From: Desulfurispora thermophila DSM 16022
GTDB taxonomy: Bacteria; Bacillota; Desulfotomaculia; Desulfotomaculales; Desulfurisporaceae
Direction of reading: 5' to 3'
Assembly: GCF_000376385.1 (NCBI RefSeq)
Contig: NZ_AQWN01000006.1
Coordinates: 124,001 to 188,000, forward strand
Length of the DNA stretch: 64,000 bases
Shown: one piece after another, positions 1 to 64,000 of the stretch
Numbering within the stretch: the first letter of the stretch is position 1
Layout of the letters: each line of letters starts with the position of its first letter
The notes under the pieces: model-generated
Database searches by the model: none
The model's input: only the letters and a program-made list of their open reading frames with translations
Told to the model about the DNA's origin: nothing
Position numbers and translations under genes: made by a program

Positions 1-1317
1 TATCTGCGGCAAATCTTCTGCCGGAATGCCCATCCCGCTATCGTGTACGCTAATGGCCACACAGGCACCTTCCGGCAGGCCACTCGCTTGGTACGATGCT
101 GCCACCGGCCACTTGTCCAGCACTTCCGCGGCATTTTGCACCACCCGGGCGGATAACTTGACCTGACCGCCGGGCGGGGTGTATTTAAAGGCGTTCTCCA
201 GCAAAATCAAGAGTAATTGTTTCAGCAGGGCCGGGTTGCCTTCCACACAGGTTTCCGCCGGCAGGGATTGGATGCTGGCGTTAAAGCTCACTTCTCCGGC
301 TAATATTTGGGCGCTGCGTGCCACTTCGGCCAGCAGCTCGGAAAGCTCCAGGCGGGACATCTGCACCTCCTGCCCGGCATCAGCCCTGGCCAGGGTTAAC
401 AGCTCGCTGACCATATCGCTCAGGCGCTGCGCCTCGGCAGCAATATCTGTGAGCGCTTCCCGCATCAGCAACCTGTCACATTCCCCCATTTTCAAGAGCA
501 ACTCGGCATTGCCGCGGATGGTAGTAAGGGGGGTGCGCAGTTCATGTGAAGCGTCAGCAATAAAGCGGCGCTGGGCCTCGTTGGTTTCCTCCAGACGGCG
601 GTAGGCCTGCGCCATGCGGTTAAACATGTCATTCAGAGTTTCTGTCAGGCGGCCCAATTCATCCGGCGGACCCTTGTACTCTATGCGCCTGGCCAGATCA
701 CTGCCGCTCTTGATCGCAGCTGCTGCGCGGATGATGCGTTCCACCGGAGCAAAGGCGGCCCGGGCCAGCGTCCAGCCCAGCAGGGTGGCGCAGAACAACA
801 TGACCAGCCCGATAAAGGTAAGCAAGATGCGCAATCTGAGCAGCACTGCCTGCACCTGGGACAGCGATTGCCCCACTTGTAGTATGCCGGCCAGCTTATC
901 TCCGACAAACAAAGGCTGGTTGTAGACCCTAAGCCTCTGGCGGCCCGCCTGGACGGTTTCCAAAAAACACTTGCCCTCCCGGGCCAGGGCGAGCGTTTCT
1001 TCGCTCAAGGGCAGCGATTGCATACCCAGGTTGCTGGAATGAGCTACCAGACGGCCGCTGCTGTCCACCACCTGCAGGTAAACGCCAGGCGTAGCAAACA
1101 CATCCACATCGGGCAGAATAATTTTTTGCAGCGAAAACAGCTGACTGTCCGAAACCCGGATCTGTCTGGTAACCGTATCGGCCCGGCTGTAGAGATTCCG
1201 GTCAATTTCGCTACTCAGGGCCCGGTACATGGTAAAATAGACCACCAGACCAAAAATGGCCAGCGTGAGTCCCAGCACCAGTGAGTACAGCAGGGTCAGC
1301 CTGAGTCGTACAGACAA
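1..1317 (-). CDS. Sensor histidine kinase, partial at C-terminus (window edge)
   Basis: Membrane sensor kinase that would phosphorylate the response regulator encoded directly upstream. The visible 439 residues show a first membrane segment (about residues 8-30), an extracytoplasmic sensing region, a second membrane segment (about 165-185), a HAMP linker, the HisKA phosphoacceptor motif SHELRTP with His at about 258, and the start of the ATPase domain (N box ENAFKYTP, G1 box DSGMGIP). The start is a TTG at 1317, chosen because AAAGGAG lies 9 nt upstream and no ATG fits; the regulator stop is at 1339, so the two genes are a co-transcribed pair. The G2 box and C-terminus lie outside the window. 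The signal sensed cannot be told; the HtrA protease next door suggests envelope stress, which is inference. Confidence 0.93.
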   Translation of the reverse strand, partial: MSVRLRLTLLYSLVLGLTLAIFGLVVYFTMYRALSSEIDRNLYSRADTVTRQIRVSDSQLFSLQKIILPDVDVFATPGVYLQVVDSSGRLVAHSSNLGMQSLPLSEETLALAREGKCFLETVQAGRQRLRVYNQPLFVGDKLAGILQVGQSLSQVQAVLLRLRILLTFIGLVMLFCATLLGWTLARAAFAPVERIIRAAAAIKSGSDLARRIEYKGPPDELGRLTETLNDMFNRMAQAYRRLEETNEAQRRFIADASHELRTPLTTIRGNAELLLKMGECDRLLMREALTDIAAEAQRLSDMVSELLTLARADAGQEVQMSRLELSELLAEVARSAQILAGEVSFNASIQSLPAETCVEGNPALLKQLLLILLENAFKYTPPGGQVKLSARVVQNAAEVLDKWPVAASYQASGLPEGACVAISVHDSGMGIPAEDLPQI

Positions 1318-1338
1318 ATGCAGCAACTCCTTTATGCT

Positions 1339-2016
1339 TCATGAAATTTCCCGCAACACATAGCCAACCCCGCGCACAGTATGAATGAGCCTGGCCTCGC
1401 CCTTTTCCTCCAACTTCTGGCGCAGCATACCAATGTACACTTCCAGCACATTGGACTCACCCGAATAATCATAACCCCAGATGCGGTCCATGATCATGTC
1501 CCGGGCCAGCACCCGGCGGGGATTTTCCATGAACAGCTTCAACAGGTCAAATTCTTTGGCCGTAAGCGCAAATGTCCTCTCCCCCCGCCTGGCCTCCCGG
1601 CTGTCCAAATCCAGGGTCAAATCCGCAAATCTAAGCCGGCGGCCCGCCTCTTCCAGCTGTTTACTGCGGCGCAACATGGCGTGCACCCGGGCCAGCAGTT
1701 CCTCCAGGGCAAAAGGTTTGACCAGGTAGTCATCGGCCCCCAGGTTGAGACCTTTGACCCGGTCGGCCACTTCATCCCTGGCTGTAAGCATTAATATGGG
1801 TACAGTACTGTGCTGGCGCAGCTGGCGACAAACCTCCCAGCCATCCAAACCGGGTAACATAATATCCAGCACCACCAGATCGGGGTTCTCCTGCAGTGCC
1901 ATGTCAATCCCTTCCTGACCGGAAGCCGCCGTAATCACCTCGTACCCCTCAAAGGTTAAAGCGCGGCGCAGCAAAGCCGTGATCTTTGGGTCATCGTCGA
2001 TTACCAGTACGCGCAT
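1339..2016 (-). CDS. OmpR/PhoB-family response regulator
   Basis: DNA-binding response regulator of 225 residues, full length for the OmpR family. The receiver domain (1-115) has the acidic pocket IDDD at 7-9, phosphoacceptor Asp51 in VVLDIMLPG, and Lys100 in YLVKP. The C-terminal half is a winged-helix trans_reg_C domain ending in TVRGVGYVL. It is followed after 21 nt by the cognate histidine kinase and preceded by the HtrA-like protease gene on the same strand, 143 nt away, so the three probably form one regulatory neighbourhood. The resemblance to PhoP/YycF/CssR-type regulators is general; target genes are unknown. Confidence 0.96.
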   Translation of the reverse strand: MRVLVIDDDPKITALLRRALTFEGYEVITAASGQEGIDMALQENPDLVVLDIMLPGLDGWEVCRQLRQHSTVPILMLTARDEVADRVKGLNLGADDYLVKPFALEELLARVHAMLRRSKQLEEAGRRLRFADLTLDLDSREARRGERTFALTAKEFDLLKLFMENPRRVLARDMIMDRIWGYDYSGESNVLEVYIGMLRQKLEEKGEARLIHTVRGVGYVLREIS

Positions 2017-2159
2017 CCTTTTCTCGCCACCTGTTCATGAGAATAACCTTTCCCGCCACACCATCCCCCGCTCTACCGGTGGGATAGGCCCACTGCTATT
2101 TTACAACAAAGCGGCCTTCCACCAAAACAACATTTTGGGGAAGACCGTACACTTCGGGG

Positions 2160-3323
2160 TTACTGGTTATTGCTGTTCTTGTCCCCAATCACAACCGGCA
2201 CCAGCAAGTACTTGCCATTGCGAAAGACCAGGACGTTCACCTTTTGACCGACTTGCAACTTTTCCACCTTGGCGGTCAGTGCTCCGGTATCACTGATCTT
2301 TTGCTTGTCAATTTCCAGAATTACGTCATACTGCTCCAGCCCGGCCTTGTAAGCAGGACCACCTTCCACCAGCGATGTAATGAGCACGCCTTCCGGCTTG
2401 CTCAAACCCAAACTGCTGGCAATATCCTGGGTCACGGACTGAATATATACGCCCAGCCAGGGACGCAGCAGCTTGCCTTTGGTAATCAGAGTTTCCAGTA
2501 CTGGCTTGACAGTGCTGGTGGGAATGGCAAAACCAATACCCTGCGCAGCCGCGTTAACCGCCGTGTTGATGCCAATTACCTCGCCATTCAGGTTGAGCAA
2601 CGGCCCGCCGCTGTTGCCCGGGTTGATGGAAGCATCGGTCTGCAGCAGGTTTTTATAATTCCTGTCCTGCACACTTACCGGCCGCCCCTTGGCACTAATC
2701 ACACCCACGGTTACAGTGTGGTCCAAGCCGTGCGGGTTACCAATGGCGATGGCCCATTCGCCCACCCGCACCTTGTCCGAGTCACCCAGAGCCAAAAAGG
2801 GCAGATTGTTTCCGGCATCCACTTTGAGCACGGCCAGATCCAAATCGTGGTCGGCCCCCACAATACGAGCTTTGTAGGGTTTGTCATGCCCCACAATGGT
2901 CACCTGAATCTGGTCCGCCCCGCTCACCACGTGTTCATTGGTCAATATATAGCCGTCCCGGCTGATGATAAAGCCGGAACCCATACCGCGTACCACTTCC
3001 GTGCGACTATCAAAAGGTAGCCTGCCGCCGAAAAATTCCCGGAAAAAAGGGTCGTTGAAAAACGGGTCATAGTTTAAGCGGGTCTTTTTCTCTGCGGTGG
3101 TTTCTATCAACACTACGGCCGGGCTGGTGCGCTGCACTATATCGGGAATCACATTGCTGCCCACGGGTACGGAAACAGCGGGCGCCTGCACCGACGTGCT
3201 CTCCTGCTGGGCTTGGGACGGCAAAATGGGTACAAGATAAAAAGCCCCCACAGTAAGCACAACCCCGATCACAAAAGCGGCCAGCACATACAATGCAATC
3301 TTTCTGGTACCTTGCTCTGTCAC
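2160..3323 (-). CDS. HtrA/DegP-like trypsin-type serine protease with PDZ domain
   Basis: Membrane-anchored quality-control protease acting outside the cytoplasmic membrane. An N-terminal membrane segment (about residues 8-30) is followed by a serine-rich linker, a trypsin-like domain with catalytic His (TNEHVV, about residue 131), Asp (DLDLAVLK, about 162) and Ser (NPGNSGGPL, about 238), and one PDZ domain at the C-terminus. Length (387 residues) is typical of Gram-positive HtrA with a single PDZ. The GTG at 3323 is preferred over the GTG 9 nt upstream because AAAGGGG then sits 8 nt before it. In Bacillus, HtrA genes are controlled by the CssRS two-component system; the adjacent regulator-kinase pair suggests similar control here, which is inference. 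Confidence 0.95.
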   Translation of the reverse strand: MTEQGTRKIALYVLAAFVIGVVLTVGAFYLVPILPSQAQQESTSVQAPAVSVPVGSNVIPDIVQRTSPAVVLIETTAEKKTRLNYDPFFNDPFFREFFGGRLPFDSRTEVVRGMGSGFIISRDGYILTNEHVVSGADQIQVTIVGHDKPYKARIVGADHDLDLAVLKVDAGNNLPFLALGDSDKVRVGEWAIAIGNPHGLDHTVTVGVISAKGRPVSVQDRNYKNLLQTDASINPGNSGGPLLNLNGEVIGINTAVNAAAQGIGFAIPTSTVKPVLETLITKGKLLRPWLGVYIQSVTQDIASSLGLSKPEGVLITSLVEGGPAYKAGLEQYDVILEIDKQKISDTGALTAKVEKLQVGQKVNVLVFRNGKYLLVPVVIGDKNSNNQ

Positions 3324-3796
3324 TCTCCCCACCCCTTTGTTTTGCCTTTTATGTTATATTTTAAATTTAGCTAATTTATCTTAAAACAACCTGAAAGCCA
3401 GTTATTTTTTTGCTGAAAGCCCGCTGTTTTTTTATTAACCGTAAATAAAGCCTGAATAACATGGTTTACCAGCATGCTCTCCGAAAAAAGTACCTGTGAT
3501 ACTGGCCTGCCCGGCGAGGAAGAAGTGGCTTTGACCGCAGCTAAACCTATACCGCTCATAAGAACCACCGGACAAACCCGGAATAATCACCCCAATAAAA
3601 AGGCCTGACCCGCAAAAGCTGCACAATAAAAGTGTGCAGTTCCTACAAGCCAGGCCCGACCTTTTTTTAGGCGAAGCGGAGCACCATCGCGATCCGCTGT
3701 CCAGGTGGGATCAGTCCGGTTCTTATATTTGTTGCAGGCGTCCCATATTTTACAAGCAAACTGCCACCGGGCCTGATGCATACAAATTACCGGCAG
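3324..3796. other. Intergenic region between htrA and the ABC importer
   Basis: About 470 nt without a convincing gene. The part next to htrA (3333-3440) is AT-rich and presumably carries its promoter, though no clean -35/-10 pair stands out. The middle holds the terminator at 3597-3668. Short open frames here lack ribosome binding sites and recognisable motifs. Confidence 0.6.
3597..3668 (-). terminator. Probable bidirectional terminator with nested hairpin, downstream of the importer operon
   Basis: Outer stem GGCCTG (3602-3607) pairs with CAGGCC (3651-3656); an inner 7-bp stem CTGCACA (3619-3625) pairs with TGTGCAG (3633-3639). On the minus strand the outer stem runs straight into a T-rich run (3601-3595), which fits termination of the ABC importer operon that ends at 3797. 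The plus strand also has seven T after the structure (3662-3668). Confidence 0.6.
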
Positions 3797-4771
3797 CTAT
3801 GAAAACAGGTGACAGGCCACAAAATGCTCCGCACTCACTTCCCGCCAGGCCGGTACCTCCTGACTGCAACGGGGTATAGCTTCCGAGCACCGCGTATGAA
3901 AAAGGCAACCCGGCGGCGGGTTAAGCGGGCTGGGTATGTCACCCGGCAGAATAATGCGCTCTTTCTTGCGCCCCGGATCGGGGATGGGGATGGCGGAAAG
4001 CAATGCCCGGGTATAGGGATGCAGAGGACGGCTGTACAATTCATCGGCACCGGCCAGCTCCATCATGCGCCCCAGATACATCACACCCACCCGGTCGCTC
4101 ATATGCTTGACCACATTCAAACCATGGGCAATAAAAAGATAAGTCAGCCCCAGCTGCTGCTGCAGGTCCTTGAGCAAGTTGATGATTTGCGATTGAATAG
4201 AAACATCCAGCGCGGAAACCGGTTCGTCACAGACCACCAGATCGGGGTTTAAAGCCAGAGCACGGGCGATACCAATGCGCTGCCGCTGGCCACCGCTGAA
4301 CTCGTGCGGATAGCGCAGAGCGTGGTAGCTGCCCAGCCCTACCAAATGCAACAGCTGTTCCACCCGCCGGCTAATTTCGGCCGGGCTGCCCAGGCGGAAT
4401 ATGCGCATGGGTTCGGCAATAATCTCTCCCGCCGTCATGCGGGGGTTTAACGATGAATAGGGGTCCTGGAAGACGATCTGCATGTGCCGGCGCAGAGCCC
4501 GTAATTTACCGCCGCTGGCACTGGTAATGTCCTGTCCCTGAAAAAAGATCCGCCCGCCGCTGGGTTCCAGCAGGCGCAATATAAGCCGGCCGGTAGTGGA
4601 CTTGCCACAACCGCTTTCCCCCACCAGCCCCAGGGTTTCCCCCCGCCGGATGGTAAAACTTACACCGTCCACCGCTTTGACCACACCGCGCCGCCTGCTC
4701 CAGGCCGTCTGCACCTCAAAATGCTTGCGCAGGTCCCGCACTTCCACCAGAGGTTCTCCCACAGCGCTCAT
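3797..4771 (-). CDS. Oligopeptide/dipeptide/nickel ABC transporter ATPase, OppF/DppF type
   Basis: One of the two ATPases of the importer encoded at 3.8-9.3 kb; it powers substrate import at the cytoplasmic face. 324 residues with Walker [10 protein letters not shown] (about 52-60), Q-loop [17 protein letters not shown] signature LSGGQ-like FSGGQRQR, Walker B LVVCDEP, and the C-terminal oligopeptide-transporter extension with clustered cysteines (PGCLFHTRC, about 286-294) typical of the OppD/OppF family. Its ATG overlaps the stop of the OppD-type gene by 4 nt, so translation is coupled. Substrate cannot be decided from the ATPase. Confidence 0.96.
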
Positions 4772-5763
4772 TGTTCACCCTCCCCGCCAATCAACCAGCA
4801 GCTCACCTGACGGCCGGCAATGGGTTCCACCAGGGGTGGCACTTCCCGGTGGCAGATGGGCTTGCTCTGGGAGCAACGAGGCGCAAAGGCACATCCGGGC
4901 GGCAGGTGCAGTAGATTGGGCACTACGCCTTCAATAGCCGTTAAACGTTCCTGTTTGGTATAAAGACGCGGAATGGAGGCCAGCAGTCCCCGGGTGTATG
5001 GATGCAGCGGCTCGGCAAACAATTCCTCCACACTGGCCTGCTCCACCACCCGGCCGGCGTACATCACCACAGCCCGCTGCGCTGTCTCGGCCACCACCGC
5101 CAGGTCATGGGTAATCAGTATTACTGCCATGTGCAATTTTTGCTGCAATTCCTGGATCAATTCCAGGATCTGGGCCTGGATGGTCACATCCAGCGCCGTG
5201 GTGGGCTCATCGGCAATCAAAAGCTGCGGGTTACAGCACAGGGCCATGGCAATCATCACCCGCTGGCGCATACCCCCGCTCATCTGGTGGGGAAAATCGC
5301 GCACTCGTTTTTCCGGATCGGGAATACCGGTCAGGCGCAGCATCTCCACCGCTTTTTCCAGCGCCTCTTTTTTGCTAAGACCCCGGTGAATAACCAGCGA
5401 CTCGGCAATCTGCTCCCCCACCCGGAAGACCGGGTTGAGCGAGGTCATGGGTTCCTGAAAAATCATGGAAATTTTATTCCCCCGCAAATCGCGCATTTCT
5501 TTTTCCGGCAACTTCAGCAAATCGCGCCCCTCAAATAAAATCTCGCCGCCGGTAATTCGCCCGGGCGGACTGGGTACCAGACGCATAATGGAAAGCGCGG
5601 TAATGCTCTTACCACTGCCCGATTCACCCACCACGGCCAGTGTTTCACCAGGGTAGACAGAAAAACCGACCCCGTTGACGGCCGGCACCACTCCGGCGTC
5701 TAAAAAAAACTGCGTTTGCAAATTATTTATTGTGAGCAAAGGTTTCCTGACCAGTTCGTCCAC
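4768..5763 (-). CDS. Oligopeptide/dipeptide/nickel ABC transporter ATPase, OppD/DppD type
   Basis: Partner ATPase of the importer. 331 residues with Walker A GESGSGKS (about 47-54), Q-loop [11 protein letters not shown], signature MSGGMRQRV, Walker [14 protein letters not shown]-loop ITHD and the C-terminal cysteine-bearing extension ([10 protein letters not shown], about 289-298). It follows the DppC-type permease by 3 nt and overlaps the OppF-type gene, consistent with one operon in the order binding protein, DppB, DppC, OppD, OppF. Confidence 0.96.
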
Positions 5764-5766
5764 CCC

Positions 5767-6657
5767 CTACTGCCGAAGGCGCGGGTCCAGAGCATCCCGC
5801 AAACCATCGCCCAGCAAATTAAAAGCCAGCACCGTGAAGGTAATGGCCAGGCCCGGGAAATACACCAGGTGCGGTGCGTTGAACAAATAAGCCCTGCCGG
5901 CCCCCAGCATGGTCCCCCATTCCGCATAGGGCGGCTGCACACCCAGCCCCAAAAAGCCCAGGGCCGCCGTATCCAGGATGGCCGTGGAGATACCCAATGT
6001 AGCCCGCACAATCAAAGGAGAAAGCACATTGGGCATAATATGCCGGAAAATAATGCGCAAGTCCGACCCGCCAATGGATCGCGCCGCCTGTATATAATCA
6101 TTTTCCTTCACCGAAAGAACCGCACCCCGCACAATGCGGGCATACTCGGGCACCGAAACAATACCAATGGCAATGATGGCGTTTTCAATCCCCCGCCCCA
6201 GCACCGCCATAAAGGCAATGGCCAGCAACAGGGAAGGAAAGGCCAGCATGATGTCCATAAAACGCATGATCAAGTTGTCCAGCCAGCGACCGTAATACGC
6301 CGCCACCGCTCCCAGAAAGCTGCCGGCCAGCAGGGCAATGCTCACAGCAATCAGACCCACGCGCAGCGAGATGCGTGCCCCGTGGATAATACGGCTTAAG
6401 ATATCCCGCCCCAGTTCATCAGTGCCCAGCCAGTGCGCGGCGGAAGGCCCTTTTAAAGCCTGACTCATTTCACCCAGGTAGGGGTCGTAGGGTGCCACCC
6501 AGGGAGCCAGCAGGGCCAGCAAGACCAGCACCACCAGAAAAACCAGACTGGCCAGGGCGGTTTTATTTTTACGCAGCCGGCGAAAAAATTCCCGCAGAAA
6601 GGAATACTGTTCACCGGCAGCAGCATTTTCCATACCCAGATCTGCTACTTTAGCCAT
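5767..6657 (-). CDS. ABC transporter permease, DppC/OppC family
   Basis: Inner-membrane subunit of the importer, 296 residues, with an N-terminal membrane helix, about five further helices and the EAA loop that docks the ATPases (EYARIVRGAVLSVKENDYIQAARSIG, about 180-205; quoted in part as DYIQAARSIG). The frame is open further upstream but those residues look non-coding; the ATG at 6657 (MAKVADLG) gives a normal DppC N-terminus and lies 37 nt after the DppB-type stop with AAAGGG 11 nt upstream. Confidence 0.94.
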   Translation of the reverse strand: MAKVADLGMENAAAGEQYSFLREFFRRLRKNKTALASLVFLVVLVLLALLAPWVAPYDPYLGEMSQALKGPSAAHWLGTDELGRDILSRIIHGARISLRVGLIAVSIALLAGSFLGAVAAYYGRWLDNLIMRFMDIMLAFPSLLLAIAFMAVLGRGIENAIIAIGIVSVPEYARIVRGAVLSVKENDYIQAARSIGGSDLRIIFRHIMPNVLSPLIVRATLGISTAILDTAALGFLGLGVQPPYAEWGTMLGAGRAYLFNAPHLVYFPGLAITFTVLAFNLLGDGLRDALDPRLRQ

Positions 6658-6694
6658 AACAACCCAAACCCTTTCGTATTGCTCATGGCGTTTA

Positions 6695-7699
6695 TTATGA
6701 ATAACGGATACGGGGATCCAGAAAAGCGTACAAAAGATCCACCAGCAGGTTGACCACGACAAAAATGGTGGCAATCAGGATCACAGAGCCCTGTACCAGC
6801 GGATAATCGGCAGCCAAAATGGCATTGACCAGCAGGCTGCCAATCCCCGGCCAGGAAAAGACGGTTTCCGTAAGCACGGCACCACCCAGCAGCGATCCCA
6901 TTTGCAGTCCCACCACGGTAACCACCGGGATGAGCGCATTGCGCAAAGCGTGCCGGTATATGACCAGGCTTTCCACCAGACCTTTGGCCCGGGCCGTACG
7001 CACATAGTCCTGGCGGATGACCTCCAGCATGGTGGAGCGGGTCATACGGGCTATAATGGCCATGGAATAAGAAGCCAAAGCCAGAGCGGGCAGGATCAGG
7101 TGCTTGAGCGCACTGACAAAGGCCGCCCAGTTGCCGGTGAGCAATGAATCCAGCAAATAAAGACCGGTGATGCGGGCGGGTTCCATCCCTATATCAATGC
7201 GACCGGCCACCGGTAACCAGCCCAGTTGCACAGAAAAGAGCAAAATCAACATCAGCCCCAACCAGAAAATGGGCATGGACACACCCACCAGCGCGCCCAC
7301 CATGCTCAAATAGTCAAAAATCGAGTACTGTTTCACTGCCGAGAGCACACCCACAAAGACGCCGGCGATGGTGGCGATGAGCATGGCCATAAAGGCCAGT
7401 TCTATGGTAGCCGGAAAACGGGACATGATCTCATCGGTCACCGGTGCCCGGGTCATCAGAGAACGCCCCAGGTCACCGTGCAGCACCTGCCAGAGAAAGC
7501 GGCCGAACTGTACATAGAGAGGGTCGTTCAAGCCCAGTTCTTCCCGCAGGGCTTCAATTTGCTGGGTGGTGGCATGCTGCCCCAGCATCAGAGCAGCCGG
7601 ATCGGTGGTGAACAGGTGCAGGACGACAAAAACAAAGATGCTCACCCCCAGAAGCACCGGAAAGAGCAGCAACAGGCGTCTTGCAATGTAGCTGGCCAT
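6695..7699 (-). CDS. ABC transporter permease, DppB/OppB family
   Basis: Second membrane subunit of the importer, 334 residues, about six membrane helices, starting with the family-typical MASYIARRLLLLFPVLLG and containing the EAA loop (DYVRTARAKGL, about 200-215) and the C-terminal LYAFLDPRIRY typical of DppB. Start at 7699 is preferred over 7717 because GGAG lies 10 nt before it and would overlap the earlier ATG. It is separated from the binding-protein gene by a strong hairpin at 7729-7753. Confidence 0.95.
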   Translation of the reverse strand: MASYIARRLLLLFPVLLGVSIFVFVVLHLFTTDPAALMLGQHATTQQIEALREELGLNDPLYVQFGRFLWQVLHGDLGRSLMTRAPVTDEIMSRFPATIELAFMAMLIATIAGVFVGVLSAVKQYSIFDYLSMVGALVGVSMPIFWLGLMLILLFSVQLGWLPVAGRIDIGMEPARITGLYLLDSLLTGNWAAFVSALKHLILPALALASYSMAIIARMTRSTMLEVIRQDYVRTARAKGLVESLVIYRHALRNALIPVVTVVGLQMGSLLGGAVLTETVFSWPGIGSLLVNAILAADYPLVQGSVILIATIFVVVNLLVDLLYAFLDPRIRYS

Positions 7700-7728
7700 A
7701 CGCTCTTCACTCCACATTTAATTTGCAA

Positions 7729-7753
7729 CCCCGGGTGGCCGGACCACCCGGGG
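7729..7753 (-). other. Intercistronic GC-rich hairpin between binding-protein and permease genes
   Basis: A perfect 10-bp stem, CCCCGGGTGG (7729-7738) with CCACCCGGGG (7744-7753), loop of 5 nt, lying between the stop of the binding protein (7768) and the DppB start (7699). There is no T run after it on the minus strand, so it is more likely an mRNA 3'-end stabiliser or partial attenuator that keeps the binding protein in excess than a full terminator. The same arrangement recurs at 51350-51378 and 56366-56391. Confidence 0.75.
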
Positions 7754-7767
7754 CTTGAGGGAACAGA

Positions 7768-9336
7768 CTAGTTTTTGCTCACACCGCGCAGGAAGACCAC
7801 ACCCGTGGGATGCAGGTTGAAATTAACCACATTGGGCCGGTAGGCCGCCATGTCCAGGCTGTGGCTGATATAAACCCAGGGGGCTTCTTCCAGCACAATC
7901 TTTTGCAAGTCGTGATAAATTTGGGCCCTCTTGGCCGGGTCCATGGTTTTGCGCCCCTCGGCCAGCAGTTTGTCCACCTGCGGGTTGCTGTACTTGGCGG
8001 CGTTCAGGCTGCCGGCAATCTCCTTGCTGTCGAAGAGCGACAGGAAGTTATCCGGGTCACCGTTGTCGCCAATCCAGCCGTACAGGAACATGTGACCTTC
8101 CTGGGCTTTAAAGAGCACGTCCTTGTATTCCTTCCAGGGATAGGTCTTGATGTCACAGTTGATGCCCACTTTCAGCAGGTCCTGCTGAATGGCGGCGGCC
8201 AGTTTTTCCCCGCCCACCGGGTTGTAGGGACGCGGGTTGGAATAAGCAAGAATGGTGATTTTTTCCCCTTTGTAGCCGGCTTCCTTCAGCAGAGCCTTGG
8301 CTTTTTCCGGGTCATAACCAATGGGTTTCAAGTCGGCCGCATAACCGGGCATAAACTTGGGCAGCGGACCGTTGGCCAGGTCGGCCAGTCCCTGGTACAG
8401 GTAGTCCACCAGGTTCTGGCGATTGATGGCATAGCTGACGGCCTGGCGCATCTTGACGTTGTTAAAGGGCGGCTTGTGGCACAAAAAGCCCACATAGTTG
8501 ATGTTCATGCCGGGGTTTTTGATCAGCTTAAGGCCGCTTTGCTCCAGCATCTTGACATCGTTGGGGTCCACGCCGTCCATCATGTCCACTTCACCGGTTT
8601 TCAGTTGGGAAGCCCGCACCGAGTTCTCCTTGGTGAACTTGAAGAACACCTTGGCCGCAGCCGGCTTGTCGCCCCAGTAATTGTCGTTGCGGGCCAGCTC
8701 AATTTGCTGCCCCTTGTCCCATTTGACAAACTTGAACGGACCGGTGCCCACGGGGTGCTCGATGAAGTCCTTGCCATACTTCTGCACCGCCGCCGGGCTG
8801 ACAATGGGCGCGGCCAGGGCCATGGCCATGTTGGCCAGGAAGGGGGCGTAAGGCTCATTCAGGATAAACTTGACCGTGTACTGGTCCACCACTTCCACTT
8901 TTTGCACCGGACCAAAGGTGAAAGAAGCATAGGGCATATCGTCGGTGCGGTTGGGGGGCAACTGGCGCTCCACGCTGAATTTAACCGCTTCGGCGTTAAA
9001 ATCGGTGCCATCGTGGAATTTTACGCCCCGGCGCAGTTTAAAGGTCCATTCCTTGCCATCCGGAGAAGAAGTCCACTCGGTGGCCAGGCAGGGTTCCACC
9101 TCGGTGCTGTCGGGCTTGTAACGCACCAGGCCCTCAAATACGTTGACGATAACTTTGGCCGATTCGCCGTCATCCACATAAGCAGGGTCCAGTCCCCGGG
9201 GATCCGAACCTTGGGCGTACACCAGCGTGATGTCTTTTGCCGGTGCCGCATTTTGCGCCTGCTGACCACCGCAGCCCGCCAGCACGAACGCCAAGGCTGT
9301 CAGCAGCAGTACTGGCCAAAACCACTTTTTCAACAC
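7768..9336 (-). CDS. Peptide/nickel ABC transporter substrate-binding lipoprotein (family 5)
   Basis: Extracytoplasmic receptor of the importer. About 522 residues, with a lipoprotein signal peptide (LLTALAFVLAGCGG, lipobox Cys about residue 22) and the SBP_bac_5 fold marked by the early segment EPCLATEWTSSPDGKEWTF (about residues 80-100; full length 19) and RGVKFHDGTDF. First gene of the five-gene operon. AAGGAGG precedes two possible starts, GTG at 9336 (5 nt) and TTG at 9333 (8 nt); an upstream ATG at 9363 has no ribosome binding site. Family members bind peptides, nickel-chelates or heme; nothing in the sequence decides between these. Confidence 0.95.
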   Translation of the reverse strand: MLKKWFWPVLLLTALAFVLAGCGGQQAQNAAPAKDITLVYAQGSDPRGLDPAYVDDGESAKVIVNVFEGLVRYKPDSTEVEPCLATEWTSSPDGKEWTFKLRRGVKFHDGTDFNAEAVKFSVERQLPPNRTDDMPYASFTFGPVQKVEVVDQYTVKFILNEPYAPFLANMAMALAAPIVSPAAVQKYGKDFIEHPVGTGPFKFVKWDKGQQIELARNDNYWGDKPAAAKVFFKFTKENSVRASQLKTGEVDMMDGVDPNDVKMLEQSGLKLIKNPGMNINYVGFLCHKPPFNNVKMRQAVSYAINRQNLVDYLYQGLADLANGPLPKFMPGYAADLKPIGYDPEKAKALLKEAGYKGEKITILAYSNPRPYNPVGGEKLAAAIQQDLLKVGINCDIKTYPWKEYKDVLFKAQEGHMFLYGWIGDNGDPDNFLSLFDSKEIAGSLNAAKYSNPQVDKLLAEGRKTMDPAKRAQIYHDLQKIVLEEAPWVYISHSLDMAAYRPNVVNFNLHPTGVVFLRGVSKN

Positions 9337-9490
9337 GCCTACCTCCTTGTTTTCTTTGGTCAATTAGTTTATCTATGTAAACCCCGCAGGGGATTGGCAA
9401 TGTACAACCTTGTATTTCTGTGCGGTGTTGTCCACACTCGCTCAGGACAAACAACCGCACCCGCGAAATATACAACATTACCCTGCTACG

Positions 9491-9922
9491 TTAGCGCCCG
9501 ATAGTGACCACTCCCCGGCGCACCAGGTAACCGTGGAAATACATTTCTCCCAACGCCGTGAGCAAACACACCAGCAGCCAGCCGGCCGGGCCGACGGGAG
9601 CTACAGAAAACACCAAGGGCATTTCCAGCACCACCAGCAGGGCAATGCCGGCATCGGCCAGCAGGGCCGCCCAGTGTCCAAAACGCGGAAAAACCACCAG
9701 ATCGGCTGTTAGGTATGCCGCTAAAGTGACCAGGGCAGCAGTTATCACCGCCTGCCCACTGCTCAGGCCGGAAAAAAAGGGCAGGGATATCCCCAGTGCC
9801 GGGGCAAAAAACAAAAACTTGGTCAGCACCGCGCCGGCGTGCACACGCCAGCCCGCGCTGCGCATGGAATGCTGCCACCGTCCGTCCCGCCCCGCTCTTT
9901 TTTGCTTTTTCCCACGCGACAT
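9491..9922 (-). CDS. DUF2512-family small membrane protein (YndM-like)
   Basis: 143-residue protein with a basic N-terminus (MSRGKKQKRAGRDGRW) and about four membrane helices. The stretch LAAYLTADLVVFPRFGHWAA followed by LLADAGIALLVV matches what is known of the DUF2512/YndM family of Bacillus and related Clostridia; no function is established for it. Start is the ATG at 9922 with GGGAGG 9 nt upstream. Stand-alone between the importer operon and the DUF3786 gene, same strand. Confidence 0.8.
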   Translation of the reverse strand: MSRGKKQKRAGRDGRWQHSMRSAGWRVHAGAVLTKFLFFAPALGISLPFFSGLSSGQAVITAALVTLAAYLTADLVVFPRFGHWAALLADAGIALLVVLEMPLVFSVAPVGPAGWLLVCLLTALGEMYFHGYLVRRGVVTIGR

Positions 9923-9968
9923 ACCTGCCAGCCTCCCTTAAACTTATCACCAACATTCACACGTCCGG

Positions 9969-10646
9969 CTATTTGCCGGCACCATGACGCCCTGTATCTG
10001 CTGCCCCACCCAGCCAGTCAACCGAACAGCTTGCATTTTCTTCTCCCAGAAAAGCAATTAGTTTGGCAGCCAACTCCACTCCCAGCACCCACAGGGCGGC
10101 GGTGGTCAAATGCGTGGGTGCCACTGCATCGTACAGGATATTGCTACGGGCGGGAAACTCCTCATCGCCATCCCAGAAAACAATCGCCAGGGGAATTTTG
10201 GGCAAAGCGGCAAAAGCAAAAGCCGTATCTCCCATGGCCAGAGGCTGACCGCCCAGAGCCCGCGCCGCAACAGCCAACTGCGCCGCCCGCCCGGTAAAAG
10301 CCCTGGCCAAAGGCTGCATGGCATCGGTCTGCAGCGGCACATAGTGGTGCGCTCCATCAGGCAGTTCCAGGAAAGAAAGCCATCTTCCCCGCGGCGGCAG
10401 GCCGCTGGACTGCACCAGGTACTGCAATATCAGCGTCCGGTCATTGTATGGCACTTCGCGCTGTGGATCATCTACCATAACTACCTGACCCCGACCGGAC
10501 ACAGCATACACATGCCCCAAATAGTATATCTGTAAACAATCTTGTTCCGGTATGTACACGGCCCCACTTCGCCTGGCCATCTCTTCCTTGTCCAGGCGCA
10601 AGAATTGTTCCCGCGCCTCGGTAAATGCACTGAGCGGACTGCACAT
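9969..10646 (-). CDS. DUF3786-domain protein
   Basis: 225-residue soluble protein whose central and C-terminal parts (YLVQSSGLPPRGRWLSFLEL, then PLAIVFWDGDEEFPARSNIL and the LPT/LTT-like ending) match the DUF3786 domain, common in Clostridia and other anaerobes, including C-terminal to corrinoid proteins in acetogens. No biochemical role is established. The ATG at 10646 is chosen over an upstream GTG because GGAGG sits 8 nt before it; that GGAGG lies right after the stop of the preceding membrane protein gene, so the two are likely co-transcribed. Confidence 0.8.
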   Translation of the reverse strand: MCSPLSAFTEAREQFLRLDKEEMARRSGAVYIPEQDCLQIYYLGHVYAVSGRGQVVMVDDPQREVPYNDRTLILQYLVQSSGLPPRGRWLSFLELPDGAHHYVPLQTDAMQPLARAFTGRAAQLAVAARALGGQPLAMGDTAFAFAALPKIPLAIVFWDGDEEFPARSNILYDAVAPTHLTTAALWVLGVELAAKLIAFLGEENASCSVDWLGGAADTGRHGAGK

Positions 10647-10663
10647 ATTCTCAACCTCCGCTA

Positions 10664-11095
10664 TCACCTGGCCAGCAGAAGCAATACCAGGCCGGCAATA
10701 ATCACAAACAACATTAACACCATGGACAAGCCGCCAAAATTGTTCAAGGCGGTAAGACGCACACCCTTATCCTCCGCCCTCTGCCGGAGCGCACGGTATA
10801 CCTTTAGACGGCCCAGCACATCCATAGCCAGACAATCGGCCAGATCGGGATCACCCCGGCGCACCAGCAGGCTGTCCACTAACGTGTTGAAAAAATCCTG
10901 GCGTTCCGCGGGCGACATGTTAGTATATACCTGCTGCAGGTAGTCTTTAAAAATTTTTTCCTGTCGCTTTAGAACGGAAAAATACATTTTTCTTTCCTGC
11001 CGGTCCAGCTGTTTAATGTTTTTGAGCAAAATCCTTTGCTCGGAAACCGGCAGGTCAAAAGCCGCCACCAGCAACTGTACAACCTTTTCCGCCAA
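10664..11095 (-). CDS. Unknown protein with C-terminal membrane anchor
   Basis: About 143 residues, not recognised. A charged, helical, mostly soluble region (about 1-115, with repeated Lys/Arg/Gln and the segments LDRQERKMYFSVLKRQEKIF and VDSLLVRRGDPDLADCLA) is followed by one hydrophobic segment at the very C-terminus (LSMVLMLFVIIAGLVLLLLAR), as in tail-anchored proteins. The TTG at 11095 is chosen because GGAG lies 6 nt upstream; the frame is open to a TTG at 11182, but no ribosome binding site precedes that. It directly precedes the DUF3786 gene. Confidence 0.6.
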   Translation of the reverse strand: MAEKVVQLLVAAFDLPVSEQRILLKNIKQLDRQERKMYFSVLKRQEKIFKDYLQQVYTNMSPAERQDFFNTLVDSLLVRRGDPDLADCLAMDVLGRLKVYRALRQRAEDKGVRLTALNNFGGLSMVLMLFVIIAGLVLLLLAR

Positions 11096-11324
11096 GATTC
11101 TCTCCGCTCCCAGTCTTGTCTTTTGGTGTTTAGCAGCAATTTTATTTTTATTTTCGTCATCCTGACATAAATCCCTCTCCAAACAGCAAATAACCGTAAA
11201 ATATTATAGCAGGAAAATTTTTGCCAGCAAGTAAATTTTATTGTACTATTAATTAGAAAAGCTGAATTCAACTTTTTCTCTCCATGTTTTGCTAGGCACT
11301 GGTGCAACTTGCCCGGAAACATGA

Positions 11325-11353
11325 TTGGCAATTAATAATTAATCAAATATAAT
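11325..11353 (+). promoter_or_regulatory. SigA-type promoter for the P-loop/Asp23 gene
   Basis: TTGGCA (11325-11330), spacer of exactly 17 nt, TATAAT (11348-11353). The gene starts at 11392, giving a leader of about 30 nt. One of the clearest housekeeping promoters in the window. Confidence 0.8.
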
Positions 11354-11391
11354 TATACTTATACATAAAAATGCCTTCTAAGGAGCACAAG

Positions 11392-12216
11392 ATGAAAGTT
11401 TATGCACTGGTTGGCCCCAGCGGCACCGGCAAGAGTCACCGGGCTATCATGGTTGCCCACGAGTACCAGGCCGAGATGATTATTGACGATGGCTTAATCA
11501 TTAAAAACGGCCGCATCCTGGCCGGTCAAACGGCAAAGCGCCAGCCCACCCGCATTGGTGCAATTAAAGCGGCTCTGTTTCTTGATCCAACAAAAGCGGA
11601 GGAGGCCCGCCGGATCATCAAACAAGAAAACCCGGCCGGTATATTGGTCCTGGCTACCTCCACCGGCATGGCGGAAAAAATTGTGGAAAACTTATCTCTA
11701 CCTCCGATAGACAGATTTATTTCCATCGAGGAAATAGCCTCCCCGGAAGAAATAAAAAGCGCCCGGCTTATGCGCACCCGCTACGCCAGACATGTTATCC
11801 CGGCCCCCACCGTTGAGGTACGCAAAAGCTTCCCCGGCACCATAATTGAGCCGTTACAGGTTTTTTTCCGCCGCAAAAACAAACCTGCCCCGGTGCCGGC
11901 CAAAAGCTGGCTGGAGCAGTCGGTTGTGCGACCCACATTCACCTTTTACGGACGGCTGAGCATATCCCGCCCGGCACTGGAATCCATCATTGCCATCAGC
12001 GCCCGGCAGGTAAACGGAATAACCGCCGTCTCCCGCCCACACATTGAACAAAACCAGGAAGGTATCAATATTTATCTGCATGTGTCAGTCAGGCTGGAGC
12101 TCAATTTGACCGAACCGGCCCGCCGGGTACAACAGGAGGTCAAGCAAGCCGTGGAACGTATGACCGCCCTGCCCGTAAACAGGGTGGACGTGTTAATTAA
12201 AGACATATCTCTTTAG
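11392..12216 (+). CDS. P-loop ATPase domain fused to an Asp23/Gls24-like domain
   Basis: 274-residue protein. Residues 1-10 hold a textbook Walker A (VGPSGTGKSH, residues 6-15) and the first 150 residues look like a nucleotide-binding fold. Roughly residues 165-274 (FTFYGRLSISRPALESIIAI, then INIYLHVSVRLELNL and VKQAVERMTALPVNRVDVLI) resemble the Asp23/DUF322 alkaline-shock family, which in Firmicutes usually occurs as a separate small envelope-stress protein. The start ATG at 11392 is preferred over the one at 11371 because AAGGAG lies 6 nt upstream. It has its own promoter and a bidirectional terminator behind it. Function unknown; a link between nucleotide state and envelope stress is only a guess. 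Confidence 0.8.
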   Translation: MKVYALVGPSGTGKSHRAIMVAHEYQAEMIIDDGLIIKNGRILAGQTAKRQPTRIGAIKAALFLDPTKAEEARRIIKQENPAGILVLATSTGMAEKIVENLSLPPIDRFISIEEIASPEEIKSARLMRTRYARHVIPAPTVEVRKSFPGTIIEPLQVFFRRKNKPAPVPAKSWLEQSVVRPTFTFYGRLSISRPALESIIAISARQVNGITAVSRPHIEQNQEGINIYLHVSVRLELNLTEPARRVQQEVKQAVERMTALPVNRVDVLIKDISL

Positions 12217-12232
12217 CAGTTTGAACAATACC

Positions 12233-12264
12233 AAAGCCCCGGCCTAAAGGTCGGGGCCTTTATC
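12233..12264. terminator. Bidirectional terminator between convergent genes
   Basis: Stem GCCCCGGCC (12236-12244) with GGTCGGGGC (12249-12257), loop TAAA, one G-T pair. T-rich sequence follows on the plus strand and a weaker run on the minus strand; it separates the plus-strand P-loop/Asp23 gene from the end of sleB. Confidence 0.8.
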
Positions 12265-12265
12265 T

Positions 12266-12946
12266 TTACGCCTTGCGGGCAAAAACATGATTACCTATTC
12301 TGGCCACCACGGGCAAGGTGCGAATCCAGGTATCGGTTGCCGTGTGCGGGTTGTAGAAGAATAACGCTCCACCGGTGGGATCCCAGCCACAAATGGCCTG
12401 CACAGCAGCCTGTAACGCCATCTCATCGGGCTCGAGCTTAATACTGCCGTCCTGCACCGGGGAAAACTGATAAGTACCCTTACCCTGCTGCAGGATCACT
12501 TCGGCAATTGAATCGGGAAACTCACCACTTTTTACCCGGTTGAGAATGACTGCCCCCACAGCCACCTGACCGGCAAAAGGTTCCCCCCGCGCTTCCGCGT
12601 AAATGGCCTTGGCCAGCCAGTAAACGTCCTGGCGGGAAAAACCGCGAGACAGGGCAGCTTCCCAGTCCACCTGGTGACCGGGGACAACCAGAATCTGGTC
12701 CGGGTAGATAGTGCTGCTGCTCAACCTGTTGGCCCTCATCAAAGCAGCCAACGGCACCCCCATCTGCCTGGCAATGCCGCTTAAAGTATCGCCCGGACGT
12801 ACAGTGTAGCAGGCAGAGTTACTTTTAACCTGCCGGGTACCACAATCTGGTTCTACACCGGCCTGTGCCCCGTTCAGCAGGACGCTGCAGGACAATACAA
12901 GAGCCAAACCAATACCCGTGCTCCAGCGAATATACTTGCTACACAT
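12266..12946 (-). CDS. sleB: Spore cortex-lytic / cell wall hydrolase, SleB family, with LysM
   Basis: Secreted peptidoglycan hydrolase of the SleB/CwlJ (Hydrolase_2) family, which in spore formers cuts cortex peptidoglycan during germination as a lytic transglycosylase. 226 residues: signal peptide (about 1-28), one LysM domain (YTVRPGDTLSGIARQMGVPL to ILVVP, about 47-88), then the catalytic domain with the conserved AIYAEARGEPFAGQ (catalytic Glu118) and the C-terminal GALFFYNP. AAAGGAGG precedes the ATG by 4-5 nt. The peptidoglycan-binding domain of classical SleB is replaced by LysM, so it could also be a vegetative or mother-cell paralogue. Confidence 0.9.
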   Translation of the reverse strand: MCSKYIRWSTGIGLALVLSCSVLLNGAQAGVEPDCGTRQVKSNSACYTVRPGDTLSGIARQMGVPLAALMRANRLSSSTIYPDQILVVPGHQVDWEAALSRGFSRQDVYWLAKAIYAEARGEPFAGQVAVGAVILNRVKSGEFPDSIAEVILQQGKGTYQFSPVQDGSIKLEPDEMALQAAVQAICGWDPTGGALFFYNPHTATDTWIRTLPVVARIGNHVFARKA

Positions 12947-13050
12947 AAAACCTCCTTTCCGGCTCAGTTAGTATTCTGCACCGTTACCAGGCTTTATTAT
13001 ACATTTATGATGATTATATCAGCCTTATAAGGAAAATATTACCATATTAA

Positions 13051-13090
13051 ATAAAAAATCAACCACTCCGCACTTTTACGAAATGGTTGA
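13051..13090 (-). terminator. Terminator of the cobalamin operon
   Basis: Minus-strand stem TCAACCA (13090-13084) with TGGTTGA (13065-13059), loop of 18 nt, followed by TTTTTTATTT. It lies 11 nt after the cbiC stop, so it ends the long cbi transcript. Confidence 0.75.
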
Positions 13091-13101
13091 CTGGTAAGAT
13101 G

Positions 13102-13722
13102 TTATGCTAAAAGCAACAGCGCATTTACCGCCGCCGCCGCCATGTTGCTGCCTCCCCTGGTGCCATGGATGGTGATATAGGGTACTCCGGTGCTGACCAG
13201 CAGTTCTTTGGACTCCTTCGCCCCCACAAAACCCACCGGCATACCCACAACCAGCGCCGGGCGCGCCTGCCCTTTTTGGATTAAATCACAGAGAGCAAAA
13301 AGCGCTGTTGGAGCATTACCGATAGCCACAATACCGCCCTCCGCCAGGGAAGCTCCCCGCTGTATGGCTACCATGGCTCTGGTGAGGCCCTTTTCCCTGG
13401 CTTCGGCCACCACAAGCGGGTCGTTGATCAGACAATGCACACTGATCCCAAACTCCCCCAGGCGGGAGGAAATCAAACCGGCCCGCACCATATTCACATC
13501 GGTTAAAATATCCTGACCCGCGCTGATGGCCTTAATGCCCGTCTTGACAGCGTCAGGGTGAATGTCAATCAGCGACAGACAGCTCAGGTCGCCGCTGGTG
13601 TGGATAATCCGCTTGAGCACCTCTCTCTCCAGCGGCGGCCACTGCGCCAGTTGAGGCAGGTTTTCTTCAATAATGGTCATGCTTTTTTTAGCTATTTCCA
13701 CCGGATCCAACAAGAACTCCAT
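13102..13722 (-). CDS. cbiC: Cobalt-precorrin-8 methylmutase CbiC
   Basis: Moves the C11 methyl group to C12, converting cobalt-precorrin-8 to cobyrinate. 206 residues; CbiC/CobH motifs include the catalytic-region HTSGD (His about 51), GIKAISAGQDILTDVNMVRAG in part (IKAISAGQDILTDVNMV), NAPTALFALCDLI and GMPVGFVGAKESKE. The ATG at 13722 has GGGAGGTG directly upstream, inside the end of cbiX; the frame is open much further upstream but that is the cbiX shadow. Last gene of the ten-gene cobalamin operon. Confidence 0.96.
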   Translation of the reverse strand: MEFLLDPVEIAKKSMTIIEENLPQLAQWPPLEREVLKRIIHTSGDLSCLSLIDIHPDAVKTGIKAISAGQDILTDVNMVRAGLISSRLGEFGISVHCLINDPLVVAEAREKGLTRAMVAIQRGASLAEGGIVAIGNAPTALFALCDLIQKGQARPALVVGMPVGFVGAKESKELLVSTGVPYITIHGTRGGSNMAAAAVNALLLLA

Positions 13723-13726
13723 ATTG

Positions 13727-14101
13727 TCACCTCCCGTCCTGCACTTCCCGAACTCGCTGGCATACAATCTCCGCCAATCCCGCATCGGCACCCAGGTGGC
13801 GGGAAACCAGAATCTGCATCTGGGGATATTTTTCCCTTTCCGCTTCCAGCACGGGTGGTATATCCTCCTGCAAATGGATCCCGTGGAACAAAAATAGGGG
13901 CACAATAATCACCCTTTCCATACCCCGGGCGGCCAGTTTGGCCAGCACGGCAGGCAGATCGGGCTGATGAAATTGAAAAGAAGCCCCTTCTACGACATCC
14001 CAGTCACCCCGGGCGGCCACCATTTCCACCAGGGAACGCAATTCTTCCTGGGCTCTGGCCAGGCGGCTGCCGTGGCTTAACAAAACAACCGCTGTTTTCA
14101 T
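13727..14101 (-). CDS. cbiX: Sirohydrochlorin cobaltochelatase, short CbiX type
   Basis: Inserts cobalt into sirohydrochlorin at the start of the anaerobic cobalamin pathway. 124 residues, the single-domain CbiX-S form that works as a dimer. Metal-binding histidines are visible: His10 in LLSHGSR and His73/His76 in LFLFHGIHL. Starts inside the last codons of cbiJ (4-nt overlap) and ends 4 nt before cbiC. Short family members can also be nickel chelatases for coenzyme F430 or iron chelatases; the cbi neighbours argue for cobalt. Confidence 0.93.
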   Translation of the reverse strand: MKTAVVLLSHGSRLARAQEELRSLVEMVAARGDWDVVEGASFQFHQPDLPAVLAKLAARGMERVIIVPLFLFHGIHLQEDIPPVLEAEREKYPQMQILVSRHLGADAGLAEIVCQRVREVQDGR

Positions 14102-14946
14102 TCATTTTCACCACCAATATTGTTTTGCTCTGCTAATACACCCTGCCGGGCACCATGGTCGGGGTAGAGTTCCCCAACGGCGCGCAGCAAATCATCAACG
14201 TCCTGATAAACCCGCACCGGCCCGGCCTCGGGCGGGCGCTCGATTAATACCACGGGCAAACCCAGCTGACGGGCGGCGGCAAGCTTGGCCTCCTGCCCGC
14301 CGGCCGCTCCGCTTTCCTTGCTCACCACCACATCAGCCCGCCAGTCCCGGAAAAGGGCCAGGTTGAACTCCCGGCTGAACGGCCCCTGCGCAGCGATAAT
14401 TTGCCGGGCGGGGATCCCCAGGTCCAGCAAGCGGGCAATTGTTTGCGGGTCGGGCAGAACGCGCACAATCAGCCGCACCGGCGCCAGTTCGGTCGCGAAT
14501 ATGGACACCGTTTTGCTGCCCGTGGTTAAAAAAACCCTATCCCCCAGCACCCCGGCCAGACGGGCGGCCGAGTGATAATCGGGCACCCGGTGGACGGCTT
14601 GGTTCATGTCCGGCTCCTGCCGGGGACGGGAAAAACGCAGGCAAACGATTCCCATCCGTTGACAGGCCAGCACAGCCTCCCGGGAAACCTCCCGGGCATA
14701 GGGGTGGGTGGCATCCACCACCAAACGGATCCCCTTCACCTTGATCAGATCTGCCAGGCCATGGGCATCGAGACGGCCGCAGCGCACTTCCACCCGGCCG
14801 TTGACTTTCAGCTCCGGCGACATCTTCTCTTCCAGAGTGGCCTTCCCCAATGGCGTGGCCACACTAACCATGACCGGCAGGCCGTAAGCACAGAGACCGG
14901 CTAAAATCCGGAATGTTTCCGATGTGCCACCCAGCAGAAGGATCAT
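14098..14946 (-). CDS. cbiJ: Cobalt-precorrin-6A reductase CbiJ
   Basis: NAD(P)H-dependent reduction of cobalt-precorrin-6A to 6B. 282 residues; family hallmarks are the N-terminal ILLLGGTSETFRIL (3-15), DATHPYAREVS (about 79-89), and VFLTTGSKTV (about 138). Overlaps cbiH and cbiX by 4 nt each, so the three are translationally coupled. Confidence 0.95.
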   Translation of the reverse strand: MILLLGGTSETFRILAGLCAYGLPVMVSVATPLGKATLEEKMSPELKVNGRVEVRCGRLDAHGLADLIKVKGIRLVVDATHPYAREVSREAVLACQRMGIVCLRFSRPRQEPDMNQAVHRVPDYHSAARLAGVLGDRVFLTTGSKTVSIFATELAPVRLIVRVLPDPQTIARLLDLGIPARQIIAAQGPFSREFNLALFRDWRADVVVSKESGAAGGQEAKLAAARQLGLPVVLIERPPEAGPVRVYQDVDDLLRAVGELYPDHGARQGVLAEQNNIGGENE

Positions 14947-15668
14947 ACTTGATAACCCCGCGGTGTAACCATGTATTTGCCCAGCACCCGCGTGCTGGAG
15001 TTTCCAATAAAAACTATTGTCAGCATATCCACCGGGTGTTCCAGCATATTCTGCAAATCAGTAATCACACAGCTCTCTTCTTCCCGGTAGGCATTGCGTA
15101 CCAGTCCCACCGGGGTGGTTGGTTCTTTATGGCGCAGCATAATTTGCCGGGCCACATTGATCTGTTCCCGGCGGCGGTGGCTGGCCGGATTATACAGCAC
15201 CAGCACAAAGTCGGCCGCTGCCGCTGCCTCCAGGCGCCGCTCGATTAATTCCCACGGGGTGAGCAAGTCGCTCAGGCTGATCACGGCAAAATCGTGCATG
15301 AGCGGCGCCCCCAGCCGGGCTGCCGCCGCTGTGGCCGCCGTAATCCCGGGGACAACCTGGATATCCACCTTTTCCAGTAATCCGTCCCGCGCCGCCATTT
15401 CCAGGATCAGTCCGGCCATCCCGTAAACGCCAGGATCACCGCTGGATACAATGGCCACCCGCTCTCCGGCCGCCGCCCGGGCCAGGGCCTGCGCACAGCG
15501 CTCCACCTCCCTGGTCATGCCGGTACAGATGATTTCCTTGCCCACCAATAGTTCCGGAATTAAATCCAGGTAGGTTTTATACCCGGCCACTACCGGACAG
15601 GCGGCTATGGCCAGCCTGGCCTGCGGGCTTAAAAGCTCTACTCCGCCCGGCCCCAACCCGACCACCAT
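14943..15668 (-). CDS. cbiH: Cobalt-precorrin-3 C17-methyltransferase CbiH
   Basis: SAM-dependent methylation at C17 with ring contraction. 241 residues of the CbiF/CbiH tetrapyrrole methylase fold, with VVGLGPGGVELL at the N-terminus, SSGDPGVYGMAG (about 85-96), PGITAATAAAARLGAPL and VLYNPASHRRREQI. The ATG at 15668 with GAGG 7 nt upstream is chosen; the 33 residues that could precede it lie inside cbiG and look non-coding. Overlaps the end of cbiG by 31 nt. Confidence 0.95.
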   Translation of the reverse strand: MVVGLGPGGVELLSPQARLAIAACPVVAGYKTYLDLIPELLVGKEIICTGMTREVERCAQALARAAAGERVAIVSSGDPGVYGMAGLILEMAARDGLLEKVDIQVVPGITAATAAAARLGAPLMHDFAVISLSDLLTPWELIERRLEAAAAADFVLVLYNPASHRRREQINVARQIMLRHKEPTTPVGLVRNAYREEESCVITDLQNMLEHPVDMLTIVFIGNSSTRVLGKYMVTPRGYQV

Positions 15669-16771
15669 AAGGCATCCTCGGCTATGGCCACTGTTACTCC
15701 GGCCATTTTCTGCTTGGCCAGCAGCAAACGTCCCTGCTGGCAGGCCAGCAGGCTCACAGGTTCGCATACTCCACCCACTCCAATCTTTTGCTCCACATAG
15801 GGCGAAAAAGAGAACTCTCCGGGCCGGGCCCGCATTATCTCCCCAATTTGCCGGCGATCATAGGCCAGCAGGGGAACACCCAACCAGGCGGCAGTCTGCT
15901 CAAGGGCCGGCTCACCGGAGCGCAAATCCACCGTGGCCAGCGCTTTTACCGCCTCCATCCGCCGGCCGGCGCCGGCCAGCGCCTGCTGTACGGCCCGGCA
16001 CACCGCTTCCCCGGCCACACCCCGCCGGCACCCCACGCCCAGCACCAGACGGCGGGGGATTAACAGCAGACCCCGGGCCGGCTCGGGTACACCGGCAGCA
16101 TCACTGACCACTATTTGCCAGTCGCCTTCCCTCTCCCCGGCCAGATACTGCAGCAAAGGCCGCTGGTCAATACCCGGTTCGGGCAGAGGCCAGTCAGAAT
16201 AATAGACTATTCTTTGCCCGGCCAGCAGGGCAGCATTGACTTCCTTAATTCTGGTCAGGGGATGCACGGCCATCCGATAACGTCCGGCCAGCAGATCGGG
16301 GGCCAGCAGCCCTTGCCCGTCCGTAGCCGTGGTAATGACCGGCTGCGCTCCCAGGGCGCGGGCCAGCAAGGCGGTCAGGTCATTGGCCCCGCCCAGATGG
16401 CCGCTGGCCGCGCTGATGACAAAGCGACCCGCCTCATCCACCACCAGCACGGCGGGGTCAATCGTTTTGCTCCGCAAGCGCGGTGCTACCAGCCGCATAA
16501 CAATGCCCAGTGACATAACCAGCACTAAGGCACCAAATCTCCCCCATATTTCATCCAGCAAATGTGGTAGGCTATCGTAATCTTGAACGGTGATCGGCCC
16601 GGACAAGACCTGGTTGGCCACGGGGAGTGTATTACCTGGCTGACAATGGCGGCAGTATATGCGCACCGGACCATAGCGCACCAGATTAGTGGCAATCTTA
16701 CCCGCCAGGGGCAAACTGCGGGGTGCCAGCACCAGCACGGCCACCCCGGCGGGTTTAGCTCCGGTAGCCAT
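15638..16771 (-). CDS. cbiG: Cobalt-precorrin-5A hydrolase CbiG
   Basis: Opens the delta-lactone of cobalt-precorrin-5A and releases acetaldehyde, the step that marks the anaerobic route. 377 residues with the three known parts: N-terminal domain (VMSLGIVMRLVAP, about 85-98; SGHLGGANDLT, about 122-132), a mid region, and the C-terminal CbiG_C domain (LVLGVGCRRGVAGEAV, then ATVDLRSGEPAL and the ending KIGVGGVCEPVSLLA). Start at 16771 overlaps cbiF by 17 nt. Confidence 0.95.
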   Translation of the reverse strand: MATGAKPAGVAVLVLAPRSLPLAGKIATNLVRYGPVRIYCRHCQPGNTLPVANQVLSGPITVQDYDSLPHLLDEIWGRFGALVLVMSLGIVMRLVAPRLRSKTIDPAVLVVDEAGRFVISAASGHLGGANDLTALLARALGAQPVITTATDGQGLLAPDLLAGRYRMAVHPLTRIKEVNAALLAGQRIVYYSDWPLPEPGIDQRPLLQYLAGEREGDWQIVVSDAAGVPEPARGLLLIPRRLVLGVGCRRGVAGEAVCRAVQQALAGAGRRMEAVKALATVDLRSGEPALEQTAAWLGVPLLAYDRRQIGEIMRARPGEFSFSPYVEQKIGVGGVCEPVSLLACQQGRLLLAKQKMAGVTVAIAEDALWWSGWGRAE

Positions 16772-17519
16772 GGGCAAACCCCGCATCGTAGAGGCGGGAC
16801 GGCGTATAATTGCCGGCCAGCACCCGGCTCACTATGATCAGGGCGGTTTTCTTGATACCGGCCTCGGTCACCCGGTCGGCTATATCGGCCAGCGTGCCGC
16901 GCACGATGCGCTCGTCGGGCCAGGAGGCGCGATAAACCACGGCCACCGGAGTGTCGGCAGGGTAGCCACCGGCCAGGAGCTCGGCCACCAGTTCCCGGAT
17001 CATGTGCACGCTCAAAAAAATGCACATGGTGGCCTGATGGCGGGCCAGTTGCCTCATTTCCTCATGCTGCGGCACGGAAGTACGCCCGGCCAGGCGGGTG
17101 AGGATCACCGTCTGGGTAACCTCGGGCAAAGTCAACTCCTGTTTGAGGGACGCCGCCGCCGCAAAAAAAGAGCTCACACCGGGCACCACCCGGCATTCGA
17201 CGCCCTGATCCGCCAGGGCATCCATTTGTTCCTGAATGGCGCCATACAGGGAAGGATCGCCCGTGTGCAGGCGGACAACCACCTTGCCCTCCCCCGCCGC
17301 CTCCGCCATCACCCGCACCATTTCCTGCAGGTGCATGCCCGCACTGTCATATATGACCGCACCGGGCCGGCACAGGTCCAGCAGTGCGGGGTTGACCAGC
17401 GAACCGGCATATACCACCACATCGGCCCGGCGGAGCAAATCGGCCCCTTTGACTGTAATCAGCTCCGGATCCCCGGGCCCTGCACCAACAAAATAAACCA
17501 CCGGCATATTCATATCCAC
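16755..17519 (-). CDS. cbiF: Cobalt-precorrin-4 C11-methyltransferase CbiF
   Basis: SAM-dependent methylation at C11. 254 residues, tetrapyrrole methylase fold with VYFVGAGPGDPELIT (8-22), RLHTGDPSLYGAIQEQM (about 102-118), PGVSSFFAAAA and the family-specific AVVYRASWPDERI (about 192). GTG start at 17519 with GAGG 8 nt upstream; an in-frame ATG two codons later is also possible. Confidence 0.95.
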   Translation of the reverse strand: MDMNMPVVYFVGAGPGDPELITVKGADLLRRADVVVYAGSLVNPALLDLCRPGAVIYDSAGMHLQEMVRVMAEAAGEGKVVVRLHTGDPSLYGAIQEQMDALADQGVECRVVPGVSSFFAAAASLKQELTLPEVTQTVILTRLAGRTSVPQHEEMRQLARHQATMCIFLSVHMIRELVAELLAGGYPADTPVAVVYRASWPDERIVRGTLADIADRVTEAGIKKTALIIVSRVLAGNYTPSRLYDAGFAHGYRS

Positions 17520-17529
17520 ACCCGCTTCC

Positions 17530-18255
17530 TCAGGCCGGCCCGCCTGGACCGTTCTTTTTGATTATCAATAACGACATATAGTCCAGCGGCCTGTCCAACA
17601 ATTCCCCCAGCTTACCGCTGACAAAAAAACCTTCTTCCTGCCCGCAGCGACTGAAAAACACCGCCCGGGACAATAGTCCCTTCTCCTGCAGCAGGCCGTA
17701 GACCTGCCCCAGTTGCCGGTTTACCTTCATTAAAACGATATTGTCGTACTTATCCAGGGCTTCCCGCAACTGGTCCACACCGTAAGCGGCCGGTATTACC
17801 AGCAGAGTTTCCTCGCCTTCCGCCAACGGCAGACCTATTGCAGCGGCACAGCCGGCCATAGCCATAACTCCGGGAACGGTTTTTATCTCTACCCCGGGGC
17901 AGAGATCCCGCACCCGGGTGGCCAGATAGCTGAATGTGCTGTAAAAAAGAGGGTCTCCAATGGTAACAAAGGCCAGATCCAGACCCTGCCGCAGCCGTTC
18001 CACCACCTGCCCGGCCGCTTTTTGCCACGCTTGCTCCAGGATCTGCCGGTCTTTGGACATGGGAAAGTCCAGTTCCAAAATGTTAAACTGCCGGTTCAGA
18101 GCCCGCTGCACCACCTGCAGAGCCAGGCTGTCCCTGTCGCCGGCCGAGCGCGGCACGCAGAGCACGTCCACCTGCTGCAAGATCTGCTGCGCTTTTATGG
18201 TCAGCAGGCCGGGATCACCAGGTCCCACACCTATGCCGTACAATGTACCGGTCAA
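17530..18255 (-). CDS. cbiL: Cobalt-precorrin-2 C20-methyltransferase CbiL
   Basis: SAM-dependent methylation of cobalt-factor II/cobalt-precorrin-2 at C20. 241 residues with LYGIGVGPGDPGLLT near the N-terminus, FVTIGDPLFYSTFSYL (about 96-111) and PGVMAMAGCAAAIGLPLAEG, characteristic of CbiL/CobI. The TTG at 18255 is chosen because AAGGAGG lies 7 nt before it; it overlaps the cbiT stop (TTGA), so translation is coupled. Confidence 0.95.
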   Translation of the reverse strand: MTGTLYGIGVGPGDPGLLTIKAQQILQQVDVLCVPRSAGDRDSLALQVVQRALNRQFNILELDFPMSKDRQILEQAWQKAAGQVVERLRQGLDLAFVTIGDPLFYSTFSYLATRVRDLCPGVEIKTVPGVMAMAGCAAAIGLPLAEGEETLLVIPAAYGVDQLREALDKYDNIVLMKVNRQLGQVYGLLQEKGLLSRAVFFSRCGQEEGFFVSGKLGELLDRPLDYMSLLIIKKNGPGGPA

Positions 18256-18875
18256 ATCAATTCCTCCTTGCCCCAATCACTTATTTCCCGCCAAGCAGTA
18301 ATGAGAAAAACCGGATTGCGGGCCTGCCACAAATGGCTGCGCCCCAGACTTCTTTCCCGAACAACCGAAAGTTGCAATATCTCCCGCTGCCAGACCGGCG
18401 GGACAAAAACCTGCAGCGCTGTCTGGAGGGTTTCCACGGTCACCGCGCTCAAGACTACCCGCCCACCTGATCGCAGTCGCTTCGCCAATAGTTTTATTAT
18501 TTCGACAAGCCGGCCGCCACTACCTCCTATCAACACCCGGTCGGGGGAGGGCAAGTCGGCCAGCACTTCGGGCGCCCAACCGGATACCACCTGCACATTG
18601 TCCAATCCCCAGGCGTTTACATTGGCAATTGTAGCCTGCACTGCTTCCGGCTTGCTCTCCACCGCATATACAGTAATGTCCCGGACCAGGCGGGCTGCTT
18701 CCACGCTGAGCGAGCCGGTCCCGCTGCCAATATCCCAGATCACCTGCCCACCGGCCAACCTGGCTTTGGCCAGCATCACCGTCCGCACTTCCTCCCCGGT
18801 CATGGGTACCCCCTCCACCCGTAAAAACATATCGTCCGGCAGTCCGGGGGTTAAATATGGCCAGTGCTTATTCAT
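18252..18875 (-). CDS. cbiT: Cobalt-precorrin-6B C15-methyltransferase (decarboxylating) CbiT
   Basis: Methylates C15 and decarboxylates the C12 acetate chain. 207 residues, class I methyltransferase fold with the SAM loop VIWDIGSGTGSLSVEAA (about 45-61), Glu in YAVESKPEA and the CbiT signature PDRVLIGGSGG (about 110-120). It is separate from cbiE, unlike the fused CobL of aerobic pathways, and overlaps cbiE by 8 nt. Confidence 0.95.
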   Translation of the reverse strand: MNKHWPYLTPGLPDDMFLRVEGVPMTGEEVRTVMLAKARLAGGQVIWDIGSGTGSLSVEAARLVRDITVYAVESKPEAVQATIANVNAWGLDNVQVVSGWAPEVLADLPSPDRVLIGGSGGRLVEIIKLLAKRLRSGGRVVLSAVTVETLQTALQVFVPPVWQREILQLSVVRERSLGRSHLWQARNPVFLITAWREISDWGKEELI

Positions 18876-19494
18876 TGATAATCACCATCACACAGTTACT
18901 GGTAATTTCTTCTCCTAATTGCGCCAGTTCACCCACCGTTAGCATCATCACCCTCTCCCCGGGCAGGGACAGGTCGCAGCACAGATACACCGTAGCCCGG
19001 GGCATAATATGGGTCAGCGCCCGGGCCAACTGGCGGGGCGGACAGGCCGGACCGGTGAGCACGGCTGCTTTGCGGGCCTGCTTGAGCTGGTCGAGCACAG
19101 CGTCATTAATATCCCGCCCGTGCACACTGCAAATTAACGCATCCTGCCAGGGCATGGCCAGGCGGGCAAAGGCCAGTTGCACCGCACTAACTCCGGGAAT
19201 TACCTGCAACTGTTCCGCGGTAAAGTGCTGGCGCAAAAAAGTCAGTATGCCGTACAAACCGGGATCGCCCGTGGCCAGCACCACCACCCGCCGCCCGGCC
19301 TGACGGCGCAAGTAGGCGGGTAGCCCGGATAAATCCGCCGTCAAAGGGTAGGTCTCCTGCTCCGGCCGGGCCAGTGCCTCCAGGTGACGCCTGCCCCCTA
19401 CCAGCACGTCGGCCCGCTCGATGCAGGACATGGCCAGGGGCGAGATGTAATCCGCGCTCCCCGGCCCCACGCCCACCACGGTTATTTTAACCAT
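18868..19494 (-). CDS. cbiE: Cobalt-precorrin-7 C5-methyltransferase CbiE
   Basis: SAM-dependent methylation at C5. 208 residues of the tetrapyrrole methylase family; VGVGPGSADYISPLA (7-21), LVGGRRHLEAL (about 31-41), LATGDPGLYGILTFL (about 73-87) and PGVSAVQLAFARL are CbiE-typical. Overlaps cbiD by 13 nt and cbiT by 8 nt. Confidence 0.95.
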   Translation of the reverse strand: MVKITVVGVGPGSADYISPLAMSCIERADVLVGGRRHLEALARPEQETYPLTADLSGLPAYLRRQAGRRVVVLATGDPGLYGILTFLRQHFTAEQLQVIPGVSAVQLAFARLAMPWQDALICSVHGRDINDAVLDQLKQARKAAVLTGPACPPRQLARALTHIMPRATVYLCCDLSLPGERVMMLTVGELAQLGEEITSNCVMVIINE

Positions 19495-20606
19495 CCCAAT
19501 TCCTCCCCGATGGTCCGGGCCGCTTCATCCATGGCCCAGATTTCCCCCCGCCGGCCCAGCAGGACTGTACCCGCGGTCAGCTCACCGTAAACATGGCTCA
19601 TTGCCGCCCGGCTGGCGGCAGCGGCCAGGCGGGTGAAAACCCGTCCCCAGCCCGTTGTCCTTAGCAGAACAGCTGCTTCTTCAATAGTATTGCTCTGCAT
19701 AATTTTTTCCAGCAAAGTTCTGTCCGCTCCCTCCAGAGCGGCAAAAGCAACCAGTATTTCCCGCCGGGCGTCGGCAATCCGGCTGTGCGTGTGGAAAATG
19801 CCCCCGGCCAGTTTGATCATCTTACCCAGATGCCCGCACAGCAGCACGGCCTGCACACCGGCTTTGACACACTCTTCCAGCATAAAACCTACGAAATTGC
19901 TGGTTTCCACCACCGCCGCGGCAGGCAAACCAAGCCGGGAGGTGGCAATCTGCCAGCCCAGATATCCCGGCACCAGGACCAGCCTGCTGTAGCCGGCCGC
20001 CCGGGCCATGTGGATCTGGGGCACAAGAGAGGCTTTAAAGGCCTCCTCGGACATGGGCCGCACAATGCCGCTGGTGCCCAAAATAGAAATACCGCCCTCA
20101 ATCCCCAGGCGGGGATTGAGAGTGCGCCGGGCCACCTCCCGCCCGCCTGGCACACTGATGGTCACCTTTGCCCCCAAACCGGGCGGCAGTACTTCCTGCA
20201 GGGCTTGCCGGATCATCTGTCTGGGTACGGGATTAATGGCCGGCTCACCCACTGGTACGGGAAGGCCGGGCCTGGTTACTGTGCCCACCCCGGGGCCGGC
20301 CACAAAAATTATTTCCTCGCCCCCGGGCACAACCTCCACTATTACGGGCAACCCGTGGGTAACATCGGGGTCATCACCGCCGTCCTTGATCACAGTGGCC
20401 CTGGCTCCACCCGCACAGGGCGATATTTCATGCACCGGAACGGTTATTTTTTGCCCGGCCGGATTTTGCACTGTTACCATACTTTCCCGGCGACCGGTGA
20501 AGACAAATAAGGCTGCAGCGTAAGCCGCCGCAGCTGCCGATGCCCCTGTGGTTATTCCGTTACGCAGCTCTTCCCTGGCTTTTATTTTCAACATGCGTCC
20601 ACTCAT
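19482..20606 (-). CDS. cbiD: Cobalt-precorrin-5B C1-methyltransferase CbiD
   Basis: SAM-dependent methylation at C1 in the anaerobic pathway. 374 residues, full length; the diagnostic N-terminal LRNGITTGASAAAAA (about 13-27) and KDGGDDPDVTHG (about 76-87), GISILGTSGIVRPMSEEA (about 190) and LLCGHLGKMIKLAGGIFHTHS (about 256; in part GHLGKMIKLAGGIF) are all present. The ATG at 20606 has GGGAGG 8 nt upstream; the frame is open upstream into dnaI but that part does not look like protein. First cbi gene, 16 nt after dnaI. Confidence 0.96.
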   Translation of the reverse strand: MSGRMLKIKAREELRNGITTGASAAAAAYAAALFVFTGRRESMVTVQNPAGQKITVPVHEISPCAGGARATVIKDGGDDPDVTHGLPVIVEVVPGGEEIIFVAGPGVGTVTRPGLPVPVGEPAINPVPRQMIRQALQEVLPPGLGAKVTISVPGGREVARRTLNPRLGIEGGISILGTSGIVRPMSEEAFKASLVPQIHMARAAGYSRLVLVPGYLGWQIATSRLGLPAAAVVETSNFVGFMLEECVKAGVQAVLLCGHLGKMIKLAGGIFHTHSRIADARREILVAFAALEGADRTLLEKIMQSNTIEEAAVLLRTTGWGRVFTRLAAAASRAAMSHVYGELTAGTVLLGRRGEIWAMDEAARTIGEELGWLK

Positions 20607-20622
20607 CAGTTTTTCCTCCCGG

Positions 20623-21354
20623 CTAAACCGTACCCCGGCGCAGGGCAATGCGGATATCGGTATCCACTTGCAGGCGGTAGGGGCGGCACATCTGACAGAT
20701 GCGCGATGTAGTCCGCTCACCCAGAAAAGTTTCCAAATCGCCCAGACCGATGTTGGTGGTGATAATCACCGGCAGGCGGTAATTGAGACGGTAATTGAGC
20801 AATGAGTACAGTTTTTGCCTTGCCCATTCAGTGTAACTGTGCGCACCCAGGTCATCCAGAATCAGCAGCGGCACTTCCCGCGCCGGCTCCATTAGATCGC
20901 TCTCGGTCAGGTCCTGTTCCCCCCGGTAGGAAGCGCGCAGCATATCCAGCATATCGGGCACCACAACAAACTGTACGGCACAACCCCGGGACAGCAACTC
21001 GTTAGCAATGCAGCAGCTTAAAAATGTCTTTCCGCTGCCCACAGGCCCGGTAAACAACAGGCCGTCCCCCTGCGGGCAGGCCGTGAAATCCTCCACGAAG
21101 CGCATGGCCGCCTGCAGGGCCAGCCGGGCCATATCGTAGTAGCTGAGCGATTTACCGTCCCCCGGCAAATGGCGGGAATAAAAGCGCAGGTCAAAGCTGG
21201 CAAAAGAACAGTCTTGCAAGCGGGGAGGCAAACCGGCCCGCCGCAGAAGGTTGTCCAGGCGCTGCTGTCTGGTGCAAACACACGGTACGGCGACATCCTC
21301 CCCTGGCTTGACAATCAGCCCCCGCCCGTGACAAAACCGACATTGGGCATTCAT
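20623..21354 (-). CDS. dnaI: DnaC/DnaI-like helicase-loader ATPase
   Basis: AAA+ ATPase of the DnaC/IstB family, expected to help load the replicative helicase. 243 residues: an N-terminal zinc-finger-like cysteine cluster (CRFCHGRG, then VPCVC, residues 5-30), Walker A FTGPVGSGKTF (about 100-110), Walker B LLILDDLGAHSYTEW (about 165-179), sensor I VIITTNI and an Arg-containing TTSRICQMC segment. The ATG at 21354 is preferred over 21363, which is only 3 nt from AAAGG. A dnaD-domain gene lies upstream, as in other Firmicutes lacking a standard dnaB-dnaI operon. A hairpin with T run separates the two. Confidence 0.85.
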   Translation of the reverse strand: MNAQCRFCHGRGLIVKPGEDVAVPCVCTRQQRLDNLLRRAGLPPRLQDCSFASFDLRFYSRHLPGDGKSLSYYDMARLALQAAMRFVEDFTACPQGDGLLFTGPVGSGKTFLSCCIANELLSRGCAVQFVVVPDMLDMLRASYRGEQDLTESDLMEPAREVPLLILDDLGAHSYTEWARQKLYSLLNYRLNYRLPVIITTNIGLGDLETFLGERTTSRICQMCRPYRLQVDTDIRIALRRGTV

Positions 21355-21392
21355 GACCCGCATTCACCTTTCTTACACACCTTATAAGCAGG

Positions 21393-21415
21393 AAAAACCG
21401 GCTCGCACGCCGGTT
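21393..21415 (-). terminator. Terminator or attenuator between dnaD and dnaI genes
   Basis: Minus-strand stem AACCGGC/GCCGGTT (21415-21409 with 21402-21396), loop of 6 nt, followed by TTTTT. It lies between the dnaD-domain stop (21439) and the dnaI start (21354), so read-through into dnaI and the cbi operon may be partial. Next to it is a tandem 11-bp direct repeat, GTTAAAGGATC, at 21413-21423 and 21424-21434. Confidence 0.6.
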
Positions 21416-21438
21416 AAAGGATCGTTAAAGGATCAGAG

Positions 21439-22227
21439 CTAGTTCATGTAGAGACTTTCAATGATCTCCTTTTTGCGCTTAACTTCGGGTGCCACTTCCC
21501 CCGTTACCGGCAGTCGTTTTTTGGCCGGCTGGGCACGTCTGTTTTGAAAGGCCATTTCGTACCTGTCCACGTCGGCCAATGTGCGCAGGTTGTTCTTTTG
21601 CCATTCCAGAATGATGGCATCCATGTAGCGAAAATTGATTTTACCCATTAAAACAGCCCGCCGCAGGGCTTCGCGCACCAAAAGAGCACCCACCGCCTCC
21701 ACCCACTGGCCAATTTTCTCCGCTTCAATGGGAGAAAGCGGCCGGCCAATCTCCGACTCAAAAGTGTGGTAAAGCTCTCCCAGGTTTTGCTTTTGCTCCT
21801 CCTGCTTGAGTTCATGATTAATGGCCCGCTTGATAACCTCAATCTCCTTGATGCGAGCGCAGGCCCAAAAATCAGACAATTTCTCAAAAAGCGGTTCCAG
21901 GTCGTAGCCCTTCTTCACCTGGTTGGTCAACCAATCAAAGTAAGGAGATACTGCCAGCATCTTTCTCTCCTGCAGGGAGGACAGCATCTGCTCAATCTCG
22001 TTTTCCGTACAGGACAGGCACTCCGCCAGGGTAGCCGCGCTGGGCATATACACCTTTTCCTCACTGCGCAGGCGTAAGAGTTGGATAATCAACATCATCT
22101 CCGAATCCAAGAGACCCATTTTTTTGTAGTAACGCAGCAACAAATTGGGCACCACTGTCATACCGGCCTGACACAGATCCGCACTAAAGGCAGCAGTTAT
22201 ATTACCCCGGTACTTGTTACTAAGCAT
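21439..22227 (-). CDS. DnaD-domain replication protein (DnaB/DnaD-like)
   Basis: 262-residue protein resembling Firmicute primosome proteins DnaD/DnaB that remodel origin DNA. The N-terminal part (about 20-100) looks like the DnaD winged helix (TVVPNLLLRYYKKMGLLDSE, then MPSAATLAECLSCTENEIEQ). The DnaD/DnaB_2 domain follows (about 150-235: YHTFESEIGRPLSPIEAEKI, REALRRAVLMGKINFRYMDA, ILEWQKNNLRT), matching the family YxxxExxxGRPLSPxE and IxxILxxWxxxGxxT patterns. The ATG at 22227 has AGGGGTGG 6 nt upstream. Pairs with the helicase loader downstream. Confidence 0.85.
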   Translation of the reverse strand: MLSNKYRGNITAAFSADLCQAGMTVVPNLLLRYYKKMGLLDSEMMLIIQLLRLRSEEKVYMPSAATLAECLSCTENEIEQMLSSLQERKMLAVSPYFDWLTNQVKKGYDLEPLFEKLSDFWACARIKEIEVIKRAINHELKQEEQKQNLGELYHTFESEIGRPLSPIEAEKIGQWVEAVGALLVREALRRAVLMGKINFRYMDAIILEWQKNNLRTLADVDRYEMAFQNRRAQPAKKRLPVTGEVAPEVKRKKEIIESLYMN

Positions 22228-22290
22228 TTTCCGCCACCCCTGCAAGCAATGTAAGTATATTTTATGGCAGGTCAGGGTGGTTTGTCCAGG

Positions 22291-22821
22291 TTATTTTATG
22301 TCTACTCCCAAAACGCTTTTCATCTGTTCCAGCGCCCATTGGTGGGCATTTTCGTCAAAAGAGGCCACACCGTCTTTGAGTACTACCACCCGGTAGTCCC
22401 GGTTGACCAGTTCTTCTACAGTGTATAAAACACAAATATTTGTACACACACCCACCACTTCCACCAAATCCGGGTTTAAATCGCGCAATATGTTGTTCAA
22501 ATTTGTCCGGAAAAAGGCGCTGAAGCGGCTTTTGGGCACTTTGATCACAAACGGGTATTCCTCTATAAGCTGCGCTATTTCCGGAATAAGCCTGGCTCCG
22601 GGTGTTTCATAAACACAGTGGGGTGGATAGCGTAAAAACTCCAGGTCGTCGGGATCGTGCGCGTCCATGGCAAAAATGATAGGTAATCCCTGGCCGATAT
22701 ACTCCTTGATTTTTTCCAACACCACAGGGATAATGCGCCGCGCCGCAGCACCGCAATAAAGTGCCCCTCCCTCCTGCATGAAGTCATTAAGCATATCAAT
22801 TACCAGCAAAGCCCTTTTCAT
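22291..22821 (-). CDS. Isochorismatase-family cysteine hydrolase, probable nicotinamidase
   Basis: 176 residues. The catalytic Asp9 (VIDMLNDF), Lys94 or Lys97 (FVIKVPKSRFSAF) and Cys130 (GVCTNICV) of the isochorismatase-like fold are present, and the metal-binding set Asp53/His55 (AMDAHDPDD) and His68 (YPPHCV) matches nicotinamidase PncA, which turns nicotinamide into nicotinate for NAD salvage. Excellent ribosome binding site (AAGGGAGG). It follows the damaged HAD gene and precedes dnaD on the same strand. Other amide hydrolases of the family cannot be excluded. Confidence 0.85.
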   Translation of the reverse strand: MKRALLVIDMLNDFMQEGGALYCGAAARRIIPVVLEKIKEYIGQGLPIIFAMDAHDPDDLEFLRYPPHCVYETPGARLIPEIAQLIEEYPFVIKVPKSRFSAFFRTNLNNILRDLNPDLVEVVGVCTNICVLYTVEELVNRDYRVVVLKDGVASFDENAHQWALEQMKSVLGVDIK

Positions 22822-23254
22822 TATATCCTAACCTCCCTTAAAACCTTGCTCCACCGGCTTGCACCCGACAATATTCGCCGGGCAAAAAATTCTTTCAGCT
22901 GCCACAGGTTCTTTAATTCATAATATTCCCCCACCGGCTGTTCCATTTCATAGTGCCAGGTGTAGGGATGCGGTATATACTTTGTTTTATCCTCTCATTC
23001 TCTTCCCTGCCCGTCAAGGAGCAAAAATACTGATATGTCCTGACCATGGCATCAGGAAAGCACTGCGTAAAAAATCCGCCAAATTTTTTAATATTTTCTA
23101 TATCAAAGCGGTCGAGCAAATCCAGTACCTGGTCCCGGGGAAATCCCAGGTCCACCATGCGCTGCACATATTGATGCCGCGCCTTTTCAAAAACAACCGT
23201 TATGTCCACCAGGGTATCATCAAAATCAAAAATTATTATATAGTTTTTACTCAT
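22822..23254 (-). pseudogene. Broken HAD-superfamily hydrolase
   Basis: The frame starting at 23254 opens with a HAD motif I (IIFDFDDTLVD) and a helical cap region (to about residue 100), then stops at 22913 after only 113 residues, before any motif III or IV. From about 22982 to 22822 a different minus frame is open and protein-like (YIPHPYTWHYEMEQPVGEYY, then LKNLWQLKEFFARRIL), ending in a stop that abuts the ATG of the nicotinamidase gene. This looks like a frameshift plus loss of the phosphatase core. A natural truncated protein is possible. Start chosen at MSKNYII with a weak AGGGTG. Confidence 0.6.
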
Positions 23255-23456
23255 AAAAAACACCCTGTTTTGAAAGAATAATGCCAGCAATATTGCATTC
23301 TCAACAGCATAAATGACGCAATAAATCTATTTATGCACCGCAAATAAATAAATAAGCTACATAATTACTCATTATAACATAAATATACATCTATTTTTCA
23401 TATATAATGCATTATAATTGAATATTATTATTATTTTTGGGCCTTTTCTATACATA

Positions 23457-23485
23457 TTGACATTTTAATTGGTTTAACATAAATA
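23457..23485 (+). promoter_or_regulatory. Probable SigA promoter of gap
   Basis: A perfect TTGACA (23457-23462) with a 17-nt spacer and a poor -10 (TAAATA, 23480-23485) in a very AT-rich 288-nt divergent region, 58 nt upstream of the gap start. Confidence 0.5.
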
Positions 23486-23539
23486 TTTATTGAAGACTAT
23501 CAGACCAGATAATACCAGTATGAGCATGAGGAGGAATGA

Positions 23540-24553
<1,014 letters not shown>

Positions 24554-24554
24554 A

Positions 24555-25298
24555 TCAAGCAGAGGCCAGCAAGTCGTGCAACAGAGGCAGGATCTTTTGC
24601 AAGAAAGGACTGCCGGCAGCCTGTTTGCACATCTCCATCACCGTTGCATTGGCCAGTACATCTTCAGCCGGGGGGAGAATCCAATCCACCCCGGTTTTAT
24701 TTGCACTTACAAAGCGGGTCGCCGCCGCCAGACTTTCTTCCTGCTTATTCAGTATGACTCTGGTTTTACCGGTACGGGTGGAAAAAAGGCGCAGGTTCAC
24801 ATCGGAACTCACCCAGGCCGGCCCGGCGTGATCGCATAAGGCCAGCACCTGTTCACATATTTCCATACCCCGGGGCAACGGCAGGGGAATAAAGGGGGGT
24901 AGCATCTCCACAAAAACAAAATCCAGCACCCGCCGGTATTGCTCCACAAAAAGGGCGGCCAGGCGGGCGTTGTCCGCCGGCGTAGCCTGTGGTGAACTCA
25001 AGACAATCTTCAAACCGGGCATCAAGGGCAGTGCGTGCAGACAGATAGCAGGCCGGGCGCAAAGTTCATTTTCAATATCCTGTAGAGTTACCAGCAGGCC
25101 GCGGGGTATATTTACACTACCGTCCCCCAGGGCAAAAAAGTCACAGGCCCCCAACCGAAAAAAATAGCCCTGCCCCCGCCCGGTGAGGTCCAAAATCGCC
25201 ACCTGGTAGTTGCGCAGGAACAAGTTGTAGGACAGAATGCTGGTCAAAGTAGTTTTGCCTGTCCCTCTCTCGCCCACCACATAGCAAACTCTGAGCAT
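24555..25298 (-). CDS. MinD/ParA/CooC-like P-loop ATPase of unknown role
   Basis: 247 residues. Starts with a P-loop (VVGERGTGKTTLTSILSYNL, residues 6-25) followed by a second strand ending AILDLTGRG, as in SIMIBI-class ATPases, but the deviant MinD lysine near the start of the P-loop is not present, and Walker A' is unclear. No membrane segments. Stop is 1 nt from the gap stop; convergent pair with no room for a terminator between them. Function not recognisable; possible roles are metal-centre maturation or membrane targeting, without evidence. Confidence 0.65.
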   Translation of the reverse strand: MLRVCYVVGERGTGKTTLTSILSYNLFLRNYQVAILDLTGRGQGYFFRLGACDFFALGDGSVNIPRGLLVTLQDIENELCARPAICLHALPLMPGLKIVLSSPQATPADNARLAALFVEQYRRVLDFVFVEMLPPFIPLPLPRGMEICEQVLALCDHAGPAWVSSDVNLRLFSTRTGKTRVILNKQEESLAAATRFVSANKTGVDWILPPAEDVLANATVMEMCKQAAGSPFLQKILPLLHDLLASA

Positions 25299-25502
25299 AA
25301 ATTTCTCCCTTCCACTCCTCACCCCCATCATAATACAACAGCGCGGTTGTTCAAAGACCTGCGGGCAAAAAAATACAGTCTGAAGCTTGTCCGCTACAAA
25401 CTGTCCTGAGGAATAAGGAGCGTTGTTTTATTTTATCTATCTAAAACTTGAGTGAAAAAAATCTGTATGTTGACTTCTTCCGGAAAACACCGTGCTAACA
25501 AG

Positions 25503-26747
25503 TTAACGACCCGGTTTTTCTTCCAGGATCAAGGCGTGGCTGATTAAATGGTGCAGGTGTACAACCTTGACGCCTTCCAGCTTGTAATACTTAATAATGT
25601 CATTCAACTGGTCAAAACAGTTATGGCAGGGGCAGGCCACCAGTTTGCACCCGGTTGCGGCAATCTGATCGGCTTTCAGCTTGCCTTTGGCCATGCGGTA
25701 GGGGTAAATGTCACTGCCCATGGCCAACAGTCCGCCACCACCACCGCAGCAGTAATTGAACACGCCGTGCGGATTCATTTCCCGGAAATCCATCACGGTC
25801 TTGTTCAGCACATAGCGGATGGCATCACCCAGGCCCTGCTTGCGCACTGTGTTGCAGGGGTCGTGCAAAGTGATGGGTTCGGGGTTTTTGGTTTTGTCCA
25901 CTTTGAGCAATCCGGCCTCAAACCACTCCACATACTTTTCAATGATGCTCTTGACCGGGTAATCATTGTCCTTGTCCAACCAGACCTTGGGCCCCCACTT
26001 GTTGGCATGCGTGGCATGGCCGCACTCGGTAACCACCAGTTCTTTCACTTTCAGGCGCTTGACCTCATCAGCGTAACGCTGAGTGATAATCCGCGACTCC
26101 TCATCATTGCCGTTAAACAGGGCATAGTGCGTGGCGTCCCACCAGCGACTGCTGCATGTCCAGTCCGCCCCCACATACCACATGATCTTGGCAATGCTCT
26201 GCACATCCTGCGGGTAGTACTTGATTTCCCGCGGGTCCCAGAGGAACAGAAACTCCGCCCCTTCCTTGTCAATGGGGATGCGGGCATTGGGATCGCCCAC
26301 CTCGGCTTGCAGTTCCTCTTCCATCCACTGCAGGGTGTCCAGATAATCTTCATTGGTAACTTCCATCTGATTGCCGGTCTTAATCTGGGCGTCCACCACA
26401 TCCTGCAAAAATCCTGGCGCCCGCAGGCCAAAGTTACCCCGGATCGTCCGCACCAGGGTCATCACCTCTACGCCCATGGGGCACTCCATGGTGCAACGGC
26501 CGCATTGGGTACAGGCCCAGATAAAGGGCGAATTGAGCACCTCATCGCGCATGCCCAGCACCAGCTGGCGAATAAATTTGCGCGGGTCGGCATGGTCGTG
26601 CACACCGTTGTAGGGACAGCCCACGCTGCACATACCGCAGGCCAGGCAGTTGTAAAGATCAAGCCGGTTTTTGTTGGTACAGGCCTTGGATACAACTTCA
26701 CTCAAGAAACCGGGATCCAGCTTTTTCGCTTCCAAAGCTTCGCTCAC
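25503..26747 (-). CDS. DsrK/HdrD-like iron-sulfur electron-transfer protein
   Basis: 414-residue cytoplasmic protein. Two [4Fe-4S] ferredoxin motifs lie at the N-terminus (CLACGMCSVGCP, about 34-45, and CTQCGRCTMECP, about 80-91), followed by two cysteine-rich CCG-type domains in the second half (HDPCNTVR about 297; FNYCCGGGGG about 334; ACPCHNCFDQL about 377). This is the layout of DsrK, HmcF/TmcB and HdrD, which take electrons from a membrane partner and act on disulfides. No dsrM-like membrane gene lies beside it, which is unusual. GTG start at 26747 with AGGGAGGGG 8 nt upstream. Confidence 0.85.
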   Translation of the reverse strand: MSEALEAKKLDPGFLSEVVSKACTNKNRLDLYNCLACGMCSVGCPYNGVHDHADPRKFIRQLVLGMRDEVLNSPFIWACTQCGRCTMECPMGVEVMTLVRTIRGNFGLRAPGFLQDVVDAQIKTGNQMEVTNEDYLDTLQWMEEELQAEVGDPNARIPIDKEGAEFLFLWDPREIKYYPQDVQSIAKIMWYVGADWTCSSRWWDATHYALFNGNDEESRIITQRYADEVKRLKVKELVVTECGHATHANKWGPKVWLDKDNDYPVKSIIEKYVEWFEAGLLKVDKTKNPEPITLHDPCNTVRKQGLGDAIRYVLNKTVMDFREMNPHGVFNYCCGGGGGLLAMGSDIYPYRMAKGKLKADQIAATGCKLVACPCHNCFDQLNDIIKYYKLEGVKVVHLHHLISHALILEEKPGR

Positions 26748-26789
26748 GAGGCCTACCCCTCCCTGAAAATAAAAAATATACTCCTTACC

Positions 26790-26819
26790 AGTCTATTACC
26801 AGGCGACAAAACAAGTCAA
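26790..26819 (-). promoter_or_regulatory. Probable SigA promoter of the DsrK/HdrD-like gene
   Basis: Minus strand TTGACT (26819-26814), 18-nt spacer, TAGACT (26795-26790); transcription would start about 36 nt before the GTG at 26747. Confidence 0.55.
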
Positions 26820-26948
26820 ACCGGCGGGAGTAATATATTTAGCAATTTATCGAGATATTGGTTGTTTTATTGCTGTTTATTTATTATATTTCACTATTTT
26901 TATATATATTTATTTCACATTATATATCGCGACTTATTTTGCAATATG

Positions 26949-27122
26949 TTAACTATTATTGTTCGCACCCATGGCTTTCTGCAGTTCCCGCAGACGCTCC
27001 AGCTCCTCTTCCAGTTGCTCCAGCTCTTCCACCATGGACTGACGTGGCGTGTGCGCCGGCCAACGCTTTTTCAAGTCGACAATCCGGGCAACTATTTGTT
27101 CTATTTGTTGCTGGTAAGACAT
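26949..27122 (-). CDS. Small coiled-coil protein, unknown
   Basis: 57 residues, nearly all helical, with a heptad-like C-terminal half (VEELEQLEEELERLRELQKA). GGAGG lies 10 nt before the ATG at 27122. The larger open frame around it extends into a region without a start signal and is not used. It is divergently placed from the HAD phosphatase gene and has no recognisable family. Confidence 0.6.
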   Translation of the reverse strand: MSYQQQIEQIVARIVDLKKRWPAHTPRQSMVEELEQLEEELERLRELQKAMGANNNS

Positions 27123-27197
27123 GATTATATAACCTCCGAAATATGAATTATTCTGGTGTGAGTCCCGGTCAACCGCCGGTAATTCACTGGCACTGGC

Positions 27198-27227
27198 TTG
27201 TACAAAAAGTAAATAATGTGATAGTAT
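27198..27227 (+). promoter_or_regulatory. Probable promoter of the HAD phosphatase-murI group
   Basis: TTGTAC (27198-27203), 18-nt spacer and an extended -10, TGATAGTAT (27219-27227), 54 nt upstream of the TTG start at 27281. Confidence 0.5.
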
Positions 27228-27280
27228 ATATCTGTAGCCATACATTTCCAATATAAGGAATAACAAGGGGGTATAAACCG

Positions 27281-27751
27281 TTGATTGAGGTGAACATCCC
27301 CGGCAGGGAACAGCTAACCATAAATCACGTGGTGCTGGACTACAACGGCACCATGGCCGTGGATGGCCATTTATTGCCCGGTGTGGCTGAAAAGCTGAAC
27401 GAGCTGTCCGCTTTGTTAACAATACATATACTTACTGCCGACACTTTTGGCAAAGTCCGGTCGGAATGCCATAATATCAACGGTATTATTACTGTTTTAC
27501 CACCCGGCGCCGGTGCGGAAGCCAAAAGACAATATATAACCCGGCTGGGCCGGCACGAAGTGGCGGCCATTGGCAATGGCTACAACGACCACCTGATGCT
27601 GGAAAGCGCCGCTCTGGGCATACTGGTAATGGAGGAGGAAGGAGTCAGTGTCAGGTCTTTGCAAAATGCCGATGTTGTAGTTAAGAGTATTCATCACGCC
27701 CTGGATTTGTTATTAAAGCCCCAACGGCTAATCGCTACTCTACGCAATTAA
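27281..27751 (+). CDS. HAD-family phosphatase, soluble P-type-ATPase-like
   Basis: 156-residue cap-less HAD protein. Motif I is VVLDYNGTMAVDG (Asp20), i.e. DxNGT, closer to the DKTGT of P-type ATPases than to the usual DxDxT; motif II is the Thr in ILTADTFG; motif IV is AIGNGYNDHLML (about 105-116). Such short proteins (COG4087-like) are common in Clostridia and methanogens; substrates are unknown. TTG start with AAGGGGG 9 nt upstream. First gene of a plus-strand group with a small membrane protein and murI. Confidence 0.8.
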   Translation: MIEVNIPGREQLTINHVVLDYNGTMAVDGHLLPGVAEKLNELSALLTIHILTADTFGKVRSECHNINGIITVLPPGAGAEAKRQYITRLGRHEVAAIGNGYNDHLMLESAALGILVMEEEGVSVRSLQNADVVVKSIHHALDLLLKPQRLIATLRN

Positions 27752-27768
27752 TTAAAGAGGACATTATT

Positions 27769-27936
27769 ATGCGCTCTGGTACCGCATACATGTTCCTTAC
27801 AACAACGGCGGCCGTGGCTGTCTATTACTACTGGTCGGTCGTCCTGCGGCTCAATGATACACTGGGCATGTTCCTGGGAGTGGTTACTGCTGTTATTCTA
27901 TCAGGTTTATTCACCCGCCGGCAACGGCGGAAGTAG
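27769..27936 (+). CDS. Small two-helix membrane protein, unknown
   Basis: 55 residues starting MRSGTAYMF, with two hydrophobic segments (about 8-27 and 33-48) and a basic tail TRRQRRK. AGAGGA precedes the ATG by about 8 nt and it sits 17 nt after the HAD phosphatase stop and 17 nt before murI, so it is very likely translated from the same mRNA. No family recognised. Confidence 0.65.
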   Translation: MRSGTAYMFLTTTAAVAVYYYWSVVLRLNDTLGMFLGVVTAVILSGLFTRRQRRK

Positions 27937-27953
27937 ACACGAGGTGTTGGAGG

Positions 27954-28748
27954 TTGACAAAACAATGTCCCATCGGCATTTTTGACTCGGGGGTAGGCGG
28001 CCTCTCTGTAACAAGAGAAATCCGCCGCCTGTTGCCCGGTGAGGATATTCTCTATTTTGCCGATTCCGCTTATTGCCCGTACGGCACAAAAACGCCGCAG
28101 GAGATCAATGCCCGATCAGCGACCATCTGCCGCTTCTTGCTGGCGGAAGGGGCCAAAATGATTGTAGTGGCCTGCAACACCGCCTCCATTGCCGGACTGG
28201 ACCTGCTGCGCCAGTTGTTCACCGTTCCCATCGTGGGCATGGAACCGGCCATCAAACCGGCCAGTCTGGCCACCCGGAACGGGAAAATCGGTGTGATGGC
28301 CACCGGCGTAACCATCAACGGCGACCGCTTTCACTCTCTACTGGAAAAGTACAGCAACGGCGTCACCGTCTACACCCAGCCCTGTCCGGGCCTGGTGGAA
28401 GCGGTGGAGAACGGCCAGTCCAGCGCCCCGGCCACCCGCCTGCTCTTGCAAAAATACCTGGCCCCCATGCTGGCCGCCGGAGTGGACACCATCGTCCTGG
28501 GTTGTACTCATTACCCTTTCTTAAGGGAAACTGTACAGAAGATCTGCGGGCCGGAAGTCAAGCTGATTGACACCGGCCAGGCGGTTGCCCGCCAGGTGGA
28601 AAGGGTCTTAAAACAGCACGACCTCCAGCATACCGCTGCCGCCTCGGGCCGGGAGCTGTTTTACACCAGCGGCGATCCTGAAGCTGTAGGCAAAGTGATC
28701 AGCACCCTGTGGGGTAAACAGGTTCAGGTGCAGAAAAAATCCATTTAA
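27954..28748 (+). CDS. murI: Glutamate racemase
   Basis: Makes D-glutamate for peptidoglycan. 264 residues with IGIFDSGVGGLSV (7-19), YFADSAYCPYG (34-44), catalytic Cys74 in VVACNTAS and Cys184 in LGCTHYPF. The TTG at 27954 is the only in-frame start near the N-terminus; the likely ribosome binding site is ACGAGGTG, 9-10 nt upstream, since GGAGG directly touches the start codon. It is the last gene before a strong terminator. Confidence 0.96.
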   Translation: MTKQCPIGIFDSGVGGLSVTREIRRLLPGEDILYFADSAYCPYGTKTPQEINARSATICRFLLAEGAKMIVVACNTASIAGLDLLRQLFTVPIVGMEPAIKPASLATRNGKIGVMATGVTINGDRFHSLLEKYSNGVTVYTQPCPGLVEAVENGQSSAPATRLLLQKYLAPMLAAGVDTIVLGCTHYPFLRETVQKICGPEVKLIDTGQAVARQVERVLKQHDLQHTAAASGRELFYTSGDPEAVGKVISTLWGKQVQVQKKSI

Positions 28749-28769
28749 ATGTAACATTTAAATGTAATA

Positions 28770-28816
28770 AACAACCCGGCTGGAAGACTACGAGCTTCCA
28801 GACCGGGTTGTTTCTA
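28770..28816. terminator. Bidirectional terminator between murI and flxA
   Basis: Stem CAACCCGG (28772-28779) with CCGGGTTG (28803-28810), continued by TGGAAG/CTTCCA after a small bulge. T-rich sequence follows on both strands. It ends both murI and the hdr-flx operon. Confidence 0.85.
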
Positions 28817-28819
28817 TTA

Positions 28820-29671
28820 TTAAAATTCGGGCGGTAGTTCTTGCAGCTGGGCCAGGGTAAAGACCGGGCCGTCCAGACAGACAAATTTGCTGCCAATATT
28901 GCAGCGGCCGCATTTACCAATACCGCATTTCATTTTCATTTCCAGCGTGGTCACCACCTGCTCGGGTGTAAAGCCCAGTTTCAAAAGACCGGCCAGGACA
29001 AACTTGATCATGACCGGCGGTCCACAGGTGACGGCCACTTTGTTGGCGGGAGAGGGGGCCAGCTCTTCCAGGTAGGCCGGTACAAACCCCACATGGCCCG
29101 TCCAATCTTCCTGCGCCCGGTCAATAGTGGTAAACACACGCGTATCAGGCTGCTGCGGCCAGTTGTGAAAAAGGTCGTGTTTAAAGCACAGGTCGGCAGC
29201 CGACCGGGCACCGTAGATGATGTCCACCCTCCCATACTGCGACCTGTTTTCCGGTGCCAGCACGTAATCGATCAGCGAGCGCAGCGGCGCCAGCCCGATA
29301 CCGCCCCCAATGAACAGCAGGTCCTTGCCCCGCATTTGCTCATAGGGGAAGTGGTTGCCGTACGGCCCCCTGATCCCGACCTGACATCCCGGTTCCAGCT
29401 CATGCAGTACACCGGTCAAGCGGCCTACTTTTTTAATGCTGAACTCCAGGAAACCACGCTTGGTGGGAGAGGAAGTGATGGAAATGGTGGCCTCCCCCAC
29501 ACCGAAAACCGAGATTTGTGCCACCTGGCCGGGCTTTTGCCGGAAAGATTCCTGCACGGCCGGGTCGTTGAAGACCATGCGAAAGGTTTTGACATCGGGG
29601 GTTTCTTCCACAATCTCTTTAATGGTTGCCAGTGCCGGCAGCAGGGGAGCCCCACAGTGACAGTTACTCAC
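28820..29671 (-). CDS. flxA: FAD/NAD(P)H-binding oxidoreductase, FlxA-like
   Basis: Likely entry point for NADH in the Flx-Hdr complex. 283 residues of the ferredoxin-NADP reductase/PyrK-like fold: FAD-binding segment ATISITSSPTKRGFLEFSIK in part (about 60-80), NAD-binding GGGIGLAPLRSLI (about 123-135), CGPPVMIKF (about 216-224), and a C-terminal [2Fe-2S] site with Cys spaced as in PyrK (MKCGIGKCGRCNIG, then FVC). GTG start with GGAGG 9 nt upstream, overlapping flxB by 8 nt. Last gene of the operon. Confidence 0.9.
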   Translation of the reverse strand: MSNCHCGAPLLPALATIKEIVEETPDVKTFRMVFNDPAVQESFRQKPGQVAQISVFGVGEATISITSSPTKRGFLEFSIKKVGRLTGVLHELEPGCQVGIRGPYGNHFPYEQMRGKDLLFIGGGIGLAPLRSLIDYVLAPENRSQYGRVDIIYGARSAADLCFKHDLFHNWPQQPDTRVFTTIDRAQEDWTGHVGFVPAYLEELAPSPANKVAVTCGPPVMIKFVLAGLLKLGFTPEQVVTTLEMKMKCGIGKCGRCNIGSKFVCLDGPVFTLAQLQELPPEF

Positions 29672-30698
29672 GCGTGGCCACCTCCTTCAGATCGCTGATG
29701 ATCTCCCTGATGTCTATGTTGACCGGACATAGTCGCACGCACCGCCCGCACCCGGTACATCCGGCCAGGTTGTAACGATCCAGGTGATATTTCAGTTTGT
29801 GCATAAACCGGTTGCGCAGCCGGGCAGCCCTGTCCGGCCGCGGATTGTGACCGCCGGCCATCAGGGTGAAATCGGCAAACATGCAGCTGTCCCAGCCCCG
29901 GTAGCGCACCCCTTCCTCCTGCTTGCGGCTGTAATCAAAAATATCAAAACAATGACAGGTGGGACAACTGTAGGTGCAAATACCGCAACCCAAACAACGG
30001 CGGGCCAGTTCCGTCCAGTAAGGCGACTGGAAGTTTTTATCCAGCCATTCCTTTACACCGTTTAAGTCCAACTTTTTCACAGCCTGGCTGGCAACAGCCA
30101 GAGTCTGCCCCACTTCCTGTTCCTGCTCCGGCCGGACGGGAAGCAGCAAAGGCTGCCAGCTGGCCAGCGCTTCTTCACCCCGGGGAGAAAAGGCCGCGAT
30201 CAAAAAACCACCTGTGCAGGGATACAGCATGATATCGGCACCGGCAGAGCTGTCCGGCCCGTAGCCGAAGGTACTGCAAAAGCACTGCGCGGCGGGCCTG
30301 TCACAGGCCTGGCCCACCAGCAGCGTATTCTCCCTCTTTTGCCGGTAGAGCGGGTCGGGGTAATCGCCGAAAAATACAGGGTCCAATGCATTTATAGCTT
30401 GCAAGTCGCAGGGGCGTATCCCCCAGAGCACTGTCCTACTGGCCGCACCGGCCGGCGATATCCGCAGTTCTCCTTCCCCCTGCTGGAACAAAAACATGGC
30501 CTGGGTCTGGGGAAATAAATAATTCTTCGGCGGCAGGTGGCTGTTGGTATAGTCCAGGGCCACTTCCTCCGCTTGCAGCACAGGAGCAAAGAGGTACCTG
30601 TGGCCAGATATTTGTCGCGGGGCCACCAAACAACTATCGGCCATAATCAGTTCAAAAAGCCGGGGTAGTTTTTCTTTGGCCAGAAAATACTTGTTCAC
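29664..30698 (-). CDS. flxB: [4Fe-4S] dicluster protein, FlxB-like (AsrA / sulfhydrogenase beta-type)
   Basis: 344 residues. N-terminal domain as in anaerobic sulfite reductase subunit A and sulfhydrogenase beta (VLWGIRPCDLQAINALDPVF in part, about 90), C-terminal pair of [4Fe-4S] motifs CLGCGICTYSCPTC (about 235-248) and CTGCGRCVRLCP (about 317-328). Expected to pass electrons between FlxA and the Hdr module. The GTG at 30698 is chosen (AAAGGGG 9 nt upstream); the open frame beyond it overlaps flxC and looks non-coding. Confidence 0.88.
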   Translation of the reverse strand: MNKYFLAKEKLPRLFELIMADSCLVAPRQISGHRYLFAPVLQAEEVALDYTNSHLPPKNYLFPQTQAMFLFQQGEGELRISPAGAASRTVLWGIRPCDLQAINALDPVFFGDYPDPLYRQKRENTLLVGQACDRPAAQCFCSTFGYGPDSSAGADIMLYPCTGGFLIAAFSPRGEEALASWQPLLLPVRPEQEQEVGQTLAVASQAVKKLDLNGVKEWLDKNFQSPYWTELARRCLGCGICTYSCPTCHCFDIFDYSRKQEEGVRYRGWDSCMFADFTLMAGGHNPRPDRAARLRNRFMHKLKYHLDRYNLAGCTGCGRCVRLCPVNIDIREIISDLKEVATRE

Positions 30699-30714
30699 CC
30701 TATGAGGCCCCTTT

Positions 30715-31677
30715 CTACATGAATTCTTCCGGATCGCTCCGGTCAAAGCTGCCCAGTGCACCGGGACCACCGGCAACAAGCTCGGCAACGGAAATACCGT
30801 AAAGCTCACTCATATCCTTGATCATTTTGCGATTCAGCAAATGCACCGGTATACCCACCGGACATACCTGCTGGCAGGCACCGCAGTCCACACAGCGCCC
30901 GGCCACGTGAAAGGCCCGGGTCAAATGGAAGACCGTATTTTCACCCAGGCTGGCCTTTCTGCTCACCCAGGGCGGGCTCTGTCGATCGAACACACAGCTG
31001 CGGCAGGTGCAGGCCGGACAGACCTGGCGGCAGGCATAACAGCGCAAACACTGGGCAAAATAAGCGTCCCAGTAGGCACCCCGCTCGGCCAGCGTCATGT
31101 TTTCCAGTTCCACCAGGTCGGCGAAATTATCTGCGGCCGGTGTCACTATACTGCTTTCGCCAATCAAACAATCGCACCCTTCCGGTAGCGGCCCCGGGCA
31201 ACGGAGACACTTTTCCCGCAAGCTGCCGGGTAATGTAAAGCTAACCTGTTCGCCACCGGCCAGGTGCAACACCACAGTTTGAGGCTTGAGCTCAACATCC
31301 AGTATTTGCGCATCCGGAGCGATTTGTTCCACCAGTTCGGGAGCCAGCAGTCCCTGGCAGCTGAGACCAAGCAAATAGATTTTTTCTCGGGCAAATTGGC
31401 CGTCCGAGATTAAGCGGTTTATCCCCCGCATGTCACACCCTTTTACACATATGGCCACCCGGCCGGGGGAATGGGCATAGTCAGTCAAATATTTCACCAG
31501 GCTCTGGGCACAGAAAGGACCAAAGGTGAGCTTTCCCACCTCTTCCGGCGCCGTGATGAATACCGGCCGGGCCGCGCCAGCCATACTTCCATGACCGTAA
31601 CCAATCACCATTTGCACAGCGCCATCAGCCAGCAACTGTGCTGCCGTACGGCGCATCGCGTCAATAATCTCTTTCAT
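30715..31677 (-). CDS. flxC: Iron-sulfur protein, FlxC-like (F420 hydrogenase beta-type N-domain, ferredoxin C-domain)
   Basis: 320 residues. The N-terminal two thirds resemble the coenzyme F420 hydrogenase/dehydrogenase beta-type domain (KGCDMRGINRLI about 100-111, cysteines in CLRCPGPLPEGC), followed by two ferredoxin clusters, CLRCYACRQVCPACTC (about 215-230) and CVDCGACQQVCP (about 265-276). Its ATG overlaps the true stop of flxD in ATGA (31677-31674), which supports the extended selenocysteine reading of flxD. Confidence 0.85.
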   Translation of the reverse strand: MKEIIDAMRRTAAQLLADGAVQMVIGYGHGSMAGAARPVFITAPEEVGKLTFGPFCAQSLVKYLTDYAHSPGRVAICVKGCDMRGINRLISDGQFAREKIYLLGLSCQGLLAPELVEQIAPDAQILDVELKPQTVVLHLAGGEQVSFTLPGSLREKCLRCPGPLPEGCDCLIGESSIVTPAADNFADLVELENMTLAERGAYWDAYFAQCLRCYACRQVCPACTCRSCVFDRQSPPWVSRKASLGENTVFHLTRAFHVAGRCVDCGACQQVCPVGIPVHLLNRKMIKDMSELYGISVAELVAGGPGALGSFDRSDPEEFM

Positions 31678-32141
31678 AGACTGTCATCCCTCATTTTCTG
31701 ATTGGGCCCCAGCTCAATTGTTTTTTCCACCAGTTCCCGCACTGTGGCAGCAAATTTGGCTCCCTCCGCCCCGCTGATCCAGCGGACGGTGAGCCGGCGG
31801 GAATCTATGCCGGTGAAGTCCAACAGGCGGCGGAAGATCTGATAGCGCCGCCGGGTGTAATAATTGCCACTAACATAGTGGCAGTCGCCCGGGTGTCAGC
31901 CGCTGACCAGCACGGCATCGGCACCTTTTTGCAATGCCCGCAGGGCCAGCAGAGGGTTGACCCGGCTGGAGCAGGGCACGCGAATAATGCGGATGTGGGC
32001 CGGGTAAGCCATCCGGCTCACCCCGGCCAGGTCGGCCCCGGCATAACTGCACCAGTTGCAACAAAAACCGATGATTTTGGGCTGCCACTGCCCACCCGGT
32101 TGTTGTCCTTCCTGCTGAACTTTTTCCTTGTCTATTGACAC
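31674..32141 (-). CDS. flxD: MvhD/FlxD-family electron-transfer subunit, selenoprotein (in-frame TGA = Sec82)
   Basis: 155-residue [2Fe-2S] protein that links the flavin/iron-sulfur Flx module to HdrA. Reading from the GTG at 32141 (GGAGG 10 nt upstream, overlapping the hdrA stop) gives the MvhD motif [15 protein letters not shown] (Cys27, 28, 31) and VPCSSR (Cys57), then TGA at 31898-31896, then HPGDCHY and a normal MvhD C-terminus ([20 protein letters not shown], then [19 protein letters not shown]) to a TGA at 31676-31674. The family has Cys (or Sec, as in methanogen VhuD) just before HPGDCHY. A hairpin 12 nt after the TGA fits a SECIS. Stop-only reading would leave an 81-residue fragment lacking the last ligand residues. 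No selA/B/C/D in the window. Confidence 0.9.
31865..31898 (-). promoter_or_regulatory. Putative bacterial SECIS element with Sec TGA codon
   Basis: On the minus strand the TGA (31898-31896) is followed by 12 nt and then a stem TGCCACTA (31883-31876) paired perfectly with TAGTGGCA (31872-31865) around a tiny loop TGT (or AUGUU if the last pair opens), which contains the G expected near the start of the apical loop in SelB-binding hairpins. The stem is wholly inside the coding frame, as bacterial SECIS elements must be. Confidence 0.8.
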
Positions 32142-34114
32142 AGGGCGTCCACCTCCGCCAGCAATTGTTCGTCATTATAACCCAGCGTGTTTACCGCACC
32201 GGCCCGGCAGGCCACGTTGCAGGCACCACAGCCCTGGCAAAGGCCGGAATTCACCCGCGCCACCCGGCGGAAGATCTCCCGGCCATGGCTGCGCTCTTGT
32301 ATGGTTACCGCTTCAATGGCCCGGTACGGACAAACATTAACGCATTCCAGGCAGCCTGAGCAAAGGCTTTCCTCCACCCGGGAAACCATGGGTTCGGCCA
32401 CCAGTTCATCCCTGGCCAGGAGGGCAATTACTTTGGCTGCCGCAGCGCTGGCCTGGGAGACGGTATCCGGAATGTCCTTGGGACCCTGGCAGGTTCCGGC
32501 CAGGAACACGCCGGCCGTACTGGTCTCCACCGGTCGCAGCTTGGGGTGGGCTTCCAGGAAAAATCCGTCCTTGTCACAGGTAAAACCCACCAATTGGGCC
32601 AGATTACCGGCACCGGCCGCCGGTTGCATGGCGGTAGCCAGCACCACCAGATCGGCGTTAATTTGCACCTGCCGTCCGGCCAGCGTATCCGCTCCCATCA
32701 CCACCAGCTGGTCACCCTGCTGATATATTTTGGAAACCCGGCCGCGGATGTACTGCGCTCCCTCACCCTGGACCTTGTTGTAGAATTCCTCGTAATTTTT
32801 GCCGGCTGTGCGCACGTCCATGTAAAAGATGTATACCTGCGCGCCAGGTATTTTTTCCAGCACCTGGTGGGCGTGTTTGGCCGTGTACATACAACAGGCC
32901 CGGGAACAGTAAGACCTGCCCTTGGCTTCATCGCGCGAACCCACGCACTTGACAAAAACCACGCTGCGCGGCTCCCGCCCGTCGGACGGGCGGACAATCT
33001 TGCCTCCGGTGGGGCCGGCAGCGTTGACCAACCGCTCAAAATGCAGACCTGTGATCACATCGGGATAAGCTCCCGCACCGTACTCGCTGTAGTGCTCCAC
33101 CCAGGGGAAGAGGTCGTAGCCCGTAGCCATGACAATGGCTCCCACGGCTAATTGATGAATTTCCTCCTGTTGTTGAAAATCTATTGCCCCGGTGGGACAT
33201 ACCTTCTGGCACACACCGCACTTGCCACTGGTGAGAAAACGGCAGTTTTGCCGGTCGATAACCGGCTTGTTGGGCACGGCCTGGGGAAAGCTCAAATAAA
33301 TGGCCTTGCGCTGCCCCAAACCCAAATCGTATTCCGAGGGCACTTTGGTGGGGCACTTTTCCCAGCACATCCCACACCCGGTACATTTGCTGTGATCTAC
33401 ATAGCGGGGCTTTTGCCTGACTGTTACCTGGAAATTGCCCACATAGCCATTTACGTCCACCACCTCGGCATAGGTGAACACTTTGATCTTGGGATGCTGG
33501 GCCGCCTGGGCCATCTTGGGTGTACTGATACAGGCCGAACAATCCAGTGTGGGGAAGGTCTTGTCCAGCATGGCCATTTTACCACCCAGAGAAGGCTCCC
33601 TTTCCACCAACACCACCTCGTGCCCGGCGTCGGCAATGTCCAGCGCCGCCTGCAGACCGGCAATGCCGCCCCCGATCACCAGCGCCCGCCTGGTCACCGG
33701 GATGGTACCTTCCTGTAAAGGGGTGAGGCGAGCCGCCTTGGCTACCGCCCGGCGCACCAGATCAATGGCCTTGGCTGTGGCCGCTTCTTTTTCCTGCTGG
33801 TGCACCCAGGAACAATGTTCCCGGATATTGGCCATTTCCAGCAGGTAAGGGTTGAGGCCGGCCCGCTGCAATGTCTTACGAAAAGTGGCTTCATGCAGAC
33901 GGGGGGAACAAGAGGCCACCACCACTTTTTGCAAACCGTGCTCCTTTACTGCTTGCACAATCATCTCCTGACCCGGCTCGGAGCACATATATTTGTAGTC
34001 CACCGCCCAGGCCACTCCTGGCATGGCACGGGCTGCTTCCGCTACCCGGGGGACATCAACCACCCCGCCGATATTGGACCCACACCAGCAAACAAATACG
34101 CCAATTTTTCGCAT
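32132..34114 (-). CDS. hdrA: Heterodisulfide reductase subunit A-like flavoprotein, HdrA
   Basis: FAD protein thought to carry out flavin-based electron bifurcation between the donor, ferredoxin and HdrBC. 660 residues: N-terminal HdrA domain with [10 protein letters not shown] (about 8-17) and CSEPGQ, FAD-binding [13 protein letters not shown] (about 144-156), [20 protein letters not shown] (about 177-196; 20 residues), [4Fe-4S] site [12 protein letters not shown] (about 244), an inserted site [15 protein letters not shown] (about 300), [19 protein letters not shown], and two C-terminal ferredoxin motifs [12 protein letters not shown] and [12 protein letters not shown]. All conserved cysteines are Cys, not Sec. 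Between hdrB (14 nt gap) and flxD (overlap). Confidence 0.95.
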
Positions 34115-34128
34115 CTAGCCGTCCCTCC

Positions 34129-34983
34129 CTAAACCGCCGCCAGCAGGTCCGCCGTGTCCACAAAATGAGTGTGGGTACTGACGGCCAGAGCCGGCAGACC
34201 GACCGCCAGCCCCAGGAGTTGGGTAAAGTAAAATACCGGCATGCGGTAGTTCTGCCCGAGTTTGCTGGCAATTTTGGCCTGACGATAATCCAGGTTGAAG
34301 TGACACAACGGACAGGCGGTAACAATGCAATTGGCCCCTGCCTCCACGGCGCTGCCGATGATCCGCGCTGTCAAGGCCACCACAATATCCTCGTTGGTTA
34401 CAGCCAGGGAAGCGCCGCAACATTCGGTCTTAAACGGCCAGTCCACCGTAGTTGCGCCTACCGCCTGGAGCAAATGATCCATCTTGCACGGGTTTTCCGG
34501 ATCATCGGTGCCAATCTGGTGGGGCTTGACCAGCAAACACCCGTAGTAAGCTGCCGCCTTGATGCCGGAAAGGGGTTTTACAACCTGTGCCGCCAGTTGA
34601 TCGATGCCGTATTCCAGCATCATGTCCAGGCTGCTCAAAACACGCAGCCCGCCCGGCAACGGGTTCTCAATCACATCCTCCACCTGCTGGCGCAAAGAGG
34701 CGTCCTGGCCCAGTTCGTAATTAGCCCAGGCCAGACGCTGATAGCAGGCGGCGCAGGAAGTCATGACATCCTGACCGGTTTGGGCTGCTTGCACCAAATT
34801 GCGGGCGGCCAAAGATAAGGCCAGCAAATGACTGGTTCCGTGTGCCGCCGTCGAGCCACAACAACTCCAATCAGGCACATCTATCAATTCTATACCCAGT
34901 TTCTGGCACAAAGCCCGTGTAGACTGATCGTACTCCCGGGCACTGGTGTGATAGCAGCAACCGGGATAGTAAGCCCAGCGCAT
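34129..34983 (-). CDS. hdrB: Heterodisulfide reductase subunit B-like, HdrB
   Basis: Carries the disulfide-reducing site. 284 residues with two CCG domains: YYPGCCYHTSAREYDQS (5-21), WSCCGSTAAHG (about 39-49), SCAACYQRL (about 76-84), YYGCLLVKP (about 146), TECCGASLAVT (about 185-195) and ACPLCHFNLDYRQ (about 224-236). These cysteines bind the two noncubane [4Fe-4S] clusters known from methanogen HdrB. Start overlaps the hdrC stop by 1 nt. The natural disulfide in non-methanogens is unknown (DsrC or a thiol carrier are possibilities). Confidence 0.95.
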   Translation of the reverse strand: MRWAYYPGCCYHTSAREYDQSTRALCQKLGIELIDVPDWSCCGSTAAHGTSHLLALSLAARNLVQAAQTGQDVMTSCAACYQRLAWANYELGQDASLRQQVEDVIENPLPGGLRVLSSLDMMLEYGIDQLAAQVVKPLSGIKAAAYYGCLLVKPHQIGTDDPENPCKMDHLLQAVGATTVDWPFKTECCGASLAVTNEDIVVALTARIIGSAVEAGANCIVTACPLCHFNLDYRQAKIASKLGQNYRMPVFYFTQLLGLAVGLPALAVSTHTHFVDTADLLAAV

Positions 34984-35564
34984 TACCCTTTCCCCTCCAA
35001 CTCACGTATTCTGGTAAAAATTTTCTTAATCTCTTTTTGTCCGGCCGGCCGTTCCGGCAAAAACTTCAGTTTTCCCCTCCTGAGCATGGCCAGACCGGCA
35101 TCCAGCTGCTGAAAAGGGTGTCCGCTGCGCAGATTATAGCCCAGCATGGTCCCAAACTCGAAAAGCCGTCCATTTGCTTCCACTGAGGCCAGAAAATTGC
35201 GGTAAAACAAAGCCACCCGTTTGGCCCGTCCGGGGGGCTCCATACCCCTTTGACCGGCCATAATGCGCAGGGCATCCATCACCCTGGCCACTTCAATCTG
35301 CCGCGGGCAGCGCACACTGCAGGTGGAGCAAAAGGCACAAAGCCAGATCGACTGCGCCCGCAGGAGTTCTTCCTCCTGGCCCAGCTGGACCAGGCGCATG
35401 ACCCGGTTGGGCACCAGATCCATAAATGGAGCGATGGGACAACCGGCCGTGCACTTACCGCACTGATAACACTTCTCCACGGCCTGCCCGCTGGCTTCCC
35501 GCAGGCGGGCAATGAATTGCTGCCTGTCCGACCAGTTCGCAGTCAAATTTTCTGCTGATGACAT
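34983..35564 (-). CDS. hdrC: Heterodisulfide reductase subunit C-like, HdrC
   Basis: 193-residue [4Fe-4S] protein that feeds HdrB. Two motifs, CYQCGKCTAGCP (about 32-43) and CAFCSTCSVRCP (about 76-87), then a helical C-terminal half as in HdrC. First gene of the operon hdrC-hdrB-hdrA-flxD-flxC-flxB-flxA. GAGGTG lies 7-8 nt before the ATG. Confidence 0.95.
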   Translation of the reverse strand: MSSAENLTANWSDRQQFIARLREASGQAVEKCYQCGKCTAGCPIAPFMDLVPNRVMRLVQLGQEEELLRAQSIWLCAFCSTCSVRCPRQIEVARVMDALRIMAGQRGMEPPGRAKRVALFYRNFLASVEANGRLFEFGTMLGYNLRSGHPFQQLDAGLAMLRRGKLKFLPERPAGQKEIKKIFTRIRELEGKG

Positions 35565-35957
35565 AGTACCACACCTCGTCCTTCATACCCTTTCGCTAAT
35601 AACTAATTTATTTCTACAAGCAGAATACTTATCCTTTTCATTAGCAGAAAAATATCTTTCCAGTATTATTGAAACCTGCACCAAATCTGCAGCGTAACTA
35701 TTGAACTCAGCAAGGAACTTGTGAGCCACGAACATTAACAATGTTGCAAAAAGATAGCAAAAAATAAAGGGAGTGCTTTAAGCGCACTCCCTGCTCCGGG
35801 AATTATGCATTTTTATTTCCACATTTTTAAAAACAATGCCCTGAGAAAAGACGGCAAACGGAAAAAATAAACCCGCAAAACCACTCACCCCCACACAGTG
35901 CTCTCCCATATATTCTATTCAGGGGGAAAACAAAGTGTGCCTGGGCCGGAGATAAAT
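35565..35957. other. Intergenic region upstream of hdrC
   Basis: About 390 nt, AT-rich near hdrC. It holds the terminator of psd-pssA (35759-35791) and a perfect inverted repeat, AACATT-AAC-AATGTT (35731-35745), about 170 nt before hdrC, which could be an operator. A convincing -35/-10 pair for the hdr operon was not found by eye. Nothing gene-like seen. Confidence 0.5.
35759..35791 (-). terminator. Terminator downstream of pssA
   Basis: Minus-strand stem GGGAGTGC (35791-35784) with GCACTCCC (35776-35769), loop 7 nt, followed by TTTATTTTTT. It lies about 165 nt after the pssA stop. Confidence 0.8.
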
Positions 35958-36479
35958 TTAAAATTTCGGTATTTTTATTTTACTCACCATCAGCCAGGAA
36001 AGCAACAGTAAAAAAGCCAGCATCAAATACAGATGCATGGTAACATATGGGGACAGGTTAATTAAAGCAAACAGGGCAACCAGAGAACCGGCGAAAGTGA
36101 TGGGTATACCCAGGAAATAGGTTTTGATATTTAATACATTGAATCTGGCCAAACGCAGGGCACCGCACAAGACAAAGAGCAGCACCCCCAAAAGGCCGGG
36201 CCAGCCCAGTTCGCCCAACCCCAGCCCGTAGAAAAGCATGGCCGGCGCAACGCCGAAAGAAACCAGGTCGGCCAGAGAATCCAATTCCTTGCCAAATTCC
36301 GATGCAATCCCCAGCCGCCTGGCCACCCGACCGTCCAGGCCGTCCAGGACAGCCGCCAGCAAGATCATCAGAGCACTCAGATGATAACGGGGGCTACTGC
36401 CCAAAATACAAACCAGAGCCAGCACTCCGGCCAGCAGGTTGGCGCTGGTAATAGCGCTGGCCACTATTTTTTTTGTCAT
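35958..36479 (-). CDS. pssA: CDP-diacylglycerol--serine O-phosphatidyltransferase
   Basis: Makes phosphatidylserine from CDP-diacylglycerol and serine in the membrane. 173 residues, the short Bacillus/archaeal type, with the CDP-alcohol phosphotransferase motif DGLDGRVARRLGIASEFGKE and LDSLAD (about 44-68) and about five membrane segments. Its ATG overlaps the psd stop by 4 nt (ATGA); together they give phosphatidylethanolamine. Confidence 0.95.
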   Translation of the reverse strand: MTKKIVASAITSANLLAGVLALVCILGSSPRYHLSALMILLAAVLDGLDGRVARRLGIASEFGKELDSLADLVSFGVAPAMLFYGLGLGELGWPGLLGVLLFVLCGALRLARFNVLNIKTYFLGIPITFAGSLVALFALINLSPYVTMHLYLMLAFLLLLSWLMVSKIKIPKF

Positions 36480-37117
36480 GCAGTAAACCTCCCGATAATT
36501 GTTTCGCCGCCCTTGACCTTATCCCCCGGTCGAACACATATTTCAACATGACTGGGTACATACAGCTCAGTGCACGAGCCAAACTTGATCAACCCGAACA
36601 ACTGGCCTCTGCGCAAAAAGTCCCCGCACCGGACATAACACACGATGCGACGGGCAATAAAACCGGTAACCTGGGTCACCAGCACGCGCAAATGCGGCGC
36701 TTCAATGCCGACAAAGTTTTTTTCGTTGATCTCGGAAGCATGGCTTTTAAAAGCCGGTAAAAACTTACCCGGCCGGTAATAAATATATTTCACCTCACCG
36801 TCCAGAGGGGAACGATTGACATGCACGTTGAAAATGGACAAGAAAATGCTCACCCGCCGGGCCGGGCCACCTAAAAATTTTTCTTCGTTTACATTATCCA
36901 CACTCAAAATCACACCGTCGGCCGGGGACAGGATAACTCCCTCCTCCCCTGGGATCCGGCGGGGCGGATTGCGGAAAAAAAAGGCGCAAAAAATAAACAA
37001 TAAACCAAATAATACCGCCAGCGGCTTGAACAAATAGTAAGCTCCAACAGTCAACAAGCCCAGCACTGCCAGATAGGGCACTCCCGCCAGGGCAATGGGG
37101 AATTTTTCCCCTTTCAT
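36476..37117 (-). CDS. psd: Phosphatidylserine decarboxylase, short (archaeal/Bacteroides-like) type
   Basis: Pyruvoyl enzyme converting phosphatidylserine to phosphatidylethanolamine. 213 residues with two N-terminal membrane helices (about 8-46), ILSPADGVILSV (about 62-73), FNVHVNRSPLDG (about 96-107) and the self-cleavage site KFGSCTELYVP, where Ser181 of the GS pair becomes the pyruvoyl group. The residues after it (CTELY) differ from the LGST of the long form but fit the short family. Starts the psd-pssA operon. Confidence 0.94.
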   Translation of the reverse strand: MKGEKFPIALAGVPYLAVLGLLTVGAYYLFKPLAVLFGLLFIFCAFFFRNPPRRIPGEEGVILSPADGVILSVDNVNEEKFLGGPARRVSIFLSIFNVHVNRSPLDGEVKYIYYRPGKFLPAFKSHASEINEKNFVGIEAPHLRVLVTQVTGFIARRIVCYVRCGDFLRRGQLFGLIKFGSCTELYVPSHVEICVRPGDKVKGGETIIGRFTA

Positions 37118-37199
37118 AAGCTACCTCCTGCCATACAGTCAATTATCAGCATGCAATGCACAGATTATTTTAGCATGATTGCGCCCGCGTGAGAAGTGT

Positions 37200-39956
37200 T
37201 TATTTATGTAGCCACATTTTCATGTTTTGGCACACTGCAGCGGTATTGTTGTGATAATAGTCTTTCAGTGGCAGAGATTGCAAAAAGAGCCGGCCATATT
37301 TTTTTTCCACCAAACGCCCATCCAGAATTACCACCGCTCCCCGGTCCCGCGCCGTGCGGATCAAACGCCCGAAACCCTGCTTGAAGCGAATAATGGCCTG
37401 CGGCAAGCTGAAATTGTAAAAGCTGGACACACCGCGGCTTTCCAGCTCTTCCATTCTGGCTTTAATAATGGGCATACCCGGTGGCCAAAAGGGCAGTTTG
37501 ACAATGACTACACAGCGCAAAGCATCACCGGGTAGATCCACCCCTTCCCAAAAGCTGGCACTGCCCAGCAGTACACTGCGGCTGTTGCGCCGGAATTCCT
37601 CCAAAAGTCTGGTGCGCCCACCATCAATGTTGTGCCCCAACAGGTAGATGTCCTGCTCTTCCAACCGGGGCAGGAGGCGCCAGTAAACCTCCTTCAAGGC
37701 ACGGTGTGAGGTAAAGAGCACCAGAGTGCGACCCTGGGTTACTCTAATAATTTCCTGCAGGGACTGGGTTAGCTGATCCAGATAGCTCTCCGCCACCTGC
37801 TCGCCCTGTTGGGCCAGGTCATTAACAATATAAATCCGCGCTTGCTCGTGATAGTGGAAAGGCGAGGGAACCGTATGCTGGTAAATCCTGCCACGCTCCA
37901 CCCGGTCCAAACCCACCCGGCTCTTATAGTACTCAAAGGACCCCCCCACCGTCAAAGTGGCCGATGTCAAGATCACAGGTCTCTCCGCAGCAAACAAGTA
38001 CTGGTGAATCTGGTTCCCCACAAAAATGGGCGCAGCCTGCAGTTCGCAGAAAAATTTTTCTCCCTCGCCGCCGCATTCCACCCAGTAGACATATTTATCC
38101 GAGGCGCAGCCAAAAATAAATTCCAGATCTGCTGTCAGACCGGCCAGCTCCGCCAGCAAACGCTGCCAGTTCAGGTGGTGTTTTTCCCAGGCCTCATCCA
38201 GTTCGCCCAGCTCCAGCAACAGCCGGCCCAACTCATTGCCATCCTCCTCTATGGACCGCAACACGTAAAGCAGGTTGCTGAAATCAGCCAGCGGCAGACC
38301 GGGAATTTCGTGCATGACGTCCGGCGTCAATCGCAACACCAAGCGTCCTTCATAAGATTGAGCATAACGGCGGCAGCTCTGCACCAATGCGCGAAAAAAT
38401 CTCTCACCGTATTCTCGCAGTCTATTCCTGTTTTCGCCCAATTTATGATTTAGCTGGAGCCACTTTTGCTGATCCCGGGGCGGCACAAGTTTGCTGAAAT
38501 GGGTGAGCAAGCGGGACAAGCTAACCTGCCAGCGTCCAATGGCGCGATAACTGATTTGCCGGGAAAGTTGTTCTGTGGCGGCATCTTCCAGGTGATGAGC
38601 CTCGTCAATGATCAGCGGTCCATAAGCAGGCAAGATTTTGTATTCCGCTGCCAGATCGGCAAATAACAAAGCGTGGTTGGTAATGATCAATCCAGCTGCT
38701 TCCAGGGCGCGCCTCGCCTGCATGACATAACACTGCTCGGCAAAATGAACGCAGTGGCTCCCGGCACAAAAATCGCTTTCCGCACAAATATGCCTCCAGT
38801 ATTCCGCTTCCTGCCAGTTCAGGTTTAGTTCGGACCTGTCACCCGTTCTGCTAACCGACAGCCAGACCAGCACCCGGGCATAAAAAGCCGCTTCCTCCGG
38901 CAACAAATTATTTTCGTGCAACACCGCCTGCCAGCGGCGCAAACAGACATAATTTTGCTTCCCTTTGGCCAGCGCCACAGGGATATCCATGTCCAGCGCC
39001 TGCATCAGACCGGGTGCATCTTTTTGCCAGAGCTGTTCCTGCAGATTCAACGTGCGGGTGGCCACCACCACCCGGCTGTTGCCCCGGGCCAGCCAGAACA
39101 GTGCCGGTAAGAGGTAAGCCATGGATTTCCCCGTCCCGGTACCCGCCTCCTGCAACAGTATGGTTTTTTCATTGAAAGCCCGGGCCACCCCGGCTGCCAT
39201 TTGCTGCTGTTGGGGCCTGAATTCAAAATGGGCAACTTTTTGGGCCAGTACACCCTGCGGCGAAAAGGCGGCGGTAACTTCCGACAATTCCAGCGGTAGT
39301 TCTTCTCCAGCTTTATACGGGCGCCTGCTGACAACCTCCGGCCCGGCCAGCGCCGGACCATCCACAGCCCGGGGTACTGCAGATAACATTACCGGCGCCC
39401 AGGACGAGCCAGCTTTGTCCAGCAAACGCGCCAGCTCTTTTAACACCGCGAAGGGCATTTGCCCGGCTCGCTTGGTCAACTGCTCGAATAAAAGGACTGC
39501 TGCCCGGGCATCAGCTACCGCACGGTGTGCCCCTGATACCGGCACACCCAGCATCAGGCACAAGTCTGTCAGACGATAACTGGTAGCCTCGGGCAGCAAG
39601 TAGCGGGCCAGTTCACAGGTGTCGTAAATGGGATTGCCCAGAGGATATCCCAGGGCGGCTTCCAGAAAATTTTTATCAAAAAGAACGCTGTGTCCCACCA
39701 GCGGCTGGCTACCGATAAAATCCCTGATTTCCGGCAAAATTTGCTCAATAAATGGTGCGCTTTGCAGCATTTCGTCGGTTATACCCGTAAGCCTTTTTAT
39801 TTTTAGCGGCAGGCGACAGCGGGGATTAACCAGGGACTGGTAAGTAGCCACAATTTGTCCTTTCTCTACCCGCAGCAAGGCGATTTCAATCAAACTGTCC
39901 GACTGGGGGTTCAGCCCCGTCGTCTCCACATCAAGCGCCACATATTGCTCCAGCAA
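37200..39956 (-). CDS. dinG: DinG-type superfamily 2 helicase with N-terminal DnaQ-like exonuclease
   Basis: 918 residues. The N-terminal 3'-5' exonuclease domain (about 1-170) has Asp/Glu of motif I in VALDVETTGLNPQS, motif II-like GHSVLFDKNFL and motif III HRAVADARAAVLL. The XPD/DinG helicase domain follows, with Walker A EAGTGTGKSMAYLLP (about 267-281), a cysteine-containing iron-sulfur-like insert (CAESDFCAGSHC, then EQCYVMQARR), DEAH box IIDEAHHLED (about 451-460) and motif VI QGFGRLIRTARDRGAV near the C-terminus. This fused form is standard in Firmicutes, though B. subtilis DinG there acts as a 3'-5' exonuclease without helicase activity. TTG start with AGGAG 9 nt upstream. Confidence 0.93.
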   Translation of the reverse strand: MLEQYVALDVETTGLNPQSDSLIEIALLRVEKGQIVATYQSLVNPRCRLPLKIKRLTGITDEMLQSAPFIEQILPEIRDFIGSQPLVGHSVLFDKNFLEAALGYPLGNPIYDTCELARYLLPEATSYRLTDLCLMLGVPVSGAHRAVADARAAVLLFEQLTKRAGQMPFAVLKELARLLDKAGSSWAPVMLSAVPRAVDGPALAGPEVVSRRPYKAGEELPLELSEVTAAFSPQGVLAQKVAHFEFRPQQQQMAAGVARAFNEKTILLQEAGTGTGKSMAYLLPALFWLARGNSRVVVATRTLNLQEQLWQKDAPGLMQALDMDIPVALAKGKQNYVCLRRWQAVLHENNLLPEEAAFYARVLVWLSVSRTGDRSELNLNWQEAEYWRHICAESDFCAGSHCVHFAEQCYVMQARRALEAAGLIITNHALLFADLAAEYKILPAYGPLIIDEAHHLEDAATEQLSRQISYRAIGRWQVSLSRLLTHFSKLVPPRDQQKWLQLNHKLGENRNRLREYGERFFRALVQSCRRYAQSYEGRLVLRLTPDVMHEIPGLPLADFSNLLYVLRSIEEDGNELGRLLLELGELDEAWEKHHLNWQRLLAELAGLTADLEFIFGCASDKYVYWVECGGEGEKFFCELQAAPIFVGNQIHQYLFAAERPVILTSATLTVGGSFEYYKSRVGLDRVERGRIYQHTVPSPFHYHEQARIYIVNDLAQQGEQVAESYLDQLTQSLQEIIRVTQGRTLVLFTSHRALKEVYWRLLPRLEEQDIYLLGHNIDGGRTRLLEEFRRNSRSVLLGSASFWEGVDLPGDALRCVVIVKLPFWPPGMPIIKARMEELESRGVSSFYNFSLPQAIIRFKQGFGRLIRTARDRGAVVILDGRLVEKKYGRLFLQSLPLKDYYHNNTAAVCQNMKMWLHK

Positions 39957-40048
39957 ATATTTTCACTCCTACAGCCAGCAAGTCCAGCAAGTAAATCATA
40001 AAATTCTGCCCCCGCGTTTGTTTTCCTGCCTTGGCTTAAGACTAAACT

Positions 40049-40414
40049 TTATTCTACTCCCTGCTGATTTTTATTTTTGGCGTCCAGAGCCATCTGCACA
40101 CTGCCGGCCACCAGGCTGATGATCTGCCCCACCAGGGCGATCTGGCGTGTAATGCGGCTCAGGTTTTCTTCCCAACTAATTGGTGGCGAACTTTGCTCAT
40201 TTTCCAGCAGGCTGCCCAGGGCAGCGCTGACCTGATTCAGTTTGTCCATCAACTCCTTTTCCTGCTCTTTTTTCTGGGCCAGCAATTCTATGTCTGCCGT
40301 AAGGCGCTCCAGCGCTGCCAGGAGCTTTTTGTTATGTTCGTTGTTTCTTTTGCTTTCTTGTTGTATTTTTTCTATTTCAGCAGCCAGGCGGCCGATGCTT
40401 TCCTGATATTCCAT
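40049..40414 (-). CDS. Coiled-coil protein with GQII-VAGS motif, unknown (paralogue A)
   Basis: 121 residues, almost entirely helical with long heptad stretches (IGRLAAEIEKIQQESKRNNE and LEALERLTADIELLAQKKEQ-like repeats). The C-terminal end, ALVGQIISLVAGSVQMALDA, closely resembles ATGQIIETVAGSFQNMIDSV in the protein at 40805-41413. The ATG at 40414 has AGGGGG 8 nt upstream. Not recognised as a known family. Confidence 0.65.
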   Translation of the reverse strand: MEYQESIGRLAAEIEKIQQESKRNNEHNKKLLAALERLTADIELLAQKKEQEKELMDKLNQVSAALGSLLENEQSSPPISWEENLSRITRQIALVGQIISLVAGSVQMALDAKNKNQQGVE

Positions 40415-40516
40415 GATCATCACCCCCTAAATTCTTATGATTTTACAAAACAAATAGTACACAAAAATACATCTGGTGCATAAGTTAAAAACAAAACTGC
40501 ACAGGAGGCGAATTAA

Positions 40517-40759
40517 TTGGAAAAACCACCCTTTGATGTGCATAATTTGCCAGAACCTCTGCAAAGCATGGCCCAAAATTTTGATCCCACTGTTCTGACT
40601 GAGCTTATCAAAAAATACGACCCGGCCACTTTAAGTCACTTAATCAACACGACCTTTGCCCTGCTCAAAAATTCCCTACCGTCAGATCAGGCCGAAGCCC
40701 TAAAACAGATGGTGGATACTATCAACCAGATGCTGGCCGGGCAAATGCAGCGCAAATAA
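40517..40759 (+). CDS. Small acidic helical protein, unknown
   Basis: 80 residues, hydrophilic and helical (FDPTVLTELIKKYDPATLSH, then LKQMVDTINQMLAGQMQRK). TTG start with AGGAGG 8 nt upstream; the terminator at 40765-40795 begins 5 nt after its stop. It lies between two related coiled-coil genes on the opposite strand. No known family seen. Confidence 0.65.
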   Translation: MEKPPFDVHNLPEPLQSMAQNFDPTVLTELIKKYDPATLSHLINTTFALLKNSLPSDQAEALKQMVDTINQMLAGQMQRK

Positions 40760-40764
40760 AAACG

Positions 40765-40795
40765 AAAATCAGGGCTTACGCTCGGCCCTGATTTT
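40765..40795. terminator. Bidirectional terminator
   Basis: Perfect 11-bp stem AAAATCAGGGC (40765-40775) with GCCCTGATTTT (40785-40795), loop of 9 nt, with T run on the plus strand (40791-40797) and on the minus strand. It separates the convergent 80-residue gene and the coiled-coil gene. Confidence 0.85.
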
Positions 40796-40804
40796 TTATG
40801 GCCA

Positions 40805-41413
40805 TCAGGCCTCTTCTTTTGTTACCGGCACGGCCTTAACCACAGGTGGTGTACTGATTCCATCACCCTTGGATATTTCTCCTAACTCCTGTTTTTCCTC
40901 CTGTACCTGCCCGGCTTTTGTCTGGCTCACCGCCAACGACTGCACCAAACCCTGCATGGTATTGATTATGCCGCCCAGATCCAGGCCGGAGTTTTTTGCT
41001 TCTACGCTCCGCACCGTCCGGGCACCGGCCCCCACCCCCATACTACTGACAATACTGCCCACGCTGTCAATCATATTCTGAAAGCTGCCGGCAACCGTTT
41101 CAATAATCTGCCCGGTAGCCTTGATCCCGCCAATAATTTGTTTTAGATTCACACTGCTCTTGGGTCGGTCTGTCCACGCCTTAGAACTTCTGGCCAAGCG
41201 CTGTGTAACCTGGTCCAGCTGCCGGGCCAGCATGGCTTCCTGCTTTTTCTGGTTTTCCAGTTCAGTCAGGATCCCGGACATACGCCCCAGTACCTGCACA
41301 GCCTCCCTGGTTTGCTGCAGGCTTTTTTCTCTTTCCTGCCGGATTTCTTCTACTCTATGCAGCATCTTGGCCAAAACATCACCCAGTTGCCTGTCCGGCT
41401 GATTATTAACCAT
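40805..41413 (-). CDS. Coiled-coil protein with GQII-VAGS motif, unknown (paralogue B)
   Basis: 202 residues. N-terminal coiled coil (about 5-85, VLAKMLHRVEEIRQEREKSL onward), then ATGQIIETVAGSFQNMIDSV (about 115-135), the motif shared with the protein at 40049-40414, a glycine-rich stretch (SSMGVGAGART) and a low-complexity tail ending in TKEEA. The ATG at 41413 is taken because the residues before it look non-coding, though the ribosome binding site (AAAGGA) is 13 nt away. Confidence 0.6.
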   Translation of the reverse strand: MVNNQPDRQLGDVLAKMLHRVEEIRQEREKSLQQTREAVQVLGRMSGILTELENQKKQEAMLARQLDQVTQRLARSSKAWTDRPKSSVNLKQIIGGIKATGQIIETVAGSFQNMIDSVGSIVSSMGVGAGARTVRSVEAKNSGLDLGGIINTMQGLVQSLAVSQTKAGQVQEEKQELGEISKGDGISTPPVVKAVPVTKEEA

Positions 41414-41491
41414 TTTCGACCACATCCTTTGCCGGCAAATTTGCTTGAGCCACCCCGGCAAATTCCTTGCTAACAACCAATCTGGAGTAAA

Positions 41492-41514
41492 GGGCTACAC
41501 GAAAGGTGTAGCCC
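41492..41514 (-). terminator. Terminator after the small cysteine-rich membrane protein
   Basis: 9-bp stem GGGCTACAC (41492-41500) with GTGTAGCCC (41506-41514), loop 5 nt; the following minus-strand run is only TTTACT, so termination may be moderate. It lies 30 nt after the stop of the small gene at 41544. Confidence 0.6.
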
Positions 41515-41543
41515 TCTCCCGGCCTCCATTGACAATTTTGGTT

Positions 41544-41717
41544 TTAGCAGGCTGCACAGCAGCAAATAGCCAGACCCAGGAAAATAATGGCCCCGGCCAC
41601 GCAGCCCGATATCCACCCGCAGGCAAACAAGGCTACGGCGAAGAAAAAGAACAATACACAGAGCAAGAATGGCACGTGACCACAATCCTTCAATTTAGCA
41701 GCCAGGGTATCACTCAC
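41544..41717 (-). CDS. Small cysteine-rich membrane protein, unknown
   Basis: 57 residues reading MSDTLAAKLKDCGHVPFLLC at the N-terminus, two hydrophobic segments (about 16-33 and 36-52) and a cysteine-dense end, AICCCAAC. GTG start with GGGAGG 8 nt upstream and a hairpin terminator after the stop support expression. Seven cysteines in 57 residues is unusual. It is too short for standard gene calling and no family is recognised. Confidence 0.65.
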   Translation of the reverse strand: MSDTLAAKLKDCGHVPFLLCVLFFFFAVALFACGWISGCVAGAIIFLGLAICCCAAC

Positions 41718-41840
41718 TGCAGCTTCCTCCCTTCAAATATTTACAGACTTTAAACGTTTCCCGGGAACGTTCTATTTTAAAATATGAATTGCCCCGGTAA
41801 TTTGACACGCATGTTAGAATTAAATTAGAGGTGGGAAGCA

Positions 41841-42560
41841 TTGCATAAAGAATTTTACAGGCTTTCATTTATAGCCGATCTACAGTTAACCAAAAGCGCC
41901 CTGATGACACTGGAAGAAATCATGTCCCCGACTTTTTTCCAACAGGCAATCGACAGGTTAAAAGAAACCAGCCTGGCCGACGCCTTCGGCCGGGACTGCC
42001 GGGAAGACATAAAAAATATCCCCCTGCTGGCCTACTGGTGGTACAAGGCCCAGGAGGATACCGTTTTTGCTGATTTAAGCGGCCATTATTACCCGGGGGA
42101 AGCCGCTGCCCTGGCCAGCGAACTGGGTTTCCACATCCGGCAGTTACGTCCCCAGCTGCCGCCTGACAGCGATCTGGCAGGCTTTTTGGGCAACGATCGC
42201 TCCCTGCTGGGTTTAAGCCATATTTTACCCATAATGTATTATTTGCAAAATCTCGGCCTGGTGCCACAGGAGCTTGTCCCGGACCAGGAAGGCTTCCGTT
42301 TCACCCTGGCCAATCCGAAGGATGATTTCCCATTCAGCCGGATCTGGTTTTTTTACGCGGCAGAAGATCCCACCCCGTTGCTGAAGAAAGTAGCAAACGG
42401 TGTTGACGGCGCAGTTTTTTTACAACTAAATAGCCCGCCCGCTCAGCTGTGCGAGCTAACACAAATCGCCCGGCCAGGGCTGTATATTACCACGGCCAAC
42501 CTGGCCCGGACGCAAAGGGGAATGTCAATTGAGCGGCAGGCCTACAGGTTTGATGTTTAA
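41841..42560 (+). CDS. Unknown soluble protein
   Basis: 239 residues, no membrane segment or recognisable motif. It has an acidic, tryptophan- and tyrosine-bearing N-terminal half (LLAYWWYKAQEDTVF, about 62-76) and a mixed C-terminal half (SRIWFFYAAEDPTPLLKKVA, about 165-185). TTG start with GGTGGG about 6 nt upstream. Base composition and codon use match the neighbours. It converges on the next minus-strand gene with a 4-nt overlap of stops. Confidence 0.65.
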   Translation: MHKEFYRLSFIADLQLTKSALMTLEEIMSPTFFQQAIDRLKETSLADAFGRDCREDIKNIPLLAYWWYKAQEDTVFADLSGHYYPGEAAALASELGFHIRQLRPQLPPDSDLAGFLGNDRSLLGLSHILPIMYYLQNLGLVPQELVPDQEGFRFTLANPKDDFPFSRIWFFYAAEDPTPLLKKVANGVDGAVFLQLNSPPAQLCELTQIARPGLYITTANLARTQRGMSIERQAYRFDV

Positions 42561-42811
42561 CCTTCGTCACCGTCACACTGGCATTTGTGTTCAGTTAATA
42601 CCGGACGCAGGGCCAGGGCAGCTTTCTCTCCCAGGTTGCCAGGACCGGGAAAAAAAAGGCGCAGGGCCGTAACCAAACCGTATACCTGCCCGTGCAGATA
42701 AGCCCGGCAGCTGGCGTCCACCAGCTTCTCGTCGCCCAGCATATTCAGCGCGGCATAAACCTGCTCAAGCAGCATTTCTCCCTTTTCCTGATAATCCTGT
42801 TGGGCAGTCAT
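42557..42811 (-). CDS. Unknown small helical protein with C-terminal CxCDGD tail
   Basis: 84 residues. Helical core (YQEKGEMLLEQVYAALNMLG, YLHGQVYGLVTALRLFFPGP) and an end with Cys-Gln-Cys-Asp (HKCQCDGDEG) that could bind a metal. AGGAGAGAAA precedes the ATG at 42811. Same strand as and just downstream of the UPF0173 hydrolase (78 nt). Confidence 0.6.
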   Translation of the reverse strand: MTAQQDYQEKGEMLLEQVYAALNMLGDEKLVDASCRAYLHGQVYGLVTALRLFFPGPGNLGEKAALALRPVLTEHKCQCDGDEG

Positions 42812-42889
42812 TTTCTCTCCTATCCTTGACAGTAAGATTATTATCAAATGCTTACAGAGCAAAGCTGCTACCGCCCAAAGCGGCGACAA

Positions 42890-43576
42890 CTAAATTTCCA
42901 TACTTTCACCCGGAGCCAGCACCTGCACCGCAACGGCAGTCTGTCCGGTTACCCTGGTGGCAAAGGCATGGGCGTCCTGTTCAATGAGAGGGAAGGTATT
43001 ATAGTGCATGGGTATGACCAGGCGGGGTTGAAGCATAATTACTGCTTCCAATGCATCATCCGGCCCCATGGTGTAGTTGTCTCCTATGGGCAACAGAGCA
43101 ACGTCAATCCTGTGCCGGCGCCCCAGCAAAGCCATATCGCCAAACAGACCCGTATCTCCTGCATGGTAAATTGTTTTGCCATCCATCTGGACAATGAAGC
43201 CGGCCGGCGTTCCCAAATACAAACTCTCACCATCCCGCCCCGGCACACTGCTGCCGTGCCAGGCCGGCGTGAGCTTGACCGTTACACCACCAAATGACCG
43301 GCTACCGCCAATATGCATACCATGCGCATTGATTCCCCGCGCTCCCAGGTAGCAGGCCATCTCATGCACCCCTACCACCAGAGCACCACTACTCCTGGCA
43401 ATGCTTTCCGCGTCACCCATGTGGTCTCCGTGACCGTGGCTGAGCAATATCAGATCGGGTTGCAACTCTTCCGGCTTGTGTTTGGCCACGGGATTTCCGG
43501 TCAAAAATGGGTCAATCAAAACTTTACTGCTCCCCACCAGATAAAAGCCAGCATGTCCTAAAAAAGTAATGAGCAT
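42890..43576 (-). CDS. UPF0173 metal-dependent hydrolase (metallo-beta-lactamase fold)
   Basis: 228 residues with the zinc-binding motif LLSHGHGDHMGD (His47, His49, Asp51, His52), a further His in YHAGDTGLFGDM (about 142-153) and PMHYNTFPLIEQD (about 190-202), matching the UPF0173/YtkL family of metallo-beta-lactamase-like hydrolases whose substrate is unknown. The ATG at 43576 has GGGAG 7 nt upstream. Confidence 0.9.
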   Translation of the reverse strand: MLITFLGHAGFYLVGSSKVLIDPFLTGNPVAKHKPEELQPDLILLSHGHGDHMGDAESIARSSGALVVGVHEMACYLGARGINAHGMHIGGSRSFGGVTVKLTPAWHGSSVPGRDGESLYLGTPAGFIVQMDGKTIYHAGDTGLFGDMALLGRRHRIDVALLPIGDNYTMGPDDALEAVIMLQPRLVIPMHYNTFPLIEQDAHAFATRVTGQTAVAVQVLAPGESMEI

Positions 43577-43647
43577 AATATCACTCCCGCCCAATGGTTA
43601 ATTTTACCTTATATATTAACGCAAAGAAATGCATTTGACAACCTGAA

Positions 43648-44628
43648 CTAGCTTTGCCCCTGGTTTCCCACCCCTACACCGTTACATATCATAGTAAGAA
43701 TTTGACGAGCAGCGCTGTAGGGATCACATTGTCTCGCTTTCACCCTGTCTAGCAGTTTGCTCACTCCATCCTGCTGGCGGTACTGTTTTTCCACCAACCG
43801 GTGCCAGAAGTAATCCACCAGAGAGAGCGTTTCATTGACACACCTTTGCTCCCGTCTGGTAGTCAGTACACCGCTTTCCTGCATATAAGCGACATGCTTC
43901 TCTACGGCCTGCCATAGCTGCTCCACCCCCCGCCCCTCCAGGGCGCTGACCGACACCACAGGAGGACGAAAGACACAATGATCGCATTTCATGTCCAGCA
44001 TCATCTCAATCTCGCTGACCACCTTCTCCGCTCCCGGCAGATCCGCCTTGTTCACCACAAAAATATCGGCAATTTCCATAATCCCGGCCTTAATGGTCTG
44101 GATGGCATCCCCGGCCCCGGGAGTCAACACCACCAGAGTAGTGTCTGCCACGTGCATAATATCCAGCTCGGCCTGCCCGACCCCCACAGTTTCTACAATG
44201 ATAATATCAAACCCATATGCGTCCATGATTTTTACCACATCCTTGGTGGTATAGGCCAGGCCACCCAGACTGCCCCGCGTGCCCATACTGCGGATGAACA
44301 CACCTTTATCCGTAGCATGATCCTGCATGCGAATCCGGTCACCCAATAGCGCTCCGCCCGAAAATGGGCTGGAGGGATCTACGGCCACCACCCCCACTGT
44401 CTTACCCTGTCGCCGTAAAAAGGCCACCATTCTGTCCACCAGAGAACTCTTACCAGCACCGGGCGCTCCCGTCACGCCCAGCACATGCGCCCGCCCTCCC
44501 CGGGCAAAACAATATGCTATCATCGCTTCGCGAAATGGACCATCGTCTTCAATATGGGAAATGGCCCTGGCCAACGCCCTGACCTGCCTTTTTTCCAGGC
44601 CGGTCAATAAATTCTCCAGACTATCCAT
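43648..44628 (-). CDS. meaB: MeaB/ArgK-type G3E GTPase, methylmalonyl-CoA mutase chaperone
   Basis: GTPase that loads and protects adenosylcobalamin in methylmalonyl-CoA mutase. 326 residues: Walker A GVTGAPGAGKSSLVD (about 51-65), switch region DPSSPFSGGALLGDRIRM (about 84-101), Walker B-like IIIVETVGVGQAELDI (about 147-162), base-specificity VNKADL and the C-terminal dimerisation arm. No mutase gene lies in the window, so it acts in trans or with another B12 mutase of the IcmF type. It has its own promoter. Confidence 0.93.
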   Translation of the reverse strand: MDSLENLLTGLEKRQVRALARAISHIEDDGPFREAMIAYCFARGGRAHVLGVTGAPGAGKSSLVDRMVAFLRRQGKTVGVVAVDPSSPFSGGALLGDRIRMQDHATDKGVFIRSMGTRGSLGGLAYTTKDVVKIMDAYGFDIIIVETVGVGQAELDIMHVADTTLVVLTPGAGDAIQTIKAGIMEIADIFVVNKADLPGAEKVVSEIEMMLDMKCDHCVFRPPVVSVSALEGRGVEQLWQAVEKHVAYMQESGVLTTRREQRCVNETLSLVDYFWHRLVEKQYRQQDGVSKLLDRVKARQCDPYSAARQILTMICNGVGVGNQGQS

Positions 44629-44731
44629 TTTGCTCCCCCTTTATCTGGCTATTTGGTTACTGAACACCCGGGCAATATTTCTTTACCCTCCATCAGTATT
44701 CAAACGCTGTAACCGCTTGCAATTTAATTTT

Positions 44732-44761
44732 ATTATATCTTTCCCTACTCAAAACTGTCAT
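44732..44761 (-). promoter_or_regulatory. SigA-type promoter of meaB
   Basis: Minus strand ATGACA (44761-44756), 18-nt spacer, perfect TATAAT (44737-44732). Transcription would begin about 97 nt before the meaB start codon. Confidence 0.7.
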
Positions 44762-45077
44762 GTTCAGAGCCAACGAAAAATGTAAACAATTATATTTATT
44801 TTTTATTTTTCTCAATATTCTTTATATTATGAATAATATGCCACCTTAATGGTCTATTTTCCAGTCTGCAATGCTGTTTGCGCCGGCCGAACGGTTAACA
44901 GAAAAACGCCACTTTTGCAGGCCACCGCTGACTAATAAATATTTACCACTTGCCGTCAAACGCTTTTCCCGTATCCCGGCCGCAGCTAAAATAAAAACCA
45001 ACAAGCTTGGCAAACAACCTAATCTCCTCTCCCTTTCTCCGCTGTATCGAATTGATACAGCTGTTTTTTTCTCAAAA
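44762..45077 (+). other. Gene-free region with an orphan plus-strand terminator; possible small RNA
   Basis: Part of a 600-nt gap between meaB and trxB. A clean intrinsic terminator on the plus strand, GCTGTATC (45041-45048), loop GAATT, GATACAGC (45054-45061), then TG and seven T (45064-45070), has no plus-strand gene before it. The only sizeable plus-strand open frame (from 44871) runs through the terminator and has no ribosome binding site. A transcript from about 44800 to 45070 could therefore be an untranslated RNA. No known RNA family was recognised. Confidence 0.4.
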
Positions 45078-45128
45078 GGCGGATACCGGGGTTTCCAGAC
45101 CGTTGTCCTGGACCTCCCTGTATCCGCC
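45078..45128 (-). terminator. Terminator of trxB
   Basis: Minus-strand stem GGCGGATAC (45128-45120) with GTATCCGCC (45086-45078), with an inner pairing of CCAG/CTGG, followed by TTTTGAG. It lies about 100 nt after the trxB stop. Confidence 0.7.
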
Positions 45129-45230
45129 CTGCAAATTTAACTCTACAACAAAAATTCACCAGCAAGTCGCTCACTGCGGACAAAAGCCAGGCTGTGTAGA
45201 GCTAATTCCAAAGCTTTGAAGTTTGCCCAC

Positions 45231-46154
45231 TTATTGCTCACGCTGGCTGAGGTACTTTTCCACCTCCACAGCGGCTATCGCACCATCAGCTACCGCGGTA
45301 ACCACCTGGCGCAAAGTTTTGTGCCGCACATCACCGGCAGCAAAAAGGCCCGGGCAGGAAGTGCGCATTTGCTCGTCGGTGATCACATAACCCTGCTCGT
45401 CTCTTTCCACCAGGTGAGCAATCATGCTTGTGCTGGGTTCATGCCCAACGTAGATGAAAACTCCATCCACTGGCAGTTCGCTCTGGCTGCCAGTTAGCAC
45501 GTCCTCCACCGTCACTGAACGCACCAGTTCGCTGCCGTTAATTTGTTTGACCACACTATTTAAAACAAACTGGATCTTATCGTTTTCCTGAGCCTTCTTT
45601 TGCACATATTTGGTAGCCCGCAGTTGGTCGCGACGGTGAATGACATAAACCTTGCTAGCAAATTTTGTTAAAAAGAGAGCTTCTTCCACGGCTGCATCCC
45701 CGCCACCAACAACGGCCACCACCTTATCCCGGAAAAATGCACCGTCGCAGGTAGCACAGTAGGATACGCCACGGCCGTGAAACTCCTTCTCACCCGGCAC
45801 CCCCAGGTAGCGGGGTTTTGCACCAGCAGCAAAGATCACCGCCCGCGCCCTGTAGTTTTGTTCATCAGCCGAAACAATGAAATCGTCTCCCTGTTTTTCC
45901 ACCCCGGAAACATAGGCGTAAACCATCTCCAGACCAAAGCGGCGAGCCTGTTTTTCCATCTGCATAGCCAGCTCGGGACCGCCAATGCCATTTTCAAAAC
46001 CCGGATAATTCTCAATCATTTCGGTACTGGCAGCCAGCCCGCCCGTCATCCCCATCTCCATCAAAACTGCCGACAGGTTGGCCCGGGCCGCATAGATACC
46101 GGCACTGAGGCCAGCCGGCCCCCCGCCAATAATAATCACATCATATTGCTTCAT
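45231..46154 (-). CDS. trxB: Thioredoxin-disulfide reductase
   Basis: Reduces thioredoxin with NAD(P)H. 307 residues: FAD-binding IIIGGGPAGLSAGIYAAR (7-24), redox pair Cys133/Cys136 in SYCATCDG, NAD(P)-binding VVGGGDAAVEEALFL (about 147-161) with HRRDQLRA, and C-terminal FAD motif GLFAAGDVR. HRRDxxRA is typical of NADPH-type low-molecular-weight TrxB, although the spacing cannot rule out a ferredoxin- or F420-dependent variant. No trxA next to it. Downstream of the AAA+ regulator, 82 nt away. Confidence 0.95.
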   Translation of the reverse strand: MKQYDVIIIGGGPAGLSAGIYAARANLSAVLMEMGMTGGLAASTEMIENYPGFENGIGGPELAMQMEKQARRFGLEMVYAYVSGVEKQGDDFIVSADEQNYRARAVIFAAGAKPRYLGVPGEKEFHGRGVSYCATCDGAFFRDKVVAVVGGGDAAVEEALFLTKFASKVYVIHRRDQLRATKYVQKKAQENDKIQFVLNSVVKQINGSELVRSVTVEDVLTGSQSELPVDGVFIYVGHEPSTSMIAHLVERDEQGYVITDEQMRTSCPGLFAAGDVRHKTLRQVVTAVADGAIAAVEVEKYLSQREQ

Positions 46155-46235
46155 GCATATTACACCGTCCTCATTTGAAAAAATGCAAATTTCCGGTAAA
46201 TAATACCCAAATTTTCGCTTTTCGTCAAGATATAC

Positions 46236-47924
46236 TTACAGCAAATTGAGCTTCTTCATTTTATAGTACAAAGTGGAACGGGGTACCCCCAGCACCTTGG
46301 CCGCCCGGGAACGATTCCCGCCTGTTTGCTGCAACACACGGCTGATCAACTCCCTCTCCGCATGCTCGGTGGCTTGCCACAGTTTCGGCGGCCGGTCTGT
46401 GGCTAGTATTTCCCCTCCAGGGGAAAGATACACAGGCAGATCAGCAGGTTGCAAAACCTTCCCCTTTGATACGAGCACCATGTGCTCCACAGCATTGCGC
46501 AACTCACGCACGTTGCCCGGCCAGTCATAGCTGAGCAGGGCAGACATTAAAAGCGGGTGCCAGCCCTGAATTTCCTTTCCATGCTGATCAGCAAAATACT
46601 TGGCAAAGTATTGAAAAAGCTCTGGAATGTCCTCTTTGCGTTCCCGAAGGGGAGGTATGGACAGCACAACAACATTGAGCTGATAGTATAGATCTTCCCT
46701 CAATCTACCCCGGCTGTAGAGCGTAGCCAAATCCTCTGTGGTGGAAAAAATATAACGCACATCAACCCGGTGTACTTTTTCGTCGTAAGCCGAAACATAA
46801 CGCCCGTCACGCATTAACCGCAGTAATTTGTACTGCTGGGGAGCGGGCAAATCTTCCAGTGCACTGATGAACAAGGTCCCCCCGGACAGGTCGGCCAGCA
46901 TTCCGGGTGTCTGAGGGCCACCAAAAAGCAGTTCCTCCCACTGCCTTCCGCTCACTCCCGCACAGTCCAGGCGGGCAAAAGCAGCCTGACCGCGCCGGCT
47001 GGCCCGGTGCATGGTTTGGGCCAGCAGTTCCCGCCCGCTGCCCCGCTCACCCTTTATTACCACCGTAGCGTCAGTAGCAGCAATTTTCCTGGCCATAGCC
47101 AGAACTTCTTTCATTCCGCTGTGGCTACCCCGGATTTCCTCCCAGGGTTGGTTTTGTCCGGTAATTTGCCAAAGCCGCGCCTCCAGCTCCTGCAGACGGG
47201 CTGTGCGCAGATTAAGTTCCTGATTGAGCTGAACGGTTTCACTGATATCTCTTTCCACCGAAATGCCACCGATAATTTTGTCGCCCAGCTTTACAGGAGC
47301 GGCATTTATTAATACATGTCGCTCCGGGCAGGGATGGTGATAATTGGCTCGCACCACCTCATCATTGCGCATGACTTTGCTCACAACCAGATTGGAAAAA
47401 TAATCACTCAGTTTCTTGCCCACAATTTCCCGTGTACTGTAATTGTACATCTTTTCCGCCGCCTGGTTCCAACCCGCCACTCTGCCTGCAGAGTCCACTA
47501 TGCAAATCGCCTCATCCAGCAGGTTGAGCAATGTGTGCATTACACTCGCCTGCTCTTGCACTGTTTGCCAGAGTGCCCGCAGCACATGCTCCGAAGCAAT
47601 CACTCCCAATAATTCCTGTTCCCCGCCCACCAATAACGGCTGGCGTATCAACTCCACCAGCCAGGCTTCCAACTCTTGTTCCAGCACTTCCGGCGGCACC
47701 AGGCGGTAATTATCGCAAATGACGTTTTCCAGAGCATCTTCGGGCGAAACCTGTATGGTGTGCAAACGCAGAGGTGTAATCAGTCCGTGCACATACTGTT
47801 CTTTCACTACCAAAACTTTCTGCCGGCCGGCCAGCTGTCTGGCCTGCCGAATGTTGAGGCCCGTTGGCACAACCAGTACGGGCAACAAATAACCGGCCAG
47901 CCGGCCGGCCTTACTAGACAGCAT
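46236..47924 (-). CDS. PAS-AAA+-Fis regulator with degenerate ATPase domain and no GAFTGA loop
   Basis: 562 residues laid out like a sigma54 enhancer-binding protein: an N-terminal region resembling CBS domains (about 15-120), a PAS domain (about 130-230, ICIVDSAGRVAGWNQAAEKM), a linker helix, an AAA+ domain (about 262-490) and a Fis-type helix-turn-helix (NRSRAAKVLGVPRSTLYYKM). The AAA+ part is damaged in every functional motif: Walker A is GERGSGRE (Lys to Arg298), the GAFTGA sigma54-contact loop is deleted (LLFGGPQTPGMLADLSGGTL), and Walker B is GGTLFISALED (Asp/Glu to Ser354/Ala355). The later GRLREDLYYQLN and WPGNVRELRN are intact. It lies at the end of a Liv importer operon, 78 nt after livF. 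Probably a DNA-binding sensor that does not use sigma54 and does not hydrolyse ATP. Confidence 0.88.
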   Translation of the reverse strand: MLSSKAGRLAGYLLPVLVVPTGLNIRQARQLAGRQKVLVVKEQYVHGLITPLRLHTIQVSPEDALENVICDNYRLVPPEVLEQELEAWLVELIRQPLLVGGEQELLGVIASEHVLRALWQTVQEQASVMHTLLNLLDEAICIVDSAGRVAGWNQAAEKMYNYSTREIVGKKLSDYFSNLVVSKVMRNDEVVRANYHHPCPERHVLINAAPVKLGDKIIGGISVERDISETVQLNQELNLRTARLQELEARLWQITGQNQPWEEIRGSHSGMKEVLAMARKIAATDATVVIKGERGSGRELLAQTMHRASRRGQAAFARLDCAGVSGRQWEELLFGGPQTPGMLADLSGGTLFISALEDLPAPQQYKLLRLMRDGRYVSAYDEKVHRVDVRYIFSTTEDLATLYSRGRLREDLYYQLNVVVLSIPPLRERKEDIPELFQYFAKYFADQHGKEIQGWHPLLMSALLSYDWPGNVRELRNAVEHMVLVSKGKVLQPADLPVYLSPGGEILATDRPPKLWQATEHAERELISRVLQQTGGNRSRAAKVLGVPRSTLYYKMKKLNLL

Positions 47925-48002
47925 GCTTACTCACCCAACTTTTGCCAAAGTATTACTCTGGTTTTTAGCCGAAACTGATAACACCACCTGCCGGAGTCGA
48001 CA

Positions 48003-48719
48003 CTAGTTTTCCCCCAGATAAGCCTTGCGCACGGCCGGATCATTGGCCAACTGAGCAGCATTACCGGCAAGGACAACTTCCCCGGTTTCCAAAACATAAG
48101 CCCGGTTGGCAATAGAAAGGGCCATTCTGGCATTTTGTTCCACCAGCAATATGGTTGTCCCCTCCCGGTTAATTTCCTGAATAATATTAAAAATTTCCCG
48201 CACCAGCATGGGAGCCAGGCCCATGGAAGGTTCGTCCAGCAAAAGCAAGCGGGGACGGGACATGAGAGCCCGTCCTATGGCCAACATCTGCTGCTCCCCG
48301 CCGGACAATGTCCCCGCCAGTTGGTGCTGGCGTTCCTCCAAACGGGGAAAGCGCGCGAAAACTTTTCTTATATCAGCCCGGACTTCGCTGCTGCTGCGGC
48401 GACTGTAAGCACCCATCTCCAGATTTTCCAACACGCTCATCCGGGCAAAAACGCGGCGACCCTCCGGTACCTGGGAGATGCCCATGGCCACGATTTGGTG
48501 CGGCTGACACCGGTTGATAGGCCGCCCCTGCCAGGTGATGGTTCCCTGCTGGGGTCGCATCAACCCGGATATAGTCCGCAGGGTTGTACTCTTCCCGGCG
48601 CCGTTCGCTCCAATCAACGCTACGATCTCACCCTCCGCCACTTCACAATTAATGCCCTTGAGAGCCCGAATGGCCCCGTAATTGACATGCAAATCGGATA
48701 TCGTCAAGATCAACCGCAC
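48003..48719 (-). CDS. livF: Branched-chain amino acid ABC transporter ATPase LivF (copy 1)
   Basis: 238 residues, LivF type: Walker A GANGAGKSTTLRTISGL (about 37-53), signature LSGGEQQMLAIGRALM (about 140-155), Walker B LLLLDEPSMGLAP and the LivF ending. Overlaps livG by 10 nt; GTG start with AGGAGG 4-5 nt upstream. Last transporter gene of the first Liv cluster (livJ-H-M-G-F, 52611 to 48003). Confidence 0.96.
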   Translation of the reverse strand: MRLILTISDLHVNYGAIRALKGINCEVAEGEIVALIGANGAGKSTTLRTISGLMRPQQGTITWQGRPINRCQPHQIVAMGISQVPEGRRVFARMSVLENLEMGAYSRRSSSEVRADIRKVFARFPRLEERQHQLAGTLSGGEQQMLAIGRALMSRPRLLLLDEPSMGLAPMLVREIFNIIQEINREGTTILLVEQNARMALSIANRAYVLETGEVVLAGNAAQLANDPAVRKAYLGEN

Positions 48720-49483
48720 ACCACCTCCTGGCCCAGATAAGCAGCAATCACCGCCGGATCGCGCTGGATTTCCTCCGGTGTACCGGCAGCAATCCGCCGC
48801 CCGTAGTCCAATACCGTAATCCGGTCGGAAAGGCTCATGACGAATTTCATGTCATGTTCCACCAAAAAAATGGTGATCCCCATATCCTGTATTCTACGGA
48901 TCATTTGCATCAGTACAAGCTTTTCCTGCGGATTCATACCGGCGGCGGGTTCATCCAGCAGCAGGAGCTGGGGCCGGGTAGCCAGGGCCCGGGCAATCTC
49001 CAACCGGCGCTGTTCACCATAGGAGAGGCTTTTCGCGTATTCATCCTTCTTATCTGCCAGTTCCATGATTTCCAGAGCTTCCAGAGCGCGGGCGGTAATT
49101 TCCTCTTCCTCCCGCTTCACCCGCGGCGAGCGCAGGATGGCCCCCCACATACCGCCCCGGCTGCGGCAATGACAACCTATTTTAACATTATCCAGCACAC
49201 TGAGCCGCCCAAAGAGCCTGATATTTTGAAAGGTGCGGGCTATACCCAGCGATGTTATGATATGGGGACTCAGGCCGACAATCGACCGCCCCTGAAAAAG
49301 AATCCTGCCCGAAGTAGGCCTGTATATGCCTGTTACCAGGTTAAAAACGGTACTCTTGCCCGCCCCGTTGGGACCAATCAGAGCCCGGATTTTTCCTTTT
49401 TCAATTTTCATGCTGACATCGTCTACCGCCTGCAGACCGCCGAAGTTAATACTCACCCTGTCCAGTTCCAGCAAATAGGCCAT
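48710..49483 (-). CDS. livG: Branched-chain amino acid ABC transporter ATPase LivG (copy 1)
   Basis: 257 residues: Walker A GPNGAGKSTVFNLVTG (about 37-52), FQNIRLFGRLSVLDNV, signature LSYGEQRRLEIARAL, Walker B LLLLDEPAAGMNPQE and the C-terminal LivG segment RIAAGTPEEIQRDPAVIAAY (20). GGAGAG precedes the ATG. Confidence 0.96.
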   Translation of the reverse strand: MAYLLELDRVSINFGGLQAVDDVSMKIEKGKIRALIGPNGAGKSTVFNLVTGIYRPTSGRILFQGRSIVGLSPHIITSLGIARTFQNIRLFGRLSVLDNVKIGCHCRSRGGMWGAILRSPRVKREEEEITARALEALEIMELADKKDEYAKSLSYGEQRRLEIARALATRPQLLLLDEPAAGMNPQEKLVLMQMIRRIQDMGITIFLVEHDMKFVMSLSDRITVLDYGRRIAAGTPEEIQRDPAVIAAYLGQEVVCG

Positions 49484-49509
49484 TTTTTCACTCTCCGTTG
49501 CTCATTAAT

Positions 49510-50415
49510 TCAGGAGGATGATATGCTGCGGGCCGAAGCTCTCTCCAGCCGTTTGCTCCGGTAACGCTTTATGACGCGGGAGAGATCCACACCACCCAGC
49601 AGGCCGTTGGGGCGGAAGATCATCATCACCACCAGCAGCAGGCCATAAATCATCATCCGGTACTCGGCAATGAACCGTAAAAATTCGGGAGCCAGGGTAA
49701 GGACGACAGTTCCCAGTATGGTACCCGGAATACTGCCCAGACCGCCCAGCACGACGAAATTCAAGATTTCAAAAGAGCGGGCGAAACCAAAATCGTTGGG
49801 GTTGAGGTATTGCAACAGGTGAGCATAAAGCCCCCCGGCCAGACCGGCAAAAAAAGCACCGATGGCAAAGGCCTGCACCTTGTATATGGTTGTGTTGATA
49901 CCCATAGCGGCCGCGGCAATTTCGTCCTCCCGAATGGCCAGCAAAGCCCGCCCGAAGCGGGAATACTGAATCCTGTACATACAGTATACCGTAATGGCCA
50001 CCAGCAGGTAGACAACAAATACATTGGTGTAACGGGGAATGCCGGCCAGCCCGATGGCACCACCGGTAATTTGCAAATTGGTGAACACAACCAGGACGAT
50101 TTCCCCGAATCCCAGCGTAGCGATGCCCAGATAGTCACCCGTCAGCCGCAACGTGGGAAAACCAATCAGCACGCCCCAGATACAGGCTACACATCCCCCG
50201 GCCAGCAGCGATAAGGCAAAGGGCAAATGCATTTTCAAAGTGAGAAGTGCCGCCGTATAGGCACCGATGCTCATAAAAGCAGCATGGCCGAAAGAAAGCT
50301 GACCGGTAACACCGGTAATCAAATTAAGCCCCAGTGCCAGGATGATATATATGCCCAGCAGATTGGCCACCTGCAGGTAATAGGGGTTGATATTCTGTGT
50401 AAACATATCCAGCAT
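49510..50415 (-). CDS. livM: Branched-chain amino acid ABC permease LivM (copy 1)
   Basis: About 301 residues, eight to nine membrane helices, LivM motifs GLNLITGVTGQLSFGHAAFM in part (about 30-48) and the ATPase-docking region with REDEIAAAAMGINTTIYK (about 164-181). The start is ambiguous between GTG at 50424 and ATG at 50415; the latter has AGGTGG 5 nt upstream and is used. livH stops at 50425. Confidence 0.94.
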   Translation of the reverse strand: MLDMFTQNINPYYLQVANLLGIYIILALGLNLITGVTGQLSFGHAAFMSIGAYTAALLTLKMHLPFALSLLAGGCVACIWGVLIGFPTLRLTGDYLGIATLGFGEIVLVVFTNLQITGGAIGLAGIPRYTNVFVVYLLVAITVYCMYRIQYSRFGRALLAIREDEIAAAAMGINTTIYKVQAFAIGAFFAGLAGGLYAHLLQYLNPNDFGFARSFEILNFVVLGGLGSIPGTILGTVVLTLAPEFLRFIAEYRMMIYGLLLVVMMIFRPNGLLGGVDLSRVIKRYRSKRLERASARSISSS

Positions 50416-50424
50416 GTCTTCCAC

Positions 50425-51297
50425 CTACACTTTCCGCTGCACCGGTCGTCCCAATAGCCCGGTGGGACGGAAAAGCAGCACCAGAATGAGCAACGTAAAA
50501 GCAACGGCATCTTTGTAGTCTCCATATCCGGCAGCAATGCCCAGTACTTCGGCAATCCCCAGGAAAATGCCGCCCAGCATGGCGCCCGGAATACTGCCAA
50601 TGCCCCCCAGCACAGCAGCGCAAAAAGCTTTCAAACCGGCCTGCACGCCCATGAGCGGAAACACCGAGTTAAAATACATCCCCACCAGCACACCGCCGGC
50701 AGCCGCCAGCAGGGAGCCCAGCGCGAAGGTAAAGGATATTACCCTGTTGACGTTAATGCCCATCAAAGCCGCAGTATCGTAATCTTCAGATGCCGCCCGC
50801 ATGGCCTTGCCTATTTTTACATACTTAACTATCAGATGCAAACCGACCATGAGAAAACTGGCCACTACCAGAATAATGATCTGTACCCGGGACACCTGCA
50901 CAGGTCCCAGCTTGTACAGGGCATCCTCCACAACCTGGGGGAAAGCCTGCGGTTGAGGACCAAAAATAACCGTCATCAGAGTTTGCAAAAAGATACTTAC
51001 GCCAATGGCGGAAATAAGCGGTGCCAGTCTGTCGGAGCGGCGCAAAGGGCGGTAAGCTATTCGCTCGGCAGTCACGCCCAGAGCCATGCACACCAGCATG
51101 GCTAAAAACATGGCCACAAAAATATTTACTTTTAAAATAGTAATAGCCAGTACTCCGACAAAAGCCCCCACCATGAAGATCTCCCCGTGGGCAAAGTTAA
51201 TCAACTGAATAATTCCATAAACCATGGTATAGCCCAGGGCAATCAGGGCATAGGTTGCCCCCAGGGTGAGGCCGTTGATGAGCTGCTGCCAGAACAT
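50425..51297 (-). CDS. livH: Branched-chain amino acid ABC permease LivH (copy 1)
   Basis: 290 residues, about eight membrane helices. Family motifs LGATYALIALGYTMVYGIIQ (about 13-32), INFAHGEIFMVGAF and RAASEDYDTAALMGINVNRV (about 178-197). The ATG at 51297 has GGGGTGA 5 nt upstream; residues further up the frame coincide with the intercistronic hairpin and look non-coding. Confidence 0.95.
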   Translation of the reverse strand: MFWQQLINGLTLGATYALIALGYTMVYGIIQLINFAHGEIFMVGAFVGVLAITILKVNIFVAMFLAMLVCMALGVTAERIAYRPLRRSDRLAPLISAIGVSIFLQTLMTVIFGPQPQAFPQVVEDALYKLGPVQVSRVQIIILVVASFLMVGLHLIVKYVKIGKAMRAASEDYDTAALMGINVNRVISFTFALGSLLAAAGGVLVGMYFNSVFPLMGVQAGLKAFCAAVLGGIGSIPGAMLGGIFLGIAEVLGIAAGYGDYKDAVAFTLLILVLLFRPTGLLGRPVQRKV

Positions 51298-51349
51298 AAT
51301 TGTCACCCCAATAATTATCTGCTGTGCAAAGAGGTAAAAAAACAGCGGT

Positions 51350-51378
51350 GCGGCCATTACGGCTACCGCAATGGCCGC
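51350..51378 (-). other. Intercistronic hairpin between livJ and livH (copy 1)
   Basis: Perfect 9-bp stem GCGGCCATT (51350-51358) with AATGGCCGC (51370-51378), loop of 11 nt, no T run. It lies between the livJ stop (51406) and the livH start (51297), in the same position as the hairpins in the other two importer operons. Confidence 0.7.
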
Positions 51379-51405
51379 TCTGCATATACTTATTATCAAC
51401 AATGC

Positions 51406-52611
51406 TTACTGCGCGGTAACCGGAATTACCGCCTTCACAGCCCACTTCTGCTCCTTCACTTCCAGTAAGAAGACCGGGCTTTTTACCGGTTCGCGGTTGG
51501 GCCCGAAAGAAATGGTACCCGTTACACCCTGCCAGTTCTGGGTTTTGGCCAGTTCATTTTTGAAGACGGACGGATCAGCCGAATTTGCTTTCTTAATTGC
51601 ATCGGCAATCAGCATGACAGCATCGTACCCCTGGGCAGAGAACATATCGGGCAAGGCATTGTTATTGGCCTTTTGATAGGCCTGCACAAAAGCCTTGGTC
51701 TTTTCACCGGCATTGTTCAAGTCAGGATAAAATCCCGTGTAGACCATGCTCCCTTCCACAGCGTTGCCGCCCAGCTCCCAGAGCTTGGGAGAAAGCAGGC
51801 CGTCACCACCCACCATGACTTGCTTCAAGCCCTGCTTGCGCACTTCTTTCATGAATAAGCCGCCTTCGGTGTAGTAGCCGGTGAAGACAATGCCGTCCAC
51901 AGCCTTTTGCTTGATATTGGTGACTTGAGCGCTGAAGTTCTGGTCACCGTCTTTGATGCTCTGTTCAATAACAATCTGGGCACCGTATTTGGCCAAAGCA
52001 TCCTTGAAAATCTTGGTCAGGCCCACGCTATAGTCGTTGTTGACCGAGGTGACCAGGGCCACTTTTTTCCAGCCCAGCGTCTCCACACAGTATTTGGTTA
52101 CAGCCGGAGCCGCCAGAGCATCTAGAAGCGTATCGCGGAAAATATAATCACCAATCTCCACTACCCCTGGCCCCACAGCACCGGCCGAAAGCAGCACCAC
52201 TTTGCTCTGCTGGGCAATATTGCCGGCCACTTTGGTAATCCCGGTCGTGGGGTCACCCACAATAGCAACCACCTTGTTGTTGTTAATCAACTTCTGCGTC
52301 ACTGTGGCCGCCTCACTGGGGTTACTGCGGTGGTCATCTTCAATAATTTCCACTTTCTTACCCAGCAGGCCGCCGGCGGCATTAATGTCATCCGCCGCCA
52401 TCTTCATACCTTTCAGTGTCTCAATGCCATAACTGGCATGGTTGCCTGTCTTGGCCCCCAAAAAGCCGATTTTGATCGTCTCTCCGGAAGGAGTTGCGCT
52501 CTGCTCCTGGGCAGGTTTGCCTTTGTCCGCCTGTCCACCACCACAACCCGTTGCTACCAGAACCAGCGCCAGCATGGCGATTGCCAGCAGCCACCATGTT
52601 CTCCTCATCAT
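51406..52611 (-). CDS. livJ: Branched-chain amino acid-type ABC substrate-binding lipoprotein LivJ (copy 1)
   Basis: 401 residues. Lipoprotein signal MMRRTWWLLAIAMLALVLVATGC with lipobox Cys about residue 23, then the periplasmic-binding type I fold (IKIGFLGAKTGNHASYGIET, ending with VFLLEVKEQKWAVKAVIPVT; each 20). The frame is open 9 codons further up but GGAGG fits the ATG at 52611 (11 nt). First gene of the copy 1 importer. Ligands of this family include Leu/Ile/Val, other amino acids, amides and urea. Confidence 0.93.
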   Translation of the reverse strand: MMRRTWWLLAIAMLALVLVATGCGGGQADKGKPAQEQSATPSGETIKIGFLGAKTGNHASYGIETLKGMKMAADDINAAGGLLGKKVEIIEDDHRSNPSEAATVTQKLINNNKVVAIVGDPTTGITKVAGNIAQQSKVVLLSAGAVGPGVVEIGDYIFRDTLLDALAAPAVTKYCVETLGWKKVALVTSVNNDYSVGLTKIFKDALAKYGAQIVIEQSIKDGDQNFSAQVTNIKQKAVDGIVFTGYYTEGGLFMKEVRKQGLKQVMVGGDGLLSPKLWELGGNAVEGSMVYTGFYPDLNNAGEKTKAFVQAYQKANNNALPDMFSAQGYDAVMLIADAIKKANSADPSVFKNELAKTQNWQGVTGTISFGPNREPVKSPVFLLEVKEQKWAVKAVIPVTAQ

Positions 52612-52949
52612 TTCTTCTTTTGCCTCCTTTACTATCATTTCATAATTTTTGCACTTATCTAACTATTCTGTGCCCCCTTCTCTTTCACCTCCTGGTAGTT
52701 CATAAAGCCACAAGCATTAACACAGGTATGAATTCAACACATTTGATATAAAGTCCTGCCTTGTGTTTAACTTTTTGTCAGCATGGCACATGTATACATG
52801 TCCAAATTTCCGGCACCAGTAAAAACATTTGGACAAATCAATTAAATTTCGAAAGGAAGAAAAGCAAATAAAAAAAAGCAAGAAATTCCCCGATGAGGTT
52901 TCTTGCCCCGAAAATTATTGAAATAAAAAGCTGTTTATCCTGGCATGCC
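52612..52949. other. Regulatory region between the two Liv operons
   Basis: About 340 nt. It holds the terminator of copy 2 (52867-52907) and a cluster of inverted repeats upstream of livJ copy 1: a 14-bp perfect palindrome ACATGTATACATGT (52788-52801) and a 9-bp inverted repeat TGTCCAAAT (52799-52807) / ATTTGGACA (52827-52835). No convincing -35/-10 pair was found. Nothing gene-like. Confidence 0.55.
52867..52907 (-). terminator. Terminator of the second Liv operon
   Basis: Minus-strand stem GCAAGAAA (52907-52900) with TTTCTTGC (52886-52879), loop 13 nt, followed by TTTTTTTTATTT. It lies 43 nt after the stop of livF copy 2. Confidence 0.9.
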
Positions 52950-53663
52950 CTAACCAACTTCGCCCAGATATGCGCTGCGCACCTGTGGGTTGCTCTGGAC
53001 CTCGGCAGCGCTGCCGCTAATCACAATCCGCCCCGTTTCCAACACATAGGCCCGGTGGGCTACCTGCAAGGCCATAAAAGCGTTTTGCTCCACCAGCAGA
53101 ATGGTAGTGCCCTGCCGGTTGATGTCCTGAATAATGGCAAATATTTCTTCCACCAGCAGCGGGGAAAGCCCCATGGAAGGCTCGTCCAGGATCAGCAGTT
53201 GCGGCTTGCTCATCAATCCACGTCCCATGGCCACCATTTGCTGTTCCCCGCCGGAAAGTGTACCGGCCAGCTGTTTCTGTCTCTCCCGCAGGCGGGGAAA
53301 TCGTTCCATCACCATCTCCAGGCTGGCGGAAATTTCGCCCTTGTCCTGCCGCGTGTAAGCACCCATGAGCAGGTTTTCATATACAGTTAAGTTGGGGAAG
53401 ATCATCCGCCCCTCGGGCACGTGGGAGATGCCCAGGCGTACAATCTTGTGCGCCGGGACATTGTCAATCCTCTGGCCCTGAAAAACCACCTCTCCGGCTT
53501 TGGGACGGATTAGCCCGGAAATGGTGCGCATGGTCGTGGATTTGCCGGCTCCGTTCGCTCCGATCAGGGTTACTATCTCGCCTTTTTCCACCTGAAAGGA
53601 AACCCCGTGCAGGGCCCGGATGGCACCGTAATATACTTCCAGATTGTTTACCTCCAGCATCAT
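52950..53663 (-). CDS. livF: Branched-chain amino acid ABC transporter ATPase LivF (copy 2)
   Basis: 237 residues; Walker A GANGAGKSTTMRTISGL, signature LSGGEQQMVAMGRGLM, Walker B LLILDEPSMGLSP. Overlaps the livG stop by 4 nt. Clearly related to, but diverged from, the copy at 48003-48719, so the two clusters are an old duplication or separate acquisitions, not a recent repeat. Confidence 0.96.
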   Translation of the reverse strand: MMLEVNNLEVYYGAIRALHGVSFQVEKGEIVTLIGANGAGKSTTMRTISGLIRPKAGEVVFQGQRIDNVPAHKIVRLGISHVPEGRMIFPNLTVYENLLMGAYTRQDKGEISASLEMVMERFPRLRERQKQLAGTLSGGEQQMVAMGRGLMSKPQLLILDEPSMGLSPLLVEEIFAIIQDINRQGTTILLVEQNAFMALQVAHRAYVLETGRIVISGSAAEVQSNPQVRSAYLGEVG

Positions 53664-54433
53664 GCCATCGCCGCCCCCTTCCCCAGATATGCTTCCAGCA
53701 CCACCGGGTTATTGCGAATTTCCACCGGCAAACCCTGGGCAATAATCTGTCCGAAGTCCATAACCACCAGACGTTGACACAAATTCATCACCATACCCAT
53801 CTGGTGTTCAATCAACAATACAGTCAAATTGAATTGTTCCTTTATGCTTTTGATCAAACCCACCATATTGCTCACTTCGGACGGATTCATACCCGCAGCC
53901 GGCTCATCCAGTATCAACAGTTTGGGCTCCAGAGCCAGCGCCCGGGCTATTTCCAAACGACGCTGGGCCCCGTAGGGCAAATTGGCCGCCAAATCCAGCG
54001 CTCTGTCGGCCAGCCCCAGCACCTCCAGCAATTCCATAGAACGGCTGGTAATTTCCACTTCCCTGTTCTTGAACCTGGGAGTGCGAAAGATGGCATCAAA
54101 AAGTCCGTACTGCACCCGAAAGTGAAAAACTGTCCGCACATTGTCCAGCACCGTGTTGCCTTTGAAGAGACGTATATTTTGAAATGTCCGGGCGATTCCC
54201 GCCTGACACACCTTGTAAGGGGGAATACCCGACATATCCTGGCCCAGGAAAAAAACTTTACCTTCACTCGGCTGATAAATGCCCGTGATCAGGTTGAACA
54301 CAGTCGTTTTGCCCGCTCCATTGGGTCCAATCAAACCCACTATCTCGCCGGGCTCAATAGTCATGCTGAAATTGCTGACCGCCTTCAGGCCGCCGAAGTA
54401 CTTGGAAACGTTTTTTAGCTCAAGAACTGACAT
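53660..54433 (-). CDS. livG: Branched-chain amino acid ABC transporter ATPase LivG (copy 2)
   Basis: 257 residues, Walker A GPNGAGKTTVFNLITG, FQNIRLFKGNTVLDNV, signature-like LPYGAQRRLEIARAL, Walker B LLILDEPAAGMNPSE. AAGGAGG precedes the ATG; overlaps livM copy 2 by 14 nt. Compared with copy 1 the residues around the signature are PYGAQ instead of SYGEQ, both seen in LivG proteins. Confidence 0.96.
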   Translation of the reverse strand: MSVLELKNVSKYFGGLKAVSNFSMTIEPGEIVGLIGPNGAGKTTVFNLITGIYQPSEGKVFFLGQDMSGIPPYKVCQAGIARTFQNIRLFKGNTVLDNVRTVFHFRVQYGLFDAIFRTPRFKNREVEITSRSMELLEVLGLADRALDLAANLPYGAQRRLEIARALALEPKLLILDEPAAGMNPSEVSNMVGLIKSIKEQFNLTVLLIEHQMGMVMNLCQRLVVMDFGQIIAQGLPVEIRNNPVVLEAYLGKGAAMA

Positions 54434-55433
54434 GGGTGACCTCCTTATCCTTCTGCCGCCAGGCGGTCAGCGACTGCGGCACCAGGGCGGCCAATTCTTT
54501 GCCGCTGAATATGCCCTGCGGACGCAAAATAATGGATATGATTAGGATCAGTGCATAAATAACACCCCGGAAGTCAATAAAGGATTCACCCAGCACAAAG
54601 CGCAATCCTTCCAGCAAAAACACCCAGGCCACAGCAGTGACCACCGTACCGGTCATGCTGCCCAAACCGCCCAGCACCACAATGAGCAAAAAGTCGAAAG
54701 ATTTTAAGAAGTCAAAACTGCTGGGGTGTAAAAACGGATAACGGTGCGCATAAATGCCCCCGGCCAAACCGGCCAGCATACAACCCAACACAAAGGACAA
54801 CACTTTAATTCTGGTGGTGTTGATACCCATCACGTCGGCGGCAATCTCGTCCTCCCGCACTGCGGTACACGCCCGGCCGTAGCTGGAGAAAATGAAATTG
54901 CGCGTGAAGATGATGGCCAGCACGGTCAGCAAGAATATCAAGTCAAAACCAGCCGACTGGGGTACACCGGACATCCCGGTCGCGCCACCCAATGGTGGGA
55001 AGAACTTGCTGGAATTGTCCATGCCCACCTTGACAATGATCCCGAACCCTAAAGTAGCAATACCCAGATAATCCGAGCGCAGACGCAAGATGGGTAACCC
55101 CACTAGCAAAGCCAGCAGGCCGGCAACCAACATCCCTAAAAGCAAGGAAATAGCCAAAAATAAATAATTATCAGCACTGCCGTAGAGCTTGTCCAAAAGA
55201 CCGGCGCTATAAGCACCCAGGCCGTAAAAAGCCGCATGGCCCAGGGAGAATTGACCGGTAAAACCGTAAATTATGCTCAAACCCAGGGCTCCAATCGTGG
55301 CAATCAGCGCCTGATCCAGCACCCTCTGCCAGTAGTCGTTCATCAGGCCGGACAGTTGCAGCACCTTAATCAAGGCGTAAAAGGCGACAGTACCCAGTAG
55401 TAGGAGCCAAGTAGCTGATTTTTTTTGCGCCAT
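54420..55433 (-). CDS. livM: Branched-chain amino acid ABC permease LivM (copy 2)
   Basis: 337 residues, somewhat longer than copy 1, nine or so membrane helices, with IIYGFTGQFSLGHAAFYGLG (about 53-72) and VREDEIAADVMGINTTRIK (about 210-228). The ATG at 55433 has GGGGGGG 5 nt upstream and is used instead of the open frame to 55466, which overlaps livH. Confidence 0.94.
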   Translation of the reverse strand: MAQKKSATWLLLLGTVAFYALIKVLQLSGLMNDYWQRVLDQALIATIGALGLSIIYGFTGQFSLGHAAFYGLGAYSAGLLDKLYGSADNYLFLAISLLLGMLVAGLLALLVGLPILRLRSDYLGIATLGFGIIVKVGMDNSSKFFPPLGGATGMSGVPQSAGFDLIFLLTVLAIIFTRNFIFSSYGRACTAVREDEIAADVMGINTTRIKVLSFVLGCMLAGLAGGIYAHRYPFLHPSSFDFLKSFDFLLIVVLGGLGSMTGTVVTAVAWVFLLEGLRFVLGESFIDFRGVIYALILIISIILRPQGIFSGKELAALVPQSLTAWRQKDKEVTHVSS

Positions 55434-55446
55434 ATACTTCCCCCCC

Positions 55447-56331
55447 TTACACCTTGTCCGGCTCATTCTTGCCCAGAATGCCGCTGGGCCTTATTAATAG
55501 TACAAGAATTAAAATAAAGAAGGCAATCGCATCCCTGAGCTGAGAAGAAAGAAAGGCCGAGGTAAGTGTTTCCACCTGTCCCATAATAATAGCACCCAGC
55601 ACGGCACCCGGAATAATGCCGATGCCACCCAGCACCGCAGCCGTAAAAGCCTTCAGACCGGGCATAATGCCCATAAAGGGATGAATTTGCGGATAGGCAA
55701 TGGCATAGAGAACCCCGCCCACCGCTGCAAAAGCCGAACCAATGGCAAAGGTAATGGAGATGGTGTTATCCACGTTCACACCCATAAGTCTGGCCGCATT
55801 GTGGTCTACGGAAACTGTCCGCATGGCCATACCGATCTTGGTCCGGTAGACAATGAACTGCAGAGCCAGCAGCATGAGCACCACTACTACAGCAATCATC
55901 ACCTGAATGTTGGTGATGGTTACACCAAACACCTCCCATCGCACTTCCTCGAACGGACGCTGCACAACGCGAAAATTGGGACCAAAAACAAATTTCAAGC
56001 TGCCAAAATACTCCAGAAAAAGCGAAACACCCAGCGCACTGATCAGGGCGGCAATCTTGGGCGCGTAACGCAAGGGCCGGTAGGCAATGCGCTCAATAGT
56101 CACACCCAGGATGGCACACACCACCACCGCGTTTACAATAGCTACGGGCAACGGCAGCCCCCAGTGCTGAAAGCCAAAATAGCCGATAAAGGCCCCCACC
56201 ATGAACACGTCACCATGGGCAAAGTTGATCAGCTTAACCACACCGTAAACCATGGTATAACCCAGGGCAATCAGGGCGTACATCAAACCCAGCTGCAATC
56301 CGTTGATGATCTGGTCCAAGACGTGTTCCAA
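55447..56331 (-). CDS. livH: Branched-chain amino acid ABC permease LivH (copy 2)
   Basis: 294 residues, about eight membrane helices; LGLMYALIALGYTMVYGVVK (about 13-32), INFAHGDVFMVGAF and RTVSVDHNAARLMGVNVDNT (about 175-195). TTG start at 56331 with GGGAGA about 8 nt upstream; earlier codons coincide with the intercistronic hairpin. Confidence 0.93.
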   Translation of the reverse strand: MEHVLDQIINGLQLGLMYALIALGYTMVYGVVKLINFAHGDVFMVGAFIGYFGFQHWGLPLPVAIVNAVVVCAILGVTIERIAYRPLRYAPKIAALISALGVSLFLEYFGSLKFVFGPNFRVVQRPFEEVRWEVFGVTITNIQVMIAVVVVLMLLALQFIVYRTKIGMAMRTVSVDHNAARLMGVNVDNTISITFAIGSAFAAVGGVLYAIAYPQIHPFMGIMPGLKAFTAAVLGGIGIIPGAVLGAIIMGQVETLTSAFLSSQLRDAIAFFILILVLLIRPSGILGKNEPDKV

Positions 56332-56365
56332 ACCTGAATCTCCCCCCAGCGCAAAATAATGGGCA

Positions 56366-56391
56366 GGGAGGGTGCCGGGCCACACCCTCCC
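56366..56391 (-). other. Intercistronic hairpin between livJ and livH (copy 2)
   Basis: Perfect 9-bp GC-rich stem GGGAGGGTG (56366-56374) with CACCCTCCC (56383-56391), loop of 8 nt, no T run on the minus strand, lying between the livJ stop (56407) and the livH start (56331). Confidence 0.72.
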
Positions 56392-56406
56392 CGCAAGTGA
56401 TAACCG

Positions 56407-57576
56407 TTACGGGGTAACAGTAGCAACGTACTTATAAGTTTTATCAGGTTGCACCTGCAGGATAACAGCAGCTTTAATCGGGTTACCATCCTTGTCAATG
56501 GTAATTTTGCCACTCACAGCGGGGAAGTCCTTGGTATTCTGCAGAGCTTCCTTAATCTTTTCAGGGTCGTTGCTGTTGGCCGTCTTGATGGCGTTCAGCA
56601 TCAGGTTGGTGGCGTCGTAGCCCAGGGTGGCCAGCGCATCGGGCACGCTGCCGTACTTGGCCTTGTACTCTTCCACAAACTTCTTCACTTCGGGCCGCGG
56701 ATCGTCAGCCGAGTAGTGGTTGGTGAAGTAACCGCCGGCCATAGTGGCAAAGTCCAGATCCTTGGGCGAATCCCAGCCGTCGCCGCCCAGGAAGATGGCC
56801 TTAATGCCCTTCTCGCGAGCCTGCTTGCCAATCAGACTGACCTTCTGATAATAGTCGGGCAGGTAGAGAATATCCGGGTTTTTGGCTGCAATCTTGGTCA
56901 ACACCGCGCTGAAGTCGGTGTCGTCCTTGGAGTAAGCCAGAAACTCAACAACCTGGCCGCCGCCCTTTTCAAAGCTTTCCTTGAAAACATTGGCTAACCC
57001 GATGGTATAGTCATTACCCTGGTCATACAGCACAGCCGCTGTCTTCTTTTTCAGATTTTCCAGAGCGAATTTGGCCGCTACAGCGCCCTGGAAGGGGTCG
57101 ATGAAGCAGGCCCGGAAGGCATACTCCTTGCGTTTGCCATTGTCCACGGTCACTTTGGGGTTGGTGGCCGTGTTGGTCAGCATAGGAATCTTCTGGCTGT
57201 TGCACAGCTCACTGACCGGGATGGTGGTTTTGGATGTGAGCGGACCAATAATGCAATTGACCTTGTCCTGCGAAATCAACTTGGTGGCTACGTTAACAGC
57301 TTCGGTGGCGTCATTGCGGTCATCGGCAATCACATACTCAATTTTGTAGTCGCCCGCTTTCATGCCGGCCTGTTCCAGGGCCAGTTTGAAAGCATTCTGG
57401 GTGGATTCACCAAATGTCTTCACATCACCCGTCAGAGGGGTAATCAAACCGATTTTTACAACCTTTTCGCCGCCTTCACCCGCACTTTTATTGCTGGCCG
57501 CCCCACCGCAGCCTGTTACCACCAGAGCTACCGCCAGCAAAGCTACCAGTAATAAATAAACCTTTCTGTTTTTCAC
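56407..57576 (-). CDS. livJ: Branched-chain amino acid-type ABC substrate-binding lipoprotein LivJ (copy 2)
   Basis: 389 residues. Lipoprotein signal MKNRKVYLLLVALLAVALVVTGC (Cys about 23), type I periplasmic-binding fold (VKIGLITPLTGDVKTFGEST, TIPVSELCNSQKIPMLTNTA, KAIFLGGDGWDSPKDLDF). The GTG at 57576 is chosen because AAGGAGG lies 7 nt before it; the ATG two codons earlier is too close. First gene of the copy 2 operon. Confidence 0.94.
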   Translation of the reverse strand: MKNRKVYLLLVALLAVALVVTGCGGAASNKSAGEGGEKVVKIGLITPLTGDVKTFGESTQNAFKLALEQAGMKAGDYKIEYVIADDRNDATEAVNVATKLISQDKVNCIIGPLTSKTTIPVSELCNSQKIPMLTNTATNPKVTVDNGKRKEYAFRACFIDPFQGAVAAKFALENLKKKTAAVLYDQGNDYTIGLANVFKESFEKGGGQVVEFLAYSKDDTDFSAVLTKIAAKNPDILYLPDYYQKVSLIGKQAREKGIKAIFLGGDGWDSPKDLDFATMAGGYFTNHYSADDPRPEVKKFVEEYKAKYGSVPDALATLGYDATNLMLNAIKTANSNDPEKIKEALQNTKDFPAVSGKITIDKDGNPIKAAVILQVQPDKTYKYVATVTP

Positions 57577-57877
57577 ACACATACCTCCTTAAAAGTTCGC
57601 AATCGCCAAAAAACCGCAATACTCCAGATTGTACCCTATACGCTTGCTGTTTTTCACCTCCCTGTCTTTGTCCCACCTGCTAATCTTCCCCGTCCACTTA
57701 AAACGCGGCCTCTAGCAAAAGCGGGAAAACATACTGCAAGTCACAAGATTAACAGTTGTTAATAATTCAACAAATATAACAAAATTCCTGCTACTTAAGA
57801 CATGCTCCCATAATTGATTAACTAATTATAATTTATCGTCCTGATATTACCAAAAATCCATCTAATGTTAACATTTA
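57577..57877. other. AT-rich leader region of the copy 2 Liv operon
   Basis: About 300 nt, very AT-rich beyond 57720. Contains the promoter at 57825-57853 and, downstream of it, a leader of about 240 nt in which no riboswitch, T-box or leader peptide was recognised. Nothing gene-like. Confidence 0.5.
57825..57853 (-). promoter_or_regulatory. Probable SigA promoter of the copy 2 Liv operon
   Basis: Minus strand TTGGTA (57853-57848), 17-nt spacer, perfect TATAAT (57830-57825). It would give a leader of about 240 nt before livJ copy 2. Confidence 0.5.
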
Positions 57878-58480
57878 TTAACAAATATAGTTTCTAATTT
57901 TTAGTTCCACCCCGTAGCGATTTGCTATACATTGACATTCTGCCAGATCAACACCGGGCCAGTTTACCACAGACAATACCACCCTGGGTATTAAACCTGC
58001 GCATTCTTCTATAAAACTCAACATAGCTTGATATGCTTTTTCTTTATAGAACGGCCGGCATATTTTTATATACTCTTCCGGTCTATGAGCATTCAAACTA
58101 ATATTGATGCATTCCACGTTACCGAACAGTGTCCTGGCCAGATCCCCGTTATACCAGAGCCGTACCTGGCCATTGGTATTAATTCTCACTTTACCCCCCT
58201 TCTCTTTAATCACTCCAGCTACCTGCCCCACCAACTCGGGACGGAGCAAGGGTTCGCCATAACCACAAAAAACAACTTCCTCATACCGGGTGGGATCTCC
58301 TATTCTTTGCACCAGCTCGGCAAAGCCCGGCTCGCGGCTGAGCCAGAGATTGTAACCCACTCCCCTTTGACTCTGCCGGATACAAAAAACGCAATTGTTG
58401 GTGCAGCGGTTGGTTATGTTGAGATACAAATTATTACCAATTTGGTAGACAAAGTTTTCACCCGCCGGCTGTTTTTGCAT
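57878..58480 (-). CDS. Radical SAM protein, TatD-associated type
   Basis: 200 residues. The radical SAM cluster motif is CTNNCVFC (about 24-31), preceded by YQIGNNLYLNITNRC and followed by VFCGYGEPLLRPELV (about 69-83, the GxGEP SAM motif) and RINTNGQVRLW. These match the TatD-linked radical SAM family of Clostridia; its reaction is unknown and no tatD gene is beside it here. The ATG at 58480 has AAAGGA 7 nt upstream. Two copies of a 16-bp repeat lie just upstream. Confidence 0.85.
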   Translation of the reverse strand: MQKQPAGENFVYQIGNNLYLNITNRCTNNCVFCIRQSQRGVGYNLWLSREPGFAELVQRIGDPTRYEEVVFCGYGEPLLRPELVGQVAGVIKEKGGKVRINTNGQVRLWYNGDLARTLFGNVECINISLNAHRPEEYIKICRPFYKEKAYQAMLSFIEECAGLIPRVVLSVVNWPGVDLAECQCIANRYGVELKIRNYIC

Positions 58481-58494
58481 AACCATTTCCTTTC

Positions 58495-58541
58495 TAAAAT
58501 AAAAATGCATTAAATTTTTTCCAGATAAAATAAAAATGCAT
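58495..58541. repeat. Two direct repeats of 16 bp upstream of the radical SAM gene
   Basis: TAAAATAAAAATGCAT occurs at 58495-58510 and again at 58526-58541, i.e. 31 bp apart (three helical turns), in the 138-nt divergent region between the radical SAM gene and the TIGR04086 gene. Confidence 0.7.
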
Positions 58542-58618
58542 ATACCTTTCCTGTCATTAATATTGTTATTGCAACATGACCATTGCCACTTTTCCAATCC
58601 CAGGGAGGTGCTAATCAG

Positions 58619-59005
58619 GTGGAAAACAAACCGGGAGTCAGTTTAAGCATTGCTGCCATTTTCAAGGGTTTACTCTACACATTTGCCACCATTTTACTGG
58701 GCACCATCATTTTGGCCATCCTTTTCTTTCTCACCAACTGGCCGGAAAGCTACCTGTATTATGCCGGTCTCTTCATACTGACCATAGGCTGCGCCACAGG
58801 GGGTTTTACCGCCGCCCGGCAAAGCGGCCAGCGCGGGCTGGCCCACGGGCTGGCTGTAACCTTGCTGGCCTTGCTGCTCATCTGGTTTTTGGCCCTGTCC
58901 CTCTGGCCGGGCGATTTATCTTACCGGAGCTGGCTGGGAAGGCTTGTCGCCTGCGCCCTGGGAGGCAGCGCCGGTGGCATTGCCGGTGTGGGAAAGGCCC
59001 GCTAG
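58619..59005 (+). CDS. TIGR04086-family membrane protein (YrzE-like)
   Basis: 128 residues with four hydrophobic segments. The pattern (an N-terminal GLLYTFATILLGTIILAILF, then LFILTIGCATGGFTAARQSG, RGLAHGLAVTLLALLLIWFL and a glycine-rich end) fits the TIGR04086/YrzE family of small Firmicute membrane proteins, function unknown. GTG start with GGAGG 10 nt upstream. Its stop overlaps the end of the convergent phosphatase gene by 4 nt. Confidence 0.8.
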   Translation: MENKPGVSLSIAAIFKGLLYTFATILLGTIILAILFFLTNWPESYLYYAGLFILTIGCATGGFTAARQSGQRGLAHGLAVTLLALLLIWFLALSLWPGDLSYRSWLGRLVACALGGSAGGIAGVGKAR

Positions 59006-60162
59006 TGATGCTCAACAATAACTTCCTTGCCATATGTTTTCAGCAGTTCGACCAAATCGTCAATCACCCTTTGCTTATAAGCAAAAAGAGATGGTATCTG
59101 CGGTGCTAGCTGAGCCGGATTTACGGCTGTACCAACAAGGAAGTGTATCTTATCCGCCCATAAGAGTTGCATCACCAACCTGGACGCTCCATCACGACAG
59201 CCGGACAAATTTTGCATTTTGGCATTTTGTCGCAAAAGTTCCAGCGCATAGGCCAGTGTCAGCGTACCTTCCGTCACCAGGTCAATGCCCGGCAAAATGC
59301 CCAGCGGGGGTACCCGGCTATCGGTAGATGACAGATCTACCAGCACTTCCTGCCCCAGGAAGCGCCCCACCATATTACCCGTACTGCCCCCGCAAACTAT
59401 TTTCCGCCCGCCGGAGTGCAAAAGCTTTTCCACGACCTCCCGGTCCCGTGTGGTATCGGCCGGCGGTCCCACCAGCAGGGTGAGCAAGCGGGGCAGGCGT
59501 GCTTTCACCACTACAACAGAAGCATCGTCACCGGGTTTTCCACCATACAGGTTGTGGCAAAGGCTGACAATCTCTCCCACCCAGGCGCCGGCATCCTTGT
59601 CACTTTCTCCCAGCTGACACAAAAAGCTGCTCAAGCGTTCGTGTCCCCAGCCCATATTGAATACTCCGCCAATTCCGGCATGCAGTATACCGTCACTGAC
59701 CAGAACAATCCAGTCGCCGTCCTCCAGCGTGAAGTAGGCTTCCGCCACTTTTTTATCGCTGATCACCCGTTCCTGTCGCTCAATGCGGCGCAAACATCCA
59801 GCACGGCCCACAATGGCCTGCGGCGTGTCATATTCAGCCAAATAAACCTGTCCATCTTCCCGGATACTCAGAATAGCAAAAGTGCTGTATGCCAGATGGC
59901 GCACCTTGCAAATCGGCAGGGTATAGAGCAATGTTTCTATAACCTCGTCCACTTTGCCCCCCATTTTGAACATGGTGGAAGCGGTTTTCACGGTTAAACA
60001 GGAGAGAATATTGGCCTTCACGCCGCTGCCCAGCCCATCGGAAAGGACAACAATCTTGCCATCGACAGTGGGAACAACTTCTACGCTATCGCCGCACAGC
60101 TCCTCGCCCGCTTTGGTCAATTGCTGCCAGGCCACATCCAAAAAATAGCGCATAACTCTCAC
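59002..60162 (-). CDS. SpoIIE-type PP2C serine phosphatase linked to the sensory hydrogenase
   Basis: 386 residues. The first 210 form a SpoIIE/PP2C-like domain (VVLSDGLGSGVKANILSCLT about 38-57, VLVSDGILHAGIGGVFNMG about 153-171, KPGDDASVVVVK about 210-221; the metal-binding Asp residues are present). The remaining 165 residues are of unknown fold with VCGGSTGNMVGRFLG. Its GTG overlaps the stop of the PAS hydrogenase-like gene upstream (GTGA), and such a phosphatase next to a PAS-bearing [FeFe] hydrogenase is a known arrangement in anaerobes, read as hydrogen sensing passed to protein phosphorylation. Target unknown. Confidence 0.85.
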   Translation of the reverse strand: MRVMRYFLDVAWQQLTKAGEELCGDSVEVVPTVDGKIVVLSDGLGSGVKANILSCLTVKTASTMFKMGGKVDEVIETLLYTLPICKVRHLAYSTFAILSIREDGQVYLAEYDTPQAIVGRAGCLRRIERQERVISDKKVAEAYFTLEDGDWIVLVSDGILHAGIGGVFNMGWGHERLSSFLCQLGESDKDAGAWVGEIVSLCHNLYGGKPGDDASVVVVKARLPRLLTLLVGPPADTTRDREVVEKLLHSGGRKIVCGGSTGNMVGRFLGQEVLVDLSSTDSRVPPLGILPGIDLVTEGTLTLAYALELLRQNAKMQNLSGCRDGASRLVMQLLWADKIHFLVGTAVNPAQLAPQIPSLFAYKQRVIDDLVELLKTYGKEVIVEHH

Positions 60163-61892
60163 TGTTCCTTCATTAAGTTAATTAATTTACTGAGCAACAT
60201 TTTGGTTTCCGCCGTGGTTTCACCCAGCAGGCCAGCTATCTCCTGCGCTACCTTCATCTGTTTCTCAATAACCGCCTGGGCGCGTTCAATAGTTTGGCTG
60301 CGTACCTGGGCCAGTTGTTCCTTGTGTTTTTCCTCGTCGGTAATATCGACAATTATACAGACGATGATCTTCTCCCTTTCCACAGGAAAGAGCACCTGTC
60401 TTGTGACCATACCCTGCGCCAGGCGGCACTGCACATTGAGCAGGGTTTTGCTTTCCAGCACCTGTTCAAAAAATTGCGGTGCCAGTATGAACGAAATGTG
60501 TTTGCCAGCAACATCTTTGTTCGTGCAGTTAAACATTTTTTCCGCGGCCGGATTTATCTCCAATAATCGCAGTTTGTAATCCACAATCACCACACCGTTG
60601 GGCATGGAACTCAAAACCAGATTGGAGAGGGATTCCGCCCTTTTGCGCATATAAGGCATACACATCTGCACTTCCGCCATGCCGTGGTAGACCGCTACCG
60701 CCTTGTCCCGGCAGCTATTATAGCCGCAGGCACCACAGTTGAGCTCATCGGCCTCGGTGTACTTGCCCGTCTGAGCCAGGATATCCCTTATTTCCTGTTC
60801 GGAAGGATTGGGTAAGGACAATTTTTTGTTAGTGAAACTCCGCCTCAATAAATCTGCCGGCAGTTCGGGTCGGGACAGGCAGGCAAAACTGCAGGTTTCA
60901 TCAGTCGAAAGCAGGCAACTGCGGTAGTAAGCCTGGATTTTCTGTCGCTTGACATAAATATCGTCACCGGTCACCGACAGCGGACCGCTAATACACCCTC
61001 CATTGCAGGCCAACAGTTCCATCAAGTATGGCGGGTGATCGATGAATCCGCCCTGCAAGTGTTGTAAAAATTCCCAGCAATTCTTGAGCCCGGTAACGGT
61101 GATCACCTTGCTCTCCAGTATATCGGTGCTGGGCGCAATGGTACGCAACATCCCGCCATCAACCGGATAAAGGCGGGCCAGAGCTGGTTGTGGACCGTCA
61201 AAACCGGCCTCCTCACAATCTTCTTCGCACAAGCACTCCGTCGTCAGCCACTCCCAAAGCTCCTGGAATCCCATCACCTCATCAACTGCACCGGCCAGTT
61301 CCGGACAGGTAATTTCTGCTTTTTTGGCAATGCAGGGACCGATAAACACCACTTTATGATCGGGCAGAAGCCGTTTCAAATAGCGGCCGTGCGCAATCAT
61401 GGGCGAAACCAGCGGCGCCAGATAAGGAATTAAATCGGGAAAATGTTTTTCAATCAGGTTCACCACCACCGGACAGGCGCTGGATATATAAGGTTGTTTA
61501 AAACCCAGCTCCTTGTGCGCTGCGGAAACCATTTCCGCCCCCAGTGATGTTTCGGAAACATAAGCAAAACCCAGTTTTTTCAACATGCTCACCAGAGTGC
61601 GGGGACGACTGAGCGGCAAAGCCGCCGCAAAAGAAGGCGCCAGGCTTACCGCCACTTTCTCACCCGCCTTAAGCATTGCCCTAACCCGGTCCTGCGCGGG
61701 AGAGACTTTTTTGGCCTGTTGGGGGCATACCTGTACACACCGCCCATCCAGCACACAAATATCTTCAATGATCTGGGCGTAAAACTCCCCATTACCATTT
61801 TTGGATCTGATACTAATTGCCTTTACCGGACAGGAACGGACACAGCGATAGCAATCGCGACAGCTGGCCTGATTGGTGATAATGGGAAACAC
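60159..61892 (-). CDS. Sensory [FeFe] hydrogenase-like protein with PAS domain (HydS/HsfB type)
   Basis: 577 residues: two N-terminal ferredoxin motifs (CRDCYRCVRSCP, 11-22, and the partial CVLDGRCVQVCP), an [FeFe]-hydrogenase H-cluster domain with variant motifs SSACPVVV (L1; normally TSCCPGW), IGPCIAKKAE (L2) and LACNGGCISGPL (L3; normally CPGGCxxGGG), a [4Fe-4S] site CGACGYNSC (about 393), a PAS domain (about 425-530, VVIDYKLRLLEINPAAEKMF in part) and a C-terminal helix. This architecture belongs to putative sensory hydrogenases. GTG start with GGAGGGGGTGA upstream. The changed L1 motif suggests altered catalysis; sensing is inferred from the family and the phosphatase partner. Confidence 0.88.
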   Translation of the reverse strand: MFPIITNQASCRDCYRCVRSCPVKAISIRSKNGNGEFYAQIIEDICVLDGRCVQVCPQQAKKVSPAQDRVRAMLKAGEKVAVSLAPSFAAALPLSRPRTLVSMLKKLGFAYVSETSLGAEMVSAAHKELGFKQPYISSACPVVVNLIEKHFPDLIPYLAPLVSPMIAHGRYLKRLLPDHKVVFIGPCIAKKAEITCPELAGAVDEVMGFQELWEWLTTECLCEEDCEEAGFDGPQPALARLYPVDGGMLRTIAPSTDILESKVITVTGLKNCWEFLQHLQGGFIDHPPYLMELLACNGGCISGPLSVTGDDIYVKRQKIQAYYRSCLLSTDETCSFACLSRPELPADLLRRSFTNKKLSLPNPSEQEIRDILAQTGKYTEADELNCGACGYNSCRDKAVAVYHGMAEVQMCMPYMRKRAESLSNLVLSSMPNGVVIVDYKLRLLEINPAAEKMFNCTNKDVAGKHISFILAPQFFEQVLESKTLLNVQCRLAQGMVTRQVLFPVEREKIIVCIIVDITDEEKHKEQLAQVRSQTIERAQAVIEKQMKVAQEIAGLLGETTAETKMLLSKLINLMKEQ

Positions 61893-61910
61893 GCTGTCAC
61901 CCCCTCCGGT

Positions 61911-62165
61911 TTATTCCCCTCGCCTTACGCGGGGTAATATTTCCTCCTGGAAGAGCTGGCCCAGGTTTTCTTTATTCACTCCCGTATACACACAGTCGTC
62001 AATAGCCACTGTCACACCGTGACTGCAATGCTCCATACAAAAACTGCCGGTAATTTTCACCTGCGCCTCCAACCGGTTCAGGGCAAGCAGTCGCTCCAAC
62101 TCCTTCACCACGTCATAAGCGCCGCGAATAAAACATGAACTGCCCACACAAACCTTAATGATCAA
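61911..62165 (-). CDS. Thioredoxin-like [2Fe-2S] ferredoxin
   Basis: 84 residues of the NuoE/HydC C-terminal-like thioredoxin-type ferredoxin fold, with Cys in VCVGSSCF (about 6, 11) and SFCMEHC (about 43, 47). It closely resembles the C-terminal domain of the HydA upstream (VCVGTGCYLKGAYDV, then TFCLEHC). TTG start with GGAGG 9 nt upstream. It stands between HydA and the sensory hydrogenase, so it may shuttle electrons between them. Confidence 0.9.
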   Translation of the reverse strand: MIIKVCVGSSCFIRGAYDVVKELERLLALNRLEAQVKITGSFCMEHCSHGVTVAIDDCVYTGVNKENLGQLFQEEILPRVRRGE

Positions 62166-62224
62166 TTAACCCAACCTCCCGGCACAGGAGAATAAAAAAT
62201 GCACTGCATAAACCGGATCTGACG

Positions 62225-62261
62225 GGATAAACAGCATTTCGACAGTCGAGCTGCATTATCC
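62225..62261 (-). other. Intercistronic hairpin between hydA and the [2Fe-2S] ferredoxin gene
   Basis: On the minus strand GGATAA, CAGC and TCGA pair in order with TCGA, GCTG and TTATCC over 62261-62225, giving a three-part hairpin with small bulges. There is no T run, so it may be a processing or stability element rather than a terminator. The 175-nt gap holds no gene. Confidence 0.5.
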
Positions 62262-62340
62262 TTCCCGTCCATCCGGCCAGGCAGTGCCAATAACAGGGAG
62301 GTTAAAGGTTTATATCAACAGGAGAGTTGGCTTAATATGC

Positions 62341-64000
62341 TCACGGTTCCACCTGCAGGGCAACACGGGTTTTGAAGATCTGCTCCGCGTTGTCCGGTGT
62401 TACCCCGGTAATAATTTCATCACCGACTTTGACGCTCACACCTTCGTCGCAGTGCTCCAGGCAGAAGGTGCCGCTCAGCTTGACCTGCTTGGTCAGATTG
62501 AGCTGCCTCTGCAGTTCGGTAAATTTATTCAGCACATCATAAGCACCCTTTAAATAGCAACCTGTTCCCACACAAACCGACACATGCAGGGGTTCTTGCC
62601 CATCGGTTTTAACCACATCGATTACCTGCCCGCTGATGCGACGGCGTGGTGTGTAGTGCGTATGCAATGCGTGGTGTGTATTGTGGTTGGCCGGGCCACC
62701 AAACCATTCTTCCAGCACTTTGGCCACAAAGACGTTGTCCTGAGCTTTGTGCACCTGTTCCACCCGGTCCAGGTCATAGATTTCCTTCATCCGGCGTACG
62801 CGGGAAATCATGTCATTAACGTCGGGCTGACCGCCGCCACCTACACAACCCCCCGGGCAACACATTACTTCCACGGCGTGATAAGTGACCTCGCCGTTTT
62901 TGATCCGGCTGAGCAGCTTTTCGGTATTGGCCAGACCGTGCACCACGGCCAAACGCAGGGTCTGACCGGCCACTTCCAGTTCCGCCTCCTTAATACCTTC
63001 CACGCCCCGCACTTGCTGGAAGTCCACGCGGCCCACTTCCTTGCCGCCCAAATGGCCGGCCACAAAGCGCACCACCGATTCCATCACGCCGCCCGTGGTA
63101 CCGAAAATGAGCGCCGCACCAGAACCCATACCCAGCGGGTTGTCAAAAGCCCCCGGCTCCAGTTCTTCGAAGACAATACCCGCTTCTTTGATCATCCGGG
63201 CCAGTTCCACGGTGGTTAATACCACGTCCACATCATACACGCCACCGGTCATGAACTCGGGCCGCTTGGCCTCAAATTTCTTGGCCGTACAGGGCATAAT
63301 GGAAACGCAAATCACGTCCTGCGGTGCACGGCCTATGGACTTGGCATAATGCTTTTTCACCAGCGAGCCGAACATCTGCTGGGGCGAACGGCAGCTGGAA
63401 AGGTTGTCCAGCAAATCGGCATGGAACTGCTCGGCATACTTGATCCAGCCCGGGCAGCAGGAGGTGAAAAGGGGTAACTTGCCGCCGTTTTGCAACCGGT
63501 CCAAAAATTCCAGCGACTCTTCAATGGTGGTCAGGTCGGCAGTGAAAAGGGTATCAAACACCTTGTCAAAGCCCAGTTTACGCAGGGCGGTAACCATCTT
63601 GCCGGTGGCCATGTCGTGCGTCTTCACGCCAAACTCCTCACCAATGGCTACCCGGACGGCTGGCGCCACCTGCACAACAACAACTTTGGACGGGTCATGC
63701 AAGTAAGCCCAAACCTTGTCTATTTCCGACTTGACAGTCAGCGCTCCGGTGGGACAAACCGCTACGCACTGGCCGCAGTTAACACAGGCCACCTCGGAAA
63801 CCGGTTTGTCAAAAGCCGTCGTTACAACCGTTTTGCTGCCACGGTGCGCAAAATCCCACACGCCGATGCCCTGAACTTCTTTGCACATGCGCACACAGTC
63901 GCCGCACAGAATGCACTTGTTGGGGTCCTTCACAATGGACGGGCTGCTTTCATCCAGCGGCAACTTCTGGTCTCGGTTGCCAAAGCGCACCTTCTTCACA
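62341..64000 (-). CDS. hydA: [FeFe] hydrogenase HydA with fused C-terminal [2Fe-2S] domain, partial at N-terminus (window edge)
   Basis: Catalytic hydrogenase of the group A, NAD-linked multimeric type. The visible part (about 552 residues) begins with VRFGNRDQKLPLDESSPSIV, i.e. inside the protein, so the N-terminal [2Fe-2S]/His-Cys region lies beyond 64000. It shows two [4Fe-4S] motifs (CILCGDCVRMC and CVNCGQCVAVCP), H-cluster motifs TSCCPGW, MPCTAKKFE and CCPGGCVGGGG, and, after a His-rich linker (HNTHHALHTHYTPRRRI), a C-terminal thioredoxin-like [2Fe-2S] domain (about 460-550). In HydABC enzymes that domain is usually on the HydC side as well. Hydrogen formation or uptake with NADH and ferredoxin is likely; partner genes would be upstream. 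Confidence 0.95.
   Translation of the reverse strand, partial: VKKVRFGNRDQKLPLDESSPSIVKDPNKCILCGDCVRMCKEVQGIGVWDFAHRGSKTVVTTAFDKPVSEVACVNCGQCVAVCPTGALTVKSEIDKVWAYLHDPSKVVVVQVAPAVRVAIGEEFGVKTHDMATGKMVTALRKLGFDKVFDTLFTADLTTIEESLEFLDRLQNGGKLPLFTSCCPGWIKYAEQFHADLLDNLSSCRSPQQMFGSLVKKHYAKSIGRAPQDVICVSIMPCTAKKFEAKRPEFMTGGVYDVDVVLTTVELARMIKEAGIVFEELEPGAFDNPLGMGSGAALIFGTTGGVMESVVRFVAGHLGGKEVGRVDFQQVRGVEGIKEAELEVAGQTLRLAVVHGLANTEKLLSRIKNGEVTYHAVEVMCCPGGCVGGGGQPDVNDMISRVRRMKEIYDLDRVEQVHKAQDNVFVAKVLEEWFGGPANHNTHHALHTHYTPRRRISGQVIDVVKTDGQEPLHVSVCVGTGCYLKGAYDVLNKFTELQRQLNLTKQVKLSGTFCLEHCDEGVSVKVGDEIITGVTPDNAEQIFKTRVALQVEP

Follow-up and report, generated by a model that had tools for sequence, protein, structure and literature searches.

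An AAA+ regulator encoded directly downstream of a livKHMGF importer operon in Desulfurispora thermophila DSM 16022, here called REG, is probably a former proline-type sigma54 activator that now serves as a DNA-binding regulator of the liv operon and depends on neither sigma54 nor ATP hydrolysis. The preliminary description of the window (the whole analyzed stretch of 64,000 nucleotides) had already pictured a DNA-binding sensor freed from ATP use beside the Liv importers, and our comparison agrees with this picture in that REG appears tied to the liv importer, does not look like a sigma54 activator, and very likely works without hydrolyzing ATP. The gene and the domains of its product are arranged as follows:

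46236..47924, minus strand: REG, a PrdR-type regulator with a degenerate core (562 aa, ATG start; order CBS pair, PAS, AAA+, lid, Fis HTH)
47541..47903, minus strand: N-terminal CBS-pair domain of REG (residues about 8-128; AlphaFold model compared with the PDB)
47232..47540, minus strand: PAS domain of REG (residues 129-231; PF13426/PF00989; 16/18 invariant columns retained)
46419..46646, minus strand: AAA+ lid of REG (residues 427-502; PF25601; 12/12 invariant columns retained)
46239..46364, minus strand: Fis-type HTH of REG (PF02954, 4e-16; 12/12 invariant columns; recognition helix PRSTLYYKM, identical in orthologues)

Pfam profiles detect the PAS domain, the Sigma54_activat AAA+ domain, the lid, and the Fis HTH, and the invariant columns listed above bear out the earlier impression that HTH and PAS are well kept. 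A "CBS-like" input had also been suspected, and although a Pfam search of REG itself gave no CBS match at E 0.1, the AlphaFold model of residues 1-130 resembles CBS-pair structures in the PDB, and REG orthologues do give CBS matches. Profiles and model together recover the CBS-PAS-AAA+-Fis architecture of PrdR, the regulator of proline reductase, which is also the best full-length NCBIfam match of REG (NF041552; 382.5 bits over 34-558), with a score that does not reach the PrdR equivalog cut-off of 795 bits. Homology to the AAA+ domain is clear from a PF00158 score of 113 bits (cut-off 20.2), and in a comparison within the genome, REG scores 116 bits against 219-265 bits for the 20 other sigma54 activators encoded in the same genome, which also contains an intact rpoN and whose nearest intact paralogue of REG shows about 32-38% identity. 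The frame is intact over all 562 aa, as the preliminary description had emphasized, with a GC3 of 0.59; REG bears no pseudogene signature because its GC content per codon position is the same as in neighboring genes.

What distinguishes REG is the state of the motifs that drive ATP hydrolysis and contact sigma54:

47022..47051, minus strand: degenerate Walker A of REG, GERGSGRELL (K298R)
46851..46883, minus strand: degenerate Walker B of REG, GGTLFISALED (D354S, E355A)
46896..46925, minus strand: in-frame deletion site of the GAFTGA loop (L1) in REG (residues 334-343, FGGPQTPGML)
46674..46712, minus strand: arginine-finger segment of REG, RGRLREDLYYQLN (R409 retained; second arginine replaced by Q415)

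Intact relatives carry GESGTGKEL, GGTLFLDEIG, and FGYExGAFTGAxxxGKxG at the corresponding motifs, and SGGTLFISALED together with the shortened stretch EELLFGGPQTPGML of REG occupies 46851-46937. Loss of the Walker A lysine, the Walker B acids, and the GAFTGA loop, all claimed earlier, can thus be confirmed by coordinates (47022-47051; 46851-46937). The accompanying claim of a well-kept arginine-finger region holds for R409 and fails for the second arginine finger, which is gone as well (YYRL to YYQL).

We defined 103 invariant columns from 16 non-redundant intact homologues and treated Walker A through sensor 1 as the "core" (48 columns inside, 55 outside). REG retains 51 of the 55 columns outside the core versus 23 of the 48 inside (Fisher 4.7e-7), and a homologue in genome G011 of family f12 behaves similarly with 51/55 outside versus 29/48 inside (p 1e-4), whereby 15 of the 19 core positions lost in G011 are lost in REG, too (p 0.003). 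Judged by these columns, the losses of REG are restricted to the ATPase/sigma54 core in a pattern unlike random decay. Of the features that characterize sigma54-dependent enhancer-binding proteins (bEBPs), REG shows the AAA+ homology and lacks the GAFTGA loop, the Walker A lysine, and the Walker B Asp-Glu pair; it does combine the features of TyrR/VpsR-type regulators, i.e., homology to bEBPs, a defective GAFTGA, and a retained DNA-binding domain. The motif comparison supports the view that REG is unable to serve as a sigma54 activator, and its capacity for ATP hydrolysis has very likely gone. The AAA+ fold as such is predicted by AlphaFold (pLDDT about 88), and the model matches the structures of FleQ, LuxO, and VpsR with Z 25-28 (VpsR Z 26.9).

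REG forms the end of a gene string that begins with livK1:

51406..52638, minus strand: livK1, substrate-binding protein (PF13458), first gene of the livKHMGF-REG string
50425..51402, minus strand: livH1 (comparison of liv loci)
49510..50424, minus strand: livM1 (comparison of liv loci)
48710..49483, minus strand: livG1 (comparison of liv loci)
48003..48719, minus strand: livF1 (65-77% identity to the livF beside orthologues)
45231..46154, minus strand: trxB, downstream neighbor of REG (TIGR01292)

The window contains two complete livKHMGF-type operons in tandem (48003-52638 and 52950-57582), each with its own substrate-binding protein. Control of trxB by REG, which had been suggested as well, was abandoned because the gap upstream of trxB contains no operator and because trxB lies next to liv without any regulator between them at locus L106.

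Our search for orthologues covered 113 genomes of the order (a search of the class comprises the same 113), among which the genome of REG (G000) is the sole member of family f1. Around 35 of the 113 genomes encode a homologue of REG's kind with ~40% identity over nearly the full length, and a scan of the genome contigs found no closer copy. A livKHMGF-regulator string with the regulator as the gene after livF is found in families f3, f5, f9, f11, and f12, just as in the window, and every one of these livF-downstream orthologues is intact except that of G011. Phylogenetically, REG belongs to the clade of regulators whose genes directly follow livF (support 88/81 to 93) on a long terminal branch of 1.3-1.7. 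The alignment that had been proposed as a check on the preliminary description therefore did find relatives with all three motifs intact at the same locus; the conclusion that had been attached to such an outcome, namely that REG is merely decayed, does not follow because the losses are confined to the core, because further liv-linked homologues have lost the loop, and because one of these is encoded in a genome whose rpoN is a relic (see below). Genomes of f11 likewise have two liv operons, which flank another PrdR-like regulator that is intact, and a second PrdR-like paralogue belonging to a separate clade is encoded immediately upstream of livK in f3/f11 (L090, L091, L096-L099, L101).

The surroundings of the intact orthologues point to their target. 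In f3 and f11, four genes come next, coding for a 2Fe-2S protein, an FAD protein similar to SoxA/HcnB, a 4Fe-4S protein, and another FAD protein similar to SoxB, and the closest solved relative of both FAD proteins is PDB 1y56 (chains A and B), which is labeled "sarcosine oxidase" and "hypothetical protein PH1363" in the PDB and which we take to be the L-proline dehydrogenase complex of Pyrococcus horikoshii. The same dehydrogenase genes adjoin P5C dehydrogenase in f9, and it is putA that adjoins the regulator in f5, f16-g25/g43, and f18. Many intact loci have strong -24/-12 boxes between the regulator and its target, e.g., TGGCATGGATTTTGCT (L096) or TGGCATATGTATTGCT (L151). Because intact orthologues adjoin proline-oxidizing genes with such boxes, the ancestral protein was very probably an importer-encoded sigma54 activator of proline oxidation. 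In REG's own genome, the dehydrogenase complex is absent: The FAD subunit OxB is encoded in 31 genomes of the order and absent from G000 and G011. A single copy of putA in G000 is located elsewhere (L142, G000:C11:26001-46000, 11235-14297), where its upstream 600 bp lack a sigma54 box and no regulator or activator adjoins it, unlike putA in f5, f16, and f18. Within the order, a degenerate regulator goes along with missing proline-dehydrogenase genes at p 0.003 in a simple count that ignores kinship. Upstream of G000 putA, we also noticed a TTGTATACA motif that resembles the palindrome ACATGTATACATGT beside the livK1 operator described below (window about 52788-52801).

REG is not the only liv-linked homologue without GAFTGA. 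The G011 regulator has lost this loop and changed the Walker B D to N, with Walker A retained, and is followed by trxB and a metallo-hydrolase gene as in the window (L102). Further downstream of this trxB (L102 6028-8522) are genes that resemble methylmalonyl-CoA epimerase, carboxyltransferase, and biotin carrier as read from their sequences; in the window, this position is taken by meaB. A phylum-wide search additionally found family f52, represented by three genomes from one genus each, in which GAFTGA is lost in 3/3 homologues, the YYQLN change is present, and Walker A and B are intact. All three f52 regulators are encoded directly upstream of livKHMGF and have cores that are 64-70% identical, and their loss must be separate from that of REG because they form a clade of their own (support 98). 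A single loss shared by REG and G011 does not agree with the tree, which separates the two, yet the AU test does not reject a topology that unites them (p 0.117), so that one or two losses may have occurred within the order.

The five genomes whose liv-linked regulator is devoid of GAFTGA (G000, G011, and the three of f52) have in common that none encodes the dehydrogenase complex (0/5), and putA is lacking in 4/5; Pro_dh is absent from G011 and the three f52 genomes, and OxD from all five. In one of them, G146 of f52, rpoN is a relic: Three short RpoN matches lie close together (about 200 bp) in the interval flanked by whiA and gap, the place at which the assemblies of G222 and G187 contain full-length rpoN genes. 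The fragments (L179 4623-4820, G146:C10) come from a genome rated 100% complete and are in themselves an instance of sigma54 loss in a clostridial lineage. Despite this relic, the frame of the G146 regulator is open over 571 aa; since only a relic of rpoN is left there, this homologue, going by its genome, cannot need sigma54. G011 and f52 back the loss of sigma54 dependence and not that of ATP use because they retain Walker A. We tentatively suggest a more general course in which liv-linked proline-type regulators may leave sigma54 repeatedly, i.e., the target operon is lost, the loop is dropped, and an importer regulator remains, once after rpoN had been destroyed, with REG ending up as a nucleotide-free AAA+ scaffold that is read by a CBS-PAS sensor.

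PrdR sites have been reported as TGT-N10-12-ACA (PMC6615313), and the oxidoreductase operon of f11 is preceded by tandem TGTCA-N7-TGACA and TGTnCA-N6-TnnACA sites that lie 19-20 bp apart. An operator matrix trained on f3/f11 target sites only ranks a site upstream of livK among the best 1-3 per 18-19 kb locus at 5/5 f9/f12 loci (four f9 genera and G011), which none of the permuted matrices achieved (0/2000), and it places no such top-ranked site at control loci. Because the f3/f11 operator recurs upstream of livK, liv is probably a target of the regulator in f9/f12, with a promoter that lacks a -24/-12 box; near liv of f52, the operator motif was not found. Two candidates were obtained upstream of livK1 in the window:

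52799..52815, strand not assigned: putative REG operator, 17-mer TGTCCAAATTTCCGGCA (third best of 64 kb; permutation p 0.03)
52818..52835, strand not assigned: putative REG operator, 18-mer AGTAAAAACATTTGGACA (rank 2-4 of 64 kb; permutation p 0.05)

These sites lie 19 bp apart as in f11, have one good half each, and are found about 160-200 bp upstream of livK1; the segment 52799-52835, part of the repeats to which the preliminary description had pointed, forms an inverted repeat TGTCCAAAT-N19-ATTTGGACA of which the 17-mer is the outer arm. The match is weaker than in relatives and its statistics are modest (p 0.03-0.05). Another site upstream of livK2 (57866-57883) fits the loose pattern but drops to rank 73 with a stricter matrix and is therefore not counted as an operator. 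No sigma54 -24/-12 box was found in the 500 bp upstream of livK1 and no sigma70 consensus in 52500-53100, and a sigma54 promoter as the cause of the liv linkage was discarded given that the window has none and that no relative scores 10 or above in front of livK. In f9, livK is preceded by a TTGACA-N17/18-TAAAAT sigma70 promoter, which at most loci is followed by the operator at a distance of 116-165 nt. At f9 loci L100, L103, L104, L109, L144, L152, and L154, a leader of roughly 100 nt comes after this conserved promoter and ahead of livK; it contains a terminator-like element GGATC...GATCCGaaAGCC...GGATCTTTTTT and might be a leader RNA or attenuator; an Rfam search of the window and the f9 leaders gave no match. 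The same loci carry a box AATTTTCAGAAAAT that resembles the CodY consensus and lies some 60-100 nt downstream of the operator, ahead of livK; the window does not show this box.

We envisage an ancestor that would have been a PrdR-type, proline-responsive sigma54 activator encoded together with livKHMGF and switching on a nearby proline-oxidizing operon. This operon may have been lost or moved off sigma54 control in REG's lineage, and REG would then have given up the sigma54-contact loop and the ATPase while retaining its CBS and PAS sensors, the HTH, and the AAA+ fold as a scaffold between sensor and HTH. We infer that REG binds the TGT...ACA operators upstream of livK1 and thereby tunes the liv-REG operon in response to a signal inside the cell, of which proline or a related compound would be the likeliest because REG is akin to PrdR; perhaps adenine nucleotides are sensed via the CBS pair. 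Repression or road-blocking is slightly preferred over activation by analogy to f9 because the operator there lies downstream of a strong sigma70 promoter.

The latter arrangement also bears on a variant with the same core, in which REG activates a sigma70 promoter of liv like VpsR or the NtrC of Rhodobacter capsulatus. Known GAFTGA-less relatives do so (PMC10274813; PMC3162934), and 160-200 bp upstream of livK1 would be a normal activator position, but the f9 operator lies downstream of its strong sigma70 promoter and the REG sequence does not allow a contact surface for RNA polymerase to be pinpointed, which makes this variant somewhat less likely. REG could instead be a decaying leftover that has lost its target and drifts toward a pseudogene, functionless and merely co-transcribed with liv, as one might suspect from the intact homologues at the same locus, the long terminal branch, and the absent proline-dehydrogenase complex. 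We consider this improbable since the losses affect one functional module with all HTH and lid invariants in place, the frame stays open for 562 codons and its composition by codon position is normal, G011 has suffered parallel losses at the same positions, and a GAFTGA-less copy has been retained across three f52 genera. Even less credible to us is a dominant-negative modulator that damps activators by forming mixed AAA+ rings with an intact one or by competing for its sites: The genome does offer 20 intact activators and rpoN, lid, R409, and overall AAA+ fold are retained, and a Fis-type HTH is common to close paralogues, but no PrdR-like partner is encoded near REG, the best intact paralogue is only distantly similar, and the G146 homologue survives without sigma54, where there would be nothing to damp.

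The reading that we prefer, a former sigma54 activator turned regulator of liv, has precedents. REG shares the CBS-PAS-AAA+-Fis order with PrdR of Clostridioides difficile, a proline-responsive sigma54 activator with TGT-N10-12-ACA operators (PMC6615313), and differs from it by the lack of Walker A lysine, Walker B acids, and GAFTGA, by its linkage to a liv importer, and by a score below the equivalog cut-off. Its closest parallel is the change from PhhR to TyrR in enteric bacteria, where GAFTGA was lost once the sigma54-dependent catabolic target had gone, with DNA binding retained and sigma70 promoters regulated (PMC1173090); TyrR has different input domains and belongs to a different family, and in REG, Walker A, Walker B, and one arginine finger are lost as well. 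VpsR of Vibrio cholerae acts without GAFTGA at sigma70 promoters and is said not to need ATP (PMC10274813), and it resembles REG in the missing GAFTGA and the same AAA+ fold but activates biofilm genes, has a receiver domain, and responds to c-di-GMP. NtrC of Rhodobacter capsulatus and Caulobacter has L1 with GAFTGA deleted and uses sigma70 promoters (PMC10274813), though these proteins are response regulators that, unlike REG, still need ATP binding or hydrolysis. TyrR, DhaR, HupR, VpsR, and YplP have been listed as GAFTGA-less (PMC3162934), and among 490 activators of Clostridiales, 355 have an exact GAFTGA and 100 a variant, leaving 35 with neither by subtraction (PMC6615313). The G011 and f52 homologues are like REG in liv linkage, loss of GAFTGA, and the missing proline-dehydrogenase complex (those of f52 also in YYQLN) but differ by a Walker A that is intact in all and a Walker B that is intact in f52 and changed from D to N in G011. 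Since TyrR, VpsR, and other GAFTGA-less regulators precede it, REG is no new kind of sigma54-independent regulator; the novel aspects are that the family is of PrdR type and linked to liv, that the loss recurs, that one case comes with an rpoN relic, and that both Walker motifs have gone.

The change from a sigma54 activator to a plain regulator is known from few, mostly proteobacterial cases (TyrR, VpsR, NtrC) and is hard to follow stepwise. Here, one family at one locus displays graded states from intact proteins with a sigma54 target over loss of the loop (f52) and loss of loop plus Walker B (G011) to loss of everything (REG), with one member in a genome that has an rpoN relic, and the order of losses and any residual role of ATP are therefore directly testable. 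For annotation, this means that the Pfam label of a sigma-54 interaction domain need not indicate a sigma54 activator. Elsewhere in the window (59002-61892), the gene for an iron-hydrogenase-like protein that carries a PAS domain at its C-terminus precedes one for a SpoIIE-type phosphatase, and the two products together look like a hydrogenase-derived sensor with phosphatase output.
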